Shown: one piece after another, positions 1 through 64,000 of the stretch | Position numbering within the stretch: the first letter of the stretch is position 1 | Layout: every line of letters starts with the position of its first letter | Source of the DNA: Spirochaetota bacterium | GTDB taxonomy: Bacteria; Spirochaetota; UBA4802; UBA5550 | Assembly: GCA_017999915.1 (NCBI GenBank) | Contig: JAGNKX010000001.1 | Coordinates: forward strand, 1 to 64,000 | Direction of reading: 5' to 3' | Length of the DNA stretch: 64,000 bases | Made by a program: the position numbers and the translations under genes | The notes under the pieces: generated by a model | Told to the model about the DNA's origin: nothing | Databases searched by the model: none | What the model saw: only the letters and a program-made list of their open reading frames with translations

Positions 1-2
1 AC

Positions 3-185
3 GCGGCCAAGGGCCTGATGAACGCCTACGAGAACGTGCAGGCGTCGGAGTCCCGCATCCGCGACACCGACATGGCGGAGCAGATGTCGTCCTACGTGCG
101 CTACCAGATCCTGACACGGGCGGCCACGTCGATGCTCGCCCAGGCGAACGCGAAGTCGCAGACGGTCCTCGAGCTGTTGAAGTAA
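3..185 (+). CDS. Flagellin, C-terminal end (5' part outside window)
   Basis: An open frame enters from the left edge and stops with TAA at 183-185, giving 61 residues. They contain the flagellin C-terminal core: [16 protein letters not shown], then a helix with QIL, then [17 protein letters not shown]. This segment packs into the D0/D1 core of the flagellar filament and normally ends at about this point, so the 3' end is complete. In spirochaetes such FlaB-type proteins form the core of the periplasmic flagellum. A strong intrinsic terminator follows within 30 nt, so this is probably the last gene of its transcript. The family is clear; whether it is FlaB or another paralogue cannot be decided from this piece. 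Confidence 0.93.
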
Positions 186-212
186 CGGCAAGAAACCGCT
201 TTGGTCTAATTG

Positions 213-243
213 AAAAAGCCGTCCCCCACAGGACGGCTTTTTT
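213..243 (+). terminator. Intrinsic terminator of the flagellin gene
   Basis: A 12-bp perfect stem (213-224 with 231-242) encloses a 6-nt loop. The right arm ends in a run of six T residues. It begins 28 nt after the flagellin stop codon. Confidence 0.92.
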
Positions 244-246
244 GTC

Positions 247-440
247 TCTCGCAGAGACGCGGAGGCGCAGAACTGTCATTTCGGAGAAGCCCCTCGATTG
301 ACTCGGGATAAACTGCGCGACTAAGAAATCTTTAACTTGCAGCAGTGAAGGATTTCTCACCCATCCGGGGTTCGAAATGACAAGTCGGAACAAACAACGT
401 ATCCAAGATTAAAACTCTGCGCCTCAGCGCCTCCGCGAGA
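247..440. repeat. Nested palindromic intergenic element with 25-bp terminal inverted repeats
   Basis: The arms 247-271 and 416-440 are inverted copies matching at 22 of 25 positions. Inside them a second exact 10-bp inverted pair, TGTCATTTCG at 274-283 and CGAAATGACA at 373-382, bounds a core that itself contains AAGAAATCTTT and GAAGGATTTCT. The nested layout suggests a non-autonomous mobile repeat, or one repeat inserted in another, rather than a gene regulatory site. It has no coding potential. Together with the promoter at 509-537 it accounts for most of the gap between the flagellin and the next gene. Confidence 0.7.
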
Positions 441-508
441 ATTTTTATTTTGAGCCATCCACAAAAACTTGACATTTCCGGTTCCGGCCGCCGGTACATG
501 CAAAACAG

Positions 509-537
509 TTGACAACCAGCGATGCAGATGATATCAT
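509..537 (+). promoter_or_regulatory. Sigma70-type promoter of the 7TM/HD-GYP sensor gene
   Basis: TTGACA at 509-514, a 17-nt spacer, then TATCAT at 532-537. The predicted transcript start near 544 leaves almost no leader for an ATG at 550. This favours the GTG start at 631, which has an AAGGA Shine-Dalgarno. Confidence 0.65.
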
Positions 538-630
538 CTAACATACAAGGTGTGGTGTAGCAGGCACGGGCAACACCCGATGCTGCACGTGTTACAATCA
601 AATATAAAAATGTTCCGCAAGGAAAACAGG

Positions 631-3156
631 GTGACAACCGCTCGGACACGCGCTTTTTCGAAGCAAAGACCGGTGTTCTCCGCCAGGCCGTGGTTCGGCG
701 TTCCGATCGCTATCGCCTTTGCCGCTGCGCTGCTCCTTCTGTCCGCCTGCTCCGCTCAAGGGGACCCCGATCCGACGGCGGTACGGGGAGTTCTTGACCT
801 CTCCTCGTGGGATTTTTCTTCGCGGGGACCGGTCAACCTTGCGGGCGAGTGGGAATTCTACTGGAGCCGCCTTCTATCCCCGGCGGATTTCGCCGGGAAG
901 CAGTCCCCGGGCATCGCCGGATATCTTACCATGCCGGCATTCTGGAACAACCGGTTCGTCGCGGGAACAAAACTGCCCGGCCGCGGCTTCGCCACCATGA
1001 GGCTCAGGGTGTTCCTCGGCGACCGGCGCGGTTTCTTGGCTCTGAGGGTGCCCCACATGTACACGGCTTACCGGCTCTGGGTCAACGGCAGGCCGGTATC
1101 GTCCAACGGGACGCCGGGAACCGATGCGGCCCATGAAATCCCCCGGTTCCTGACCAGGACCGTGATCCTGGCTTCTGAAAGCGACACCCTTGAGCTCCTG
1201 GTCCAGGTCTCTAACTTCCACCATCCCCGGGGCGGCATGTGGTCCTCGATCCAGCTGGGAAAGGATCTGCAGATCGTACAGTTGCAGCGCCATCGGTTCG
1301 GCATCAATTCCTTTATCTTCGGCGGCCTCTTGTTGATGTCGCTCTACCACATGGGGATCTTTCTCCTCAGGAGGACCGATCGGGCATCCCTATTTTTCAG
1401 TCTTTTCTGCCTGTCAATGGCCATTCGCATCCCCTTTGAAGGCGACCGCCTGCTCATTGAATTCCTTCCCTGGATAAGCTGGGAAATCAACGAGAAGATA
1501 TCATATCTGACGTTTTACAGCTCCGTATGTATAGTCAACCTCTACTTATATTACCTCTTCCCGGACATATACTCCCGCGCCCTGGTGAAGGTCATCACCG
1601 CCATGGGCATTGCCTTCTGCTGCGCCATTCTGGTCCTCACCTCCCGGTACTATTTCTACACCCGCTATCCCTATTATGGCATCCTGGCGATCAGCATGGT
1701 CTATAACGCATACGTCATCGTGCGCGCCGCGGTCATGAAAAAGGAGGGGGCCGCGTATCTCGTGGTGGGCATGCTGATATTGCTGGCCATGGTGATGATT
1801 GACGTACTCAATCACGACCGGATCATCGGCACCATGATCAATGTCGGCAACTTCAGCAGCCTCGGCGTTCTCATTTTCACCATCTCCCAGGCAATGCACC
1901 TCTCGGAGAGATCGTCGAAGGCATACACCAGGATCGAGACCCTCTCCACGGAAAAGGCCCGTCTCTTCGCCAGTTCCATCAACATCATCTCATCGATCCT
2001 CCTGGCCAGCTCCACCAGGCTCTACGAATACACGCAGAATGTCGCCCGCATCTCCGTAATGCTGGCCCGGAGAGTCGGCATCCCCGACGATACCGTGGAA
2101 GACATCAGGATCGCCGCGCTTCTCCATGACATCGGGATGGTGGGGATCGCCGATGAAATTCCCTGCGGACCGGAGCACATCTCTGATGCCGAGAAGCTCA
2201 TCATAGAGAACCATCCCCTTAAGAGCAACGAGATCATCGCGAGCCTCACGGAGCTTGGAAGGGTTAAATCGATCATCGCCCAGCACCACGAGCGCTTTGA
2301 CGGAAGCGGATACCCTTTGCGCATCGCGGGCAGAGACATCGACATCGGGGCCCGGATCATCGGCCTGGTCGATGACTTTGTCGCCATGCTCGGGCGGCGC
2401 GAATTCCAGTCAGAGGACAAGAAGACCATGATCATAGAGGAGCTTGAGCGGCGGAAAGAGACCCTCTACGACCCAAGCCTCGTAGAGGCGCTGATACGGC
2501 TCATCGATAAAGAGCGCCTGGTGTACAACATCAACGAGCAGGACATCCGGTACGAGAAAATGGGCGATGTCGCCCGATGGGCATTCCCCAGCAATGTGAA
2601 TTACGAGATATCGGTGCTTAAAAAGGTCATCGAGGAAGTGAGGTCACGCGCCGCCATCGACGAGGATACGCTGCACCTCATAGAAACGGGCCTCGGCGAG
2701 ATCATCAGGAATGCCATCATCCATGGCAACAAGTACGACGAGACCAAGCAGGTCACCGTGACCTGCGGCGTGAGGAGCAGGGGAAACGGGAAGGTCCTCG
2801 AATTCAGGGTGGCCGACCAGGGCGCCGGCATGGATTTCGCCCGGTACAATCACTTCAAGGACGGCCGCCTCAAGCTCTACGATATCACCCGCGAGCTGCG
2901 GCAGCAGATGCCGGCCCTGGAAAAGACCGGGGCCAAAGAGGTGCTGGCGAACCTTAACAAGAAACTGCAGTCCTTCCTCATGGATTACTACATTAATTAC
3001 AACAAGTTCCGCCGCATCGACTCGCCGGAGACAACGGGCGGCATCGGCCTCTTCCTGGTGATGCAGACCTTCAACACGGTGGATTTCCGCGCCATCGTGG
3101 AAAACCACGCCCTGTGCGGCATGGAGGTTGTCCTGGAAAAATACATCGACGGATGA
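631..3156 (+). CDS. Membrane sensor: 7TMR-DISM module + variant HD-GYP + RsbW-like ATPase domain
   Basis: The 841-residue protein starts at GTG 631 (AAGGA at 619-623); the frame stays open upstream to an ATG at 550, which lies too close to the promoter. A lipoprotein-like signal ends in LLLLSAC (Cys40). Residues 55-215 form a beta-rich extracytoplasmic domain of the 7TMR-DISM type, and about 225-425 hold seven hydrophobic segments. The HD-GYP domain at 460-610 has HD at 499-500 and HHERFDGSGYP at 552-562. The ATPase domain at 670-840 has an N-box (EIIRNAIIHGN), DQGAGMD and GGIGLFL. HD-GYP domains hydrolyse cyclic di-GMP, and RsbW-like domains phosphorylate anti-sigma antagonists. The first HD histidine appears to be Tyr467 and the usual HDxGK lysine is Met503, so hydrolysis may be lost or altered. 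Domain assignments are firm; the signal and output are unknown. Confidence 0.85.
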   Translation: MTTARTRAFSKQRPVFSARPWFGVPIAIAFAAALLLLSACSAQGDPDPTAVRGVLDLSSWDFSSRGPVNLAGEWEFYWSRLLSPADFAGKQSPGIAGYLTMPAFWNNRFVAGTKLPGRGFATMRLRVFLGDRRGFLALRVPHMYTAYRLWVNGRPVSSNGTPGTDAAHEIPRFLTRTVILASESDTLELLVQVSNFHHPRGGMWSSIQLGKDLQIVQLQRHRFGINSFIFGGLLLMSLYHMGIFLLRRTDRASLFFSLFCLSMAIRIPFEGDRLLIEFLPWISWEINEKISYLTFYSSVCIVNLYLYYLFPDIYSRALVKVITAMGIAFCCAILVLTSRYYFYTRYPYYGILAISMVYNAYVIVRAAVMKKEGAAYLVVGMLILLAMVMIDVLNHDRIIGTMINVGNFSSLGVLIFTISQAMHLSERSSKAYTRIETLSTEKARLFASSINIISSILLASSTRLYEYTQNVARISVMLARRVGIPDDTVEDIRIAALLHDIGMVGIADEIPCGPEHISDAEKLIIENHPLKSNEIIASLTELGRVKSIIAQHHERFDGSGYPLRIAGRDIDIGARIIGLVDDFVAMLGRREFQSEDKKTMIIEELERRKETLYDPSLVEALIRLIDKERLVYNINEQDIRYEKMGDVARWAFPSNVNYEISVLKKVIEEVRSRAAIDEDTLHLIETGLGEIIRNAIIHGNKYDETKQVTVTCGVRSRGNGKVLEFRVADQGAGMDFARYNHFKDGRLKLYDITRELRQQMPALEKTGAKEVLANLNKKLQSFLMDYYINYNKFRRIDSPETTGGIGLFLVMQTFNTVDFRAIVENHALCGMEVVLEKYIDG

Positions 3157-3201
3157 ACAGATGCGGGCCGGCGCTCCCGCGAAACGGGTAGCAGTCGTAA
3201 A

Positions 3202-3373
3202 TTAGGGGGGGGCATGGAGCCATCCCGCTCGTCCGCCTCGTATAAGCAGAGCCAAATGCGACCTCCTGTCGCTGCTCTGCACTCGGACATCCTGTCCAGC
3301 GCACCATGTTGACTCGGCGGAATCGGCGACATCCATGTCGCCTGCTCGCCGGGATGGCTCCATGCCCCCCTAA
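3202..3373. repeat. Multi-hairpin intergenic element with long terminal inverted repeats
   Basis: The ends 3202-3227 and 3348-3373 are inverted copies: TTA, a G-run, then CATGGAGCCATCCCG, against its complement with only the G-run length differing (8 against 6). Between them lie a helix TCCGCC/GGCGGA (3232-3237 with 3316-3321), a hairpin GCAGAGC/GCTCTGC (3246-3252 with 3274-3280) with inner GCGAC/GTCGC, a hairpin GGACA/TGTCC (3285-3289 with 3293-3297), and an 8-bp hairpin GGCGACAT/ATGTCGCC (3325-3332 with 3335-3342). The whole folds as a closed multi-branched structure. It could be a MITE or REP-type element, or a structured RNA. It has no convincing ORF and fills most of the gap 3157-3519. 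Confidence 0.75.
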
Positions 3374-3519
3374 AAATATACAGCACACCCGCTAAACGGC
3401 CTGTGTCATCCCAGGAAAGTAATTGACATTTTTTATCGACCCGGTAGTCTATAAGCATTGTATTCCATCGGCATTATGTAACATTCATCCAGAAACGAAC
3501 CACCGACAAGGGAAACCCT

Positions 3520-5085
3520 ATGGCCACAACCGGTTTTTTTAACAATCTGCGAAGGACCTTCTCCCCGTCACGATCGCCCAAAGGGATGGCCATGGCTGTC
3601 GCCCTGGCGATCGCGGTCCTGTCCGCCGGCTCATGCTATGACGACGCTTCGGACACGAAGTCCCTTGAAAACGTGCCGGCCCTAGAATCGATTCTCAATT
3701 CAGAGGCAACTGACGTTCCGGAGAGCCTTGAGTCCTCGGAGATGCTGACCGTCCCGGACTCCGCGGGCGGGACCATTACCGTATCGTTCAATGTCCCCTC
3801 AATGAAAAATGCCAGGGTGCACGGCTTCATCTTCGATTCCCGGGGCGCCTTCAGGGGAGAGATCGGCTATAATGAGATCAGGCGCCTGAATCGCGGCAGG
3901 ATCACCCTGGCGGCCCGCAGGGCCACGAGCGGCTACGGGGACATCTCGACCGAGGCGGCGGACATGTTCCCTGACGGGACCTACACCATCCACGGCAGGT
4001 TTGACATCCATTCCGACGGCTTTGACAGCGCCCAGGGCGACAAGGGCTTCAGGGTCGGCTTTGCCGTGAACGGCAACACCGTCATTACCATCGCCGAGAG
4101 GGACATCATCAGCCCCTGCTTCGAACTGATAACATCGAGCAACAGGGCCGACCTGAAATTCGCCACCGTATACGCCTACATGTATTTTCCCGGCGGCGAT
4201 CCCTTGAATTATTACGTCTACCGGTTCGACGGCGGCACCAGCTACGTCAAGCTCAACCACTACGGCAACGATCTCGGAAACACCATGAGCGAAGACCTGA
4301 ATGCGGGCGCATACGATGTCCTCATCATAGCCGACATGGACGACAGCATCGACGACCCATCGGAACCGTCCCTGACCAACGGCGACAAATACGCCGTGGT
4401 GAAAAACATGACCATCGACGGGAAGAGCCCCATTGACATCACGGGATACTCCTTCAAGACCTTCATCAGCGACGTTCTCCCCGCTCCCCGGGTTTCCCTC
4501 CAGAGCGCCCTCAACGCCGTCACCATAACCATCAGGAACATGACGGGCGCGGTATCGTTCAATGTCTACGGCAGGTCGATCGAAGGCTATTCGCTGATCG
4601 GCACCATTGCCGTGGACGAGAGCGGCGACTGCACCGTTTACAACGACTTCGGCCCGAACAACGAGTACGATATCTACGGCCTCCCGGCGGACACGCGCCT
4701 CTATTATAGAATCGCGGCCGTGAAAAGCAGCGGCGCCGAGGGGCGGCCGAGCCAGTGGGCGTCGGTCCAGAGCGGCGGCGTTGAAAAACCGTACATATAC
4801 GGCGACAGGACCGTGGGCGAAACCCGGCTGGACCTGGCGGTCTCCCTACCCCGGTACTGCCAGGAAATAGAAATAACGGCGCGGTCAGGGTCGTGCGGCG
4901 GCTCTATCATCGGCACCTATACGTTCACCGTAAGCGATCATCAGCGCGACCGGGGCATCTATTTCTCCCTTACCGACTTTCCGTTGAATCCAGACGCCGC
5001 CTACGCCTTTACCGTCCGGGGCAGGAACATGTATGGCCGCTGGAGCGATTCGTCGGCCTGTTACCTCATCGTGGTCCAGCCCTGA
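3520..5085 (+). CDS. Putative lipoprotein of unknown function with beta-sandwich repeats
   Basis: The product has 521 residues, with a good AAGGG ribosome site 8 nt before the ATG. A basic N-terminus and a hydrophobic stretch (residues 22-36) lead to AGSC with Cys39, a relaxed lipobox of the kind accepted in spirochaetes. The mature part is rich in Thr, Ser, Tyr and Asp. After about residue 320 it has segments resembling fibronectin type III folds (for example VSFNVYGRSIEGYSLIG and YYRIAAVKSSG). It is probably anchored to a membrane and exposed to the periplasm or outside. No enzyme motif is visible and I do not recognise a named family. It stands alone between an intergenic repeat and a convergent gene. 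Confidence 0.7.
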   Translation: MATTGFFNNLRRTFSPSRSPKGMAMAVALAIAVLSAGSCYDDASDTKSLENVPALESILNSEATDVPESLESSEMLTVPDSAGGTITVSFNVPSMKNARVHGFIFDSRGAFRGEIGYNEIRRLNRGRITLAARRATSGYGDISTEAADMFPDGTYTIHGRFDIHSDGFDSAQGDKGFRVGFAVNGNTVITIAERDIISPCFELITSSNRADLKFATVYAYMYFPGGDPLNYYVYRFDGGTSYVKLNHYGNDLGNTMSEDLNAGAYDVLIIADMDDSIDDPSEPSLTNGDKYAVVKNMTIDGKSPIDITGYSFKTFISDVLPAPRVSLQSALNAVTITIRNMTGAVSFNVYGRSIEGYSLIGTIAVDESGDCTVYNDFGPNNEYDIYGLPADTRLYYRIAAVKSSGAEGRPSQWASVQSGGVEKPYIYGDRTVGETRLDLAVSLPRYCQEIEITARSGSCGGSIIGTYTFTVSDHQRDRGIYFSLTDFPLNPDAAYAFTVRGRNMYGRWSDSSACYLIVVQP

Positions 5086-5233
5086 TGCGGCGGTGGCTCC
5101 GGGCAGCGGCTCCGACGAAATCGTGAGCGAGTGCCTCAGGGGAGATTGCGTGGCGCTTTTCGAGAAATGGATGAGTTCCGGAAAGACCGGGACGTATTAA
5201 TCCATGGCGCCGGGGTAATCGGAACCTTCACCT

Positions 5234-6346
5234 TCAGACGGAATCCCGCTGTTTCCCCGCCTTCCTGCCCCGGGCGGGGCCGTCCTTGTCATAGGCCTGG
5301 AGCATCTTGTAGATTTCCCACAGCGAATAATAAAGGGTCAGCAGCAAAGGCCCGATGAAGACGCCGGGCAGGCCGAAGGCCTGGATGCTGCCGAGAAGGA
5401 GAAAGAAAAAAACGACCGGGTGAAAGTTGAGCTTCTGGCCGAAGACCTTGGGCTTGACCACGTTTTCCAGCAGGAGATACCACGCCAGGCACCAGATGCC
5501 GAGAAACAGGGCCATGACATAGGATCCCGTGGCGATGAGATAGATGACCGCCGGCACCCACACCAGGGACGTGCCGATAACCGGGATCAGGGAGAGTATC
5601 GTCGCGAGGCTCCCGCCCAGGAAGGCCATCGGAATCCCCACGATAAACAGGCCCATACCCACCAGCAGGCCCTGGAAGATCATTATGAGAAGGTTGCCGG
5701 TGAGCAGCACCCGGATGACCTCCTTGAGACGCCTGACCACCTGTTCCTCCAGGTCAACGGGGAAGGGCGTGTTCCTGTAGAAGAACGATTCCAGGCCACC
5801 GCCGTCCTTGAACAGGAAAAAGAGTATCAGGAGAAGAAAGAAAAAATTCACTATCAGGCTCAGCGGGTAGGCTATCATGGCCTGGACGCTGGAGAGCAAC
5901 ATACCGGAAATATTCTGTATGAAATCCGTCGCCTTCGAGGTGATGTACGCCTTATCGATATCAAGGTACGCGAGAACATCCTGGACGATCCTGCTGGCGT
6001 ATATATCGTCGATGATGCCGGCCTTGATTTCCTTCTGCACCATGGCATAAAGCTGGAACACCTGGTCGACGATGGCCACGGCAATGAAAAACAGCGGCAC
6101 CATCACCAGGACCACCAGGAAGAGGATCAGGATGGCGGAACTGACTCCCCGCCTTTTTACGCGGCCCAGGATGAGATTGAAGACCGGCTGCAGCGCCAGG
6201 TACAGGAGCAAGGCGAAAAGAAAGGGCCAGAAATAGTACCTGAAAATGAAGATGAGACCGGCGATGACCGCCCCGAAAAGAATGAAAAAGAGGACTTTGA
6301 GCGTCTTGTTGTGGTCAAGCTCAAAATATGAATCGTGTTTAACCAT
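5234..6346 (-). CDS. AI-2E family transporter (PF01594-type permease)
   Basis: The 370-residue integral membrane protein begins at MVKHDSYF. The frame is open further upstream, but that part runs into the repeat at 6369-6482. It shows the family layout: paired N-terminal helices (FWPFLFALLLYLALQPVF), a soluble middle segment with little hydrophobicity (about 105-150), then a block of helices with LIPVIGTSLVWVPAVIYL and a C-terminal GLPGVFIGPLLLTLYYSLWEIYK. Members were named after an autoinducer-2 exporter, but many act as Na+/H+ antiporters or other permeases, so the substrate is open. The gene is convergent with the lipoprotein gene to its left and stands as a single cistron. Confidence 0.9.
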   Translation of the reverse strand: MVKHDSYFELDHNKTLKVLFFILFGAVIAGLIFIFRYYFWPFLFALLLYLALQPVFNLILGRVKRRGVSSAILILFLVVLVMVPLFFIAVAIVDQVFQLYAMVQKEIKAGIIDDIYASRIVQDVLAYLDIDKAYITSKATDFIQNISGMLLSSVQAMIAYPLSLIVNFFFLLLILFFLFKDGGGLESFFYRNTPFPVDLEEQVVRRLKEVIRVLLTGNLLIMIFQGLLVGMGLFIVGIPMAFLGGSLATILSLIPVIGTSLVWVPAVIYLIATGSYVMALFLGIWCLAWYLLLENVVKPKVFGQKLNFHPVVFFFLLLGSIQAFGLPGVFIGPLLLTLYYSLWEIYKMLQAYDKDGPARGRKAGKQRDSV

Positions 6347-6368
6347 ATGCCGCACCCGTAAAATACCA

Positions 6369-6482
6369 GGGGCTGTCAAAAAACTCCCGCGATACCCGGC
6401 CGGTCATCCTGAACAAGCCACGGCGCAGCAGCGCCCGCTCTTCAGGCATTCCGTCGGATGGGGGGAGTTATCGGACAGCCCC
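6369..6482. repeat. MITE-like element with 20-bp terminal inverted repeats
   Basis: The left end GGGGCTGTCAAAAAACTCCC (6369-6388) and right end GGGAGTTATCGGACAGCCCC (6463-6482) are inverted copies differing only in a 4-nt block in the middle. An inner pair CCTGAA/TTCAGG adds a hairpin. At 114 bp with no ORF it fits a miniature inverted-repeat element. It ends 22 nt upstream of the AI-2E start codon, so it must lie in, or supply, that gene's 5' region. No clear target-site duplication is visible at the ends. Confidence 0.7.
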
Positions 6483-6543
6483 CGCCTATGTCATTGCAGT
6501 ACCACGTTCAATCAAAAGAGATATGAACACTGCGCAACACGTA

Positions 6544-6708
6544 TTACTTGGTCAGAAAGTGAGAAAGATCAGTAGCAATTCTGGTGATTGCGTGGTCAAG
6601 ATAGGTGTTATCGGCTATTTTCTTGCGAAATTCCTTTATCTTGACTTCGTCAAGCTCCCTGTTGTCCTGCTTAATCTCACGATCCTCCTTTTTCATGAGA
6701 TCGCCCAT
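6544..6708 (-). CDS. Small FlgM-like protein (possible anti-sigma-28 factor)
   Basis: The 54-residue product starts at ATG 6708, chosen because a strong GGGAGG site sits 6 nt upstream. The frame is open further upstream but without a ribosome site. The sequence is highly charged up to residue 30, then reads KIKEFRKKIADNTYLD followed by AITRIATDLSHFL. The pattern of a helix with Arg-Lys-Ile, then a Tyr, an Asp and a final Ile-Ala-x-x-Leu helix resembles the sigma28-binding C-terminus of FlgM, which holds back FliA until the hook is complete. The flagellin end 6 kb away is consistent but weak context. The resemblance is by eye only; an unrelated small basic protein is possible. A longer forward-strand frame over the same bases (6523-6789) lacks a ribosome site. 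Confidence 0.45.
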   Translation of the reverse strand: MGDLMKKEDREIKQDNRELDEVKIKEFRKKIADNTYLDHAITRIATDLSHFLTK

Positions 6709-6982
6709 AGAAACCTCCCGGGATACCCGTTCCTCCTTGAATCGGGTTTTGCCCACTTTATGATCGGCATCTTTTCCCGCCGGTCGTAGTTTTTTTTACG
6801 TATTATTTGAATTTTTTCTGATAAAAGGCCGGTTAAACTGAGATCCGTATTTAGCAGCACCTTTGAAAATTACTTATTCCCGCTTGTTTCGTATTAATCT
6901 TCGGAAAATCAAGGAAAATAGTTCAATTTTAAGGTACATAATCCTGTCTGGCACGAATTTTTCTTAAAAAATTAACGATCCC

Positions 6983-7030
6983 TGCGCAAACGATAGGCGC
7001 CCAAGCGCTTGCGCGCCTATCGTTTGCGCA
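6983..7030. repeat. Perfect 18-bp inverted repeat with palindromic loop
   Basis: TGCGCAAACGATAGGCGC at 6983-7000 is repeated exactly inverted at 7013-7030. The 12-nt loop is itself built on the palindrome CAAGCGCTTG. No T-run follows in either direction, so it is not a standard terminator. It lies in the AT-rich gap 6709-7124, whose only other recognisable signal is the promoter at 7064-7093. It could be a protein-binding site, a REP-like element or a transcript-end structure. Confidence 0.75.
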
Positions 7031-7063
7031 TGTATTTAATTTATCCATATCCACCGTAAGTAA

Positions 7064-7093
7064 TTGACAAAAGCCTCAAATATTAGGTATATT
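7064..7093 (+). promoter_or_regulatory. Sigma70-type promoter for the 7125-9355 gene run
   Basis: TTGACA at 7064-7069, an 18-nt spacer, then TATATT at 7088-7093, within AT-rich sequence. The predicted start lies about 25 nt before the ATG at 7125. Confidence 0.6.
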
Positions 7094-7124
7094 ATACAAT
7101 TACAACAAGGATCTGAAGTCGGTT

Positions 7125-7790
7125 ATGTTCGATATTAAAGAATATTTTGACAATGACTACAAGGTGAGAGATATACGGCGCGACATCGTGGACATCGACG
7201 ATGACATCGCCCATGACATAACATCCCTCCTCTCCGGGCGCTTCGACAGCCTGTACAAGCGGGACCGCTACAAGCACAACGACTCGGTGATAGAGATCAT
7301 TTACCCGGCCCTGCAGTTTCCCGGCAATAACAACTTTATCCTCAACCCGGACCGGATTCGGTACCTCCTGTCGTTTTATCCCAATAAAAGCGATTTTTAC
7401 AATATCGACAAAATAGTGATCCGCCCCCGCTTCATCGAGGTGGGAAACATCGAGCTGGTTTCACTTTACCTCCGACGCAAGAGGGTCCTGGTCCTGTACC
7501 TGTTCCATCCGCATTTTTACCGAATGAAATATCCCGGCCGCGACGCCCATGACCAGGCGGCCGAACCGAACCTGGACGACCTTTTTAAGGACCGTCTCAC
7601 GAACGACACCATCCTGAGGGACGATTCCGACGAGGTCTACGTGCACCCCCTCTGGTACCTCCTGTCCATCGTCAACCATTGCAATGACGACCGGATCGAC
7701 AAGTTCTTCATCAAGAAAACGTCCCTCAACGACCGGATCTACGAGATCATGAACGACATCTCCTTTTACTACTCGCGGCACGGTTACTGA
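7125..7790 (+). CDS. Uncharacterised cytosolic protein
   Basis: The 221-residue product is rich in Asp, Arg, Tyr and Phe and has no signal peptide or membrane segment. Its start is the first ATG after the promoter at 7064-7093; the ribosome site is weak. Features visible are an acidic stretch (VDIDDDIAHDI, about 22-32), a central beta-like segment (VIRPRFIEVGNIELVSLYL) and an aromatic C-terminus. I do not recognise the family. It ends 5 nt before the histidinol-phosphatase gene and is almost certainly cotranscribed with it and with the purine nucleoside phosphorylase-like gene, which gives no clear functional hint. Confidence 0.75.
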   Translation: MFDIKEYFDNDYKVRDIRRDIVDIDDDIAHDITSLLSGRFDSLYKRDRYKHNDSVIEIIYPALQFPGNNNFILNPDRIRYLLSFYPNKSDFYNIDKIVIRPRFIEVGNIELVSLYLRRKRVLVLYLFHPHFYRMKYPGRDAHDQAAEPNLDDLFKDRLTNDTILRDDSDEVYVHPLWYLLSIVNHCNDDRIDKFFIKKTSLNDRIYEIMNDISFYYSRHGY

Positions 7791-7795
7791 CGCCC

Positions 7796-8587
7796 ATGGT
7801 CGACTATCACACCCATACCAGCCGCTGCGGCCACGCCTATGGCACCGTTGAGGAGTACATTCAGTCGGCGCTGTCAAAAAAAATCCGTGAAATCGGATTC
7901 TCCGACCACGCCCCCATGCCGGAAGCGGAGCGGGACGGCTACACCATGGGAGCCGCCGAGATCGAGCCCTACATCGCTTCCATCGAGGAGCAGCGGGAGT
8001 TCTACCGGGGAAGGATCGAGGTCCGGGTCGGCTTCGAGGTGGATTTTCCCCTGCTGGGGAGCTTCCCGGAGCGCTATTTCTCGGACAGCCGCATCGATTA
8101 TCTCACCGGATCGTGCCACTTCATCGACGGCTGGGCCTTTGACCACCCGGATTATATCGACGAGTACGGCAAACGCGACATCGACGACATCTACGAGCGC
8201 TATTTTTCCATCATGGGGGCCCTGGCCGCGTCGCGTCACTTCGACGTGGTGGGCCACTTCGAGATCGTGAAGAAGTTCGGATACCGCGCCGTGAGGGACT
8301 TCACGCCGGCCGTGGAAGCAATAGCGCGCGCCCTCGCGGCCGCGGGCACGGCCGTGGAGATCAACACGGCCGGCATGGACCATCCGGCCGGTGAAATGTA
8401 CCCGTCGGACGACATCATCCGGATACTCTTTGACTGCAACGTGCCGGTTACCCTCGGCTCGGACGCCCACAGGCCGGAGCAGGTGGGCCGCTTCCTGCCG
8501 GAGGCGGCGGAGAAGCTCGCCCGCGCCGGATACCGGACGGTCTCCGGTTTCGCGAAACGGAAACGCTACGACCTGCCCCTTGCCTGA
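7796..8587 (+). CDS. hisJ: Histidinol-phosphatase, PHP family (HisJ/HisK type)
   Basis: The 263-residue product carries the full set of PHP metal-binding motifs: DYHTHTSRCGHA at the N-terminus, GFSDHAPMP near 35, GFEVDFPLLG near 80, GSCHFIDGWAFDHPDYID near 105, VVGHFE near 150 and LGSDAHRPEQVG near 225. Enzymes of this type use a trinuclear metal centre to dephosphorylate histidinol phosphate in the eighth step of histidine synthesis. No other his genes are present here, and PHP phosphoesterases of related specificity exist, so the exact substrate is inferred from the family. The gene sits 5 nt after the unknown gene at 7125 and 39 nt before the next. Confidence 0.85.
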   Translation: MVDYHTHTSRCGHAYGTVEEYIQSALSKKIREIGFSDHAPMPEAERDGYTMGAAEIEPYIASIEEQREFYRGRIEVRVGFEVDFPLLGSFPERYFSDSRIDYLTGSCHFIDGWAFDHPDYIDEYGKRDIDDIYERYFSIMGALAASRHFDVVGHFEIVKKFGYRAVRDFTPAVEAIARALAAAGTAVEINTAGMDHPAGEMYPSDDIIRILFDCNVPVTLGSDAHRPEQVGRFLPEAAEKLARAGYRTVSGFAKRKRYDLPLA

Positions 8588-8626
8588 GAGCCATTGAAAC
8601 CGGAAAGACAACGCGGGATCGACCCA

Positions 8627-9355
8627 ATGACGACACTTGAAAAAAACGCCCCCGGCGAATACCGCCTTCGCACGCAATACAGCGGCCTCTCCATCGGCGT
8701 GGCCGCGAAGGCGGCGAACACCGTGGATTACAGCGCAGACTCCGCGGCGATCCGCCTCGCGGAGAAGAAGCTCCTGGAGGGCCTCACCGGCATTTCAACC
8801 GCACGCATCCTGGCACTGAACCAGCTCCACGAGGACACCATCATCGACATCCGGGAGGTCCCGCGGGACGAGACCCTCGTCTTCGGCGAAGCGGACGGCC
8901 TCATGACCGGCATCCCCGGCATCTGCCTGGTCATACGCACCGCGGATTGCGTTCCCGTGTTCGCCTACGACCGTGAGCGCCGCGTCCTGGGCGCCGCTCA
9001 TTCCGGCTGGCGGGGCACCCGTCTCGGCATCGCGCGGAAGATGGTGCGGCAGATGAAGGAGCGCTACGGCTCCGCCGGCGGGGATATCAGCGCCTACATC
9101 CTCCCCTCCATCGGCCCGGAATCATACACGGTCGGGAAGGAGGTGGCGGAGCTTTTTCCCGGCGACATCACCGAGCGAGGCGGCCTCCTCTATCTGAGCC
9201 TCTGGCGGAGCATCGAGAGCTCCCTTCGCGACGAGGGTATCCCCGAAGGCAATATCTTCAACGCACGGCTCTGCACGCGGGCGATGAACCACGAGTTTTT
9301 CTCGCACCGGGCCGGGGACCTGGGGAGGAACCTGAATTTCGGGATTCTTTCCTGA
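8627..9355 (+). CDS. pgeF: YfiH/PgeF family (DUF152) purine nucleoside phosphorylase / peptidoglycan editing protein
   Basis: The 242-residue product from ATG 8627 (an upstream TTG at 8594 in the same frame is also possible) has the three catalytic motifs of the family: QLHED (His), RTADCVPV (Cys) and AAHSGWRGT (His). The C-terminus has the usual CTRAMNHEFFSHR segment. Members were once annotated as multicopper polyphenol oxidases. They are now known as zinc-dependent purine nucleoside phosphorylases/adenosine deaminases, and Escherichia coli PgeF corrects the amino acid composition of peptidoglycan precursors. Length and motifs are normal. It is the last gene of the run starting at 7125 and is convergent with the response regulator to its right. 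Confidence 0.88.
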   Translation: MTTLEKNAPGEYRLRTQYSGLSIGVAAKAANTVDYSADSAAIRLAEKKLLEGLTGISTARILALNQLHEDTIIDIREVPRDETLVFGEADGLMTGIPGICLVIRTADCVPVFAYDRERRVLGAAHSGWRGTRLGIARKMVRQMKERYGSAGGDISAYILPSIGPESYTVGKEVAELFPGDITERGGLLYLSLWRSIESSLRDEGIPEGNIFNARLCTRAMNHEFFSHRAGDLGRNLNFGILS

Positions 9356-9370
9356 GGGGAATGGGCAGCG

Positions 9371-9748
9371 CTATTTTTTTCCGACCTTCTTCTCGATCAT
9401 CCGGCAGATGACCTCCATGTCGAGGACCGGCTTATGGATGATGGAATCGATATCGATGCCCAGCGCGACCAGTTCTTCGGAGGGAACGTAATCGATGGAG
9501 CCGGTGTGGATGAAGCATTTGATGGCGGGCTGCAGCGCGATGGCCCGCGCCACGACATTGTTGCCGTCCATGTCGGGCAGGCGCAGGTCGACGATGGCCG
9601 CGTCAAAGGCCTCCCGGGAGAGGATATCAAGCCCCTCCGACGCCGATTCGGCTGTCTGCACGGCGAAGCCGTGGTCTTCAAGAAAGCCCTTCAGCATCTT
9701 GGTTATCATTTTTTCATCGTCGATGATGATCACCCGAATCTCGCTCAT
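9371..9748 (-). CDS. Single-domain response regulator (receiver only)
   Basis: The 125-residue CheY-like receiver has the acidic pair IIIDDE at 8-12, the phospho-acceptor Asp54 in AIVDLRLPDMDG, a Thr/Ser switch in FIHTGS and Lys near 107 in IIHKPV. There is no output domain. Its ATG lies within the last codons of the upstream kinase gene (4-nt overlap, ATGA), so the two are translationally coupled, and it is the most likely phosphorylation target of that kinase. It could act as a phosphate shuttle or a protein-binding switch. Confidence 0.92.
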   Translation of the reverse strand: MSEIRVIIIDDEKMITKMLKGFLEDHGFAVQTAESASEGLDILSREAFDAAIVDLRLPDMDGNNVVARAIALQPAIKCFIHTGSIDYVPSEELVALGIDIDSIIHKPVLDMEVICRMIEKKVGKK

Positions 9749-12700
9749 GGCTGCCTCACTAGGGGAAGTTTGATGGTGAAGACCGCGCCCTCGCCCGGTT
9801 TTGAAGTAACATCTATGGTCCCGTCATGGGTTTTCGTGATGATGTAGTAGGATACGGAGAGTCCCAGGCCCGTCCCCATGCCGATCCCCTTGGTCGTGTA
9901 GAACGGTTCGAAGATATGGCGCCTGATCTCCGCGTTCATGCCGGGACCGTTGTCCGATATCGTTATCACAACCCAGGGCTCCTGTTTCAGGGTCCGGATC
10001 GTAATGGCCGGATGGAAATCCTCTCCCTTCATGGACATCATCGCCTGGGATGAATTTTTGAGAAGGTTCAATATGACCTGCTCGATGCCGGTCTCGGAAC
10101 AGGGAACCGGACCCAGGCTCGGGTCGTAGTCCCTGACGATGCGCACCCTCTTGAAATCATAGTTCTTCTTCAGGTCATAATCGCTTGAGGCGATCTCAAT
10201 GGTCCTGTCGATCAGCTGGTTGATGTCCATCGGAGCAATGACCGATTCGCTGCGCCTGCTGAACTGGAGCATGTTGGAAACGATCTTCGCCGCACGCTGG
10301 GCCGCATCCCGGATTCCGTCCAGGTATTCCATGACATCCCTGTTGGTGAGATAGTCAAGGACGGCATCAAGGGTGGTGCCCGACCGCTCCGCCTCCTCGC
10401 GGTTCCTTGCCACGGCGGGGGAAAGCCTGTTCAGAGTCGCCTGGACCCCCTGCAGAACAATCCCCAGGGGATTGTTGATCTCGTGGGCCATGCCCGCGGC
10501 GAGGCCGCCCAGGGAGGTCATCTTCTCTGTCTGGATCAGCATTTCCTGGTGGATCTTCTTATCGGTGAGATCGTTTATCATGATGACGGAAAAGGGGCCC
10601 ATCGGCATGACGCGGAACTCAATGCGACGGTACGATCCGTCCCCGCAGCGCACATCGACCTCATCGGTCCTGAATGACGACATGCGGGCCATGGCCTGGA
10701 CGACGGCTTTTTCCCATTTTTTCCTGATCTCTTCGCGGTAGGTTGCGTCAGGATATGCCGCCGTATACCACGCCTCCATGTCCGGGACATCCCCGACGGT
10801 GTATCCCAGGGTTTTAACCAGCATTTTATTGAAATAGCTGAAGCGGCCCGTGTCATTGTCCATCAGGGCGATCGGAATCGGCGAATTCTCGATCATCTTC
10901 CTGAATTTTTCCTCGCTTTTCTTCAATGAATCCTGAATTTCGAGACGCTTAATGACATCCCCCATCTGGGCCGCGATACTTTCAATGATAGTGCGCGCCG
11001 CCTTGGGAATATCCTCCCTGGAGTGGGAAGACAGGTTCATGACGGCCACAATGTCCCCCTTGTGAACGATCGGGATGATCCCGACGGTTCTGAGCTTCTC
11101 CCGGTATTCCGTGCCGTTCATCATGGCTTTGATATCGGCATGGTTGTAATACAACGGCCGCCCGGACATGACAAGACGTGTGTTATCGGTATCTGGACCG
11201 AAATAGGCATACTTCCTGATGAATTCCTCGTTGAGGCCCCGGTGGATCACGAGCCTCAATCCTCCCGTTTCCCTCTCCATCAGATAGACGCCGCCGGAAT
11301 CCATTTTCGATCCTTTAATGGCCGAATCCAGGCAGAGACCCATAGCCTCCTCTAGGCTTGTGGCTGCGCTCAGCGCCCGGGCCAGGTCGCGCTGGAGCCT
11401 GAGAAGCTCCTCCGCGTATTTGCGCGGCGTGATGTCCCGTGAAACGCCCAGAATGCTGTAGGGCCTGCCCGATTCGTCCCGGAGGAACTTCGCCGTGGTC
11501 TCTATCCACAGGAGCGTCCCGTTTTTATGGATCTCCTCCAGCTCAAAGGTCAATGTCCTGTTCCGGTCCGCATCGGGCCGCCCATCCCGTTCCATTTCTT
11601 CCTTATAAATCCGCATGACCTCCTCGAAGGATTGGTCCGTCAGTATGTCCCTCAACGAAAGGCTGCGCGATTCCTGGTCAGTGTACCCCAGGATCTGAGA
11701 TCCAAAGGAGCTGTTGTACACGAACCTCATGGTCGAGATATCGATGACCCAGAGATTTTCAGGAGTATTATCCATCAGAAGCCTGTACCGCTCCTCCCTT
11801 TCGGCAAGGGCCATTTCGATTTGCTTGCGCTTCGTGATGTCACGCGCCAACCCCAGCACCTGCGTCGGCGCCCCGGTGCCGTCCCTCAGAAACCGCGCCG
11901 TGATCTCGATCCAGCTGACGGATCCGTTCTTATGCCTGGTCTCCAACTCGAATGTCCGGGACCGGTGTGGATCGACGCCCTCCGCGCCATCCCGTGCGAT
12001 CTCCTCCGCAAGGATGCCAGTTGTCAGTTTCAAGGATTCCGGTGTCAGTACATCTTCCATGGTCAAGGCGACAATCTCCTCGGGCCGGAACCCGAACAGC
12101 TCCTCGCTGGTACGATTCATGTACGTGAAATGCCGGGTCTCTATGTCCAGCGTCAGTATGAGGTCCGATATGCTTTCCGCCAGGACACGGTACTTTTCCT
12201 CGCTTTCCGCCAGGGCCTGCTCGGCCCGCTTCCGGTCGGTTATGTTCCTCGATACCCCGAGGATTCTCACGGGCCGGCCCGTCTCGTCCCGCAAAAACCT
12301 CAAGGTCATTTCAGTCCACACGATGAAGCCGTTCTTGTGGATCTGTTCAAGCTGGAGGATCTTTGAGCGGTTGGGATCGACGCCGGCCTTGCCGTCCCGT
12401 TCAAGCTCTTCGGCGAGGATTCTCCCCACCTTCTCCAGGGATCGGGGGGTGACGATGTCGGATATCCTGTTTCTTCGGGATTCTTCGTCGGTATAACCGA
12501 GAATATCAACGCTGGAAGGGCTGTTGTAGACGAATGACATGGTGGCGAGGTCCAGCACCCACACACTGTCCGTCATGTTCTCCATGATAATGCGGTATTT
12601 CTCTTCGCTCTCCCGGAGGGCCGCCTCGGCCCGTTTCTGCTCGGTGATATCCAGGGCGGCGAACACGACACCGGAATCGAAATTTCCCCGTTCAAAAGGC

Positions 12701-13875
12701 ACGGAATCGAGATGAACGTCGATAGCGATGCCGTCCCTGCGCTTCGCCTTCACATCAAAGGAAGCCCGCCCTTTTTCAAGGATCTGGCCGGTCATTTCCC
12801 TCAGGGCATTTTTATAATCATCAGCGGCGAAATAAAACATGCCCAGGCTCTTGCCCCGTATCTCGTCACCGGCATAGCCGAACATGTCACCGAAGGCGCT
12901 GTTGGACCATTCCAGCAGGCGGTCCTTGATAAAACCGAGGCCCACCGGGGCAACCAGGAGGATATTTCTCAGCATGGCATCCCGCCGCGACAGCTCTTCC
13001 CTGGCCTGAAGGAGCTCCCGGTTCTGCTGTTCGAACTGCTCGTTTATCGACTCGAGCTCCTCGATGGTGGCCTGGAGCTCCTCATTGGACGCGGCCAGCT
13101 CCTCGTTGGTGCGCCTGGCCTCCTCCTCCGCCTCTCTCCGGCCGGTCACGTCGCTCACGACGACCTTGACGCCGGCAAAACGCCCTTCGATAAATGTGGG
13201 GCGCCCCGACGTTCTGAGCCATTTGGTGCCGCCCGATTTTGTTATTCCCCGGTACTCACCCGATTCGTGGGAGCCTCCCTTGCTTGAAGCGAAAAGCCCG
13301 ACCACTTTCTCCCGGTCATCAGGATGTATGAAAGAGAGAAATCCCTTCCCCATCATCTCGGATTCGGTATAGCCGGCGATTTCCGTTATGCGGGAACTGA
13401 TAAATGTGATGATGCCCTTGTCATCCACCGACACGATGACGTCCTGCAGGCTGTCTATGAGGTCCCGGTATTTTTCCTCGCTCATCCGGAGGCGCCGCTC
13501 GATCCGGTGCCTGTTGATGGCCATGTCTATGTTGGTGAGCAGATCGCGCTCGTTGATGGGCTTGTTCAGGAAGCCGCCGGGCATGGAATCCCGCGCCCTC
13601 TCGACGGTCGCCGGATCGGCGTTGGCGGTCAGATAGATGAACGGGACATCGTTGTCAGCCTGAATCCTCAGCGCCGCCTCGATCCCGTCCATGGGGCCGG
13701 CAAGAATGATATCCATGAGAACCAGGTCAGGCGCCTTTTCGCGGACGGCGCGGACCGCGTCCTCCCCGGTGTTGGCGATGCCTACGACCTCATAACCCAG
13801 CTTCTCCAGGGTCTTCTTCAGGCCCAGCGCTATGACCAGTTCATCTTCGACGATCAGCAGTTTCGCTTTGCTCAT
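9745..13875 (-). CDS. Hybrid histidine kinase: REC - six PAS - GAF - HisKA - HATPase
   Basis: The 1376-residue product from ATG 13875 (GGGGA site upstream) has an N-terminal receiver with Asp55 (LVLMDIILAG). PAS domains begin at SEEKYRDLI, VAPVGLGFI, SEEKYRIIM, SEEKYRVLA and REERYRLLM, followed by a GAF domain (GGVYLMERETGG) and a sixth PAS (SEEKFRKMI). The C-terminus has a HisKA box with GMAHEINNPLG and an ATPase with ILNLLKNSSQAM, DNGPGM and GTGLGLS. A coiled coil of repeated NEELAASNEEL-type heptads lies between PAS1 and PAS2. There are no membrane segments, so it senses cytoplasmic or diffusible signals. PAS3 to PAS5 are strikingly alike and look like a tandem duplication. It is coupled to the receiver gene at 9371. 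Confidence 0.92.
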   Translation of the reverse strand: MSKAKLLIVEDELVIALGLKKTLEKLGYEVVGIANTGEDAVRAVREKAPDLVLMDIILAGPMDGIEAALRIQADNDVPFIYLTANADPATVERARDSMPGGFLNKPINERDLLTNIDMAINRHRIERRLRMSEEKYRDLIDSLQDVIVSVDDKGIITFISSRITEIAGYTESEMMGKGFLSFIHPDDREKVVGLFASSKGGSHESGEYRGITKSGGTKWLRTSGRPTFIEGRFAGVKVVVSDVTGRREAEEEARRTNEELAASNEELQATIEELESINEQFEQQNRELLQAREELSRRDAMLRNILLVAPVGLGFIKDRLLEWSNSAFGDMFGYAGDEIRGKSLGMFYFAADDYKNALREMTGQILEKGRASFDVKAKRRDGIAIDVHLDSVPFERGNFDSGVVFAALDITEQKRAEAALRESEEKYRIIMENMTDSVWVLDLATMSFVYNSPSSVDILGYTDEESRRNRISDIVTPRSLEKVGRILAEELERDGKAGVDPNRSKILQLEQIHKNGFIVWTEMTLRFLRDETGRPVRILGVSRNITDRKRAEQALAESEEKYRVLAESISDLILTLDIETRHFTYMNRTSEELFGFRPEEIVALTMEDVLTPESLKLTTGILAEEIARDGAEGVDPHRSRTFELETRHKNGSVSWIEITARFLRDGTGAPTQVLGLARDITKRKQIEMALAEREERYRLLMDNTPENLWVIDISTMRFVYNSSFGSQILGYTDQESRSLSLRDILTDQSFEEVMRIYKEEMERDGRPDADRNRTLTFELEEIHKNGTLLWIETTAKFLRDESGRPYSILGVSRDITPRKYAEELLRLQRDLARALSAATSLEEAMGLCLDSAIKGSKMDSGGVYLMERETGGLRLVIHRGLNEEFIRKYAYFGPDTDNTRLVMSGRPLYYNHADIKAMMNGTEYREKLRTVGIIPIVHKGDIVAVMNLSSHSREDIPKAARTIIESIAAQMGDVIKRLEIQDSLKKSEEKFRKMIENSPIPIALMDNDTGRFSYFNKMLVKTLGYTVGDVPDMEAWYTAAYPDATYREEIRKKWEKAVVQAMARMSSFRTDEVDVRCGDGSYRRIEFRVMPMGPFSVIMINDLTDKKIHQEMLIQTEKMTSLGGLAAGMAHEINNPLGIVLQGVQATLNRLSPAVARNREEAERSGTTLDAVLDYLTNRDVMEYLDGIRDAAQRAAKIVSNMLQFSRRSESVIAPMDINQLIDRTIEIASSDYDLKKNYDFKRVRIVRDYDPSLGPVPCSETGIEQVILNLLKNSSQAMMSMKGEDFHPAITIRTLKQEPWVVITISDNGPGMNAEIRRHIFEPFYTTKGIGMGTGLGLSVSYYIITKTHDGTIDVTSKPGEGAVFTIKLPLVRQP

Positions 13876-14113
13876 GAATGTCCCCGGAACGCGGTAAAGC
13901 GCGATGTCAGCATCCTGATTTACATTATGTCCCCAAAACAACTGCAGCTGAACAATCGCCGCTCATGGTCCGACGGTACAATTAATGAACCACTATCGCC
14001 ATAATTACAAGAATATTTTACGCGTCGCTATGTTTCGGACCCGGCAAGCGGCCATCGGGAGAGCGAATGATGATGCGGGGATTCTGGGCCGATTGGCGGA
14101 AGGATAGATGCAG

Positions 14114-14137
14114 GCCCGCCGGTATTCACCGGCGGGC
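14114..14137. terminator. Strong hairpin downstream of the RND exporter gene
   Basis: GCCCGCCGGT (14114-14123) pairs perfectly with ACCGGCGGGC (14128-14137) around a 4-nt loop. It lies just beyond the 3' end of the exporter gene. No T-run follows on the minus strand, so termination is plausible but not certain. Confidence 0.45.
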
Positions 14138-14152
14138 TTGTCGTGTCGGCAT

Positions 14153-17100
14153 TCAACAGGCCTGTTTGTTTTTGCCGGTAAAACGTCCCGGAATGTTCAT
14201 CTGCTTCAGCCGTCCCGTCAGCGCTTGGGCAATCGACTCCAGTTTATCCTCAATCCCCCAGGGCTTGACGTTCTGGAGGAACTTCGGCTTTACCCAGATG
14301 ATCAGGGCGGGGAGGACCGTCAGGGACAGGGTGCCGCTCAGGATCATGGAGAGGGTCACCAGGAGCCCCGAGACCTTGATGATCTTGAACGAGGAAAATC
14401 CCAGCACCGCGAAGCCGAGACCCACCGTGAGGGTGGCGGTGACAATGGAAAGGCCCGTCGTCTCCAGGGTCCGCCGGTAGGCGGCCTCGAAATCCAGCTT
14501 TTGCACGATGTGCTCGTACTTGAAGCGCTCGATGAAATGGATGCAGTAATCGATGCCGGCGCCCACCGCGATGGAAGCGTTGATCAGGGTGCTGTAGTTG
14601 ATGGGGATGCCCAGGTATCCCATGACACCCAGGGTGATGATGAGGGTGAAGGTGATGGGAATCGACGCGAAAAACCCACCGGCGATGGAGCGGAAGATGA
14701 ACATGCACGCCAGCAGGACCACGATGACAGTGACGATGATCGATTGTATCTGGTTGACCAGGATCGCCTCGTTCATCATCAGGTTGATGGCGGGCATCCC
14801 CGATATGACGATCTTTTCCACGTACGGGTCGTCATCGGGAAATATTTTCTTGAACATGACATTGAAGCTGTTCTCGAAATCGCGGAGGAAATCGGCCTTG
14901 TCGCTCCTCATGAACACCACGTACTGCATCAGTTTCTTGTCGTCGGTCACCAGGTAACGGTACACGTCCTCCCGGGATGAGGCGAACTGGTTCAGGCATA
15001 CGCCGATGATGCTCCGGTCCGTAAGGGACTTGTCCTGGATGCCGTCCTCTTTCACGTTGGGTATCTTTTTAAAGGCATCGTTGTCGTCGTGATAGAAGAC
15101 CTTGTAGATGAGTTTCAGGGTGTCGGTTATGCTCATGATGTTCCCCACGGGCTTCACTGTCACGCCGTCGATAACGGCTTCCGGTTTCGTGAGTCCCTTC
15201 AGACGCTTTCCGAGGAGGTCGATCTTGCGGAGAGTCACCGGCTGGGTGATGTCAGTGTGAAAAAAGTCGCTCAGATAATAGAACTTTCCGAGAAACTCCT
15301 TCCCCTGCGGCGTATTCTTTGAATTGCGCAGGGCGGCGATGACGCGGCGGGCGGCGTCACGGTCCGCGGCAGTATCGATCGTTTTTATCCTCCCGATAAT
15401 GTTCTCGACACCGGCTTCCTGGGGCGTCATTGTCAGGTTCTTCCCGCTCACGTACATGTAATCGTCGGCCATGGCGCTCAGGTCATCCGCCGGCGCCGAT
15501 GCGCCGGTGCCGGCCGCGCCGTTCTTCTTCGGCTGTTCGCTTTCGTAATATTCATTTAACATATCGGTGAACAGGGCCACCCTTTGCTCGATGGCATCCT
15601 GATCACGGAGCGGGTTCTTCTTAAACTTCTCCAGGTCGTCAATGAAATAGGCGTTCATGAGCGGACTTCCCTTCAGGTCCGGATACATGGCCTGCTGGGT
15701 GCGGAACGCCGCGGTAAAATCATCGATTCTCGACGCCAGGTCCTGCCGCGCCGCCTTTCCGTGGAGATTCACCCTGTCGCGCATCTTGAAGACGATGCAC
15801 ATCTGGCCCGTGCCGGTCAGCTCCTTGTTGATGAACTTGTCGGCCTGGCGGAGGGGATTCTTTTCCAGGAACATGAAGGAGATGCTGCTTTCGGTCTTGA
15901 GGAAGAACAAGCCGACGAAAAAGACGGCTGTCACGATACAGGCCCCCCAGAACACCTTCTTGGCGTTCCGCGCCGTGTTCTCCCCGCCCTTCATCACGGC
16001 GCTCATGATGATCTTCTCAAAAAAGGTCTCCCTGGTGCCTTTGGGAGGGGGCTGCAGGGCAAGGACCGCCGGCACATAGGTGAAGGTCAGCAGCATGTTG
16101 ATGACAATGCCCAGCGTGATCAGGTATCCCAGCCGCTGGATATCGACGACGTCGATGAACACGTCTGAAATGAAAGCCGCCATGGTCGTTATGGCCGAAA
16201 GAAATATCGCCGTGTCGATGCTGTCGGTGGTCTCCAGCAGGACCGCCTTGACATCGGCGTCGGGCTTCCCCGCGACCTTTTCATAATAACGTATCAGGTA
16301 ATGAATGACATAGGAGCTTCCCACGGCGATGAGGATACTGGGCATGGCCATGGTGCCGGAGGAGAAGTCGATCCCCGCCATGAGCATCCCCCCCATGAGC
16401 CAGATGATGCTTATCACCACGGCCGTGAGGGGAAGGTAGATGCCGGTGGGGGTCCTTATGGTGAGGAAAAGGATGAGCAGGATAACGACCGCGGACAGGG
16501 TCATGAATATGGACAGGTCGTTCACGACGAATTCCTCAAGTAGGGCCTCGGCAACGGGCATGCCGGCGATATAGATCGCCATGTTTGCGGGTTTATTCTT
16601 CTCGGCTATGTCGTTGAATATCCCGTAGATCTTTCCCACATCATAGATGTTCGGGACATTATACAGCTTCGACTCGAGATTGTTCCGGGAAAACGGGTCC
16701 ATGTGGCTTATGACGAACCGGTAGAGGTCGTCGATGCAGTCCTGGTAGGTGATATCAACATCCGGTTTTTCATAGACCCTGTCGTTCTCGATCATCTTGT
16801 ATACCATGGAGAGGTATTCCTGGTTGATCTCCTTCTTCTTCAATGACTCGTAAAATTCCCCGTGGTCCCTCTTGAAGGGCTTCAGGAGCTTCATCATGAA
16901 AGAGCGGATCTCCTCCTTGTTGTCCTCCACCGTATCCTTGATATAGTCGTCGTCCACCATGGTGCCGTCGACCTTCGTTTTATAAATCTTCGCCGGGAAA
17001 TAGAAGTCCTTTCCCTCAAAGCGGTCCTTCAGCCTCGCCGCGTCCACCATGAAGGTCATTTCGCGCCGGATGATCTCCAGCTTGTTGTCGATCCTCTTTT

Positions 17101-17734
17101 CCACCGGCACCATGATCGCGCACGCCTTGCCGTCCTCGGAGAAAAGGGTTCCCCTCAGCAGGTCGTTCGCCATGAGCTCCTTTTCCAGGTAGGGGAGCAG
17201 CTTTTTCAGATCCTCGTCGCTTTTCGGGAGCCTTTTCATCTCCTCCGGATCGCTGTCTATGATGCCGGCTTTTTGCCGGGCCCTGCTGGTCAGGTTCCCG
17301 ATAACGATGGTGTTGGTGGTCTTGTTGACCATGACGTCATCGGCGTTGATGATGCTCATGATCTGATTCGACGAAAGCTTGGAGGGGACCACAACGGTCT
17401 CCTTCTTGCCGGTGATGATGTTCTTGTAGGTTTTCTCGACCTTCAGGTTCTTGAACTGTCTTATCACCTGCTCCACGTAGCGGAGTGTCTTCACGTTGAA
17501 GATGCCCTCCTTCTCGTTCTCAATTCCGATAAGCATCATGTCCTTCATCGAGAATTTCTTCTGGGTCAGGTGATAATACTTGATGACGTCCATCTTGCGG
17601 GAAAAGGCCTTCATCGGGTCGACGTTGATGGAAAAATTGGTGCCGATCATCACCGCGAAAAAGACGGTGACGGCGACGATGCCGGCTATGACCGCCTTGG
17701 GCCATTCAATCGATAACTTCACTAACCATTTCAT
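14153..17734 (-). CDS. RND/MMPL superfamily exporter
   Basis: The 1193-residue inner-membrane protein starts at ATG 17734 with AAAGGA upstream. One helix at 10-30 is followed by a long periplasmic domain (about 40-395). A helix block at 400-560 includes IFMTLSAVVILLILFL and the MMPL-like SGTMAMPSILIAVGSSYVIHYLIRYYE. A second helix and periplasmic domain lie at about 590-990, and a second helix block ends near 1160. The two halves are internally homologous, as expected for RND permeases. The second half keeps GIDYCIHFIERFKYEH. Such proteins use the proton gradient to move lipids, hopanoids or drugs. No membrane fusion protein or outer-membrane channel gene is nearby, which favours a lipid-type MMPL role. 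It is probably transcribed alone. Confidence 0.88.
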   Translation of the reverse strand: MKWLVKLSIEWPKAVIAGIVAVTVFFAVMIGTNFSINVDPMKAFSRKMDVIKYYHLTQKKFSMKDMMLIGIENEKEGIFNVKTLRYVEQVIRQFKNLKVEKTYKNIITGKKETVVVPSKLSSNQIMSIINADDVMVNKTTNTIVIGNLTSRARQKAGIIDSDPEEMKRLPKSDEDLKKLLPYLEKELMANDLLRGTLFSEDGKACAIMVPVEKRIDNKLEIIRREMTFMVDAARLKDRFEGKDFYFPAKIYKTKVDGTMVDDDYIKDTVEDNKEEIRSFMMKLLKPFKRDHGEFYESLKKKEINQEYLSMVYKMIENDRVYEKPDVDITYQDCIDDLYRFVISHMDPFSRNNLESKLYNVPNIYDVGKIYGIFNDIAEKNKPANMAIYIAGMPVAEALLEEFVVNDLSIFMTLSAVVILLILFLTIRTPTGIYLPLTAVVISIIWLMGGMLMAGIDFSSGTMAMPSILIAVGSSYVIHYLIRYYEKVAGKPDADVKAVLLETTDSIDTAIFLSAITTMAAFISDVFIDVVDIQRLGYLITLGIVINMLLTFTYVPAVLALQPPPKGTRETFFEKIIMSAVMKGGENTARNAKKVFWGACIVTAVFFVGLFFLKTESSISFMFLEKNPLRQADKFINKELTGTGQMCIVFKMRDRVNLHGKAARQDLASRIDDFTAAFRTQQAMYPDLKGSPLMNAYFIDDLEKFKKNPLRDQDAIEQRVALFTDMLNEYYESEQPKKNGAAGTGASAPADDLSAMADDYMYVSGKNLTMTPQEAGVENIIGRIKTIDTAADRDAARRVIAALRNSKNTPQGKEFLGKFYYLSDFFHTDITQPVTLRKIDLLGKRLKGLTKPEAVIDGVTVKPVGNIMSITDTLKLIYKVFYHDDNDAFKKIPNVKEDGIQDKSLTDRSIIGVCLNQFASSREDVYRYLVTDDKKLMQYVVFMRSDKADFLRDFENSFNVMFKKIFPDDDPYVEKIVISGMPAINLMMNEAILVNQIQSIIVTVIVVLLACMFIFRSIAGGFFASIPITFTLIITLGVMGYLGIPINYSTLINASIAVGAGIDYCIHFIERFKYEHIVQKLDFEAAYRRTLETTGLSIVTATLTVGLGFAVLGFSSFKIIKVSGLLVTLSMILSGTLSLTVLPALIIWVKPKFLQNVKPWGIEDKLESIAQALTGRLKQMNIPGRFTGKNKQAC

Positions 17735-18272
17735 TGTTTTGTCCTTTGCTGTCCTGAAAATTGATCCGGATCATCTGCCTGTCCGGGCGTAACAAGCCGC
17801 CGTACCGCTGCCGGGCCACTGTCACCCGGCGCTAGCCGCAACTCTGTCAGATTTCAATCACCGGCACCGGAAAACCGGGTTCTGGCGGATTACCTGCTGA
17901 ACATTTGCATTCTGGAAGGATACGGAAAAGAAGTATCATGAAATCCTCCAAAATTATATATCTCTATGTTTAATCACTGAACGGCAAAATATGGAACAGA
18001 ATAATAAAAATCAATCTATATTTGCTTTTTTTGCAATAAAAGAATAAAGCCGCGGGACGATATCAGACTAATATTATCTTGACACCTGTTTTTTTTCTTA
18101 TTATTATAAAAGCGGGTAACAAAAAAATAAATCCCGTTGTTTCTCTTTCTCGGTCGCGCATAACGCTCATATTAAGCGCAAGAACATTGTTAAAATGCAG
18201 GTTACGTATCATTGCGACCGACCCCGGATACACCCGTAACACGACCACGGCAGGGGGGAAGCTATTTTCACA
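17735..18272. other. AT-rich divergent intergenic region
   Basis: These 538 nt separate the divergent RND exporter and multi-PAS kinase genes. Apart from the promoter at 18079-18107 I see no ORF with a ribosome site, no long inverted repeat and no RNA gene. The base composition falls sharply compared with the flanking genes, as expected for a region carrying two promoters. Confidence 0.6.
18079..18107 (+). promoter_or_regulatory. Sigma70-type promoter of the multi-PAS kinase operon
   Basis: TTGACA at 18079-18084, a 17-nt spacer with a T-run, then TATTAT at 18102-18107: close to consensus. The predicted leader before the ATG at 18273 is about 160 nt. Confidence 0.7.
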
Positions 18273-21200
18273 ATGATGGAATCAAACGCAATAATTCTCC
18301 TGATCATGGCGTCCTCGATCACCATTCATGCCACAGCCCTGATCATGTCAATACGCCAGATCTTTAAAACCAACAGGCGCATAGCTTGGAGCATGATCAC
18401 GATAGTGCTGGTTCTCATGATGGCGCGAAGGGTTACCCCTTTGTATCACGTTATTATGGGGAATGGAGATGTTGCACCCGATATATCCTATGAGCTCACC
18501 AAGCTTTTATTTTCGATTTTCGTGGCCGTCGGCATATTGTACATCGCGCCACTCTTCCTCAAAGGTGAGCGTGCCCGGGAGGACCTGAAATTAAGCGAGG
18601 AAAAATACCGGTCCATAGTCGAGAATTCCATCGAGGGTATCTATCAGACAACGATGGAGGGCCGTTTTCTCATGGTCAATCCGGCTCTGGCGCGCATGTT
18701 CGGATATGCTTCGCCCGATGAGATGATGGAAAGAACCGGCGATATCGGGCATCAGATCTACGTGAACCCGGACGATCGCGAACGGCTGAAAAGGATGCTC
18801 GCGGAAAAAGGACGGGCCCACGATTTTGAAGCGGAGGTGTACCGGAAGGACGGGAGCGTGTTCTTGGTAACGATGAACTCCCGGGCAGTCAGGAATGCGG
18901 ACGGGAAAATCCGCTATATTGAGGGAAGCGCCATCGACATCACCGAACGAAAACAGGCCGAGCTGGCCCTGAAGGAAAGCGAGGAGCGCTACCGCAACCT
19001 CTATATCAACACGCCGGTCATGCTCTTCTCCATCGACCGCGAGGAAAGGATAATCGGCGCAAGCGAACAGTGGCTCAATGTCATGGGATACAGCCGTGAG
19101 GAGGTGATCGGCCATGTCTTCTTGGAGTTCCACACCGAGGAATCGCGGGCCTACGCCGAGAGAACCGGCATGCCCGAATTCTACAAAACCGGCATGTGCA
19201 TGGATGTGCCCTGCCAGTTTGTCACGAAAAGCGGGAGGATCATCGAAGCGGAATTATCGGCCATCGCCGAACGGGACCGCCAGGGCGACATCATCCGGTC
19301 CATCGCCGTGCTCAATGACGTAACGGAGCGGAAAAAAGCGGAGGAAGACCTTCAGATAAAGAGCATGGCCATAGACTCTTCCGTAGACGCGGTGGCCATC
19401 TCGGATCTCAACGGCATCATCACCTATGTAAATCCGGCATTTCTCAAGCTCTGGGGATACGACAGCGCCCAGGAGGTCCTCGGGACCCGCGCGAGACAGT
19501 ACCGGGAAAAGCCCTCCAATGCCTCTGAAATACTGAGGACCCTTTACACCGAGGGAAGTTGGCAGGGAGAAGTGACGGCAATAAAAAAAGACGGCGACAG
19601 ATTCAAGGTCAGTGTTTCATCGAACATGGTCCCCGGCGAAAAGGGGAAGCCCATAGCGATACTGGCCGCGTTTCTGGACATCACGGAGCGAAAAAAGCGG
19701 GAGGAATCGCTGCGGTCGGAACGGGACCGCGCGCAAATTCTTTTAGAGCTCCACGAACGGGCCCCCGAATTATCCGACCGGGAGCTCTACGATTTTGTCC
19801 TGGAAAAAGCCGTTTCCCTCACATCAAGCGAAATCGGTTTTTTTCATCAAACCACGGAGGACGGGAAAAAAATCATTTTATCAACTTGGAACAAAAAGGC
19901 CCTGGAGACCTGCACCGTGGCCTACGGCGATCACTATGCGATGGAAAAAGCCGGGAACTGGGTGGACTGCATACGGTTAAAAAAACCGGTCGTATACAAC
20001 GACTATAACCGCTCTCCCAACAGGAAAGGCCTCCCCGACGGCCACACGCCGGTGCGCCGGTTCATGAGCATTCCGGTCATGGATGGCGACATGGTCCGTT
20101 TCATAATCGGGGTGGGAAACAAGGAACAGGATTATGACGAGCTCGATGTCATACAGCTGCAGCTGGTGGCCGGCGAGCTGGATAAAATAATGCAGCGCCG
20201 CAAGGGGGAAAAGGCCCTCCTGGAAAGCGAGGAGCGGTTCCGTCGCATAACCAATTCCGTCACGGACTATATCTACACGGTGGAGGTACTGGACGGCCTG
20301 GCTGTCAACACCAACCACGGCGCCGCGTGCAAGGCGGTCACCGGGTATTCGGCGGAGGAACTCGCGCGGGACCCCCTTCTCTGGATACGGATGGTCCACG
20401 AGGATGACCGGGAGAAGGTCCGCCTCCGGGCGGAGCGCATACTATCCGGGGACCCGTCTGCGGAATTCGACCACCGGATCATACGCAAGGACGGTTCGCT
20501 CCGCTGGGTGCGGGACACCCAGGTGCCCCATTACGACGAGGGCGGCCGCCTCGTTTCCTACGACGGCCTGATCAGCGACATCACCGAGCGCAAGCGCACC
20601 GAGGAAGCGCTGGTGGAAAGTGAAAAACGGTTTCGTACAATCATCGAGAACACCGGCGCCGGATACTTCCGCGCCGATACCGACGGGATATTCCAGTATG
20701 TCAACTCCGCATGGTTGAAAATGCACGGCTATTCCTCGCCCCGCGAGGTCATCGGAAAACATCTTGCCATTGCCCAGGTCGACATGGATATGGCCATAAC
20801 CCAGACCCTGATTGACAAAATTCTGAAAAAACGAGAGACGGAGAATGGCGAATCTTCGAGGAAAAACAAAGACGGCACCATAGGTTTCATAACCTACACT
20901 GTCAATCCGGTTATAATGGCCGGAAAAGTCACGGGACTGGAAGGGTTCCTGATAGATATCACCCCCTACAAGCAAATGGTTGACGCCCTGAAAAAAAGCG
21001 AGGAGCGGTTCCGTGTCCTGTTCGAGACGATGACCGAGGGCGTCGCCATCCACAAGCTGGTCTACAACTACAAGGGGAGGCCCATCGACTACATCATCAT
21101 GGATACGAACCCGGCCTTCACGGCCCACACCGGCATCGACCGCGAAAAGATAGTGGGCAAAAAAGCGACCTATGCCTACGGAACCGCCCTGCCTCCCTAT

Positions 21201-22394
21201 TTCGACATCTATGAGAAGGTCGCGACAACAGGGGAGCCGGCCCGTTTCGAGGACTATTTCGAGCCGCTGAAAAAACACTTCAGCATTTCGGCCTTTTCGC
21301 CGGCCCCGGGTTTTTTCGCGACGGTATTCGAGGACATCACCAAACGAATGGAGGAGGCTGACGCCCTGGTGGCGGCAAAAGATTACGCCGAGAACCTGAT
21401 ACAGACCGCCAACGCCATGATCATCGGCCTGGATGCAAATGGGAACATCACGATCTTCAACGAGGCGGCTGAAAAGATCACCGGCTATACCCAGGAAGAG
21501 CTGGTCGGCAGCGGCTGGTTCGAGGTGCTGGCGCCGAAAGACCGTTACCCGGCCGTATGGGATGAATTCAACAGGGTCCTTTCCAACGAGGGGCCTAAGA
21601 ATTTCGAGAATCCCATTCTGACCAAGACGGGCGAGGAGCACATCATCGCCTGGCAGAACAGCGCCCTGTACGAAAAGGGCCGCCCCGCCGGCACCATTTC
21701 CTTCGGCATCGACATCACCGAGCGGAAAATCGCAGAGGAAATAATCAAGGAGTCCCTCAGGGAAAAGGAGCTCCTCCTCAAGGAGGTGCACCACCGGGTC
21801 AAGAACAACATGCAGATCATCATGAGCCTCCTCCGGATGAAGGCGGACAAGGTGCGCGACCCGGAGATCGCGCGGCTGTTCCAGGACAGCCAGAACAGGA
21901 TTTACTCGATGGCGCTGATACACGAGCGGCTCTACCAGACCGAGGACTTCACCAGGATCGACTTCAACGATTACACCCGGTCCCTCATCGAGGAGCTCTT
22001 CTGCATGTATGACGTGGCCATGAACAGGATCACCTACCGCCTCGATATCGACGACATCCACATGGGCATCGACCAGGCCATACCCTTCGGCCTGGTGATC
22101 AACGAGCTGGTCACCAACGCCATCAAGTACGCCTTTCCCGCCGGCGCCACGGACCATGGCGAGATCTCCATCCGGATGTCAAAGGCCAACGGTTCCATTG
22201 AAACCCAGGTATCCGACAACGGCATCGGTATACTTGAATCGGTCGATTACCGGAAAATGGAGTCATCGGGGCTTACCCTGGTTCACATGATCATCGAGAA
22301 GCAGCTCCAGGGCACCATCAAGCTTTCACGGGAGAAAGGCACCTCCTTTTCAATAAGCATCCCCCGTGATTACCGGATAGCCCTTCATAATTAA
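18273..22394 (+). CDS. Membrane-linked multi-PAS/GAF histidine kinase, HisKA_2 type
   Basis: The product has 1373 residues. The N-terminus holds about three hydrophobic helices (residues 5-25, 38-52 and 70-92). Seven PAS domains follow, with starts recognisable at SEEKYRSIV, SEERYRNLY, KSMAIDSSV, SEERFRRIT, SEKRFRTII, SEERFRVLF and AKDYAENLI, and a GAF domain lies between the third and fourth (SSEIGFFHQTTEDGKK). The kinase core is of the HisKA_2 class, with phospho-acceptor His in LLLKEVHHRVKNNMQ, followed by an ATPase with LVINELVTNAIKYAF and DNGIGI. The class is typical of kinases acting on short response regulators. A REC-kinase and a NarL-type regulator follow in the same direction and are probable partners. 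Confidence 0.93.
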   Translation: MMESNAIILLIMASSITIHATALIMSIRQIFKTNRRIAWSMITIVLVLMMARRVTPLYHVIMGNGDVAPDISYELTKLLFSIFVAVGILYIAPLFLKGERAREDLKLSEEKYRSIVENSIEGIYQTTMEGRFLMVNPALARMFGYASPDEMMERTGDIGHQIYVNPDDRERLKRMLAEKGRAHDFEAEVYRKDGSVFLVTMNSRAVRNADGKIRYIEGSAIDITERKQAELALKESEERYRNLYINTPVMLFSIDREERIIGASEQWLNVMGYSREEVIGHVFLEFHTEESRAYAERTGMPEFYKTGMCMDVPCQFVTKSGRIIEAELSAIAERDRQGDIIRSIAVLNDVTERKKAEEDLQIKSMAIDSSVDAVAISDLNGIITYVNPAFLKLWGYDSAQEVLGTRARQYREKPSNASEILRTLYTEGSWQGEVTAIKKDGDRFKVSVSSNMVPGEKGKPIAILAAFLDITERKKREESLRSERDRAQILLELHERAPELSDRELYDFVLEKAVSLTSSEIGFFHQTTEDGKKIILSTWNKKALETCTVAYGDHYAMEKAGNWVDCIRLKKPVVYNDYNRSPNRKGLPDGHTPVRRFMSIPVMDGDMVRFIIGVGNKEQDYDELDVIQLQLVAGELDKIMQRRKGEKALLESEERFRRITNSVTDYIYTVEVLDGLAVNTNHGAACKAVTGYSAEELARDPLLWIRMVHEDDREKVRLRAERILSGDPSAEFDHRIIRKDGSLRWVRDTQVPHYDEGGRLVSYDGLISDITERKRTEEALVESEKRFRTIIENTGAGYFRADTDGIFQYVNSAWLKMHGYSSPREVIGKHLAIAQVDMDMAITQTLIDKILKKRETENGESSRKNKDGTIGFITYTVNPVIMAGKVTGLEGFLIDITPYKQMVDALKKSEERFRVLFETMTEGVAIHKLVYNYKGRPIDYIIMDTNPAFTAHTGIDREKIVGKKATYAYGTALPPYFDIYEKVATTGEPARFEDYFEPLKKHFSISAFSPAPGFFATVFEDITKRMEEADALVAAKDYAENLIQTANAMIIGLDANGNITIFNEAAEKITGYTQEELVGSGWFEVLAPKDRYPAVWDEFNRVLSNEGPKNFENPILTKTGEEHIIAWQNSALYEKGRPAGTISFGIDITERKIAEEIIKESLREKELLLKEVHHRVKNNMQIIMSLLRMKADKVRDPEIARLFQDSQNRIYSMALIHERLYQTEDFTRIDFNDYTRSLIEELFCMYDVAMNRITYRLDIDDIHMGIDQAIPFGLVINELVTNAIKYAFPAGATDHGEISIRMSKANGSIETQVSDNGIGILESVDYRKMESSGLTLVHMIIEKQLQGTIKLSREKGTSFSISIPRDYRIALHN

Positions 22395-22452
22395 GGGAAC
22401 ATCCATATGTGATTTTTCATGGATCACAAAAAATTAATAAGCGGCAGGCGGC

Positions 22453-23517
22453 ATGGAACAGAGAGCGAAGAGACCATCGAAAATAATGATCGTTGAAGAC
22501 GAGATCATCATCGCCGATCTTTTAACGAACCTGCTCCGGCGAAACGGCTACGAGGTGATGGAGGTCGTAACCACCGGTGACGACGCCATCAGGCAGGTCC
22601 CCCTCGACAGACCGGACCTGATCCTCATGGACATCCTTCTGATCGGAAAGCTGGACGGCATCGAGACTGCACGGCAGATCATGGAGCGGTTTTTCATCCC
22701 CATCATCTATCTTACGGCCCATGCCGACGAGGAAACGATCCAGCGGGCGACGAAAACGGCCTCATACGGCTACATCATCAAGCCCTTCAACGAGTCAACC
22801 ATCCACGCGACCATAGAGATGGCCCTGAGCAAACACCGCCTGGAGCAGGAGCTCCTGGGAAGGAACGAGGAGCTGCAGAACCTGACGGCCCACATGGAGA
22901 CGATCCGCGAAGAGGAGCGGAAACGCATCGCCCGGGAAGTGCACGATTACCTGGGACAGGCCCTCACGGCGCTGCGGATCGACTCATCCTGGCTCATAAG
23001 CCACCTGCCGGAAGGGCCCGCCGGCGACGGCCTTGCCGCCAAGGCCAAAACCATGGTGCAGCTCATCGACGAGACCCTGGAAAACGTGAAAAACATCTGC
23101 GCCGAGCTCCGTCCCGGCGTCCTGGACCACCTCGGCCTGGGCCCCGCGATCGAATGGCAGTGCGGCGAAATCCGCCGGAGGACCGGGATACATTTCGCCA
23201 TCAACAGCATTCCGGAAGAGATCGCCGTTGACAACGACATCGCCGTAACGTTCTTCCGGATCTTCCAGGAAATCATCACCAACGCGGTCCGCCATTCACG
23301 CGCCACGGAAATAACCGTATCCCTGGTCAAAACGGATACGGAAATGGTCATGACCGTGCGGGACAACGGCATCGGCATATCTGAGGAACAGCTCCACAAT
23401 CCCCGCTCCATAGGCCTGATCGGCATGAGGGAGCGGGCGCGCCATGCCGGTGGACTCCTGCACATCCTGGGAGAAGAGGGTTCCGGGACCAAAGTCACCC
23501 TCACGATACCGAATTGA
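22453..23517 (+). CDS. Receiver-histidine kinase fusion, HisKA_3 (NarX/DegS type)
   Basis: The 354-residue product has an N-terminal receiver (VEDE at 14-17, phospho-acceptor Asp60 in LILMDILLIG, Thr in YLTAHAD, Lys110 in IIKPF). It then has a HisKA_3 dimerisation box with His164 (RIAREVHDYLGQAL) and an ATPase with EIITNAVRHS, DNGIGIS and GLIGMRERA. The order receiver-then-kinase means its kinase activity can be set by an upstream phosphate donor, most likely the multi-PAS kinase 58 nt before it. HisKA_3 kinases normally phosphorylate NarL/FixJ-type regulators, and exactly such a gene follows. No membrane segments are present. Confidence 0.93.
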   Translation: MEQRAKRPSKIMIVEDEIIIADLLTNLLRRNGYEVMEVVTTGDDAIRQVPLDRPDLILMDILLIGKLDGIETARQIMERFFIPIIYLTAHADEETIQRATKTASYGYIIKPFNESTIHATIEMALSKHRLEQELLGRNEELQNLTAHMETIREEERKRIAREVHDYLGQALTALRIDSSWLISHLPEGPAGDGLAAKAKTMVQLIDETLENVKNICAELRPGVLDHLGLGPAIEWQCGEIRRRTGIHFAINSIPEEIAVDNDIAVTFFRIFQEIITNAVRHSRATEITVSLVKTDTEMVMTVRDNGIGISEEQLHNPRSIGLIGMRERARHAGGLLHILGEEGSGTKVTLTIPN

Positions 23518-23642
23518 GGCGGTCCGTCCCTCCGGAAACGCCGGTCTATAATTTTTTTTATGATAGTAAAAAGACTTGAAAAGCGGCCGCGATACGTCAT
23601 ACTCTGCATAGAGGCCAGGGGCCGTTTTTCGATAGGTGCAGG

Positions 23643-24332
23643 ATGGATGCCGCCCGCGGCGGTTATCACAGCTTCAATAGGATAGTCCCGTTGAATAAAA
23701 AAATAAAAGTCATTATCGCCGATGATCACCGCATAGTCCGTACCGGCATCAAGCAGATAATCGAGGAATGTCCGGACATGGCCGCGGCGGACGAGGCCGG
23801 AGACGGCCAGGAGCTCATGGACAAGGTGAGGAAGAGCAGCTATGACGTGATCCTCCTCGACATGGCCATGCCGGGACGGGACGGCCTGGACATATTGAAG
23901 CAGCTCAAGGCCGAGAAATGCCCCACGCCGGTGCTTATCCTGAGCGTTTATCCAGAGGAGCAGTACGCCGTCCGCTCCCTGAAGGCGGGGGCGTCGGGAT
24001 ATCTCACCAAGGCGGCTGCGCCGGAAGAGCTTATCAAGGCCGTGCTGAAGATCACCGGCGGCAAGAAGTACATCACCGAGTCGATCGCGGAGCGCCTGGC
24101 CGCCACCATCGACGAGGTTTCGGACAAGCCGCTTCACGAAAACCTTTCAGACCGGGAGTTCCAGATTCTGTGCAAGATCGCTTCGGGCAAACCGGTCTCG
24201 GCGATTGCCGGAGAGATGTTCCTGAATGTCAAGACCGTCAGCACCTACCGGCGCCGGATCCTGGACAAGATGAAAATGAAAAACAACTCGGAGCTCACCC
24301 ATTACGCGCTGAAAAACCACCTGCTGGATTAG
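23643..24332 (+). CDS. NarL/FixJ-family response regulator with LuxR-type HTH
   Basis: The 229-residue product from ATG 23643 may in fact start at TTG 23691 (AGGAT upstream), which removes an N-terminal extension not usual in the family. The receiver has IIADDH, phospho-acceptor Asp73 (VILLDMAMPGRDG), Ser in LILSVYPEE and Lys in YLTKAA. The LuxR-type helix-turn-helix lies at about 165-225 (LSDREFQILCKIASGKPVSAIAGEMFLNVKTVSTYRRRIL). It is presumably a DNA-binding transcription factor activated by the REC-kinase directly upstream. Its targets are unknown. Confidence 0.93.
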   Translation: MDAARGGYHSFNRIVPLNKKIKVIIADDHRIVRTGIKQIIEECPDMAAADEAGDGQELMDKVRKSSYDVILLDMAMPGRDGLDILKQLKAEKCPTPVLILSVYPEEQYAVRSLKAGASGYLTKAAAPEELIKAVLKITGGKKYITESIAERLAATIDEVSDKPLHENLSDREFQILCKIASGKPVSAIAGEMFLNVKTVSTYRRRILDKMKMKNNSELTHYALKNHLLD

Positions 24333-24608
24333 GCCCCACAGATCTCCGCGCCTGTAAGACAAAGGATTACATCCGCGTTTTCCCCAATCCCATGACCGGC
24401 CTGCTGTAATCTTACAAATTAAAAATACTTTGGAAAAGCCTAAAACATACGGCGTCTGACAGCCTTATCCCCGGCATATTGTATATTAATTGCAGATGGA
24501 CACAATGACCCGATCACACGCCCAGAGGCATTGGCGGCACCGTGCGCAACCAATCATGGAATACTGGCTGGTATCATGAACAACTTCATAATAAACGAGG
24601 GAGACCCC

Positions 24609-25004
24609 ATGAAAGTATATATCGTTGACGATTCTCCCATGATGATAGACCGGATCCAGTCAAAGATATCCTCGATCGACGGACTGGAAATAGCGGGCCA
24701 TGCGGGGGAAGAGATGATAGCCCTCCATGACGCGAGGAAACTCAAGCCGGATTTCATGATCATCGACATCAGGCTCAAGGGGGGCGACGGCATCAACCTG
24801 TTGCGAAAAGTCAAAAAGGAGATCCCCGGCTGCACCGTCGCCATGCTCACGAATTATTCCTCTCCCGAATTCAGGGAAAAATGCCTGAGCCTGGGAGCCG
24901 ATTACTTTTTCGATAAATCGAAGGATTTCGACAGCATGAGCAGCACCCTGTCGGCCTGGAAAAAACAAGAGAGCCAGGCCGATCATATTCTCACAACGAG
25001 GTAA
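24609..25004 (+). CDS. Single-domain response regulator linked to CheD
   Basis: The 131-residue product starts at ATG 24609, which has a GAGGGAG site. An upstream in-frame ATG at 24531 lacks one. The receiver has IVDDS at 5-9, Asp53 (FMIIDIRLKGGDG), Thr in MLTNYSS and Lys in FFDKSKD. It has no output domain beyond a short C-terminal tail. It ends 7 nt before cheD, so the pair is an operon. CheD acts on chemoreceptors and binds CheC, so this receiver may be a CheY-like or adaptation-linked switch. Confidence 0.9.
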   Translation: MKVYIVDDSPMMIDRIQSKISSIDGLEIAGHAGEEMIALHDARKLKPDFMIIDIRLKGGDGINLLRKVKKEIPGCTVAMLTNYSSPEFREKCLSLGADYFFDKSKDFDSMSSTLSAWKKQESQADHILTTR

Positions 25005-25011
25005 TCCCGCC

Positions 25012-25587
25012 ATGTATTTCAACAGCAGCGCCCAGGTATACGGGAAACCGGTCAAGGTAATCCACGCCGGCGAATGGCATGTTTCGAATAGCGATGAAAT
25101 GATCCTCACCATCCTGGGGTCCTGCGTCTCCGTGTGCATCCATGACCCGGTGAACCGCGTGTCGGGCATGAACCATTTCATGCTTCCCGGCCATATATCC
25201 GATCTGGATATGTCCAGGGAAAAGACGGCGCGATACGGCATAACCGCCATGAAGATCCTTTTAAAAAACCTCACCGGCCTCGGGGCCGACAGGTCGACCA
25301 TGCGGGCGATGATCTTCGGCGGCGGCGCCATGCTGACCCCGCCGCCGGGGTGCACGGGCCTCGGCGAGCCCCTGCCGAACATGAACGTGAGGATAGCGAA
25401 GCTCTTCCTGGAAATGGAGGACATCCGGCTGGATGAGTGCGACACCGGAGGAACCTTCTCCCGGAAAATATTGATGGATGTCCGGAGCGGGAAGGTCTTC
25501 ATGAGAAAGAAAACAAGGGTGGAAGACCTCCCGGAAACCTTCTTAATGGACCAGGTCCCCGTCGAAGCGATCCGGGACCGCCTCTGA
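25012..25587 (+). CDS. cheD: Chemoreceptor glutamine deamidase CheD
   Basis: The 191-residue product has the CheD core: ILTILGSCVSVCIHDP with the catalytic Cys in GSC, GMNHFMLPG with the catalytic His, a Thr/Gly-rich FGGGAMLTPPPG segment, and the late DTGG motif. CheD deamidates specific glutamines of methyl-accepting chemotaxis proteins and tunes adaptation. No other chemotaxis gene except the receiver directly upstream is present, so this is a satellite locus away from the main che operon. Its length is slightly above the usual 160-170 residues because of a C-terminal tail. Confidence 0.93.
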   Translation: MYFNSSAQVYGKPVKVIHAGEWHVSNSDEMILTILGSCVSVCIHDPVNRVSGMNHFMLPGHISDLDMSREKTARYGITAMKILLKNLTGLGADRSTMRAMIFGGGAMLTPPPGCTGLGEPLPNMNVRIAKLFLEMEDIRLDECDTGGTFSRKILMDVRSGKVFMRKKTRVEDLPETFLMDQVPVEAIRDRL

Positions 25588-25641
25588 AATTTTAACGCCG
25601 CCGATTATTCTGATGGACTCCCCGCGCCCCGGGCCGTACAA

Positions 25642-26214
25642 ATGGCCATGGATTTCCTATCCGTTCTCATCGTCGCCGTAGCCCTGGCCATGGACGCCTT
25701 TTCCGTGTGCGTCTCCTGCGGCATGGTCATCGTCAATCCCGGTTTCAGGCATTACTTCCGCCTCGCCTTCCATTTCGGCCTGTTCCAGTTCATGATGCCC
25801 ATCTTCGGGTATTTCGGCGGGAGATACCTCGAAGGCTACATAAAGACCTTTGACCACTGGATCGCCTTCGGGCTCCTTTTATTCATCGGCCTCAAGATGA
25901 TCTACGAGGCCTTTTCTCACGAGAAAGAATCATGCGACCAGGCCAAAGATCCCTCCCGGGGATGGTCCCTCATCGTCCTGGCCGTGGCCACCAGCATCGA
26001 CGCCCTTGCCGTGGGGCTCTCCCTGGGCGTCCTGGGACGTCCCATCCTCCTTCCCAGCGTCATCATCGGCGCCGTGTGCGCCCTCTTCTCGGTCATCGGC
26101 ATCTCCATCGGCAGGCGCGTGGGGCCCCTCGTGGGCAGGCGGGCCGAAGCCGTTGGAGGCCTGATGCTTGTCGCCATCGGCATCAAGATACTCGTCGAAC
26201 ACCTTGCCGGGTAA
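25642..26214 (+). CDS. mntP: MntP-type manganese efflux pump
   Basis: The 190-residue membrane protein has six predicted helices and an internal duplication, each half carrying the family signature: AVALAMDAFSVCVSCG near 11-26 and VATSIDALAVGLSLG near 115-129. These Asp residues are essential in characterised MntP. The protein exports Mn2+ and protects against manganese toxicity. I see no yybP-ykoY riboswitch upstream, where only 54 nt separate it from cheD, so it may be expressed from the cheD transcript or from a weak local promoter. Confidence 0.92.
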   Translation: MAMDFLSVLIVAVALAMDAFSVCVSCGMVIVNPGFRHYFRLAFHFGLFQFMMPIFGYFGGRYLEGYIKTFDHWIAFGLLLFIGLKMIYEAFSHEKESCDQAKDPSRGWSLIVLAVATSIDALAVGLSLGVLGRPILLPSVIIGAVCALFSVIGISIGRRVGPLVGRRAEAVGGLMLVAIGIKILVEHLAG

Positions 26215-26533
26215 TGCAACGAAAACCTGTTTATGTTATTCGGGTTTTATCGATTTGACTGTTGTCCAATTCCATTCCACCGGCATTTTTGCTGGAATGC
26301 ATGAATCCTGATTATTAACATCTTCTACTTGACATGTAAATGATTGTCACAGATCATATGGATTGTATACAAATACATGGATTTGCAATTTTTTAATTTT
26401 CTACCTTTTCTTTTATACAATTGGTTGGTTAACCAATCAAGTTGATAGTATGTATGCAATCCATAGAGGAACAGTCCGGGCGACCGTTATAATCACGCAT
26501 AGGACCGTCGAATGGGGGAACAGTGTCTGAATC
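26215..26533. other. AT-rich regulatory region upstream of the AraC-type gene
   Basis: The region holds an imperfect hairpin CATTCCA/TGGAATG (26273-26279 with 26293-26299) with a T-rich loop near the end of mntP. It also has a TTGACA at 26329-26334 without a clear -10 at proper spacing, and the dyad at 26421-26440. No ORF with a ribosome site is visible. Confidence 0.55.
26421..26440. promoter_or_regulatory. Putative operator: 20-bp near-perfect palindrome
   Basis: TTGGTTGGTT is followed directly by AACCAATCAA, an inverted repeat with one mismatch that contains the perfect core TTGGTTAACCAA (26425-26436). It lies 94 nt before the AraC-type start codon. Autoregulation by that protein, or control by another dimeric repressor, is possible. 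Confidence 0.45.
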
Positions 26534-27577
26534 ATGGAACTAACTGCCGCATATTCGCTATCCGCCTCAAAACTCGCAGTCCTGTTTGAGTACCTGGATA
26601 AGCAGGGAATTTCGAAGAACGAATTTTTCTCCGGCATCGGCCTTGACCCCGCCATCATGGGACACCCCGACCGGAGGGTCCCCCTTGTCAATCTCGAGAC
26701 CATCTTCACCCGCGCCTACGAGGCTACTGCTGACCGTCACTTCGGATTGCATTACGGCGAGATGATCCAGAAAGGTCCCGCCAACATACTCAATTATATC
26801 ATGATGAATTGCGGGACCATCGAGGAGACCCTCAAGAAATACTGCCGTTATGAAATCATCCAGGATGACATATCAAAGACCGATTACCGGTGCGAGGGAG
26901 GGACCTGTTACGTCTCCATCGTCATCCGTTACGGCTCCCCTTTTTTCAGGCAGCAGTACCTTGAATCGAAGTGCGCCTCCATGGTCTATTACGCGAAAAA
27001 GCTTTCCGGCGTGGACCTCGCACTGAAGGAAATTCGCTTCACCCACGAGCCCTTCGGCGACGCTTCCGAATACACGCGGATCTTCCGGTGCCCCGTCAGG
27101 TTCGGGTGCGAAGAAAACCTTATCATCCTTCCCCAAAGCGATCTGGCGATACGGGTCCGCGAGCCCAACCGGGACCTCCTCCTTGTTTTTGAAAAGCACG
27201 CGAAAGATCTGCAGAGCCAGCTCTGCCGGCAGGACACCTTCTCCGCGAAAGTCGGCAAATGCATCATCCAGAGCATACCCGGCATTATTCCGACGATTGA
27301 AGAGATCGCCGGCAGGCTCGAAATAAGCGTCCGCTCCCTGCAGCAGAAGCTGAAGGAAGAGGGATCGTCGTACCGGTCCATCGTGGACTCGGTGCGAATG
27401 GACATGGCCATCAATTTTCTCAAGGACCGTGCCATGTCAATAGCCGATATCGCCTTTGTTCTCGGATTTTCCGAGCCCTGCGTCTTTCACCGAAATTTCA
27501 AGAAATGGACCCGTTCAACGCCGGCCCAGTACCGCGCCGATGTATTGAACAACGGGAGCCGGCCCCCCATGGAGTAG
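26534..27577 (+). CDS. AraC-family transcriptional regulator with arabinose-binding-like (PF12625-type) sensor domain
   Basis: In the 347-residue product, residues 15-205 resemble the ligand-binding domain of the OruR/ArgR-like AraC subgroup (RRVPLVNLETIFTRAYE, FGLHYGEMIQKGPANILNYIMMNCGTIEETLKKYCRYEII). Residues 250-340 hold the two AraC helix-turn-helix units, with IEEIAGRLEISVRSLQQKLKE and the signature ADIAFVLGFSEPCVFHRNFKKW. In several bacteria regulators of this subgroup control fatty acid, lipid or amino acid catabolism. The gene directly downstream is a CoA-transferase in the same orientation, the obvious candidate target. Confidence 0.9.
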   Translation: MELTAAYSLSASKLAVLFEYLDKQGISKNEFFSGIGLDPAIMGHPDRRVPLVNLETIFTRAYEATADRHFGLHYGEMIQKGPANILNYIMMNCGTIEETLKKYCRYEIIQDDISKTDYRCEGGTCYVSIVIRYGSPFFRQQYLESKCASMVYYAKKLSGVDLALKEIRFTHEPFGDASEYTRIFRCPVRFGCEENLIILPQSDLAIRVREPNRDLLLVFEKHAKDLQSQLCRQDTFSAKVGKCIIQSIPGIIPTIEEIAGRLEISVRSLQQKLKEEGSSYRSIVDSVRMDMAINFLKDRAMSIADIAFVLGFSEPCVFHRNFKKWTRSTPAQYRADVLNNGSRPPME

Positions 27578-27706
27578 TTTTCGCAATTCGTCACTCCTCA
27601 TGCGTTTCCGGTCATTGATTCTTACTCTGAAATATGCCTACTGTATAACAGTAAGGCGCTCCCAACAGGCGCCCGAACACACCATGCGGAATAAGGGGAG
27701 AATCAT

Positions 27707-29353
27707 ATGAAGCGTTGCGCGTCTCCGGAAGAAGCCGTAGGTCTCGCCGTAGAAAAACTTGGTCGGACCATATTCGCCCTTTCGCCTCTCGGCGTCGGAG
27801 CGGGGAACAGATACCTCAACTGTTTTGCCGATTATGCCCGCCAGGGGAAGATAGACCTGTACATACTGACGGCCCTGGTGCTCCAGGTGCCGGAACTGCC
27901 CGGGGGCATGAAGGCCAGGCTCATGAACCCGATCTTCGAAAGGATATACCGTTCCTACACCACCTTCTCCTATATCGACGAATGCCTGGCCGCCGCGAAG
28001 AAGGGCGAGCCGACGCCGGATTACCTCAAGTTCTACAGCTTCTATTTTTTTCCCGGCTTTTCATCGGTGGTGCCGACGGCGCAGATAGACTACACGCCCA
28101 TCAATTTCCGCGACGTCAACGAGGTCCTCGTCACGCGGGGCGTGAACGTGGTGGCCATGAAGGCGTCGTGCCGCGACGGAAAATATAACTGCGGCACCAA
28201 CACGGACGTGGTCACAAGAACGATCCGGGACGTCAAGGCGGCGGGCGGCGTCGTCATGGTCATCGAAACGAAAGACATGCCCTGGTGCCCCGGCGACGGG
28301 GACATCCCGTCGGACATGATCGACTACGTCATTGAGAGCGACGAGCCCCTGTACAGCATGCCCCACCAGGCCCTCGGGATCGTGGAGCATGCCATCGGCA
28401 GCCACGTGGCCGGCATCATCCCGGACGGCGCGACGCTGCAGATCGGCATCGGCCAGATGGCGGACGCCATAGCCTACTGGCTGAAGAGCTACGGGAGGAC
28501 CGGGATCAACGGCGTGTCGGAAATGATATCACCCGCCTTCATGTACCTCATACGGAACGGCGTCATCAACCGGCGCGACGACAAAGGGGCCCTGGTCACC
28601 GGCTCCTTCGTGGTGGGGAGCGACGAGCTCTACCGCTTCGTCGACGGCAACCCGGACATCTTCATGACCTCGGTGCACACCACCAATAACTTCGAGCACA
28701 TTCGGACCCTGCCCCTGTTCCACGCCGTGAACAGCACCCTGCAGATGGACCTCTTCAACCAGTGCGCGTCCGAGGGCGTGATAAAGGGAGACCGCTTCAT
28801 GCAATACACCGGCATGGGCGGCCAGTTCGAGTTCCAGGAATCGGCGATGAAGTCGCCGGGCGGCAAATCCATACTCTGCCTGAGGAGCGCCTACCGCGAC
28901 GAAAAGGGTGCGCCGAAGCTATCCAATATCCTGCCGGTGCTCTCCAACGCCATCGGCGTGCCGCGGAACAAGATGGATTACGTGGTGACCGAATACGGGT
29001 GGCGGTGCGTCAGGTACGTCACCATCAGCGAGCGGGCCAAGGCGATGATCGAGCTTGCAGACTCGGCCTTCCAGAAGAAGCTCCTCGCATCCGCCAAGAG
29101 GCTCGGCCTGATCGAGGCGGGCTACACCATTCCTGCGGAATTCAGGAACAACACCTACGAAGAGCTGGTGAAGAAATTCGGGGCCGTGAGCAGGGAGAAT
29201 TCCTATCCCCTGGGCCTGGGCATCGACCTGGAGCCCCATACCACGCCGGCTGAAAAGGCTATCCTGGCCGCCGTGAGGGATGGGGCCGGCCTTTTCACAA
29301 AGCTGAAGCTCCTGAGAGAGGTTAACCGGGAGCGGGCCTCGGCATCGGCTTGA
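27707..29353 (+). CDS. Acetyl-CoA hydrolase/transferase family CoA-transferase
   Basis: The 548-residue product has an AGGGGAG site before the ATG. The family fold is visible in the N-terminal half (VNVVAMKASCRDGKYNCGTNTDVV) and in the C-terminal catalytic half with DGATLQIGIGQMADAI, GINGVSEMISP (the probable CoA-binding glutamate), GMGGQFEF and PRNKMDYVVTEYG. Enzymes of this class move CoA between acetyl-CoA and acids such as butyrate, succinate or 4-hydroxybutyrate, or hydrolyse acyl-CoA. It is longer than typical members (about 430-500) because of a roughly 100-residue N-terminal extension. The substrate cannot be read from sequence; an acid-activating role feeding the beta-oxidation genes downstream is reasonable. 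Confidence 0.88.
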   Translation: MKRCASPEEAVGLAVEKLGRTIFALSPLGVGAGNRYLNCFADYARQGKIDLYILTALVLQVPELPGGMKARLMNPIFERIYRSYTTFSYIDECLAAAKKGEPTPDYLKFYSFYFFPGFSSVVPTAQIDYTPINFRDVNEVLVTRGVNVVAMKASCRDGKYNCGTNTDVVTRTIRDVKAAGGVVMVIETKDMPWCPGDGDIPSDMIDYVIESDEPLYSMPHQALGIVEHAIGSHVAGIIPDGATLQIGIGQMADAIAYWLKSYGRTGINGVSEMISPAFMYLIRNGVINRRDDKGALVTGSFVVGSDELYRFVDGNPDIFMTSVHTTNNFEHIRTLPLFHAVNSTLQMDLFNQCASEGVIKGDRFMQYTGMGGQFEFQESAMKSPGGKSILCLRSAYRDEKGAPKLSNILPVLSNAIGVPRNKMDYVVTEYGWRCVRYVTISERAKAMIELADSAFQKKLLASAKRLGLIEAGYTIPAEFRNNTYEELVKKFGAVSRENSYPLGLGIDLEPHTTPAEKAILAAVRDGAGLFTKLKLLREVNRERASASA

Positions 29354-29360
29354 TCATATT

Positions 29361-29389
29361 TCAGCCGCGGGATTTCACCCTGCGGCTGA
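29361..29389 (+). terminator. Hairpin terminator after the CoA-transferase gene
   Basis: TCAGCCGC plus GGG pairs with CCC and GCGGCTGA (one bulged T) around a 6-nt loop. It starts 8 nt after the stop codon and is followed by the T-rich ATTATTTACTTT. Confidence 0.65.
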
Positions 29390-29434
29390 TTATTTACTTT
29401 ACAAATCGTATGGATCCGTATCGGGTTATATCCG

Positions 29435-30097
29435 ATGAGCACCGGCGCCTACGATCCCCAAACCTCCCGTCTCCTCAGGACGGCCTTAATCCTGAGCGTC
29501 ATCACCGTGGTCTATAATATCGGCGAGGGGCTGGTTTCCACCATCTTCGGATACGCTGACGACACCCTGGCCCTCTTCGGCTTCGGCGTGGACAGCTTCG
29601 TGGAAGTGATCTCCGGCCTCGGCATCGGCCACATGGTGTGGCGCATGGGCCGCAATCCCGTGACCGAGCGCGACCGCTTCGAGCGCCGGGCCCTGTACAT
29701 AACCGGGGGCAGTTTCTATCTCCTCGCAGCGGGCCTGGTCGTCGGCTCCGCGCTCAACATCATCTATGGCATGAGGCCCGCCACGACCTTTGTCGGGATC
29801 ATCATATCGTCCCTATCGATCGCCACCATGTGGGTCCTCTACTCCTTCAAGCTGAAAACAGGGAAGAAGCTCAACTCGGCTCCCATCATCGCCGACGCAA
29901 ACTGCACCAAAACATGCTTCTATCTCTCCTTCATACTTCTCGGCGCAAGCGTGCTCTACGAGCTTTTCCATATCGGATACATAGATATCATTGGAAGCCT
30001 GGGCATCGCCTGGTTCGCCTTTCGGGAGGGGAAGGAATCCTTTGAAAAGGCGTGGAACAATTCGCTGTCATGCTCCTGCGATCACTGCCGTGATTAA
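29435..30097 (+). CDS. Cation diffusion facilitator-like transporter with cysteine metal site
   Basis: The 220-residue product has five or six helices arranged as in CDF proteins: ILSVITVVYNIGEGLVSTIFGY, FGFGVDSFVEVISGL, a middle pair, then IIADANCTKTCFYLSFILLG and GYIDIIGSLGIAWFAFREG. The HxxxD metal motifs of zinc CDFs are changed: the first is D53-x3-E57 and the second is C157-x3-C161. The C-terminal cytoplasmic domain is missing and is replaced by a short tail with SCSCDHC (Cys213, Cys215, Cys218). This points to a thiol-preferring metal rather than ordinary Zn/Fe efflux, which is inference. It is convergent with the SpoIIE phosphatase gene. Confidence 0.8.
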   Translation: MSTGAYDPQTSRLLRTALILSVITVVYNIGEGLVSTIFGYADDTLALFGFGVDSFVEVISGLGIGHMVWRMGRNPVTERDRFERRALYITGGSFYLLAAGLVVGSALNIIYGMRPATTFVGIIISSLSIATMWVLYSFKLKTGKKLNSAPIIADANCTKTCFYLSFILLGASVLYELFHIGYIDIIGSLGIAWFAFREGKESFEKAWNNSLSCSCDHCRD

Positions 30098-30125
30098 AAA
30101 GTCAGTGCGGAACACCGTGAAGAGT

Positions 30126-32357
30126 CTACCGCTTTGACCGGTATCTCATCGCGAGGATGGTAAAATCGTCATCAAACATGTTGTTTCCTTTAAAGTCGAT
30201 CACCGAATTGTAGACAGCCGAGCACAACTCCTCAACGGTGCCTCGATGGCTTGATCGCAATACCTTGAAGAAACGCTCCTCTCCGTAGAACACGTCACCG
30301 GCCCGCTCCTCTATGATCCCGTCGGTGTAAAGCACGATGACGTCATTGTCATGAAGGGGCACTGCGGCATCCTCGCAATCGGGCTGTATATGATCGCTCA
30401 TCAGCCTGCCCTTTGTTTTTACCAATTCGATTATGCCGCCTGAGCGTACAATGATGAGGGGCGGATGGCCGGCATTGGCATAGACCAGCCTTCCCGTTTC
30501 AAGTTCGACATAGCATGAAATGGCGGTTATGAAATTGCCGCCAGTCTTACCCTTCAGTGAACCGCTTATATTCTCGAGCAGGCGTGCGGGGTTCCCGGCG
30601 TCCGTCTCCCATGATGAAAGGGTCATTTTTACCATTGCGGCCGTGAGGGCGGCGGACACGCCGTGGCCCGAAACGTCGCAGATAAAAAAGCAGACGGCGT
30701 TCCCCCCGGCATCATGGCTGTCGCGACCCGGTATCAAGATATCGACAAAATCACCGCCCACGCCCATCATGGGAACATACTTGTAATGTATTTCAGCGCG
30801 CTCCAGCCGGGGCAGTTTCTGGGGGAGGAGCGCCATTTGAATTTTCCGCGCCAGCTCAATGTCATGGAGGAGCAGGTCCCGCGCCTCGATGAGCTCGCTG
30901 GTGCGGTCAATGACGATCTGCTCGAGGTTATCCTTGAGCATGTTCAGGTTGCCGTACATGATGGCGTTTTCTATGGAGATGACAAGGGCCGAGCGGATGT
31001 TATTGATAAAGACCACCTCGTAATGCTTCAGCTGCCGGAGGTTCTGTTTCTCGGGCAGCACCATCAATGCCGCCAGTTCGTTCATTTGCACAATGGGTAT
31101 CAGGTACCGGGCGTTATGGCGCGAGAATACGACCCTAAGGCGATCGCGAATCTCCGCGTAGCTTTCCTTTGATTCGACCATGTCCCTGTCCACCATGTGA
31201 TTTGTCCGCACAAACCATTCCGATGTCTCCTCATCAAGCCCGACAAAGGCGAACTCGCCATGAAGGACCGAACGCACATCCTCCCGGCATATGATGACCG
31301 TGCCATACCTGAAGGCCAGGGATTTCGTTATCACGTCGATGAACTGTTCCAGCAGGTTATCGACGCTTTTAAGGCGTGAAATGTTATCAATAAAGAGGCT
31401 CTCAATCTTGTGGAGATCGTATTTACCCTTGTTGAATAACCGGTCGATCAGCGGCTGGGTTCTCGACAGGTAGAGGTAGTTGCAATAAAACCAGGCCGCC
31501 CCTATGGCTAAGAGGCCGCCGGGGCTTCTGGTTATCAGATACGGATAGAGGACCATGAAGAGGATCACGTTGGGGATGATAATGAGCGAAGACATGATGG
31601 CCCACATGAGGGTGACGTGGAGAACGCTTCGTATATCCATCAGGCGGTAGCTCAATACGCCGTATCCGAGAAAGGCCAGGGGGAGGAACATCATATTGCC
31701 GAAAGGGTATACGTCGATGCCGTTTATTGCAGGAATGTTTGCCAGCGTAAGGAGACCAATCAAAATGAAAGAAAACAGGATATACTTGAGTTTCAGGCGA
31801 AGTATATGGTTTTTTTCAGTTCTGATCTTTCTGATGAAAAAAATAATTAAGTAGATGATGAATATTGACGCAAACAGAGCCACAATATGGAAGGCAATGC
31901 CTCCTTTAGCTATATACCCCCAGGAATATTCATAAAAACCGTAAAAATAGTAATCGGTAAAAGTCGTCAAGGAAAGAAGAAAACTAACGACAAACATCGC
32001 CGGCAAAATGAACCTGCTCCTGATACCGGTTATTTTATAGAAAAATAAAATATTTAAGGGAGGAAGATATACGTAAAAAAAATGGACACGCCGCTCGATA
32101 GCGAGGAGAAGCTCCTCGTTTCCCCTGAATAGGTGGTGGCAGATAAACACGGGACTCAGCAGCGACCACCAGATGCACAACAACGAGAATAGGACATTCT
32201 CCGCCTTCAACTTGCCCTTTGCGATGGAGATGACGGCCAGGGTTATCCCGAGAACCAGGGAGAGGAAAGGGGGCACGATATAGATATTCAGCGCATTATA
32301 TACATTAATATTAATGAACGAATCCACAATATTTCCCGGAGCAACAATCATCGCCAT
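30126..32357 (-). CDS. Membrane PP2C (SpoIIE/RsbU-type) serine phosphatase with GAF-like domain
   Basis: The 743-residue product has an N-terminal membrane module of about 8 helices to residue 300 (IYIVPPFLSLVLGITLAVIS, FILPAMFVVSFLLSL and others), resembling the 7-8TM sensors of histidine kinases. A GAF-like region at 325-475 and a short coiled coil follow. The SpoIIE phosphatase domain at 500-743 has metal-binding residues in VGGDFVD, FICDVSGHG, LYTDGI and FDDDFTIL, all intact. Such enzymes dephosphorylate anti-anti-sigma factors in partner-switching systems. No STAS or RsbW gene is adjacent; the RsbW-like ATPase of the protein at 631-3156 is the only possible opposing kinase in view. Confidence 0.93.
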   Translation of the reverse strand: MAMIVAPGNIVDSFININVYNALNIYIVPPFLSLVLGITLAVISIAKGKLKAENVLFSLLCIWWSLLSPVFICHHLFRGNEELLLAIERRVHFFYVYLPPLNILFFYKITGIRSRFILPAMFVVSFLLSLTTFTDYYFYGFYEYSWGYIAKGGIAFHIVALFASIFIIYLIIFFIRKIRTEKNHILRLKLKYILFSFILIGLLTLANIPAINGIDVYPFGNMMFLPLAFLGYGVLSYRLMDIRSVLHVTLMWAIMSSLIIIPNVILFMVLYPYLITRSPGGLLAIGAAWFYCNYLYLSRTQPLIDRLFNKGKYDLHKIESLFIDNISRLKSVDNLLEQFIDVITKSLAFRYGTVIICREDVRSVLHGEFAFVGLDEETSEWFVRTNHMVDRDMVESKESYAEIRDRLRVVFSRHNARYLIPIVQMNELAALMVLPEKQNLRQLKHYEVVFINNIRSALVISIENAIMYGNLNMLKDNLEQIVIDRTSELIEARDLLLHDIELARKIQMALLPQKLPRLERAEIHYKYVPMMGVGGDFVDILIPGRDSHDAGGNAVCFFICDVSGHGVSAALTAAMVKMTLSSWETDAGNPARLLENISGSLKGKTGGNFITAISCYVELETGRLVYANAGHPPLIIVRSGGIIELVKTKGRLMSDHIQPDCEDAAVPLHDNDVIVLYTDGIIEERAGDVFYGEERFFKVLRSSHRGTVEELCSAVYNSVIDFKGNNMFDDDFTILAMRYRSKR

Positions 32358-32527
32358 GCCTTAAATGCACCGCCCAGATGCTGCATGATTTTTGAAAATC
32401 TGTCTACCATAAAATATTTTGTACGGACCGGCCATGACTTTCCAGGGGCGGATGGATTCTACTTGACTGGCCCTCGGTTCTGGAAGATATTGTTTGACGT
32501 TCGCAAAAATTTCACCGGGAGGGCACC

Positions 32528-33691
32528 ATGACCTTACAGCCTGATGTCGAAGAAAAATACCGCGCGGCAGCCGGCATCATCGCGCGGGCGGGCATGGTCC
32601 CGTTCCAGGTAACGCCGACCCTCATCGAAATAGTGAAGTTCTATCTTGACGAGGACGACGCCGAATTCGTCGTCAGGAACTACGGCGCCAAGACGACCCT
32701 CTCAGCGGACGAGATACGGGCCACCTCCGGCATGACGGACGAAGAGATCGAGAAAAAAACAGCGGCCCTTGCGAAGAAAGGGATCATCTTCAACCAGCCC
32801 AACACCAGGGGCGTCATGGTATACCGCCTGCTCCCCCTCATCATCGTGGGCACCTTCGAATACACCTTCATGAACGAGCTCCCGAAAGGAGAGAGGCTGA
32901 AGGACCTGGAAAAGATCGCGAAGCTCTACCATGTCCTCCTGGGCGAGCTCCGGGACCTCATCCAGGGGAACTACGACAACCTGCTCCCGATCTTCGAGCA
33001 CCAGCCTCCCATCGACCGCACGGTGCCGGTCTTCACCGCGGAAGGCGGAAAGAAGATCAATATCATTATCAACGAGCAAATCACCGCGGAGGAGCATATC
33101 CTCCCTTCGAAAACGGTCGGCGAGATCATCGACAAGTACGACGACATCGCCGTGGGCCACTGCTTCTGCCGCAACTACACGAAGGTCCTGGGCCACGCCT
33201 GCGCCACCGGCGCTCCCACGGAGGTCTGCTTCACCTTCGGCAAGTCGGCGCGACACACCATTGGCCAGGGCTTCGCCCGCAGGGTGACAAAGGAGGAAGC
33301 GAAAAAAATAATGGAGCGGGTCGAGGAGGCTGGCCTGGTGCACAAGGCCTTCCACAACGGCTCTAACATCGAGAAGGAGGAAAACAGCATCTGCAACTGC
33401 TGCAAGGACTGCTGCGACACCTTCACCCTCTGGCGGAACGGCGCCTCCCCCATGATCAACTCCACCATGTACCTTTCGGTGATTGACGCCGCGTCGTGCA
33501 CCGGCTGCGGGATCTGCGTCGACCGCTGCCCCGTGGACGCCATCGCCCTCAATGACGACGGCATCGCGGTACGCGAAGAGAGCTCCTGCATCGGATGCGG
33601 CGTCTGCGCACGCTTCTGCCCGGCCGACGCCATATCACTCCGGGAGGGGATGCGGCGGGTCTGCGTGGCGCCGCCGCGCCTGAGGAATTAA
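32528..33691 (+). CDS. Iron-sulfur protein with C-terminal 2[4Fe-4S] ferredoxin domain
   Basis: The 387-residue product has a GGGAGG site before the ATG. Residues 1-180 have a helical, winged-helix-like look (DEIRATSGMTDEEIEKKTAALAKKGIIF). The middle carries cysteine motifs HCFCRNYTKVLGHAC (near 216) and CNCCKDCC (near 296). The end has two classic clusters, CTGCGICVDRCP and CIGCGVCARFCP. Fusions of this type occur in anaerobes next to acyl-CoA or aromatic degradation genes and probably pass electrons. The partner is not identifiable. The gene is monocistronic and divergent from the phosphatase gene. Confidence 0.85.
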   Translation: MTLQPDVEEKYRAAAGIIARAGMVPFQVTPTLIEIVKFYLDEDDAEFVVRNYGAKTTLSADEIRATSGMTDEEIEKKTAALAKKGIIFNQPNTRGVMVYRLLPLIIVGTFEYTFMNELPKGERLKDLEKIAKLYHVLLGELRDLIQGNYDNLLPIFEHQPPIDRTVPVFTAEGGKKINIIINEQITAEEHILPSKTVGEIIDKYDDIAVGHCFCRNYTKVLGHACATGAPTEVCFTFGKSARHTIGQGFARRVTKEEAKKIMERVEEAGLVHKAFHNGSNIEKEENSICNCCKDCCDTFTLWRNGASPMINSTMYLSVIDAASCTGCGICVDRCPVDAIALNDDGIAVREESSCIGCGVCARFCPADAISLREGMRRVCVAPPRLRN

Positions 33692-33880
33692 CCTGACCGC
33701 CACCCACATCAGCAATAATTCCGCCCAGCCTCCCTGCCGTTAAAACCAGGCTCTCCCGAATCCGGATTCCACATTTTTATTTGCCGCTCCGGAGAAAAAT
33801 CAGTATATTAATCCGGTTTATCCCGGCATGCCCCTGACTCCGATTAAAGCCTGCCGGACCCGGTAAAGGGGTGTCATATC

Positions 33881-34864
33881 ATGAAAGCGACAAGAAGGGC
33901 CATACATCGCCGAAGCATCGCGATACTGTGCGCCGCCGTCCTGGCGGGAACCGCTGTTTCAGGGTGCGCGAAAAAAAAGGAAGAGGGGAATCCCCTGGGC
34001 CTCCTCGTCCTGCTGAACTGCCTCGGCTCCTGCGGCAGCACCACGGTCAATAACGAGTTTACAAATCCGCAAAAGGTCGTTATTAATGGATACAGCGGCC
34101 ATGCCATGGAACCCTTCATAACACGAAACACCGCCGGCACCATCTATCTTTTTTTCAACAGCCTCAACGATGGCCAGGACACTTCACTCCATTACGCGGA
34201 AAGGGTCACTGATACGACCTTCACTTACAAGGGGAAAATCGGGAATGTAAACGGCACCCCGCCCCACCTTGACGCGGTGGCGAGCATGGATACGGGCGAC
34301 AAATTCTATTACATTTCCACCAGGGACTGGCCGGCCGACTATCACAATGTCATGACAGGGACTTTTTCGGGAGGAACGGTTTCCACGCCCGTTCACCTTG
34401 ACGGCGACTTCTACATCGAATCAACGGGATGGATCATCATGGACGGCGAAGTGAGTCCCGGTGGCGATGATTTTTACTTTGTGAACGCTCACTTTTCCGG
34501 GGGATCAATCCCGGACAGGTCCGATATCGGCATCGCCCATAAAACGGGAAGCGCCTTTTACAAAGTCACCAACTCCGACGCCATTATGGCCTCGGTAAAC
34601 ACCTCCCGCTGCCTTGAGTACGCCCCGTCGATTGGAGATAATGGGTTGGAGCTCTTCTTCACGCGCCTTCAGCTCTGCCCTTTGAATGTTGAGATACTCA
34701 TGGCGAGGCGCGCATCCTCAGCGGAGCCCTTCGGCGCGCCGCAGCGGATCGGCGCAATAAGCGGCTTTGTGGAAGCGCCGTCCCTGACCGCTGATGGCAA
34801 AAGGCTATATTACCATATGAAGGAGAATGACGTCTACGTCATCTACACGGTATCGCGACCGTAA
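33881..34864 (+). CDS. Putative lipoprotein with TolB/PD40-like beta-propeller repeats
   Basis: The 327-residue product has a strong lipoprotein signal: basic start, hydrophobic IAILCAAVLAGTA, lipobox VSGC with Cys29. The mature protein starts with a low-complexity Lys/Glu and Leu/Cys stretch. It then has repeated blade-like units (FITRNTAGTIYLFFNSL, YAPSIGDNGLELFFTRL, APSLTADGKRLYYHMKENDVYVIY) typical of WD40-like PD40 propellers. No catalytic motif is seen. It is probably a surface or periplasmic binding protein. It is convergent with the TetR gene. Confidence 0.8.
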   Translation: MKATRRAIHRRSIAILCAAVLAGTAVSGCAKKKEEGNPLGLLVLLNCLGSCGSTTVNNEFTNPQKVVINGYSGHAMEPFITRNTAGTIYLFFNSLNDGQDTSLHYAERVTDTTFTYKGKIGNVNGTPPHLDAVASMDTGDKFYYISTRDWPADYHNVMTGTFSGGTVSTPVHLDGDFYIESTGWIIMDGEVSPGGDDFYFVNAHFSGGSIPDRSDIGIAHKTGSAFYKVTNSDAIMASVNTSRCLEYAPSIGDNGLELFFTRLQLCPLNVEILMARRASSAEPFGAPQRIGAISGFVEAPSLTADGKRLYYHMKENDVYVIYTVSRP

Positions 34865-34950
34865 CGATTCATCCCCGTATTATCAGCCCCAATTGACGGC
34901 GGGGGCATTCATCGCCATTGTCACCGCCACAATCACTTTCTTATCTTTAC

Positions 34951-35601
34951 TCATTGCGGGATAATCTGTGCCTCGAACATACCGGACAGCTTCTTGCCGA
35001 ATTTTTTCATGTTTTTTATCGCTTCCTCATGGTTATTGCTTGGATAATTTTTGAAGGTGATCAAATAACCGATGAGCGACGCAATGTACATGCGGGCAAG
35101 CAACCGCGTATCGATGTTCGGATTAAAGCGGGAAAAATATTTAACTATCTCGATAAGCAGCTCACGAAAGCTTTCAGTGACAATACCCAGGACCTCCTCA
35201 TTCAGCGTATCATCGATCAGGAGATGGGTCCTCATTTTTAAATTCTGTTCCTCGAGCTCCAGCAAATAATGGTCGATGATGGCCAGGGTGACTTCTTCCA
35301 ATAAAAAATCCTGATTTGAATCTATGATCTCCTTGATTTTAGACAACAAACGATTGTTGCTTCGGGCGTAGATTTCAGCGAAAAGCGACTGTTTATCTGA
35401 AAAATATCGATAGATCGCCGTGGCGGTTATTCCCACATCCTTGGCGATATGCCTCATCGTCACCTTGTCAAAGGGTATGTCGGTAAAAATCTTTTCAGCG
35501 GCATTTATGATCAGGTCTTTCTTGTTTTCACGCTCAATTACCTTCAGCTTTGAAAAATTCATTGAGTCGTCAACTTTGCGCTTTTTATTTGTCGTGGCCA
35601 T
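34951..35601 (-). CDS. TetR-family transcriptional regulator
   Basis: The 216-residue product starts at ATG 35601, which fits the promoter at 35626-35654; an ATG 12 nt upstream would leave hardly any leader. The HTH lies at about 25-70 (DLIINAAEKIFTDIPFDKVTMRHIAKDVGITATAIYRYFSDKQSLF). The C-terminal ligand domain is helical with no recognised signature. The gene is read in the same direction as the large acyl-CoA gene cluster upstream of it, separated by an AT-rich gap. TetR regulators of the FadR/PsrA kind often control such clusters through acyl-CoA binding, so it is the best candidate regulator. Confidence 0.9.
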   Translation of the reverse strand: MATTNKKRKVDDSMNFSKLKVIERENKKDLIINAAEKIFTDIPFDKVTMRHIAKDVGITATAIYRYFSDKQSLFAEIYARSNNRLLSKIKEIIDSNQDFLLEEVTLAIIDHYLLELEEQNLKMRTHLLIDDTLNEEVLGIVTESFRELLIEIVKYFSRFNPNIDTRLLARMYIASLIGYLITFKNYPSNNHEEAIKNMKKFGKKLSGMFEAQIIPQ

Positions 35602-35625
35602 ATATCTAACCAATATTTTTAGAAA

Positions 35626-35654
35626 TTATCACTCTCCAATAAGGACCTCTGCAA
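35626..35654 (-). promoter_or_regulatory. Promoter of the TetR gene
   Basis: Read on the minus strand: TTGCAG (35654-35649), a 17-nt spacer, then TGATAA (35631-35626). The predicted start lies about 20 nt before ATG 35601. Confidence 0.55.
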
Positions 35655-35998
35655 ATTCGATTTTTCCCGTTAAAAACGCCCACACGGCGCTATCCATATG
35701 AATTTTTTCGATGTTCCTTTATCGGAGTCTCATTGCGTAATTGCTATTATGTATCTTCCAATTTCCTCATTTGCTCGATGATTTTCATCGTGTGTTACCT
35801 TTGATTAACGGCTTTCTTGCATCTCCAGGCTCAGTAATCCTTTTTCTTCCATTAATTTATTCAATAATCGTTTTCAGTGACCCATACCTGTCAAGAGAAA
35901 AAACCGCCCCCTCCCGCACCGATTATTCCAAGATAATCGCCTCATCTCCGGATGATCTGAACAGCCCGGGCGACCTTTGCAGCACCTGTATTAAACAG

Positions 35999-36027
35999 TT
36001 ACCCCGCCGCCATCAGCGGCGGGGTAA
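35999..36027. repeat. 12-bp GC-rich hairpin in AT-rich DNA
   Basis: TTACCCCGCCGC pairs perfectly with GCGGCGGGGTAA around the loop CATCA. On the plus strand it is followed by A-runs. On the minus strand T-runs precede rather than follow it, so it does not look like a standard terminator in either direction. Confidence 0.6.
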
Positions 36028-36187
36028 AAAGAATAAAAAATTATACTCAAACAGGAGGTCCCATTTCCCTGTTAATAGTATTCAAAATTCGCCCTTGATC
36101 GGTTTCAGCGTTATTCTTCAGCATTGGATTGCATCACCGGCCATTGTTCCCATGTCAAAGACCATTTGCGGTATTAATCACATTTGA

Positions 36188-36218
36188 TTAATTAACATTG
36201 TTAACTTATGTTAATTAA
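36188..36218. promoter_or_regulatory. Putative operator: perfect 11-bp inverted repeat
   Basis: TTAATTAACAT (36188-36198) is inverted exactly at 36208-36218 around a 9-nt spacer containing the palindrome GTTAAC. It lies 127 nt beyond the 3' end of the thioesterase gene and in the long upstream region of tetR. A TetR-type binding site or an A/T-rich structural site is possible. Confidence 0.4.
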
Positions 36219-36344
36219 ATAAACTTTTATTAAAGCTGTCAACTTTTTTTCCAATTAATTAAGAATTTCTTATGCCGGCGGTCAGATTGAATACATCAGT
36301 GACAGCCTCCCCGTCTTTCCAGTATGGCATGGGATTGATCGGCG

Positions 36345-36770
36345 CTATCCATTCAAGAATGAATAAGGCTCCGACATTGCCGCAAGCTCCGTGTGGAGCA
36401 GGCCGTCGATGGGGAGCGCCTTTTCCTGCTCTGTATCAACGACCACGAAGGTTACATCAGCCTCGACGATCCCCTCATCGGTTCCCCGGCGCAGTATGCG
36501 CTGATGGATGACGCCGCTCCTGCTGCGGAGCGTGCGGATCCCGGTATAAACCTGGAGAACATCCCCCAGGAAGGAAGGCCGCCGGTAATTGATGTTGATA
36601 TTGACGATAAAAAGGGCCAGTCCCCGGCTTTTCCAGAGCTCCATCTGTGCGGCATGCTTGTCCAGGAATACGTAACGTCCCTCCTCCAGGAATTCCATGT
36701 AGCGGATGTTGTTCACATGGCCATGCTGGTCAAGATGGTATCCCCGTACTGTGCGTTCGCTTATTTCCAT
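36345..36770 (-). CDS. Acyl-CoA thioesterase, 4HBT/hotdog family
   Basis: The product has 141 residues from ATG 36770, chosen for the GGGAG site 6 nt upstream; the frame is open to an ATG at 36824. The N-terminus has the 4HBT-like signature YHLDQHGHVNNIRYMEFLEEGR with Asp and the GHVNN motif, then the central strand ININYRRPSFLGDVLQVYTGI. The family hydrolyses acyl-CoA or acyl-ACP thioesters, often releasing CoA when acyl-CoA builds up. It is the last gene of the cluster in the direction of transcription. The chain-length preference cannot be judged. Confidence 0.85.
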   Translation of the reverse strand: MEISERTVRGYHLDQHGHVNNIRYMEFLEEGRYVFLDKHAAQMELWKSRGLALFIVNININYRRPSFLGDVLQVYTGIRTLRSRSGVIHQRILRRGTDEGIVEADVTFVVVDTEQEKALPIDGLLHTELAAMSEPYSFLNG

Positions 36771-36888
36771 ATTATACTCCCTGCCTTCAACCCCCACGGT
36801 CATTACTGGTAGATGCCGGCTCATGTATCATGTTACGTTATCGCATCCGGAACCCCAGCCTTAATAAACCGCCGCCTCTTGCGCATCT

Positions 36889-37668
36889 TCAATACTGATA
36901 AGTCACTGCACCCCCGTCCACCACGAGAACCTGGCCGGTGACGAAGGCCGACGCGTCGGATGCGAGATAGAGCGCCGCCCCTTTCACGTCATCGGTTTCA
37001 GCGATTCGCCCAAGGGCCGTGCGCTTCACGAGGGACCGTTCCAGAACGCCATTGTTTGCTTCCAGGGCCCCCTTGATCATGTCGGTCCTGGTGGCGCCCG
37101 GGGCAAGGACATTGACGCGGATCTTGTATTTCCCCAGCTCAAAGGCCAGGACCTGCGCCATGGCGTGTTCGCCCGCCTTGCTGACGGAATAGACTCCCAC
37201 TCCCTTGTTGGGCTTGAACGCGTTGGTGGAACCGACAAAGATGATGGAGCCACCGCCCTGGCCGATCATTATTTTGGCAACTTTTTTGCAGAGCAGATAG
37301 TAGCCCTTCAGATTCAGATTCATCACGGCGTCCCACGCCCATTCTTCAGTATCGATGATATCAGCGAACTGGGGGTTCGTCGCCGCGTTGCAGACCAGTA
37401 TGTCAATTCTCCCGAATTCCTTCATCGCCTTTTCGACAAGGAGATCCAGCTCTTCACTCTTGGCCGCATGGGCCGCGACGGGCAGGCAGGATACGCCCAG
37501 GGACCTGATATCCGCTGCCGCGGCATCGAGATCCGCCTGGGTCCGGCCTGAAATGACCACATTGGCGCCCGCTTCCGCAAAGCTCAATGCGATGGCCTTG
37601 CCGATCCCCCTCGATCCTCCGGTGATCAAAGCCGTCTTGTCGTTGAGATGAAATGCGTCGAATATCAT
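36889..37668 (-). CDS. SDR-family oxidoreductase (3-oxoacyl reductase / 3-hydroxyacyl-CoA dehydrogenase type)
   Basis: The 259-residue classical short-chain dehydrogenase has a CAGGAG site upstream. The cofactor motif is TGGSRGIG (16-23), with ISGRTQ after the second strand, which suggests NADP(H). NAATNP stands where NNAG is usual. The catalytic Ser lies in IIFVGSTNAF, with YSVSKAG holding Tyr and Lys. The C-terminal FVTGQVLVVDGG is typical. Its closest counterpart in the window is the SDR at 62526, which shares NAATNPG and the same length. It probably reduces or oxidises a 3-oxo/3-hydroxyacyl group. Confidence 0.88.
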   Translation of the reverse strand: MIFDAFHLNDKTALITGGSRGIGKAIALSFAEAGANVVISGRTQADLDAAAADIRSLGVSCLPVAAHAAKSEELDLLVEKAMKEFGRIDILVCNAATNPQFADIIDTEEWAWDAVMNLNLKGYYLLCKKVAKIMIGQGGGSIIFVGSTNAFKPNKGVGVYSVSKAGEHAMAQVLAFELGKYKIRVNVLAPGATRTDMIKGALEANNGVLERSLVKRTALGRIAETDDVKGAALYLASDASAFVTGQVLVVDGGAVTYQY

Positions 37669-37713
37669 GGTCAGCTCCTGTCATCGAAATACAGCGTTGA
37701 GCGGTCACGCCAT

Positions 37714-38298
37714 CTAATCCACCAGCATGAGACAATAGTCATTATGGGTATCCGCTTTTTCCCTCAGCGTAGCGATGAAAAAACCGTTGTTTCGCGCCGT
37801 CTGGAACACATCGATGCCGCAGGCCTCCATGGCGGGCCTGGTGCGTCCCGGATGAACACAGGGAGCGCCCGTCACTAATCCGCATTTAGCGCACTGGATG
37901 CAGGGGCCGGACAGAAACACAAAGGCCTTGTAGTAGCCGTCCTTGAACAGAGTCCCTTCCAGGTCGACCAGCATCTCCATGAGCTTCCTGTAGCGGCTGC
38001 CCCGCTCCGGCGTTTTAGGGGCTTCGATGTGAAAGAGAATAGCCCGTCGGTACGCATCCACCATGGCCCGCGTCATGTCATGGGTGGGTGTATGGGGCGG
38101 GCAGCAGTATCCCTTCCCGTACAGGGGGCACCCGAACTGGCACTTCATGCGGACCCAGGGCGCTGTCACAACGCTGCCCGGAGAGATGACAACGGCATCA
38201 TCAACCCCCGCGTCGAGGGCCATACGGCAATATTTTTCAAGATCCTTGTCTGATTTCTTCATACACTTATCCGTCCATGACTTGCAATCCGCCCTCAC
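37714..38298 (-). CDS. DUF2284 metal-binding protein
   Basis: The 194-residue product starts at GTG 38298, which overlaps the stop codon of the upstream DUF1295 gene by 4 nt (GTGA); an internal ATG at 38262 is also possible. It has two cysteine groups: CQFGCPLYGKGYCCPP near 50-65 and CIQCAKCGLVTGAPCVHP near 135-150. Together they can bind an iron-sulfur cluster or zinc. The family is common in anaerobes and has no agreed function. Translational coupling to a membrane methyltransferase/reductase-like gene is the only context clue. Confidence 0.85.
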   Translation of the reverse strand: MRADCKSWTDKCMKKSDKDLEKYCRMALDAGVDDAVVISPGSVVTAPWVRMKCQFGCPLYGKGYCCPPHTPTHDMTRAMVDAYRRAILFHIEAPKTPERGSRYRKLMEMLVDLEGTLFKDGYYKAFVFLSGPCIQCAKCGLVTGAPCVHPGRTRPAMEACGIDVFQTARNNGFFIATLREKADTHNDYCLMLVD

Positions 38299-39164
38299 TT
38301 CCCCTTCCGGGGGAGCCAGGGGAAGAACATGCTCGTACGATTTTTATATTCCTCAAAACCGGGGAAGCCGCTGATCAGCTTCTCCGCCAGCGGCACGCCG
38401 GACACATAGAGGAGCAGGAAGGTGATAAGCATCGGACCGAAAAAGGTCACCCATCCCCCCTCGAATCCGGCGGCGATCAGGTATATGCCCCACCACTGCG
38501 TTGCCTCCCCGAAGTAGTTGGGGTGCCTTGAATATTTCCAGAGCCCTCCGGTCATGATGCGCCCGCGGTTCTCGCTCTTTGCCAGAAAGCTTTTCAGCTG
38601 CTGGTCAGCAACGACCTCGAAAAGGAAACCTATGATCCACAGGGCAACGCCGACCTGCCAAAGGGGAAACACGCCTGTTTGATCCATCGAGTGTATGAAC
38701 ACAATCGGCGCCGCGATGATCCAGGCGAGCACTCCCTGGACAAGATAAATGCGGACATAGCTCATTAAAAGCGCATGCTTCTTCATTTGCAACTGCTCCC
38801 GCATCTGGCGATACCGAGGGTCCTCCTCTTTTCCCACTGTCCTGGAGAGAATGTGCAAAAACAGCCGCAGGCCCCAGATCGTGACCAGGGCAAGGGTAAT
38901 CCATTGGGCGATGCCATGGGCCGGCTGCATCCAGAAGGTGACGTGGGCCACGATGATGAAACTCAAGCCCCAGGCCGTATCGATCACCGTATGATTTTTT
39001 TTAATCACCCCGATTAGAAAGAATGCATGGATGGAGATCATAACGCCCAGCAGAGCCGCGCCGGCATTTGGAAGGAGGCCATATATGTGGAGGACAGTCA
39101 GATAGAATATGAGTGAAAACAGTAATAAAAAAACATATAATTTAAGAGCCTGCTTGTATTTCAT
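38295..39164 (-). CDS. DUF1295 membrane protein (steroid 5-alpha-reductase/ICMT-like fold)
   Basis: The 289-residue product has about seven membrane helices. The signature is at the C-terminal end: GGLWKYSRHPNYFGEATQWWGIYL (about 215-240) and a final FEEYKNRTSMFFPWLP. Members share a fold with steroid 5-alpha-reductases and isoprenylcysteine methyltransferases. They reduce double bonds of lipids or methylate them, with NADPH or S-adenosylmethionine. Within an acyl-CoA cluster a lipid reductase role is attractive but unproven. It overlaps the DUF2284 gene by 4 nt. Confidence 0.85.
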   Translation of the reverse strand: MKYKQALKLYVFLLLFSLIFYLTVLHIYGLLPNAGAALLGVMISIHAFFLIGVIKKNHTVIDTAWGLSFIIVAHVTFWMQPAHGIAQWITLALVTIWGLRLFLHILSRTVGKEEDPRYRQMREQLQMKKHALLMSYVRIYLVQGVLAWIIAAPIVFIHSMDQTGVFPLWQVGVALWIIGFLFEVVADQQLKSFLAKSENRGRIMTGGLWKYSRHPNYFGEATQWWGIYLIAAGFEGGWVTFFGPMLITFLLLYVSGVPLAEKLISGFPGFEEYKNRTSMFFPWLPRKGK

Positions 39165-39212
39165 TGCGCTGCCTCTTCCGGGTGCTGTTCTTAAAATATT
39201 TTCATGATTCTT

Positions 39213-40466
39213 TCAGTTGTCCTTCTGCAGTATCATAACCGAACAGGCCGCTTCCTCAGTCCCGATCACTCCTCCCCCGTTTTCCTGCAGGGCGAATTCG
39301 GCATTTTTCACCTGTCTCTGTCCCGCCTCGCCGCGCAGCTGCGTGACAAGCTCATAGACCATGGATATGCCGGTGGCGCCCACGGGGTGTCCCTTGGATA
39401 CAAGGCCGCCGCTGGTGTTGACAGGCGTTGTTCCCTCGAGGGTGGTGCCCCCCGACTCCACGAAGCGTCCGCCTTTCCCCATCTCGCAAAATCCCATCAT
39501 TTCCGACTGGTAAATTACGCCAAAGGATGTAGCGTCATGAACTTCCGCCAGATCGATATCGGCGGGTTTGATCCCGGCCATCTCATAGGCCTTTTTCCCG
39601 GCTATATGGCAGAGACTGGGCTCGTCAAAGGACTTGTACTTTCCGCTGGTGAAGGTGCTGGCCTTCAGTTTCACCGCCCGGCCCCGAACGACCGGAGGCA
39701 GGTTTTTCAAATAGCTTTCAGAGCATAACAGCACCGCCGCCGCCCCGTCACCGATGGGCGAACACATGGCCCTCGTCAGCGGATACGACACCAGGCGATC
39801 CTCCAGCACCTGGTCCACGGTCATTTCAATTTTTATCTGGGCCTTCTGGTTCATCGTCCCGTATTTGTGGGTAATGGAGGACGCGCAGGCGATCTGGCGC
39901 TGGGTCGTGCCGTTTTTCTTCATATGATACAGGGCCTGCATGCCGTAGGTATCCATGAAAAAGCTGCGATTGGCGCCGGTCTCAAATTCCCTGCCCACTA
40001 AATGGGCCATTTCTTTGTAATTATCAACCGTCTCATCCCTGTTCAGGCAGTCGGCTCCCTGCTCGAAAATGGCAAGGCTCCGGGCCGGGTCATCGGGAAT
40101 AAAGAGCTTTTCGACGCCGAGGGCCAGGACCAGGTCGCTCTCCCCGCTCAGGATATCCTTCCAGGCGCAATGAATGGCCATGGAACCGGTGGCGCAGGCC
40201 CCTTCCACATTTATGATGGGGACCCGCTCCGGGAAGAGCTTTTCCCTCACGAGGGGGACAAAGCAGACCTGCCCGCGGATGCTTCCCTGGCCGAACACGT
40301 TCATGGCGGCATTTCCGAAATAGACGAATTGTATCTCGTCTCCATTGGTCATCCCGGCATCCTCCAGGACCCCGACATAGGCGTCCCGGGTCAGATCGCG
40401 GAATGTCTTGTCCGGATACTTCTTGAACTCGTTCGAATACGCACCGATAATATAAACGTCTTTCAT
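39213..40466 (-). CDS. Thiolase, SCP-x-like acetyl-CoA acetyltransferase
   Basis: The 417-residue product has nucleophile Cys91 in NVEGACATGSMAI, and the second site has AEVHDATSFGV with His. The C-terminal GHPVGATG motif is followed by QENGGGVIGTEEAACSVMIL. The absence of the NEAFA motif and the presence of EVHDA mark the SCP-x/thiolase-like branch that acts on branched or sterol-type acyl-CoA. All catalytic residues are present, unlike in the gene at 58098. Three further thiolase-fold genes lie in the cluster, which suggests different chain lengths or structures are handled. Confidence 0.88.
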   Translation of the reverse strand: MKDVYIIGAYSNEFKKYPDKTFRDLTRDAYVGVLEDAGMTNGDEIQFVYFGNAAMNVFGQGSIRGQVCFVPLVREKLFPERVPIINVEGACATGSMAIHCAWKDILSGESDLVLALGVEKLFIPDDPARSLAIFEQGADCLNRDETVDNYKEMAHLVGREFETGANRSFFMDTYGMQALYHMKKNGTTQRQIACASSITHKYGTMNQKAQIKIEMTVDQVLEDRLVSYPLTRAMCSPIGDGAAAVLLCSESYLKNLPPVVRGRAVKLKASTFTSGKYKSFDEPSLCHIAGKKAYEMAGIKPADIDLAEVHDATSFGVIYQSEMMGFCEMGKGGRFVESGGTTLEGTTPVNTSGGLVSKGHPVGATGISMVYELVTQLRGEAGQRQVKNAEFALQENGGGVIGTEEAACSVMILQKDN

Positions 40467-40546
40467 CTTTTTCTCCTCGTATCAACTCTGGTCAGGGAAA
40501 ACATCCGCTTTTATGAGCAAGCCCCTTGATTCATCTCCGGTCGTCC

Positions 40547-41731
40547 TTACAGCGCTTCTATGATCACCGAACGAGCGGGACCATTGCCCCCGCAGAGAGT
40601 CGCCAATCCCAGCGACACGCCCCTTCTTTTCATTTCATAGAGCAGTGTTATTGAAATTCTGCATCCCGTGGGACCGCCGGGATGGCCCAATGCTATGGCG
40701 CCGCCATTGACATTGGTGATCTCCCTGTTCAATCCCATCAGCTTTTCAACGGCCAGATACTGGGCGGCGAAGGCCTCATTGACCTCGATCAATCCGATGT
40801 CCGAAAGCTTGAGGCCGGTCTTTTTGAAGAGCTTTTCAGTGGCAGGCACGGGACCGTAGCCCATCAGCTCCGGCTCAACCGCGGCGACCGATCCCCCCAC
40901 TATCCGCGCCAGGGGCTTCAGTCCCAGCTCCTTGGCCTTGTCCGCGGACATCATGAGCATCGCCGACGCCCCATCATTCAACCCTGAGGCGTTGCCGGCC
41001 GTTATGGTGCCCCCCTCCTTGAAGGTCGGCGGCAGCTTGGCCAGGTCTTCCATGGTCAGGTTGAACTTCGGCCTTTCATCGACCTTGAATTCCGTGATCT
41101 TCCCGCCTTTTCCGGGGATCTTCACCGCAACGATTTCCTTCTCGAAATAACCCTGCTCGATGGCCTTCTGGGCGCACTGGTTGCTCCGCAGGGCGAATTC
41201 ATCCTGCTCCTGTCGGGAAATGTTATATTTCTCGGCCAGGTTCTCACCGGTCAGACCCATGATGAGGTTTCCGCCGCCCTTCATCCCCTCCCACAGGGAA
41301 TCGACCAGCTTGTCGTCCCTCAGTTTCGTGCCGGCCCGGTGGGTCCTCAGGATATAGGGGACCTGGGACATGCTGTCGGTGCCGCCGGCCAGGACCACAT
41401 CGTAGTTGCCGACCTGTATCTGCGCGGTGGCGATCGCCATGGCTTCCATTGAAGAGGGACAAACGCGATTCACGGTCATGCCCGGGACCTTGTAGGATAA
41501 CCCGGCCTTGAGCGCCGCGACCCGGGCCACATTGACTTCCCTGGTATCCTGGCAGGTTTGCCCCATGATGACATCATCGATCAGATCGGGATCGATGCCG
41601 GCCCGATCGATGCATTCTTTCAAGACAACCGCACCCATTTCGGCGCCGGTCATGTTTTTGAGCGATCCGAGGAACTCTCCGATGGGAGTTCTGCATGCCG
41701 AGACAATTACCACATCTTTTAATTCAGCCAT
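40547..41731 (-). CDS. Acetyl-CoA C-acetyltransferase (thiolase II type)
   Basis: The 394-residue product has nucleophile Cys91 in [12 protein letters not shown] (most relatives have CASGM here), [26 protein letters not shown] with the second-site His, and Cys in [10 protein letters not shown]. The enzyme condenses or cleaves acetoacetyl-CoA or 3-oxoacyl-CoA, the last step of beta-oxidation. The ribosome site AGGTGG is good. It lies 80 nt upstream of the SCP-x thiolase and 110 nt downstream of an acyl-CoA ligase. Confidence 0.9.
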
Positions 41732-41841
41732 GTTCTTTCCACCTTTCGTTGAATATTTAATTGAATCGTATCGATTCGTTTTTCCAGCTTCAGACTCAAC
41801 AATCGCCTTCCGAATAGACCATTTATGATACCTTCATGGCG

Positions 41842-43551
41842 TTATGATGCCATCATCTTGCGCAGCTCCTTTTTCAGTATTTTCCCCACTGCGGAAAGCG
41901 GAAGAGTGTCGTAGAAATCGATTCTTTTAGGCACCTTGTAAGGGGCCATTTTTTCCCTCAGGAATTCCATTATTTCCTCTTTGGTTTTCTCACTCTTCTC
42001 ATAGCCGGGTTTCAATACCACGGCGGAGGCGACGACTTCCGATCCGGGCCTGCTCGGGTCCGGCAGGCCGATGGTCGCAGCCATATCAACGGCGGGATGC
42101 TCCACGATTACATCGTCAACCTGGCGGGTGAACACCTTCAATCCGGACACGTTCACCATGTCCTTGAGCCGATCGACCACGAAGACGTAACCATCCTCAT
42201 CGATCGTGCATATGTCGCCGGTATGGATCCAGCCGTCCTTCAGAGTCTCTGCTGTTTCCTCGGGCTTGTTGAAGTAGCCTTTGGTAAAAACCTGGGGTCC
42301 CTTTATCAGGAGCTCGCCCGGTTCGCCTATGCCGACCGTTTCGCCCGTATGGGTATCGACGAGCTTGATCTCCGTATCGGAAATGGGTACCCCCACGGAG
42401 CTCGGCTTCTTTTTCCCAAACGTCGGATTGATGATCGTCAACGGACTTGTTTCAGTCATGCCGAGGCCCTCTGTCAGCTTGCCCTCTCCGACCACCTTTT
42501 CGAATTCCTTGATATTCTCAGGCGGGAACGGGGCTCCGCCGCTGAAGCAAAACCTGAGATTTGAAAAATCGAGGGCGCGAAATTTCTCTTTTTTCGCCAG
42601 CTCCATGTATACCGTTGGAACATTCACCATAATTATGGGTTTGTACTTTTTCAAGGCCGAGATAATGAACTCCTGGTCGCGGGGATTGGGTATGAGCACC
42701 TGGCTGTAAGCCCGCGAAAGACACAGGAGGCTGATGGCAAGCCCCGCTATATGAAAGAGGGGAAACGCCGAAAGAAAGATTTCCTCCCCCGCCTTGATAT
42801 CATTGTAATCCTTCAATCCCATCCATGTCCCGACCTGTGTCATTTCCGCCACGAGGTTGAACTGGGTCAGCACGGCGCCCTTGGGGCTCCCCGTCGTGCC
42901 GCCGGTGTACTGGATCAGAATCGGATCATCCAATTCTCTTTTTTCCAGGACCGGATCGTCCGGCATGGTCCCGATCAGATCTTTGAATGCGATCAAATCA
43001 ATGCCCGGCACCGGATTGACCGGAGCGGTCGGTATCTTCTTCAGTAGTTTCCCAAGTATTCTTTTTATCGAGGGCAAGAAATCGGCTATCTCGGTAACCA
43101 TCATCGTCGTAACCCCTGTTTTGGCTACGATCGACTCGAAATTCTTATAGAGAATATCCATGGTCAGCAGGGCCTTGACCTTCGCGTCATTGAGCTGGTA
43201 CTCGAGCTCCTTTGGTGAAACGATCGGACTCAAGCCGTTGAGCACGCACCCCGCCTTCTGTATCCCCAGATTGGCGATGTAGAACGCGGGAATATTGGGG
43301 AGACACACTCCCACGGTATCGCCCGGCTTCAAACCCTGCTTTTTGAGGTAATGGGCGAACTTATTGGAAAGGCTATCGATTTCTCTGAATGTTATCCGGG
43401 CACCCATGAAATAGAGGGCTGTTCTGTCCGGTGCGATTTTTACGGCATCCAGGAACTGCTCGATAAACGTCTTCTTCGGATATTCCAGCTTCGGAGGAAC
43501 ATGCTTGTCATAGAACTTTATCCACGGCTTTTCAGAATAAATATTCGACAT
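41842..43551 (-). CDS. fadD: Long-chain fatty acid-CoA ligase (AMP-binding)
   Basis: The 569-residue member of the ANL superfamily has the P-loop YTGGTTGSPKGA (about 215-226), EGLGMTETSPL as the A5 motif, GWIHTGDICTIDEDGY (A7), RLKDMVNVSGLKVF (A8) and the A10 lysine in LSAVGKILKKEL close to the C-terminus. It activates free fatty acids through an acyl-adenylate to acyl-CoA, the entry step of beta-oxidation. It is one of three acyl-CoA ligase genes in the window (also 51552 and the partial gene at 63516) and the one most like FadD in length and motifs. Confidence 0.9.
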   Translation of the reverse strand: MSNIYSEKPWIKFYDKHVPPKLEYPKKTFIEQFLDAVKIAPDRTALYFMGARITFREIDSLSNKFAHYLKKQGLKPGDTVGVCLPNIPAFYIANLGIQKAGCVLNGLSPIVSPKELEYQLNDAKVKALLTMDILYKNFESIVAKTGVTTMMVTEIADFLPSIKRILGKLLKKIPTAPVNPVPGIDLIAFKDLIGTMPDDPVLEKRELDDPILIQYTGGTTGSPKGAVLTQFNLVAEMTQVGTWMGLKDYNDIKAGEEIFLSAFPLFHIAGLAISLLCLSRAYSQVLIPNPRDQEFIISALKKYKPIIMVNVPTVYMELAKKEKFRALDFSNLRFCFSGGAPFPPENIKEFEKVVGEGKLTEGLGMTETSPLTIINPTFGKKKPSSVGVPISDTEIKLVDTHTGETVGIGEPGELLIKGPQVFTKGYFNKPEETAETLKDGWIHTGDICTIDEDGYVFVVDRLKDMVNVSGLKVFTRQVDDVIVEHPAVDMAATIGLPDPSRPGSEVVASAVVLKPGYEKSEKTKEEIMEFLREKMAPYKVPKRIDFYDTLPLSAVGKILKKELRKMMAS

Positions 43552-43694
43552 ATTTTACCCCCCTGTTAATAAATAGTGTTGTATCGGCAGATCGCATTCT
43601 CTAAACACCGGTCCCAATCGCGCCGAGACTCCCATTCCATCACCTATAAACCTAAAAACAAGGCAATTCATACAACATTTTCCGAGAACACCAT

Positions 43695-43724
43695 GGAGAG
43701 GCCGCCATTTCTGGCAGCCTCTCC
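43695..43724 (-). terminator. Hairpin downstream of the FadA-like thiolase gene
   Basis: GGAGAGGC and a following GCC pair with GGC and GCCTCTCC across a 6-nt loop, with one mismatch. It starts 17 nt after the thiolase stop codon on the minus strand. There is no T-run, so it may be an attenuator or a transcript-end stabiliser. Confidence 0.45.
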
Positions 43725-43741
43725 GGCTAACAATATCTTTA

Positions 43742-44947
43742 TTAGCAAAGCTCGAATATCGCCGCCGCTCCCATTCCACCGGCCATGCACATCGACTCAA
43801 TGGCATACCTGACCTTGCGGGCCTTCATCTCGGTCATCAGCTGGGCGCACAGCTTGGCGCCGGTGCAGCCGAGGGGATGGCCCAGGGCGATGGCGCCGCC
43901 GTTGACATTGAAGATACGGCTTTCGCTGTCGGAGGCCCAGATCGATTTGTCATCGTAGATCCCGAGCTGCTGCATGCAGTAGACGCACTGCGACGCGAAG
44001 GCCTCATTGACCTCGAACAATCCGAAATCCTCGAGCTTCATGCCCGAAACCTTGAGGACCTTGGGGATGGCGTAGGCCGGGCCCACGCCCATCTCGTCGG
44101 CGCGGCAGCCTGCGGTCACATAGCACTTCACCTTGGCGATCGGCGTCAGGTTAAGACGCTTAAGGGCGTCCTCGCTGCATAGCAGGACAGCCGCTGCGCC
44201 GTCCGTCGTCTGCGAGGAATTGCCCGCGGTCACGGTGCCCAGGGGGCTGAAGGCCGGCTTCAACTTCCCGAGGGCTTCCAGGGAAGTCTCCCGTACTCCG
44301 TCATCCAGGGTTTGCACGAATGTTTCCTTCGTCCACAGGCCGTCCTTTTCCACGTAACGATCGGCGGGGGTGGGTACGATCTCCTTGTATTTACCGGCCT
44401 TCTGCGCGGCTACCGCCTTGGCGAATGAATAATATGCGAACTCGTCCTGCTGCTGGCGGGTGACCTTGTACCGCTTGGCCACATTCTCGGCCGTCATGCC
44501 CATGTTGATGTAGACATCGGGGTTTTCCTGGGCCCACCCCGGGTGCGGACGGGGCAGCGCGCCGCCCATGGGTACGATCGTCATGGATTCGACGCCGGCG
44601 CCGATGGCGACCTCGCACCAGCCGGCCATGATGCGCGCGGCCTGTGTCGTCAGGGCCTCAAGACCTCCGGCGCAGAAACGGTTTACGGTCGCGCCGGTGG
44701 TCGAATCCGGGAATTTTGCCATCTGGGCGGCGATGCGGCCGATATTCAATCCCTGCTCCGCCTCCGGAAAGGCGCAGCCGCACAGCACGTCCTCAACCTC
44801 GCCCTTGTCTATATTGACCTGCTCGACCACGGCGCTCAGAACGGTTTTCAGGAGATCGTCCGGCCTTGTCTGGGCCAGGGCGCCCTTGTTTCTTCTGCAA
44901 CCGGGAGTTCTCACGGCATTAACTATGTATGCTTCTCTCATTGTCAT
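43742..44947 (-). CDS. fadA: Acetyl-CoA acyltransferase (3-ketoacyl-CoA thiolase, FadA/FadI type)
   Basis: The 401-residue product has Cys92 in [39 protein letters not shown] and the second Cys in ESMCMAGGMGAAAIFEL. These are the complete thiolase I motifs. It lies 35 nt downstream of the large hydroxyacyl-CoA dehydrogenase/enoyl-CoA hydratase gene, the standard partner in a FadBA or FadNA pair. It cleaves 3-oxoacyl-CoA to acetyl-CoA and a shortened acyl-CoA. Confidence 0.92.
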   Translation of the reverse strand: MTMREAYIVNAVRTPGCRRNKGALAQTRPDDLLKTVLSAVVEQVNIDKGEVEDVLCGCAFPEAEQGLNIGRIAAQMAKFPDSTTGATVNRFCAGGLEALTTQAARIMAGWCEVAIGAGVESMTIVPMGGALPRPHPGWAQENPDVYINMGMTAENVAKRYKVTRQQQDEFAYYSFAKAVAAQKAGKYKEIVPTPADRYVEKDGLWTKETFVQTLDDGVRETSLEALGKLKPAFSPLGTVTAGNSSQTTDGAAAVLLCSEDALKRLNLTPIAKVKCYVTAGCRADEMGVGPAYAIPKVLKVSGMKLEDFGLFEVNEAFASQCVYCMQQLGIYDDKSIWASDSESRIFNVNGGAIALGHPLGCTGAKLCAQLMTEMKARKVRYAIESMCMAGGMGAAAIFELC

Positions 44948-44982
44948 TTTCCTCCTCTTCTATTCGTTTATGTAACGGCGCC

Positions 44983-47388
44983 TTACATGATGAGCGGCTT
45001 GCCGGTCCCAAGGATATGGGCGGCCATCTTCTGCGTGTTCTCGTTCCTCCAGAGATCTACAAAAGACTCGCGCTCCAGGGTCATGAGATACTCCTCGTTT
45101 ACGAGCGATCCGTTCATGACATCGCCGCCAGCCATGCAGTGGCATATCTTCTTGGCTATGGTTTCCATATAGGGCGGCATGGTGCCGGCCGTGCGCATGT
45201 TCAGCATCTCGGCCCAGATCATACCTATGCCGTCGCGGCCCATGACGGGGATCTTCTTCTTCAACGGGGGAGCGTAGCCGTCATCGACCATCTTGAGGCA
45301 TTCCTTCTTCGCCTCGCCGATAAGCTGGTCCTTGTTCATGACGATCCGGTCAGTGGCCGTCAGGAAGCTGTTAGTGCGGGCATCCTCGGCCGACTTGGAG
45401 ACCTTGGCCTGCACGACATTCATGAAGCACTGGATGAAGAAGGAGCCCATGTCGGTCAGCTTCGCCGTTTCAGGCTTGGTGGTGATGAAGCGCCGCCAGA
45501 GGTTTATCATGCCGCAGCCCCCGGGGAGAAGACCGGCCCCCACCTCGACCAGGCCCATGAACAGGTCCGCGTGGGCAACGATGCGGTCCGAGCCGAGACA
45601 GATCTCGCAGCCGCCGCCCAGGGTGAGTCCGTAGGGCGCCGCCACGACCGGGAACGGCGCGTAGCGCAGGTTCATTATTGACGTATGGACCTCGCGGATG
45701 AACTGGTCGATATCGGAGAATTTCCCCTCCTTGGCCAGGGTGAGCATGTAGCCCAGGTCCCCGCCGGCAGAGAACGCGCCGGGCATGCCCGGGGCCTGGT
45801 TACCGATGACCACGCCGGCCGCTTCCTTCTCGATGACCTCCATTGCCTGGAAGAGGAAATCGACCATGGACCGGTTGAGGGCGTTCATCTTGGAATGAAA
45901 TTCCAGGCAAAAGATGCCGTCGCCTATATCGATCAGCGAGCATGAGGGCGAGGTCTTCACAACTTTCTTCTTTGCCCGGAAGGAGGCAAGCTCAAGGGCC
46001 TTTTCATTGACTACAATTTCTTTATACTTCTTGGTTGCGAAATCCCAGGCTGACTTTATGCCTTTTTCGTTTTTATAAAAGGAGGTGACTCCTTTCGTTA
46101 CCATGGCCTTCACTTTTGCGGGGACCTTCATGCCCTCCTTTTCCATCTTCTGGATCGACTTCTTCAGGCCGATGGCGTCCCAGATCTCGAAGGGGCCCAT
46201 CTCCCAGTTGAAACCCCACTTCATGGCGTTGTCGATGTCCACGATGGAATTGGCTATCTCGGGGATCTTGTTGGCTGCGTAGATGAGCTGCCCGGCCGTC
46301 ACCTTCCATGCGAACTGGGCGCCGCGGTCATCGCCGTACAGGACGGCCTTTAACTTATCCGCCAGGGTGGCAGCCTTTTTCGCTTCGGCCAGGCAGGGGA
46401 ACTCTATTTTTTTCGCCTCTTCGTAATTGCCGGTGGCGGGATTGATGACCAGGCTGATCTTCTTGAACTCAGGGGTTACTTCCTTCTTATAGAAACCCGC
46501 CTTGGTCTTATTGCCGAGGAGCTTCTTGTCCACCATGGCCTTTACGAAATCCGGCACCAGGAAGACATCGCGCTCCTCATCGTCCGGGCACATGTCGTAG
46601 GTGTTCTGGCATACGTGCACCATGGTGTCCAGTCCTACCATGTCGCCGGTCTTGAAGATGGCCGTCTTGGGGCGCCCCATGGCGGGCCCGAAGATCGCGT
46701 CCACTTCCGGGATGGTCAGGCCTTCCTGGATCATGGCCTGCATGGTCTTGCCGATGCCGTGGATGCCGATGCGGTTGCCGACAAAGTTGGGCGTATCCTT
46801 CGCCCAGACTATGCCCTTGCCGAGCCTGGACTCGCCGAACCCGGCGATCAGGTCCAGCACTTCCTTCTTCGTGGACTCCCCGGGGATGATCTCCAGGAGG
46901 TGCATGTACCGGACGGGATTGAAAAAGTGCGTGCCGAGAAAGTGCTCCCTGAAGCCCTTGCTCAGGCCCTTCGACATGGCCTTCAGCGGAATGCCGGAGG
47001 TGTTGGAGGACACGACGGCGTCGGCCTTGCGTACCGCGTCGATGCGCGCGAAGAGCTCCTGCTTGATCTTCAGGTTCTCGACGACAACCTCGATGATCCA
47101 GTCGCACTCCTTGAGCTTGTCAAAATCGTCTTCCAGGTTGCCTGTGCTGATCCGCATGGCATGCTCTTTCTTATAGAAGAGGGGCGGCTTCGCCTTCGTT
47201 GCGTTTTCCAGTCCCATAGTGACAATCCGGTTCCTGGCCTTCTTATCCTTCTTTTCTTCTTCCTTCAGATCGAATGGAACAATGTCGAGCAAAAGCGTTT
47301 CCACGCCAGCCGCGGCTAGAAGCGCTGCAATGCCACCACCCATGATTCCGGAGCCAATAACTGCAGCCTTGTTAATTCTCCTGACCAT
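44983..47388 (-). CDS. fadN: 3-hydroxyacyl-CoA dehydrogenase / enoyl-CoA hydratase, FadN type
   Basis: The product has 801 residues from ATG 47388 (AGGAG upstream; the frame is open 12 codons further). The dehydrogenase comes first: VIGSGIMGGGIAALLAAAG for NAD binding, NTSGIPLKAMSKGL, and GTHFFNPVRYMHLLEIIPG with the catalytic His. The hydratase domain follows at about 505-720, with FSAGGDLGYML for the oxyanion hole and GLVEVGAGLLPGGCG with the catalytic Glu. This order is that of Bacillus FadN. It carries out the middle two steps of beta-oxidation and pairs with the thiolase downstream. Confidence 0.92.
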   Translation of the reverse strand: MVRRINKAAVIGSGIMGGGIAALLAAAGVETLLLDIVPFDLKEEEKKDKKARNRIVTMGLENATKAKPPLFYKKEHAMRISTGNLEDDFDKLKECDWIIEVVVENLKIKQELFARIDAVRKADAVVSSNTSGIPLKAMSKGLSKGFREHFLGTHFFNPVRYMHLLEIIPGESTKKEVLDLIAGFGESRLGKGIVWAKDTPNFVGNRIGIHGIGKTMQAMIQEGLTIPEVDAIFGPAMGRPKTAIFKTGDMVGLDTMVHVCQNTYDMCPDDEERDVFLVPDFVKAMVDKKLLGNKTKAGFYKKEVTPEFKKISLVINPATGNYEEAKKIEFPCLAEAKKAATLADKLKAVLYGDDRGAQFAWKVTAGQLIYAANKIPEIANSIVDIDNAMKWGFNWEMGPFEIWDAIGLKKSIQKMEKEGMKVPAKVKAMVTKGVTSFYKNEKGIKSAWDFATKKYKEIVVNEKALELASFRAKKKVVKTSPSCSLIDIGDGIFCLEFHSKMNALNRSMVDFLFQAMEVIEKEAAGVVIGNQAPGMPGAFSAGGDLGYMLTLAKEGKFSDIDQFIREVHTSIMNLRYAPFPVVAAPYGLTLGGGCEICLGSDRIVAHADLFMGLVEVGAGLLPGGCGMINLWRRFITTKPETAKLTDMGSFFIQCFMNVVQAKVSKSAEDARTNSFLTATDRIVMNKDQLIGEAKKECLKMVDDGYAPPLKKKIPVMGRDGIGMIWAEMLNMRTAGTMPPYMETIAKKICHCMAGGDVMNGSLVNEEYLMTLERESFVDLWRNENTQKMAAHILGTGKPLIM

Positions 47389-47507
47389 TATTAAACTCTC
47401 CTGTCTTATTATTTTATTATACAAAATTATTAAAATACAACACCATAGGTCATAATCCTCGCCCCTATCCGCTCGCGGGCCTATGACCCGCAGCGAAAAG
47501 CGTGCCT

Positions 47508-49013
47508 TCAGCCTTTCATTCCGGCGGTCGAAATTCTCTCTTTCTCTAGAATATCAAGTCCGACCGCCCTTCCATTCATCAGGGTCGGGTGAAATCCTCC
47601 CGGATTGTTCGTCCATGCCCCGACAAAGTGGAGTCCCCTGACACGGGGACGGTCCATGGGAAACAGATAATAATGCCTGCCGTAATGGTTGAATCCGCCG
47701 ATGGCGCCGCCGGGGGCGCGGGTGAACCGCACATTGGTCAGCGGGGTGGCCACCTCGATTTCCTCGATGTGCTCCCTGAAACCGGGATAGAATTTCTCCA
47801 CCTGGCCGAGGATCTTCTCCGCCCCCTCGTACTTTGCGTCACAATACCGGTGAGGCGGAATTGACAGCCATCGCTCGCCGTTTTGATAATCGACGATCGT
47901 CACCAGGGACGTGCCGGGAGGCGAACAATCCGGGTCATCCACGTTGTAGCAGGATATATAGAGGGGCCGCTGGCCCGGGCCGAGGATGAAATTCATCGAT
48001 TCATTCATGGCGATGTGCGAATGGTCGCAGTCAAGGGCGATGAAGAGTATGAACGTCGAAGGGCCTATGGCGCTCCCGCGAAAAGATCTCATCTGCCCTT
48101 TCGGTACATCGGCGCGATCCATCATTTCCGTGTAAACAACCAGGGGGGACGCGTTTGAGACGACATTCTTTGCGCCAATGACGTCGCCGGACTCGGTGAC
48201 AACGCCCACAGCCGCTCCGTTTTCCACTACTATCTTGCTTACACCGCAGTTAAAACGAACGTCTCCGCCGCTTTCCTGAAATCTTCTTACAATGGCGTTT
48301 GATAGGGCCTGGGAGCCGTTCTTAATTTGATATGATCCATATTCAATATACAGAAAGAGCCATATCGCCAGATCGATCAGACTTATCTGTTTGGGCGGTC
48401 CGGAATAGGCGCTGAATATCCCGACGATGAGCTTTAACAGCGGATTGGTGAAAGACGAATCAAGTACTTCCTGCAGGTTTTTATAGGCATGGTTGGAATA
48501 CACCGGATACTTCTCAGCCGAAAACCCCGTATCCAATCTGGCGTTGATATCGACGGTGTCGAAATTATAATGATACAGCTCCTGGAACTCGTTCCAGCAG
48601 TGGTAAATCAGCGCAAAAAAATCATCGATGTTTTTGCTTTCCTCGGGAAATTTTCCTTTTAAAATTTCGATGATCTCCTCACGGTTTGCCGGAAGCGTCA
48701 CGTCCAGATAGCCGGGGACCATGACCCGGTAGAGATTTTTCATTTCCACCCATTCTAAAAGGTCCGTGACGCCCAGTGAATCCAGCGCCGTCCTGAGGGG
48801 CCCGGGCTTTTCCTTTGAACCCAATCCGCTCAATTGATGCAACGCCACCTCGAACTCGAAGCGGCCCCTGCAAAAACTCGTGGCATAGCCGCCGGGAACG
48901 TTGTGCTGCTCGAGCATCAGCGTTCTGAGGCCGCCCTGGGCGAGGGTGCAGGCAGCCGTAAGACCACCGTTGCCCGCCCCGATTACGATCGCATCATATT
49001 CCGCGTGATTCAT
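47508..49013 (-). CDS. FAD-dependent oxidoreductase, phytoene desaturase/CrtI-like
   Basis: In the 501-residue product the dinucleotide motif is at the start (AIVIGAGNGGLTAACTLAQGG, residues 9-29), followed by EQHNVPGGYATSF, and the C-terminal FAD motif lies in RPRVRGLHFVGAWTNNPGG. The family includes carotenoid desaturases, isomerases, retinol saturases and related lipid saturases. No carotenoid genes are present, so a role on a polyunsaturated or isoprenoid acyl substrate, or as a saturase, fits better. A paralogue lies at 60846, and the flavin reductase at 49091 is adjacent. Confidence 0.85.
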   Translation of the reverse strand: MNHAEYDAIVIGAGNGGLTAACTLAQGGLRTLMLEQHNVPGGYATSFCRGRFEFEVALHQLSGLGSKEKPGPLRTALDSLGVTDLLEWVEMKNLYRVMVPGYLDVTLPANREEIIEILKGKFPEESKNIDDFFALIYHCWNEFQELYHYNFDTVDINARLDTGFSAEKYPVYSNHAYKNLQEVLDSSFTNPLLKLIVGIFSAYSGPPKQISLIDLAIWLFLYIEYGSYQIKNGSQALSNAIVRRFQESGGDVRFNCGVSKIVVENGAAVGVVTESGDVIGAKNVVSNASPLVVYTEMMDRADVPKGQMRSFRGSAIGPSTFILFIALDCDHSHIAMNESMNFILGPGQRPLYISCYNVDDPDCSPPGTSLVTIVDYQNGERWLSIPPHRYCDAKYEGAEKILGQVEKFYPGFREHIEEIEVATPLTNVRFTRAPGGAIGGFNHYGRHYYLFPMDRPRVRGLHFVGAWTNNPGGFHPTLMNGRAVGLDILEKERISTAGMKG

Positions 49014-49090
49014 GGCCCTTCTTTATATTACGCCAGACTGTGATATATGCTTCATACTTTCCCGTGTTGTCCTGCCGCGCCCCTGCGCGC

Positions 49091-50248
49091 CTATAGCAAA
49101 ATTTCCAGATCGCTCAACGGATAGGCGGAGCAGGCGTGGACATAGCCATGGGCCCGATCCGATTTTCTCACCAGCGAGCCGGATGCCTGGAATACCTTCC
49201 CCGAAATGACCTTGACACGGCACAGGCTGCACCGGCCGGAGCGACAGCTGTGCTCCACCGTCATGCCGGCCCGCTCCATCGCAACCAGCAATGACTCTGA
49301 CACCGGGGCTGCGATTGTCCGCCCGCCGGCTATACGGATGGAAAAGACATCATCGGGCGCAACATCGGCCGGCCAGGCCGGGTCGTCGCAAATTCCGGGC
49401 CCGGGTCCGTACACTTCCTGCCTGATACGGCGCCCGGGAACGCCGAGCTTATGCAGGTCCGGGACGCAGCGCCCGTACATCTCCCCGGGACCGCACAGGT
49501 AGAACATGGCGGTATCAATGGAGATGCCCAGCTTTTTGACAAGATCGGCATCAAGGAAGCCGGTCTGTTCCGTGCAGCCCGCGGCCGGCTCAGAGATCAC
49601 CGGGGTATAAGTAAAATTGGCGTGGCGGCGCGCCCGGGCCGTCAGCTCCTCATGGAAGATGGCCTCCTGCGGGGTCCTGCAGCCGTATAACAGGCTGATA
49701 GTTCGGTCAAGGCCGCGGTCCGTAACTTCCCGGATCATGCTCATGAAGGGCGTTATGCCGCCGCCCCCCGCCATAAAGACAAGGTTCTTCCCGTGGAAAA
49801 GCGGGTTGTAATGGAAATGTCCCGCCGGGCCGGTGGAAACAAGGACGTCCCCCACACGCACCCGGTCGAGCAGGTAGGATGAAACGAAGCCATGAGGCGC
49901 GCGCTTTACCGTAATGTCGTAATACGCCGTCTGGCAGGGCGATGACGAGATGCTGTAGGGACGGCCGGTGCGGACCCCGTCGATCTCGACCAGGACCGTG
50001 ATATGCTGTCCGGCCTGGAACGGAGGAAGGGGCCTGTCATCCGCCACCAGCCGCAGCGTGGCAACGGAGTCCGTTTCTTTATGAATCTCGGAGACGCGAA
50101 GCTTCAACCGCTTCGGATGAAGCCGCTCCACCGCGTCGCGCCACATCCCCTTGCGCGGGATGCAGTCAACGCCGAATGTCCCGCGAAGCTCGATCTCCTT
50201 CCTGATATCCTCATAACCCCGGATCTGATGTTGTGAATCGCCGCCCAT
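49091..50248 (-). CDS. FNR-type flavin reductase with C-terminal plant-type [2Fe-2S] ferredoxin
   Basis: The 385-residue product has an N-terminal extension of about 55 residues, then the FAD domain (RPYSISSSPCQTAYYD), the NAD(P) domain (VFMAGGGGITPFMSMIR, FYLCGPGEMYG) and a C-terminal ferredoxin with CRSGRCSLC and a fourth Cys in VHACSAYP. This layout is that of PaaE, KshB and hydroxylase reductases, which pass electrons from NAD(P)H through FAD and a [2Fe-2S] cluster to an oxygenase or other acceptor. No oxygenase is present; the CrtI-like enzymes or the HpaB/AbfD-like flavoprotein could be recipients. Confidence 0.88.
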   Translation of the reverse strand: MGGDSQHQIRGYEDIRKEIELRGTFGVDCIPRKGMWRDAVERLHPKRLKLRVSEIHKETDSVATLRLVADDRPLPPFQAGQHITVLVEIDGVRTGRPYSISSSPCQTAYYDITVKRAPHGFVSSYLLDRVRVGDVLVSTGPAGHFHYNPLFHGKNLVFMAGGGGITPFMSMIREVTDRGLDRTISLLYGCRTPQEAIFHEELTARARRHANFTYTPVISEPAAGCTEQTGFLDADLVKKLGISIDTAMFYLCGPGEMYGRCVPDLHKLGVPGRRIRQEVYGPGPGICDDPAWPADVAPDDVFSIRIAGGRTIAAPVSESLLVAMERAGMTVEHSCRSGRCSLCRVKVISGKVFQASGSLVRKSDRAHGYVHACSAYPLSDLEILL

Positions 50249-50328
50249 CAATCACCCGCGTCCTTTGACAATGACATGATCCATATCATAATGACAGTGT
50301 TGCCATGCATCTGAGACATGTATTACTC

Positions 50329-51486
50329 CTACGCCTCCAGAGCGAGGGACTTCGCGATATTCTCTTTTATGATCTCCACCGACTCGCCGCCGGTCAGCAT
50401 GACGATCGCGTCCCGCAAATAGCGCTGAGCGTCATATTCCCGCGCGTATCCGTACCCGCCGAGGATCTGGACGCAGTTAAACGCAGCGGTGTTGGCTGCC
50501 CCGACCGCGTGATAGCGCGCCATGACGGATTCAATGGCCGGATTCTCTCCCTTGTCGTTGAGCCATGCCGCCTGGTAGGCGATCAATCGCGCCCCGCTGA
50601 TCTGGATGGCCATGTCCGCCAGCATGTGCCGGACCGCGCCGAAATCGATGATCGGTTTTCCGAACTGAACGCGGTCCCTGGCATACTGGGATGCGTATTC
50701 ATAGGCCCCCTGGGCCATGCCGAGGGCGGCGCTGGCCACTTCAATGTTCTCGGATTCCATTATGCGCTGCAGCTGCGTCCAGCCTTTGTTCGCCATCTCC
50801 GGCCCGCCCAGGACATCCGACGCGTCCAGAGCGACATCCTTGAACTCAACGGCGCCGATATTGATCGAATCGAACCCGACCCTGTCCACGGACTTCACCG
50901 TAATTCCTTTCTTCTTCGAGTCGACGATGAACACGGTAAGCCCGTGCTCCGGTTCCTTCTCCGGGTCCGTGCTTGCCAGCACGAGAAAGTGATCGGCGCG
51001 GTCGGCCAGACGAACGCCGACTTTGGCGCCGTTCAGGACAAAGCCGTTTCCCGATTTTGCAGCCCTTGTTTTGGCCGAGAACTGGCCGTAGGCGTCATCC
51101 GATTCCCTGAGGGCATAGGCGAAGAGCGACGCCTTCTCCACAATCGCCGGCAGCAATCGCTTCTTCTGGTCCGCACTGCCGAGGGCGGAAATGATATTTC
51201 CGCCGCAGAATGTCGACGCGATGAAAATCGCCGCGAGGGAGGGATACAATGCGGCCAATTCCTCGACCACGAGCACCGCTCCTATGGTGTTGGGCCCGCC
51301 GCCGCCGTACGTTTCGGGGACTATGAGGCCGCAAAAACCCATGGTCTGGATCGTCTTGAACAGACCGGCCGGAAACTCCCCGCTTTCGTCCATTTTCTTG
51401 ACGCTGTCGCGGCTGCATTCCCGGACGACGAAATTATGTATGGTTTCTCGAATCAGTTGCTGCTCTTCACTCAATGCAAAATTCAT
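50329..51486 (-). CDS. Acyl-CoA dehydrogenase (helix-G glutamate type)
   Basis: The 385-residue product starts at ATG 51486; an ATG 12 nt upstream is also possible. The fold is complete: YGGGGPNTIGAVLVVEEL, a substrate/FAD region that has ALRESDDAYGQFS where relatives have TEPxAGSD, and YLRDAIVMLTGGESVEI. The usual C-terminal catalytic Glu of the YEGT motif is Gly. A Glu is present at residue 250 (counted from the upstream ATG) in RIMESENIEVASAALG, the place used by isovaleryl-CoA and long-chain dehydrogenases. It introduces the alpha-beta double bond in an acyl-CoA and needs an electron-transfer flavoprotein, not encoded here. Confidence 0.88.
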   Translation of the reverse strand: MNFALSEEQQLIRETIHNFVVRECSRDSVKKMDESGEFPAGLFKTIQTMGFCGLIVPETYGGGGPNTIGAVLVVEELAALYPSLAAIFIASTFCGGNIISALGSADQKKRLLPAIVEKASLFAYALRESDDAYGQFSAKTRAAKSGNGFVLNGAKVGVRLADRADHFLVLASTDPEKEPEHGLTVFIVDSKKKGITVKSVDRVGFDSINIGAVEFKDVALDASDVLGGPEMANKGWTQLQRIMESENIEVASAALGMAQGAYEYASQYARDRVQFGKPIIDFGAVRHMLADMAIQISGARLIAYQAAWLNDKGENPAIESVMARYHAVGAANTAAFNCVQILGGYGYAREYDAQRYLRDAIVMLTGGESVEIIKENIAKSLALEA

Positions 51487-51551
51487 CACCCACTCCATTG
51501 ATCTATATTGACTTGTTCATTCACACAGGGACTGACAAATCCTGCATGCTC

Positions 51552-53195
51552 TCACACCAGACGGTCTTTCCCTTTCCAGTAGTTCGCGCGAATGGCCTTT
51601 TTGTCGATCTTCCCGAGATTCGTCACCGGTATTTCCTTCCAGAACTCGACGGTCTTGGGGGTTACGAGGCTGCCCTTCCTGTCCTTGACGAACTTGATCA
51701 ATTCCTCTTCCGTCGCGCCCTTTCCTTCATAGAGCGCGACTATCGCCTTGACCTCCTCTCCCCACTTGTCGTGGGGGACCCCGATGACGGCCACGGTTCT
51801 CACCGCCGGATGCTCGTAGAGGACATCCTCGATCTCACGGGGATAGATGTTGAATCCGCCGCTGATGATCATGTCCTTGCAGCGGTCCACTATGTACAGG
51901 TAGCCCTCTTCGTCGAATTTCCCCATGTCGCCGGTATGGAGCCAGTCGTCCCTGATCGTTTCAGCCGTGATCTCCGGGTCCTTGAGATAGCCGTCCATCA
52001 TGTTGATATGCTTGACGATGATCTCGCCCGCCTCCCCGGCGGGAACGTCATTCAGTTTATCGTCCACGATCCGTATCTGACAGGGAAGCGTTGGCCTGCC
52101 GCAGGAGCTGAATATCCGCCGCTCCCTTTCCGGATCGCTTATGACATGGCCTTCCTTGGGCAAACAGCAGATCGCCATGGGGGCCTCGGTCTGGCCATAG
52201 AGCTGCGTGAAAATCGGCCCGAACCTGGTGATGGCCTGCTTGAGGCGCTCCGGGGCGATGGCCGACGCGCCGTAGATGATATTGCGCCAGCTCGAGGTAT
52301 CGTAGGTGCTGATATCCGGATGATCCATGAGCACATAGAGCATGGTCGGGACCAGGAACGCGGAGGTGATCTTTTCCTTTTTCGTCAGCTCGAGGAACTC
52401 CTTGGGATCAAAGTGGTCCATGATGAGGCATATGCCGCCACGGATGAGTATCGGGATCATGAGGCAGCCGCCGGCGTGGGTCAGGGGAGTCGCGAAACAG
52501 AACACTTCATTGTAACTGATACGGAACTCAAGGAGCTCGGTTATAAAGGTCCCCACCCAGGCGCGGTGGGACAGCATGACTCCCTTGGGAAGACCCGTGG
52601 TTCCCCCGGTGAAATATATGCCGCACAGGTCCCTGGGCTGGACTTCAACATCGGGGACCTGGGCCGGGTATGACTCGATGAGGTCCTGCATGCGGATATG
52701 CCCCTCCGGGACCTTTGAAGCGTCATCGGCGATGCAGATGAAGGTCCTCACCGTTTCCAGGTGAGGGATCATTTCCATAACCCGCCCCACCATCTTCTCG
52801 TGGTAAATCAGGGCCTTGCATTCGGCCCTGTTCATCATGTAGATGTGGTCGTTGTTCGAAAGGAGCACCGCCAGGGGGACCCGCACGATGCCGCACTTGG
52901 CCAGGGCGTATTCGGTAAAGATGTATTCCGGGCAATTGGCCATCAAAAATGATATGCGGTCGCCTTTCCTGAAATCAAGCTTCGTCAGGGCATCGGCGAT
53001 GCGATAGGCCTTGTCCTGCATGTCCGCATAGGTATACGATACGTTTCCATACTTGATGGCGCAATTGTGCCTGTAAAACGTCACACACCTGTCATAGAGA
53101 TCGCCAACACTGTAATCCATCATAGCATCCACCCCCAGTAACCCTGCATAAAGATCGAAATGATCTTTTTGATCCACCATCATGGCAATACCCAT
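51552..53195 (-). CDS. AMP-binding acyl-CoA synthetase (FadD-like)
   Basis: The 547-residue product has a start that could also be ATG 53183 or 53180. The P-loop is YFTGGTTGLPKGV, followed by YGQTEAPMAI (A5), WLHTGDMGKFDEEGYLYIVDRCKD (A7/A8) and the A10 lysine in VTNLGKIDKKAIRA. The specificity region differs clearly from the ligase at 41842, so it probably activates a different acid. It lies 4 nt downstream of the fused hydratase/dehydrogenase gene and is probably cotranscribed with it. Confidence 0.88.
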   Translation of the reverse strand: MGIAMMVDQKDHFDLYAGLLGVDAMMDYSVGDLYDRCVTFYRHNCAIKYGNVSYTYADMQDKAYRIADALTKLDFRKGDRISFLMANCPEYIFTEYALAKCGIVRVPLAVLLSNNDHIYMMNRAECKALIYHEKMVGRVMEMIPHLETVRTFICIADDASKVPEGHIRMQDLIESYPAQVPDVEVQPRDLCGIYFTGGTTGLPKGVMLSHRAWVGTFITELLEFRISYNEVFCFATPLTHAGGCLMIPILIRGGICLIMDHFDPKEFLELTKKEKITSAFLVPTMLYVLMDHPDISTYDTSSWRNIIYGASAIAPERLKQAITRFGPIFTQLYGQTEAPMAICCLPKEGHVISDPERERRIFSSCGRPTLPCQIRIVDDKLNDVPAGEAGEIIVKHINMMDGYLKDPEITAETIRDDWLHTGDMGKFDEEGYLYIVDRCKDMIISGGFNIYPREIEDVLYEHPAVRTVAVIGVPHDKWGEEVKAIVALYEGKGATEEELIKFVKDRKGSLVTPKTVEFWKEIPVTNLGKIDKKAIRANYWKGKDRLV

Positions 53196-53199
53196 AGCG

Positions 53200-55206
53200 T
53201 TATTTATAAAAATTCTTATTGAACATGGTCTTTGACAATCCCGTGAGATCGGCCCACTTCATCGGGCCTCCCTTGTCCGCCGGGAAGCCGATCCCCCACA
53301 CAGCGCCGATATCGATCGACCGGGGATCGTTGATGATCTTCTTTTCCAGGAGCTCGTTTCCCGTCGCTATGAAGGGAGTAAAGAGCATCTCCTGTATCTG
53401 CTCCTCGCTGTATTCTTTCTTTTTCCCGTCAGGATTGATGAGCGGCAGCGCTTCGACGTCGACCTTCCCTTCCTTGTCGTAAAAGCCCTTGCCGTTCTTG
53501 TTGCGTCCATACCGTCCGGCCTTGTAAAGATTCTCGATCGCCGGCGGCGCGGTCTTCTTGAGGGATTTCGTGAGGACCAGATAGGACGTATCTATCCCCA
53601 CCTCGTCGGTCAGGCGTATGGGCCCCACCGGGAGCCCGAACTTCATCATGGCGTTATCGATGCTTTCTATGCTGACGCCCTCCCCGAGAAGCTCGTATGT
53701 CTTGATGAAGTAGGGGAAGAGCATGGCGTTGACCACGAAGCCGGGATTGTCGTTGCAGACCACGGGGCGCTTCCTGAGCGCCGCGGCCAGGGCGATGATG
53801 TTGTTAATGGCATCATCAGACGTATCTTTGCCGCGAATGATCTCCACGAGCTCCATCTTCCATACCGGCGAGAAGAAGTGTATGCCGGCGAAGCGCTGGG
53901 GATTTTTCACGCTCTGCGCCAGCAGGTTGACCGGGAGGCTGGAGGTGTTGCTCGCCAGTATGCAGTTGTCCGGGACCACCGTGCAGAGGGAGCGGTACAC
54001 CTCGTCCTTGACCGCGGGGTCCTCGAACACGGCCTCGATGACCACGTCGACATCCTTGAAATCATCGGTCCAGTCCGTCACCGGGATGATGAGCTTCATG
54101 AGATCGTCGACCGGCTTCGCGAGTTTTCCCTTTTCCGCCATCCCCTCGAGGACCTTCTTTACCGCGGCCTTCCCCGGTTCCAGGGCGGCGGGAAGATCCT
54201 TCACCACCACCGGCTTCTGCAGGCGCCGCAATATTTCGATGACAATGCCGCGTCCCATGATGCCGAATCCGAGGACGGCGAGCTTGTTTATCTGTTTCAC
54301 GGCGAATCCCTTCGGTATCATCGCCTGGGGCTTGTCGGAGTATGTTTTAAGGAAGAAGGTATTGATCATGCCCTTCGCTTCGGGTGACCTGAGCACGTTC
54401 ATGAAGCACTGGACCTCCAGCGCCAGTCCGTCGGCGATCGGCATCTTGAGTCCTTCTTTAATGGCCTTGAGAGCGTATTTCGGCCCGGGCAATTCCCTGC
54501 CCCGCGACGCCTTGAGAACGCCCTTCGCGGCCGTGGCAATCACCTCGTCCAGGCCGGACAGGTCCTGTTTCGGGCGCTTCAACGCCGCGGTGCCACCGGC
54601 GACATCCTTGGCGAAGACCTTCGCTTCTGCCAGGAGATCGGCGCTTTCCGGAACGATCTTGTCGATGAGACCGGCCTCCAGGCCCTTTTTCGCCGGCATG
54701 ACCTGGCCCTTGAGTATGATTTCCAGGGCCGCGTACCCGATAAGCCGCGGCAGGCGCTGGGTGCCGCCGCCGCCCGGCATGAGGCCCACGGATATCTCGG
54801 GCAGTCCCACCAGGGTCTTGGGGCTGTCCGTGGCGATACGGGCCGTCATGGCCAGAGCGAACTCGTAGCCGCCGCCCATGCACTGTCCGTTGATCGCCGC
54901 GATTGTCGGTATGCCGAGGTTTTCCATTTTCAGGAATAGCTGGGTGAAACGCATGCAGCGGGCCTGGAATTTAGGATAATCGGTTATGCTTTCAATGAGG
55001 GCCAGGTCCCCGCCGGCGTGAAAGGAGCTCTTGCCGGAGATGAAAATAACGGCCTTGTAATTCGATTTTTCCTTCTCGAGTCGTCCGATCAGCTCGTCGA
55101 AATCCTCGACTGCCTGATCGGTCCATGTATTGACCGCGTCGCCGGCCACGTCGAACCGAACGATTGCCAGATCATCCTGCTTTTCCAGATTGAATACTTT
55201 TGCCAT
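53200..55206 (-). CDS. fadJ: Enoyl-CoA hydratase / 3-hydroxyacyl-CoA dehydrogenase, FadB/FadJ order
   Basis: The product has 668 residues. The hydratase comes first (SSFHAGGDLALIES, NGQCMGGGYEFALAM, LPEISVGLMPGGGGTQRLP, both catalytic Glu present). The dehydrogenase follows from about residue 310 (LAVLGFGIMGRGIVIEIL, NTSSLPVNLLA, GIHFFSPVWKMELVEIIRG, CNDNPGFVVNAML). This is the E. coli FadJ/FadB order and the opposite of the protein at 44983. It performs hydration and oxidation of 2-enoyl-CoA. Two such fusions in one cluster suggest two substrate classes. Confidence 0.92.
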   Translation of the reverse strand: MAKVFNLEKQDDLAIVRFDVAGDAVNTWTDQAVEDFDELIGRLEKEKSNYKAVIFISGKSSFHAGGDLALIESITDYPKFQARCMRFTQLFLKMENLGIPTIAAINGQCMGGGYEFALAMTARIATDSPKTLVGLPEISVGLMPGGGGTQRLPRLIGYAALEIILKGQVMPAKKGLEAGLIDKIVPESADLLAEAKVFAKDVAGGTAALKRPKQDLSGLDEVIATAAKGVLKASRGRELPGPKYALKAIKEGLKMPIADGLALEVQCFMNVLRSPEAKGMINTFFLKTYSDKPQAMIPKGFAVKQINKLAVLGFGIMGRGIVIEILRRLQKPVVVKDLPAALEPGKAAVKKVLEGMAEKGKLAKPVDDLMKLIIPVTDWTDDFKDVDVVIEAVFEDPAVKDEVYRSLCTVVPDNCILASNTSSLPVNLLAQSVKNPQRFAGIHFFSPVWKMELVEIIRGKDTSDDAINNIIALAAALRKRPVVCNDNPGFVVNAMLFPYFIKTYELLGEGVSIESIDNAMMKFGLPVGPIRLTDEVGIDTSYLVLTKSLKKTAPPAIENLYKAGRYGRNKNGKGFYDKEGKVDVEALPLINPDGKKKEYSEEQIQEMLFTPFIATGNELLEKKIINDPRSIDIGAVWGIGFPADKGGPMKWADLTGLSKTMFNKNFYK

Positions 55207-55316
55207 AGTGACCCCTCTACCCTGTTTTTGATTGTTCTTAAAACGTTATAACATCAATTCTGCCGGACAGCCTCTCCCGCCTGTGAACATCCATCGAATA
55301 CGGTCGAGCGCCGCCA

Positions 55317-55865
55317 TCAGCACGTGATCTCCCATTCGCAATAGACCCCGCAGCCCAGCGTTTCGGGCGGTATTTTCCTGGGACGGGCCTTCATGGTCGG
55401 ACTGAAGTAAGCGGCCTGGAAATCGAACATGCGCTGCTCGATAATGCGGCAGAAGCTTCCCTCCCGGCCCTCTCCTTCCTTCACCAGGGCGTCGATCGTC
55501 GGGCATTTGGTCACCCGAATGACCCCGTGGTTTTTCGATATCAGCTCGAGCTCCGCCTCAATGTTCCCGGACCATGCCATGAACTGCGTGGCCTTGAAAA
55601 AAGCCTCAACATCGTTGCCGGTTATGTTGAACATCCTGGTTACATGCTTCAGCTCATAGCGCATGTGCTTTTCCCACACCCGGAGGTCCAGCTCCATGGC
55701 CGTCTCGTTGCCGAATTTCTCCTTGGCCGCGAGATACCAGAATCCGTCCACCGCCAGGAACATTTTCCGATATAGTTCAATCCCCCTGAGCTTCATATCC
55801 TCGCTGAAGGATTCCCAATTCAGGTCCGGCCTGAACTCACCGGCGTAATCATTCATTCCGCCCAT
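55317..55865 (-). CDS. DUF6125-type protein of unknown function
   Basis: The product has 182 residues from ATG 55865 (GGAGGG site 5 nt upstream). It resembles proteins I know as DUF6125, sometimes described as related to L-2-amino-thiazoline-4-carboxylate hydrolase: a helical first half (WESFSEDMKLRGIELYRKMFLAVDGFWYLAA), a central HVTRMFNITGNDVEAFFKATQFMAWS, and a Cys-containing end (RVTKCPTIDALVKEG, FCRIIEQRMF, LGCGVYCEWEI). There is no signal peptide. It lies between a fused beta-oxidation gene and an acyl-CoA dehydrogenase, so an acyl-CoA or redox accessory role is possible. Confidence 0.7.
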   Translation of the reverse strand: MGGMNDYAGEFRPDLNWESFSEDMKLRGIELYRKMFLAVDGFWYLAAKEKFGNETAMELDLRVWEKHMRYELKHVTRMFNITGNDVEAFFKATQFMAWSGNIEAELELISKNHGVIRVTKCPTIDALVKEGEGREGSFCRIIEQRMFDFQAAYFSPTMKARPRKIPPETLGCGVYCEWEITC

Positions 55866-55909
55866 CGAGCCCTCCATGTTTCAAACATAGACGCCGCGTC
55901 TTCCGGCGC

Positions 55910-57067
55910 TCAGACGCCCTTCAACCCTATGACCTTGCTGATTATGTTCTTCTGGATCTGGGACGTTCCGCCGCCGATCGACAGGATCAGTATGTCGCGC
56001 AGATAGCGCTGCAGATCATGGTCCATCGACGATCCGTCCATCCCCAGGATGTTGACTCCCTGTTTTATGACATTCTTGCTCGTTTCAGCGGCGAAATACT
56101 TGCACATCGAGGTCTCCTTGGTCGGCGACAATCCGGCGACCTCCTTCCACGCCGTGGCGTAGGCGAAGGTCCGGGCGACCTCGAGCTCCGTGGCCATCTT
56201 CGCCAGGGTGTGCTGTATCGCCTGGGTGTCCACCGCCTGGCTGCCGCGCTGCAGCTTCTCGATGGCGTAGGCCAGGGCGTCCTCGTACGCGGCCTGGGCC
56301 ATGCCGATGGCGCAGGCGGAGAGCATCAGGCGCTCCTGGTTGAGGAGCTTCATCTCCTGCTTCCACCCGTTGTTGAGCCCCTTCTCCTGGCCGCCCAGTA
56401 TGTATTGGGGCAATACCTTCACGTTCTCGTAATAGACCTCGCAGGTGTTCGAACCGTGATACCCGAGCTTGTCGATCTCCCTGGTCGTGTACCCTTCCTG
56501 GTTCGTGTCGACGATGAACGACGTGATCCCGCCGTACTTGGAAGAGCTCGTGCGGGCGAAGGTCACCGTGTACTGCGTGACCCCGGCGCCGGTGATGAAC
56601 ATCTTGCTGCCGTTGATCAGCCAGTGCCCGTCCTTGAATTCCGCCTTGGTGATGATGCCGGCGGCGTCCGATCCCGCGTTGGGCTCGGTGATGGCGAAGC
56701 TGAACATGATCTCGCCCTTCGCGAGCTTCGGCAGGAATTCCTGCTTCTGCTCCTGGCTTCCGTTGACGGAGATGATCTCATTTCCGTACAGGAGTATGTT
56801 TCCCAGGGCCCAGCAGAGCACCGGCAGCCTGCGAGACACTTCCTCGAAGATGATCATGAGATCGAAAACATCGCCGCCCATCCCCCCGTATTCCTTTGCC
56901 ACGTTGATTCCGCACAGGCCCAGGTCGGCGAACTTCTTCACCAGGTCCGCGGGAAACTTCCCCTCACGGTCGATTTCGCGGGCCCTGGCGCGGGGTATTT
57001 CCGTCTCCACATAGTTGCGGATGCGCTCGCGCAGTTGATCCTGTTGTTCGGTAAATTTAAAATCCAC
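55910..57067 (-). CDS. Acyl-CoA dehydrogenase (helix-G glutamate type)
   Basis: The 385-residue product starts at GTG 57067, preceded by AAGGAG. Motifs: EYGGMGGDVFDLMIIFEEVSR, FAITEPNAGSDAAG, and the C-terminal RYLRDILILSIGGGTSQIQK. The YEGT glutamate is again Gly (IGGGT), while Glu245 in LLNQERLMLSACAIG matches the helix-G catalytic base of isovaleryl-CoA dehydrogenase. It is followed upstream by MaoC, DUF35 and thiolase-like genes in one tight run, so it probably provides the enoyl-CoA for that module. Confidence 0.9.
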   Translation of the reverse strand: MDFKFTEQQDQLRERIRNYVETEIPRARAREIDREGKFPADLVKKFADLGLCGINVAKEYGGMGGDVFDLMIIFEEVSRRLPVLCWALGNILLYGNEIISVNGSQEQKQEFLPKLAKGEIMFSFAITEPNAGSDAAGIITKAEFKDGHWLINGSKMFITGAGVTQYTVTFARTSSSKYGGITSFIVDTNQEGYTTREIDKLGYHGSNTCEVYYENVKVLPQYILGGQEKGLNNGWKQEMKLLNQERLMLSACAIGMAQAAYEDALAYAIEKLQRGSQAVDTQAIQHTLAKMATELEVARTFAYATAWKEVAGLSPTKETSMCKYFAAETSKNVIKQGVNILGMDGSSMDHDLQRYLRDILILSIGGGTSQIQKNIISKVIGLKGV

Positions 57068-57160
57068 GGTTAATGTCTCCTTATGATCGCTTCCAGGGGC
57101 GGTTTCCGCGCGCCTCTATCGGATACGGAAATGCGGCCCTCGGCATCAGGCTCGTTTTTA

Positions 57161-57613
57161 CTACTGGGCCCCTTTGCGGAACATGAGAAATTTCATGTCA
57201 AAGACCATGACCGTCTCGTTCCGCTGATTTGTTATCGTGTATCGCCAGGTCTGTATCCCCTGGGTGGGCTTGGTCGTCTCGCGCCTCTCTATGACAGAGA
57301 CATTGTTGGTTATGGTGTCCCCGATCTTCACCGGAGCGACCATCTTCATATTGTCCGTTCCCATCCACGCGATCATCGAGCCGCCTTCCACCCTGGCCAG
57401 TCCCGCCATGCCGACGGCCATGCCGAATATGAGGGGCCCGTGGGCCAGCCGTTCCTTCATTGGCGATTTCGCCGCGTATTCCTTGTCCATGTGGATCGGA
57501 TAGAAATCCATGGTCAGTCCCGCCCAGTTAACGACATGGGTCTCGGTCACCGTTATCGATGGCGTCACAAACGAGAATCCGACATCAAAATCTTCCCAAT
57601 ATTTATCCGGCAT
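57161..57613 (-). CDS. MaoC-family (R)-type enoyl-CoA hydratase
   Basis: The product has 150 residues from ATG 57613, chosen because AAGGAG lies 7 nt upstream; an ATG at 57628 overlaps that site. The hydratase-2 motif is DFYPIHMDKEYA with Asp36 and His41, followed by LAHGPLIFGMAVGMA and GTDNMKMVAPVKIGDTI. Members add water to a 2-enoyl-CoA. Its place next to a DUF35 protein and a thiolase-like protein is the same as that of ChsH1 in actinobacterial steroid side-chain degradation. It could act on its own or with the DUF35 protein. Confidence 0.88.
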   Translation of the reverse strand: MPDKYWEDFDVGFSFVTPSITVTETHVVNWAGLTMDFYPIHMDKEYAAKSPMKERLAHGPLIFGMAVGMAGLARVEGGSMIAWMGTDNMKMVAPVKIGDTITNNVSVIERRETTKPTQGIQTWRYTITNQRNETVMVFDMKFLMFRKGAQ

Positions 57614-57664
57614 GTCATTCTCCTTCATTCATGCTTAATTTTCTCACGGCTCGAGCCCCCGCCC

Positions 57665-58081
57665 CTATTTCGCGGCGGGTTTGAATTTCGGCAGCGTGAC
57701 CTCGTCCGTGAGCTTCTCGAAGACCACTTCCACCGGCATGTCGCAGCGCACATCGTGGGGATCGCACCCGACTATGTTCGTGAGCATCTGCACGCCCTTT
57801 TCCTGGAGCTTCACTATGGCGATCACGAAGGGCATATCGTCCACGAAAGCCGACGGGCAGTTGCTCTCGACCACCGTATAGGAATAGACGGTGCCCCTGC
57901 CGGACGACTGCACCCATTCGAGCTTATCCGAAGAACAGTTGATGCAGGCGATGCGGGGATAAAAGATGTTCGTGCCGCAATCCTTGCATCTCTGATAGAT
58001 GAATTTTCCTTCCTTCGCGGCCTCCCAGAAGGGCCTGGCCCACGGATTTATTACCGGTACCGGCTTCTTTGGCTTGTCCAT
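57665..58081 (-). CDS. DUF35 zinc-ribbon/OB-fold protein
   Basis: The 138-residue product has the rubredoxin-like zinc ribbon with Cys32-x2-Cys35 (RCKDCG) and Cys46-x2-Cys49 (ACINCS), followed by an OB fold with GTVYSYTVVESNCPSAF and PFVIAIVKLQEKG. DUF35 proteins bind acyl-CoA and form obligate complexes with thiolase-like partners, for example ChsH2 with Ltp2 or the acetyl-CoA acetyltransferase/HMG-CoA synthase complex of archaea. The thiolase-like gene is 17 nt upstream, so they are almost certainly partners. Confidence 0.9.
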   Translation of the reverse strand: MDKPKKPVPVINPWARPFWEAAKEGKFIYQRCKDCGTNIFYPRIACINCSSDKLEWVQSSGRGTVYSYTVVESNCPSAFVDDMPFVIAIVKLQEKGVQMLTNIVGCDPHDVRCDMPVEVVFEKLTDEVTLPKFKPAAK

Positions 58082-58097
58082 TGCAATCCTCCTCTCG

Positions 58098-59282
58098 TCA
58101 TGGAATCTCGGTTCCCAGGATGGTCACCTGGGCGTCCATGTAGGTCCCTCCGGTGGCCGTCTCCAGGCCAAACCGGGCGTTTGCGACCTGCCGATCCCCG
58201 GCCTTGCCCATGAGCTGCCGCACGGTCTCGATCATAAGGGCCACGGCGCCGCCGGCGCCGGTGTGCCCCTGCGACAGCATTCCGCCGTTGGTGGTGCAGG
58301 GCATTTTCCCCCCCGGCCAGGTATCGCCGTTGAAGAACATCTTCCCGCCCTGGCCCCGTTCGGCGAAACCCAGCTCCTCGAATCCGATGAGCTGGTAAAT
58401 GGGATAGGAGTCGTATATCTCCGCCACGTCGATGTCCCTGGGACCGATCCCGGCCATGTCAAAGGCCATTTTCCCGGCCCTGGCCCAGCCGAACCTGCTG
58501 ATATCCGGCTCCTGGGAGTAGACGAAGTGCGTCACCGCACCGCCCTCTCCCAGAAGGTAAACCGGCCTGTCGGTGAGATCGCGGGCGCGCTCCGCCGATG
58601 TCACGATGAACGCGGCGCCGCCGTCAAAGAGCATGTTCGACATCTTCGCCCGCAGCGGCGTGGAAAGCATCTTGCTCGCCATCACCTCTTCCAGGGCCAG
58701 GGGCTTTCTGAAAAAGGCGTTCGGGTTGAGCTCCGCCCACTTGCGGTTGGAGACGCAGATCGAAGCCAGCTGCTCGTCGGTCGTCCCGGTTTCGTGCTTG
58801 TAGCGCATTGTCGCCAGGGCCGCTATTGCCGAATAGTGCATGCCGTAGGGCACCTCCCACTCGCCGGATATGCCGGCGGTGGAGAAAAGGTCGATGCCGC
58901 CCTGGAGGCTGACGCCCGTGCCCAGCTTGTCCGCGTGCACGAAGAGGATCGTGGTCGCCCCGCCGCTGTTGATGAGACTGGCGGCGATCTCCAGGGCGCA
59001 GGTGCTCGAGGAGCCGCCGGCGAAAATCTGGCAATTACGCTTTACGTTTTTCAGTCCCAGCTCCTCGACGACGCGGCACGTGACCAGCTCCGTGTTGAAA
59101 ACGGGGCTGAAGAGCGACGCGGTCGGCAGCACGTAGTCGATATCGTCCTTCTTGATTCCCGCGTCCTTGATGGCCATACGGGCCGATTCGATCGCGTAGC
59201 TGATCGCGGCGGTATCGGGATATCTTCCCGTCGGGATTTCACCGATGCCAATAATGGCAATCTTTCCCTTGAGCTTGCTCAT
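58098..59282 (-). CDS. Thiolase-fold protein without the nucleophilic Cys (Ltp2-like aldolase candidate)
   Basis: The 394-residue product has a thiolase fold, with the SCP-x-like MLSQGHTGAGGAVALMIE near the C-terminus. At the nucleophile position the sequence is QIFAGGSSSTCALEIA, so Cys is replaced by Gly89 (Cys95 is six residues on). Where SCP-x thiolases have EVHDA, this has AEIYDSYPIYQLIGFE, with Tyr for His. Loss of the Cys, a DUF35 partner and a MaoC gene nearby match the layout of the steroid retro-aldolase Ltp2. The activity may be aldol cleavage rather than thiolysis. A structural, non-catalytic role cannot be excluded. Confidence 0.82.
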   Translation of the reverse strand: MSKLKGKIAIIGIGEIPTGRYPDTAAISYAIESARMAIKDAGIKKDDIDYVLPTASLFSPVFNTELVTCRVVEELGLKNVKRNCQIFAGGSSSTCALEIAASLINSGGATTILFVHADKLGTGVSLQGGIDLFSTAGISGEWEVPYGMHYSAIAALATMRYKHETGTTDEQLASICVSNRKWAELNPNAFFRKPLALEEVMASKMLSTPLRAKMSNMLFDGGAAFIVTSAERARDLTDRPVYLLGEGGAVTHFVYSQEPDISRFGWARAGKMAFDMAGIGPRDIDVAEIYDSYPIYQLIGFEELGFAERGQGGKMFFNGDTWPGGKMPCTTNGGMLSQGHTGAGGAVALMIETVRQLMGKAGDRQVANARFGLETATGGTYMDAQVTILGTEIP

Positions 59283-59301
59283 AGCATCCTCCCGCTGCTC
59301 C

Positions 59302-60747
59302 TTATTTTTTGATGCCGGCCATTTCCTCAGCGAGCACCTTGGCCTTGGCGACGACCTTCTTCGCTTCCATGAGAATCGTCATGCGCTCGGCAAAGGGGGA
59401 CCCTTCGCCATGGAGGCAGATGGTCTCCAGATCGCCGGCGGTCAGGCGCCGTATCAGGTCGAACATGCGCAGCCGGTGCTCCGTGGGAACGTCGGGGTTC
59501 GCCTTGAGATATTTATCGATATCGTCATGGGTCTCCGGGTTCTGCCAGTCCCTGTAGGTCGGCGCGGTTACGAGGAGGCCTCCCGCCAGGTCCTGGATGA
59601 TTTCCACGATCTTGTGATAGTTGTGCGCAAAATGATATTTGGCGATATTCGTCGTGATCGGGTTCGGCACGGGGATGCCCGCATGCATGGTATGATCCAG
59701 GCAGGCCGAACGGGAGAGCGCGTTCAGCGTCTCGAGGTAGATGACGATCTCGGTTATCTTTTCCTTGACATGGGGCGCCTGTGACACGCCGTTATAGTCC
59801 GCTATGGCGGCGGCGATTCCCAGGAGCTGTTCGCTCAGCGGAATGCGGTAGGCGCAGCCCGTTCTGCGGTGCATGAGTGCGAAGTTGTAGACGCAGGTGG
59901 CCGCCGCCTTCCACTCCCCGCAGAGGAACACGCGGTCGTTCGGAACAAACACGTCGTCGAAGATAATGAGGGAGTCGGTGTGCATTTTCCGCAGCTCGTT
60001 CGCAACCGGGAACTCGTCCTTGCTGATCCTGCCGCGGAAGGGCCGCACGATCTGGCGGATCCCCTTGGCGTTGGCCGGGACCGCGACGGCGACCGCGTAA
60101 TCGCTGTCCTCCGGTCCACTGAGGGCGCGGCACGGAAGGGCGAAAAAGTCGTTGCAATAGGCGGCCCCGGTGATGTGCACTTTAGCGCCGCGCAGCACGA
60201 TGCCGTCCTTCCTCTTCTCCACGATGCGGAGGTTGAAATCGGGGTGCGCCTGCTTCGGATCGGACGGTCGGAGATGGCGGTCGCCCTTGACGTCGGTAAC
60301 GCCCGCGACCACGCACTTGTCGGTCTTCTTGAGATGCTTGCGGTAATTCTCGATACGCTCCAGGTACACCTTGCCTTCGTCGCCCAGGGTCCGGGCGGTG
60401 ATGGCTATGGCGTTCATGGCGTCGGCGCCGATGTCATGGGCGAGGGGAATATAGCCCTCTCCCAGCTCGGTGGCCTTGATAATCAGATCAAGATGCTTCA
60501 GGAGATCGTCGGCATTTTGGGGGACATGGTAATAGCGGCTGATGTTTTCCTTCAGCTCCTCGTCATACACGAGGGCGAGGTCCTTGTACTGGGGATCTTC
60601 GGCCATGTGATAATCGACCGCCACCGTCTCAACGCAGGCCTTGAGATCGGGCTCTTCGTTGACGTTCTCGATCTTCTTGCCCTTGTAATACACGATCCTT
60701 CCATCGTTTAAGCTGTCCTTATATTGTTGCGGAGTCATCAAACCCAT
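59302..60747 (-). CDS. HpaB/AbfD-family flavoprotein (4-hydroxybutyryl-CoA dehydratase-like)
   Basis: The 481-residue product starts as in AbfD (MTPQQYKDSL) and keeps GVTDVKGDRHLRPSD, LRIVEKRKDGIVLRGAKVHITGA, VFVPNDRVFLCGEW and HGEGSPFAERM. AbfD removes water from 4-hydroxybutyryl-CoA with FAD and a [4Fe-4S] cluster held by Cys99, Cys103, His292 and Cys299. Here the first two aligned positions are Pro101 and Asp105, and the His region reads HRRTGC with altered spacing. The cluster is therefore probably absent, and a flavin-only isomerase, dehydratase or oxygenase activity is more likely. The frame and the AGAGGAAA ribosome site are good. Confidence 0.85.
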   Translation of the reverse strand: MGLMTPQQYKDSLNDGRIVYYKGKKIENVNEEPDLKACVETVAVDYHMAEDPQYKDLALVYDEELKENISRYYHVPQNADDLLKHLDLIIKATELGEGYIPLAHDIGADAMNAIAITARTLGDEGKVYLERIENYRKHLKKTDKCVVAGVTDVKGDRHLRPSDPKQAHPDFNLRIVEKRKDGIVLRGAKVHITGAAYCNDFFALPCRALSGPEDSDYAVAVAVPANAKGIRQIVRPFRGRISKDEFPVANELRKMHTDSLIIFDDVFVPNDRVFLCGEWKAAATCVYNFALMHRRTGCAYRIPLSEQLLGIAAAIADYNGVSQAPHVKEKITEIVIYLETLNALSRSACLDHTMHAGIPVPNPITTNIAKYHFAHNYHKIVEIIQDLAGGLLVTAPTYRDWQNPETHDDIDKYLKANPDVPTEHRLRMFDLIRRLTAGDLETICLHGEGSPFAERMTILMEAKKVVAKAKVLAEEMAGIKK

Positions 60748-60797
60748 AATGATTTCCTCTTTTCTAAAAATTTTTTCTTCTTATTATCAATTATAAA

Positions 60798-60830
60798 GGG
60801 CGCACTGGCCGTACGGAACGGCCGGCGCCC
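60798..60830 (-). terminator. Intrinsic terminator after the 60846 gene
   Basis: On the minus strand GGGCGC and GGCCGT pair with ACGGCC and GCGCCC, giving a two-part stem with a small internal loop, followed by TTTATAATT. It splits the cluster between the CrtI-like gene and the HpaB/AbfD-like gene. Confidence 0.65.
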
Positions 60831-60845
60831 CTGAATCAATACATG

Positions 60846-62465
60846 CTACCAGGATTTCACCCTCGCCGGCATTGCCCGGTGATAGGGCTTGAACACCTTT
60901 TCCTCCAGGTTGGAGCCCATCATGGTGTCAACGCAGAGAGACGCGCTCAACGCCGCGGCGTCAACGCCGCAGCCCCAGAGGCGCTCGCCGTACTGGTCGC
61001 CTGCGAAATAAAGCCCATCGACCATCTGCGCCTTGACGTCAATGCGGTCATACCCAACGGGCTGGATCCACGCAAAGGCATGGTCGGTGCACATCCAGAG
61101 CAGAAAATCCATCTCCGACTTCCATTTGTCCGCGCCGAAAGTCCGCTTCCACCACCGCTCGTTCCATTCGATGACGCGGGAGACCTTGTGGGGATTGCGC
61201 ATTTCGTCGTGGGTCATGGCGGTCGAGAAGATCCAGCCGTGCTTGCCCTCGGGAGCGCTCCCGGTTTCCTTGGTCAGGCTCGGGTTGGAGTTGCTCCCCT
61301 TCGCCGTGGACGCCAGGTTCCAGAGGACCATGTCTATGCAGCCGCTGTAGCCCTCTTCGGTTCCGATGACATCGGGCATATAGATGAAGCTCCGCTCCTC
61401 GATGCCCTTCGCTTCCCACACATTTGATTTCATGTTGCCGAAGCCGGTGATCATGCCGGCGCCCCAGAACTTCTTCTGGATGCGATCCACGACATCTTGC
61501 GGGAAATAGCGGGGATGGATGACATTGAGCATCTGCTTGGACGGGATGTTGCAGATCACCTTGTCCGCGTAAACGGTCTTGACCCCTTCGGCGTTCTGAT
61601 AGGTCACGCCCCTGGCGACGCCCTTCTCGATGACCACCTCGAGAACATTGGTGTTGCGCATCACCGTGGATCCCTTTTCCTTCAGCAGCTGCTCCATGAG
61701 AAGCGCGAAGGATATGGTGCCCGGGTTCGCCACGGTCGAGCAGGAGCCTTCCACCAGGTTCATCTTGATGTCGCCGGCGATGCACATGTGTCCCAGGACA
61801 TCGGGTGCCGGCGTCATGCGGAGGTCAGCCTGTCCCGTCTGCGACGCTGCCAGGACCTTGATATAATCATAGGCTTCCTTGTGCACGTTCTTCGATCTGA
61901 GCCAATCCTCGAAGGATATATGAGCCGTCTGCGCCACATCGTTGAAGCTCATCGTGGCCATTTCCCGCAGGGCCTTCATCGTGGACTTGAAGCCTTCGGG
62001 GCTCATCCACTGATAGGGCTCGTTTTTTCCAACCTGGTATGCCTTGTTCCCTTTTTTATAATCCACGAAGGCGAAGCCGACGTTGCAGGGCATATCAACG
62101 GGTTTTCCCAGGTAATCCATCAAATTGCGGATTTTCCCCTTGTTTCCCCAGAAAAGCCCGTGCCCCGTGTCTATTGTCGTGCCGTCAAAGAGGCCCTTTT
62201 CAAAACATTCGTCAACGTCGGGAGTGCACTTTGGAATCCAGGCCCCGACCATAGCCAGGGCGCGCTTGAACCCGTTGGCGTCCAGCTCCATCCCGTCAAT
62301 GGTCACCTTGTTGCCCTTGCCTACAAACGACGCCAGGCGGCCGCCGATAAAGGGCGCTCTCTCGAGCACCAATACCTTTTGATTGAAATCCTTCGCGAGA
62401 AGACACGCCGTGCCCAGACCCGCGACGCCGGAACCAACCACTATAACATCATAATCTTTTCCCAT
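60846..62465 (-). CDS. FAD-dependent oxidoreductase, phytoene desaturase/CrtI-like (second copy)
   Basis: The 539-residue product has the dinucleotide motif at the start (VIVVGSGVAGLGTACLLA, 6-23), then LERAPFIGGRLASF. The late FAD segment is DGLYFAGDQYGERLWGCGVDAAALSA. It differs from the protein at 47508 in length and in the central region (PSKQMLNVIHPRYFP), so the two are not recent duplicates. The family handles conjugated or isoprenoid lipids. Adjacent genes suggest an acyl or polyketide-like substrate. It is followed by an SDR gene upstream and a terminator downstream. Confidence 0.85.
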   Translation of the reverse strand: MGKDYDVIVVGSGVAGLGTACLLAKDFNQKVLVLERAPFIGGRLASFVGKGNKVTIDGMELDANGFKRALAMVGAWIPKCTPDVDECFEKGLFDGTTIDTGHGLFWGNKGKIRNLMDYLGKPVDMPCNVGFAFVDYKKGNKAYQVGKNEPYQWMSPEGFKSTMKALREMATMSFNDVAQTAHISFEDWLRSKNVHKEAYDYIKVLAASQTGQADLRMTPAPDVLGHMCIAGDIKMNLVEGSCSTVANPGTISFALLMEQLLKEKGSTVMRNTNVLEVVIEKGVARGVTYQNAEGVKTVYADKVICNIPSKQMLNVIHPRYFPQDVVDRIQKKFWGAGMITGFGNMKSNVWEAKGIEERSFIYMPDVIGTEEGYSGCIDMVLWNLASTAKGSNSNPSLTKETGSAPEGKHGWIFSTAMTHDEMRNPHKVSRVIEWNERWWKRTFGADKWKSEMDFLLWMCTDHAFAWIQPVGYDRIDVKAQMVDGLYFAGDQYGERLWGCGVDAAALSASLCVDTMMGSNLEEKVFKPYHRAMPARVKSW

Positions 62466-62525
62466 GGTTCACCACCTTTTACTTTTCATAATGATATCTA
62501 CCCGTGCGCACACGCGCCGGCGCGC

Positions 62526-63290
62526 CTATATTGAGCCGCCTCCGTCCGCCACAAGGATCTGGCCGGTCATGTACGAAGAAGCGTCCGACACGAGGAACAG
62601 CGCGATCCGCGCGATCTCCTTGGGCGCCGCGATCCGCCGGAGCGGCGTATGGGCCATTTCCTGCTTCAGCAGCGGCTCGTTGCTCCAGAGGGCCTGGCTG
62701 AACTTGGTCTTCACGACGCCCGGCGCTATGGCGTTGACGCGGACGCCGAACTCGCCCAGTTCCTTGGCCATGGAGCGGGTCAGCATCCCGATGCCCGCCT
62801 TGCTGATGCAGTAGAGGCCGAGCCCGATATCGGGTGATACGCCGCCCACCGAGGATATATTAAGGATATTGCCTGATTTCTGGTTCTGCATGACCTTCCC
62901 GACCAGCATGCTCATGATGGAATATCCCTTGAGGTTGGTGACCATGATCTGGTCATACATCTTCTCGTCCATGTCCACCAGCAGCCCCATGCCCGGATTT
63001 GTCGCCGCGTTGTTGACCAGTATATCGATGCGCCCGAATTCCTTTACCACGCCGTCAACCAGCGCCTTGATGGTTTCCGCCTCGCGGTTGTGATAGGCCA
63101 TGCCGACGCCCTTCCTGCCCATCGCCTTTATCTTACCGGCCACGACATCCAGATCGGCCTGCTTGCGGCTCGCCACCACGACATCGGCGCCGGCATCGGC
63201 CAATTGCAGCGCGATTGCCTCGCCTATACCCCGGCTGCCCCCAGTTACCAGCGCGACTTTCCCGTTCAGAGACAAATAAGATGCATCCAT
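62526..63290 (-). CDS. SDR-family 3-oxoacyl reductase / hydroxyacyl dehydrogenase
   Basis: The 254-residue product has an excellent AGGAGG site upstream. Cofactor motif TGGSRGIG (16-23), NNAATNPG, catalytic Ser in ILNISSVGG, and YCISKAG with Tyr and Lys; the end is MTGQILVADGGGSI. It shares many positions with the SDR at 36889. Upstream (to the right) lies an acyl-CoA ligase 3' end after a gap of over 100 nt that holds no clear promoter. Confidence 0.9.
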   Translation of the reverse strand: MDASYLSLNGKVALVTGGSRGIGEAIALQLADAGADVVVASRKQADLDVVAGKIKAMGRKGVGMAYHNREAETIKALVDGVVKEFGRIDILVNNAATNPGMGLLVDMDEKMYDQIMVTNLKGYSIMSMLVGKVMQNQKSGNILNISSVGGVSPDIGLGLYCISKAGIGMLTRSMAKELGEFGVRVNAIAPGVVKTKFSQALWSNEPLLKQEMAHTPLRRIAAPKEIARIALFLVSDASSYMTGQILVADGGGSI

Positions 63291-63401
63291 TGTGATTCCT
63301 CCTGAAATTTTTGCTATTGATGGCCGCTGCCATGTAGTGTGGATAGCCCATCAATTAAACATCATTATTGACGTTGATTAATATTTTGCTGATACTACCG
63401 C

Positions 63402-63515
63402 TTACAATTTTATTGAGTTTTCCTTGTACATTTCATCAATCAGCGATGAGTACCTGGAATTGATGACCCGCCGTTTCAATTTAAGGGTCGGGGTCAGCTC
63501 GCCGCTCGTCTGAGT
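63402..63515 (-). pseudogene. Detached C-terminus of the acyl-CoA ligase beyond the amber codon
   Basis: Reading on in frame past the TAG at 63518-63516 gives TQTSGELTPTLKLKRR, then a further 21 residues, ending with TAA at 63404-63402. The first stretch is the normal C-terminal motif of this ligase family (relatives read roughly EEWTxxSGELTPTLKLKR). The reading frame is thus intact apart from one codon, where TGG (Trp) would be expected in place of TAG. Recent decay, a sequencing error or readthrough are the options. Confidence 0.75.
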
Positions 63516-64000
63516 CTACTCGTTGGGGATCAGGCGGTACTTTTTGATCTCCTCGACCCGGCCGAATCCCTTCATTTTTTTCTTAACCTCCGTGTCGAAC
63601 AATTCCTTGACCTTTTGATGCGAGAGAAGCTCTTCTTTTGATCCAAACGCTATCTGGTTCTTGGCCGCCCACGCCTCAAGATCGGGGAACGACGGGACGA
63701 TAAGCGCCGTCAGGTAATTCCGATTATCGCCTATAACGGCGACCTGCTCGATGAACGCGGATTCCTTAAGGCTGTTCTCGATATTCTGCGGGGAGATATT
63801 CTTCCCGCCGGAAGTGATGATAATGTCCTTGAGCCGTCCCGTAATAATAAGGTTTCCCTCGTGGTCGATGACCCCGGTATCGCCGGTCCTCAGATAGCCG
63901 TCCCTGGTAAAGGCCTCACGGGTCGCCGTTTTGTTCTTGTAATACCCCACCATAAGCTGCGGTCCCCTGATGAGGATCTCGTCGCCGGCGCCGATCTTGA
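63516..64000 (-). CDS. Long-chain acyl-CoA synthetase, C-terminal part (5' end outside window), amber-truncated
   Basis: The frame runs in from the right edge (KIGAGDEILIRGPQLMVGYY) and stops with TAG at 63518-63516, giving 160 residues in view. It shows the A7 motif GYLRTGDTGVIDHEGN, the A8 hinge RLKDIIITSGGKNISP, and a C-terminal domain with VAVIGDNRNYLTALIVPSF. This is the FadD15/long-chain type of acyl-CoA synthetase, longer than the FadD at 41842. The protein stops before the normal last 37 or so residues, which are encoded in frame just beyond. It is the third acyl-CoA ligase of the cluster. Confidence 0.85.
   Translation of the reverse strand, partial: KIGAGDEILIRGPQLMVGYYKNKTATREAFTRDGYLRTGDTGVIDHEGNLIITGRLKDIIITSGGKNISPQNIENSLKESAFIEQVAVIGDNRNYLTALIVPSFPDLEAWAAKNQIAFGSKEELLSHQKVKELFDTEVKKKMKGFGRVEEIKKYRLIPNE

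Follow-up and report, generated by a model that had tools for sequence, protein, structure and literature searches.

Thiolase-fold aldolases that work on steroids together with a DUF35 protein are known from Comamonas, where the Shy-Sal and ChsH1H2-Ltp2 systems have been characterised (PMC12329534, PMC11321319, PMC12502768), so a module of this kind outside actinobacteria, which the first-pass annotation of the present locus had presented as notable, was already on record. The tyrosine equivalent to Tyr290 of the protein discussed below is essential in Sal and Ltp2, as determined by mutagenesis, and in a model of Sal the backbone of Gly89 contacts the substrate hydroxyl (PMC12329534). The C304S exchange in Sal abolished activity.

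In the window, which is the whole 64,000-nucleotide stretch of a Spirochaetota contig that was analysed, genes for a thiolase-like protein, a DUF35 protein, a MaoC protein and an acyl-CoA dehydrogenase follow each other in this order of transcription (59282 to 55910, minus strand) within a longer operon-like run; the first-pass annotation had named the same four, and all of these ORFs were confirmed where it had placed them, with clear family matches. The thiolase-like gene (58098..59282, minus strand; Thiolase_C_1, E 4e-55) encodes a Cys-less thiolase-fold protein, a predicted retro-aldolase, with the landmarks Gly89, Tyr290-Asp-Ser-Tyr293, Gly-His340-Thr-Gly and Gly378-Gly379. It is followed after 16 bp, with the ribosome-binding site aggagg, by the gene of a stand-alone DUF35 partner (57665..58081, minus strand; zf-ChsH2 4e-15, OB_ChsH2_C 1e-22), which consists of a rubredoxin-like zinc ribbon with a C-x2-C-x10-C-x2-C motif (C4 type) and an OB fold. 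The single-domain MaoC hydratase (57161..57613, minus strand; MaoC match 1e-17) carries the catalytic motif D-x4-H (DFYPIH), and its ATG at 57613 is a more likely start than 57628, where the ORF was first drawn. In the acyl-CoA dehydrogenase (55910..57067, minus strand, GTG start; family match 4e-41) GGGTSQI replaces the usual Glu, and a Glu is present within LLNQERL, which we take to be the isovaleryl-CoA dehydrogenase-like position; this Glu and the MaoC motif are both conserved. With a probability of roughly 0.6, we read the thiolase-like protein of this run as a Cys-less retro-aldolase, bound to DUF35 and accompanied by the acyl-CoA dehydrogenase and the MaoC hydratase, that acts on 3-hydroxyacyl-CoAs whose beta-carbon is branched or lies in a ring.

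The remaining genes of the run also lie on the minus strand. Ending 19 bp before the thiolase-like gene is that of an HpaB / 4-hydroxybutyryl-CoA dehydratase-family protein (59302..60747), which lacks three of the four Fe-S ligands; a monooxygenase role for it is unlikely, because many carrier genomes have no haem-copper oxidase, though some have one. Further upstream are an FAD oxidoreductase (60846..62465, syntenic in 20/48 loci) and an SDR dehydrogenase (62526..63290, conserved in anaerobe-type clusters). The predicted fold of the former falls in the general amine-oxidase / GDI / phytoene-desaturase group (TM 0.5-0.64) and gives no clue to the substrate. Downstream come a DUF6125 protein (55317..55877, with an equivalent place in L054, L058, L084 and L086), a FadJ-like enoyl-CoA hydratase / 3-hydroxyacyl-CoA dehydrogenase fusion (53200..55206), an acyl-CoA synthetase (51552..53195) and a second acyl-CoA dehydrogenase (50329..51498, assigned by sequence and synteny rather than by family scan), the last two conserved in the cluster, while a [2Fe-2S] ferredoxin-reductase-like protein (49091-50251) and a second FAD oxidoreductase (47508-49013) extend the run. 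L054 and L058 have shorter clusters that end in a TetR-like ORF, whose N-terminus resembles that of a TetR regulator encoded in the window at 34951..35613 (minus strand).

Alignment with solved structures places Gly89 at the position of the Cys nucleophile and Tyr290-Asp-Ser-Tyr at that of HDxF, with Tyr290 replacing the HDx His. Tyr290 and Gly89 are invariant in the clade to which the protein belongs, Cys89 and the HDx His are absent together in every clade member, and the true thiolases encoded in the same loci retain Cys and HDx. The His of GHTG (His340) is kept in nearly all clade members. Cys95, whose placement as the nucleophile would have told against the first-pass annotation by its own account, was considered and rejected, since it stands six residues past Gly89 in a variable column with Ala, Ser or Val in relatives. 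The Cys nucleophile and HDx motif that define SCP2-type and BbsB thiolases are thus absent, and thiolysis by the usual mechanism is rejected on residues; the broad features of the Ltp2/Sal type (Gly at the nucleophile place, a Tyr base in an (H to Y)D motif, an adjacent DUF35 gene) are all present. At the places of the catalytic Cys304 of Sal and Tyr344 of Ltp2, the protein has Ser292 and His340, respectively.

The predicted model of the protein has a pLDDT of 94; in Foldseek it matches 4U4E and Sal-Shy(DUF35) (9MYR) best, followed closely by Ltp2-ChsH2 (6OK1). Ranking on the whole-model Z score puts the archaeal acetoacetyl-CoA thiolase 6ESQ slightly above 9MYR and 6OK1, so the fold alone cannot separate aldolase from thiolase. 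This top match, together with the GHTG His and with an HMGCS-DUF35 fusion and a Cys-thiolase adjoining in some sister loci, would suit a thiolase-type enzyme that cleaves or forms C-C bonds, or a decarboxylating one, with His340 doing acid-base work in place of a Cys nucleophile. For TbSLP, a weak Cys-independent activity was reported with malonyl-CoA, but it decarboxylates very slowly and an aldolase function is now suspected for it (PMC12329534); given also the joint loss of Cys89 and the HDx His throughout the clade, we regard such an enzyme as unlikely. In the tree, the Cys-less proteins, including Ltp2, Sal and 4U4E, form one group (100/100) apart from the Cys thiolases, and the window protein sits in a separate, long-stemmed clade of its own (100/100) outside the Ltp2 branch. 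By fold, sequence and tree it belongs with the steroid aldolases Ltp2 and Sal in the Cys-less group, which suggests that the steroid enzymes are two small branches of a wider assemblage of aldolases without the Cys. Residues and phylogeny together bear out the first-pass proposal that Gly89 stands for the Cys nucleophile and Tyr for the EVHD His, and give good support to the loss of thiolysis and the kinship with DUF35-bound aldolases that were proposed with it. The clade has no named equivalog in NCBIfam; the best family model is PRK06158 (NF004811), matched by 55/55 members scanned, and the window protein scores 297 bits against its cut-off of 421 bits. The family model nearest to the Cys-less group bears the name 'acetyl-CoA acetyltransferase'.

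Orthologues with 64-91% identity are spread over Desulfobacterota, Syntrophomonadales, Chloroflexota, Acidimicrobia and other groups; the 91% orthologue lies in a genome of the same order as that of the window, which supports the first-pass view of the host as a probable spirochaete. A scan of viral contigs found no relatives. A DUF35 gene lies directly downstream of the thiolase-like gene in 48/48 orthologous loci and MaoC comes next in 38/48, so the arrangement is not due to chance. It could be argued that the thiolase-like protein and DUF35 are non-catalytic or biosynthetic components of a bigger acyltransferase assembly, like PhlABC or the thiolase/HMGCS complex, next to unrelated beta-oxidation genes for MaoC and the dehydrogenase: DUF35 proteins do serve complexes of the acyltransferase type, and an additional Cys-thiolase is encoded immediately upstream in L054, L058 and L060, accompanied in L058 by an HMGCS-DUF35 fusion. 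However, in the window and most other loci no extra thiolase adjoins, yet MaoC and the dehydrogenase remain, and the invariance of Tyr290 and Gly89 also makes a subunit of this sort very improbable. In three loci (Rhizobium etli, Novosphingobium), none of them in the window's branch, the gene is paired with acetone-carboxylase-like and acetoacetate-decarboxylase-family genes, which are what a ketone product would need. The carriers are mostly bacteria that live without oxygen. The window's own genome, the only one checked for it, encodes cytochrome bd, and its COX1-family match (206 bits, 744 aa frame) is well below the cytochrome oxidases in the carrier-genome scan; as this protein may be an NO reductase, the match does not decide on aerobic life.

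The first-pass annotation had likened the run to steroid side-chain degradation, and nothing we found points to steroids. KstD, the steroid Delta1-dehydrogenase used as a marker for steroid catabolism, was absent above the curated cut-off from the own genome, where the best match had 94.5 bits against 789, and from 36 carrier genomes, where the best reached about 430 bits, in two genomes, against 788. A side-chain aldolase module for sterols or bile acids, like ChsH1-ChsH2-Ltp2 or Shy-Sal, would agree with the steroid aldolases being the closest characterised relatives and with the ChsH2-type zinc motif of DUF35; in view of the KstD result, the separate clade and neighbourhoods across phyla with no known ring-degradation gene, it is quite unlikely. 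Relatives of the enzyme trim steroid side chains in other bacteria, but the branch that holds the window protein differs from them in its active site and shows nothing that would mark it as meant for steroids.

Under the retro-aldolase reading, branched or ring-bearing acids are probably shortened by two carbons through this gene set. What we observe is the genes and their order, the residues, the predicted fold, the phylogeny and the conserved synteny; from these we infer the chemistry, the part played by His340, the complex and the kind of substrate as follows. The acyl-CoA synthetase would form the CoA ester of an acid with a branched or ring beta-carbon, the dehydrogenase would place the alpha,beta double bond, and MaoC would hydrate this bond, yielding a 3-hydroxyacyl-CoA that in many cases is a tertiary alcohol not oxidisable to the 3-keto ester. 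The thiolase-like protein, its dimer presumably bridged by DUF35 as in the Ltp2 and Sal complexes, would then cleave the Calpha-Cbeta bond: Tyr290, next to the Gly89 backbone, would take the proton from the beta-hydroxyl, and His340, the retained His of the thiolase GHP motif at the place of the Ltp2 acid Tyr344, may reprotonate the enolate. Since Sal C304S is inactive and the window protein has Ser there, the acid of Sal is missing and this role of His340 is a guess. The expected products are acetyl-CoA (or propionyl-CoA) and a ketone or aldehyde, which could pass to the SDR, the FadJ-like protein and the second dehydrogenase. Our literature search found no assay for any clade member.

More tentatively, the clade could represent a class of retro-aldolases that is widespread but has no name, with a third way of arranging the catalytic residues: a Tyr as base and the former thiolase His as acid. 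Such enzymes would open acids of the branched and alicyclic kind, following a single modified round of beta-oxidation, in several phyla and in many carriers without haem-copper oxidase, and would work with the Fe-S-less relative of 4-hydroxybutyryl-CoA dehydratase. If true, genes would become known for reactions of the (1-hydroxycycloalkyl)acetyl-CoA lyase type, which to our knowledge have been described only in old enzyme assays; the literature on cyclohexylacetate lyase yielded nothing usable. In the absence of oxygen, terpenoid, naphthenic and branched acids resist degradation because ordinary beta-oxidation halts at a branched or ring beta-carbon. With a defined, syntenic module from Desulfobacterota, Syntrophomonadales, Chloroflexota and spirochaetes that allows clear catalytic predictions, this step becomes testable.

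Compared with other known systems, limonene dehydrogenase CtmAB (PMC4109377) and the Delta24 desaturase (PMC11061730) resemble the locus by parts list only. BbsAB benzoylsuccinyl-CoA thiolase and the archaeal thiolase/HMGCS/DUF35 complex (7PXP, 6ESQ) share the thiolase fold, the DUF35 partner and anaerobic pathways, but carry the Cys nucleophile and HD motif that the window protein lacks. The best match by sequence and Foldseek, 4U4E (37% identity), is the solved structure of a putative thiolase of Sphaerobacter thermophilus, which shares GGSS, YDSF and the His at the GHP place, although it belongs to a separate sub-branch with other neighbours (e.g., L052, L053). Sal-Shy(DUF35) of Comamonas testosteroni (9MYR; PMC12329534, PMC11321319) has in common with the locus the Cys-less thiolase fold, GG at the nucleophile place, the YD motif, a DUF35 partner and a single catalytic MaoC hydratase; unlike the separate DUF35 with its C4 motif, Shy is a MaoC-DUF35 fusion with a C3H1 zinc site, and Sal, about 30% identical and acting on a steroid, uses Cys304 (YDCY) as acid with Gln352 in place of Ser292 and His340. 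Ltp2-ChsH2 (6OK1), to which the module was likened at first, differs in having Tyr344 and YDHF (His340 and YDSY in the window), in its separate clade, in a DUF35 fused to an inert MaoC that is joined by a catalytic one (the window run has a separate DUF35 and one MaoC, with the catalytic motif) and in a two-subunit dehydrogenase, so that part of the likeness falls away; what stands of it is the kinship among Cys-less aldolases, the YD base, the C4 zinc site of ChsH2 type in DUF35, and the dehydrogenase-hydratase-aldolase logic.

The thiolase-like gene (59282-58098) is followed on the minus strand by DUF35 (58081-57665), MaoC (57613-57161; its start was placed at 57628 in the first-pass annotation) and acyl-CoA dehydrogenase (57067-55910) genes, and curated family matches confirmed all four, in agreement with the run previously proposed at 55910-59282. 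The same-strand run is longer than four genes, with intergenic distances between 4 and about 110 bp; an SDR, an FAD oxidoreductase and an HpaB/4-hydroxybutyryl-CoA-dehydratase-like protein lie upstream, while DUF6125, a FadJ-like fusion, an acyl-CoA synthetase, a second dehydrogenase, a [2Fe-2S] reductase and a second FAD oxidoreductase lie downstream. The DUF35 start, preceded by the ribosome-binding site aggagg, is 16 bp from the thiolase-like gene. The two phytoene-desaturase-like FAD oxidoreductases and the [2Fe-2S] ferredoxin reductase (47508-50251 and 60846-62465) resemble limonene dehydrogenase CtmABEF (PMC4109377), by parts list alone.

When the thiolase-like protein was aligned with solved relatives, Gly89 fell at the Cys-nucleophile position, Tyr290-Asp-Ser-Tyr matched the HDxF motif and His340 (GHTG) the GHP of thiolases, which bears out the earlier suggestion that Gly for Cys and Tyr for His support loss of thiolysis. 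Gly89, Tyr290 and Asp291 are invariant in 55 aligned members and His340 nearly so; Cys95, which had been named as the possible nucleophile of an ordinary thiolase, is variable and does not occupy that place. Because of these residues, the protein should not function as a normal thiolase.

The AlphaFold2 model (pLDDT 94) gave as best Foldseek matches 4U4E, a putative thiolase of Sphaerobacter thermophilus, and the steroid side-chain aldolase Sal (9MYR), with Ltp2 (6OK1) just behind. By Z, the archaeal thiolase 6ESQ came first (54.0, vs 51.8 for 9MYR and 49.3 for 6OK1), so function is not decided by the fold alone. Two maximum-likelihood trees each gather the Cys-less proteins into a single group, within which the window protein falls in a clade with a long stem that leaves out Ltp2, Sal and 4U4E (both groupings with support 100 in one tree and 100/100 in the other); the deep branching order among that clade and these three is poorly resolved. 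PRK06158 is the best NCBIfam model for the protein and its relatives, and the window protein scores below its cut-off and those of all other NCBIfam models.

A spirochaete host (5.46 Mb, 99% complete) is supported by a 91% orthologue in another genome of the order. Within the order, close orthologues are limited to these 2 of 46 genomes, and both sequences group among deltaproteobacterial ones, which fits gene transfer into spirochaetes. The same genome carries a paralogous thiolase-like/DUF35 pair (C5:108431-109971, 38%) whose nucleophile position reads GG and which has W-N-C-Y where YDSY would stand, and which may be a further active-site variant; the genome's sequences C5 and C2 hold more clusters with DUF35 domains, two inside long frames of 480-520 aa, as well as several SCP2-type thiolases.

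Orthologues of 64-91% identity occur in Desulfobacterota, SAR324, Syntrophomonadales, Desulfovirgula, Chloroflexota, Acidimicrobia and beta-, gamma- and alphaproteobacteria, while rhizobia, Rhodobacterales and many actinobacteria hold relatives of 43-56%. Occurrence outside actinobacteria is no longer new; the novelty lies in an uncharacterised clade that is widespread, present in many anaerobes and distinct in its active-site layout. An archaeal (Methanotrichaceae) assignment of a short MAG contig whose bacterial-type cluster matches at 81% (L059), and a record titled Bifidobacterium breve with other thiolases on the contig (L127), are probable binning or naming errors.

Orthologous loci take two forms. 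The first includes SDR, FAD oxidoreductase and HpaB-like genes and is found mostly in genomes that lack a haem-copper oxidase; the second, in genomes with the oxidase, reads FAD oxidoreductase-aldolase-DUF35-MaoC-synthetase-dehydrogenase. The HpaB-like gene occurs in many oxidase-free genomes, with loci L061 and L087 as exceptions having both. A Rhodococcus plasmid has consecutive dehydrogenase-MaoC-thiolase-like-DUF35 genes. On a Rhizobium etli plasmid and in two Novosphingobium loci (L050; L109, L110) the pair adjoins hydantoinase A/B (acetone-carboxylase-like) and acetoacetate-decarboxylase-family genes, and in R. etli also a CoA-transferase; these neighbours would suit a ketone product, with a ketone carboxylation pathway possible.

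The HpaB-like protein (59302-60747, minus strand; orthologues in loci L054-L095) belongs to the 4-hydroxybutyryl-CoA-dehydratase family, with AbfD 1U8V as best PDB match. His292 is kept, and Cys99, Cys103 and Cys299 are absent in every syntenic orthologue compared, so the 4Fe-4S cluster is probably missing. Between the HpaB-like and aldolase genes, locus L058 (7225-9929) has an HMGCS-like/DUF35 fusion and a Cys-containing SCP2-type thiolase, both absent at that place in the window; L054 (about 7300-9967) and L060 have similar gaps with the Cys-thiolase, the fusion being shown for L058.

We propose that a beta-branched or alicyclic acyl-CoA would be dehydrogenated, then hydrated by MaoC to a 3-hydroxyacyl-CoA, often tertiary, which the DUF35-bound thiolase-like protein would cleave, releasing acetyl-CoA together with a ketone or aldehyde. 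A biochemical precedent is the (1-hydroxycyclohexyl)acetyl-CoA lyase activity of Arthrobacter. In anaerobic terpenoid breakdown, cleavage at a tertiary beta-carbon has been proposed for the HMGCS-type enzyme LrcC (PMC12583861); an HMGCS-DUF35 fusion and the thiolase-like aldolase coexist in at least L058.

A role in steroid degradation found no support: no 3-ketosteroid Delta1-dehydrogenase reached the curated cut-off in the window's own genome or in 36 orthologue-carrying genomes, whose completeness is not stated (weaker matches in two of these, about 430 bits vs 788), which lowers the likelihood of a steroid role.

DUF35 directly follows the thiolase-like gene in 48 of 48 orthologous loci tested, and MaoC comes next in 38, the exceptions being chiefly an approximately 50% identical alphaproteobacterial branch. 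The dehydrogenase has a Glu in ERL and GGGT at what we take to be the place of the usual Glu. MaoC is one domain with a D-x4-H motif, so an inert partner is not needed, as is likewise the case for Shy (PMC11321319); with this single catalytic MaoC and a stand-alone DUF35, the run is not the ChsH1-ChsH2-Ltp2 module. The zinc motif C-x2-C-x10-C-x2-C, in nearly all DUF35 orthologues compared, is of the ChsH2 type, unlike the C3H1 site of Shy.

The residues that correspond to Gly89, YDSY and His340 (GHTG) are Cys, HDx and GHP in true thiolases, GG, YDCY and Gln in Sal, and GG, YDHF and Tyr344 in Ltp2 (catalytic roles from PMC12329534). The aldolase base is present, and the acid of both Sal and Ltp2 is absent; since C304S inactivates Sal and the window protein carries Ser there, a different acid would be required if it is an aldolase, with the retained thiolase His340 as the obvious candidate. 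As far as sequence can say, the protein operates as an Ltp2/Sal-type aldolase, and to that extent the Ltp2-like designation holds, but, in a clade of its own and lacking the acid of either, it is neither Ltp2 nor Sal.
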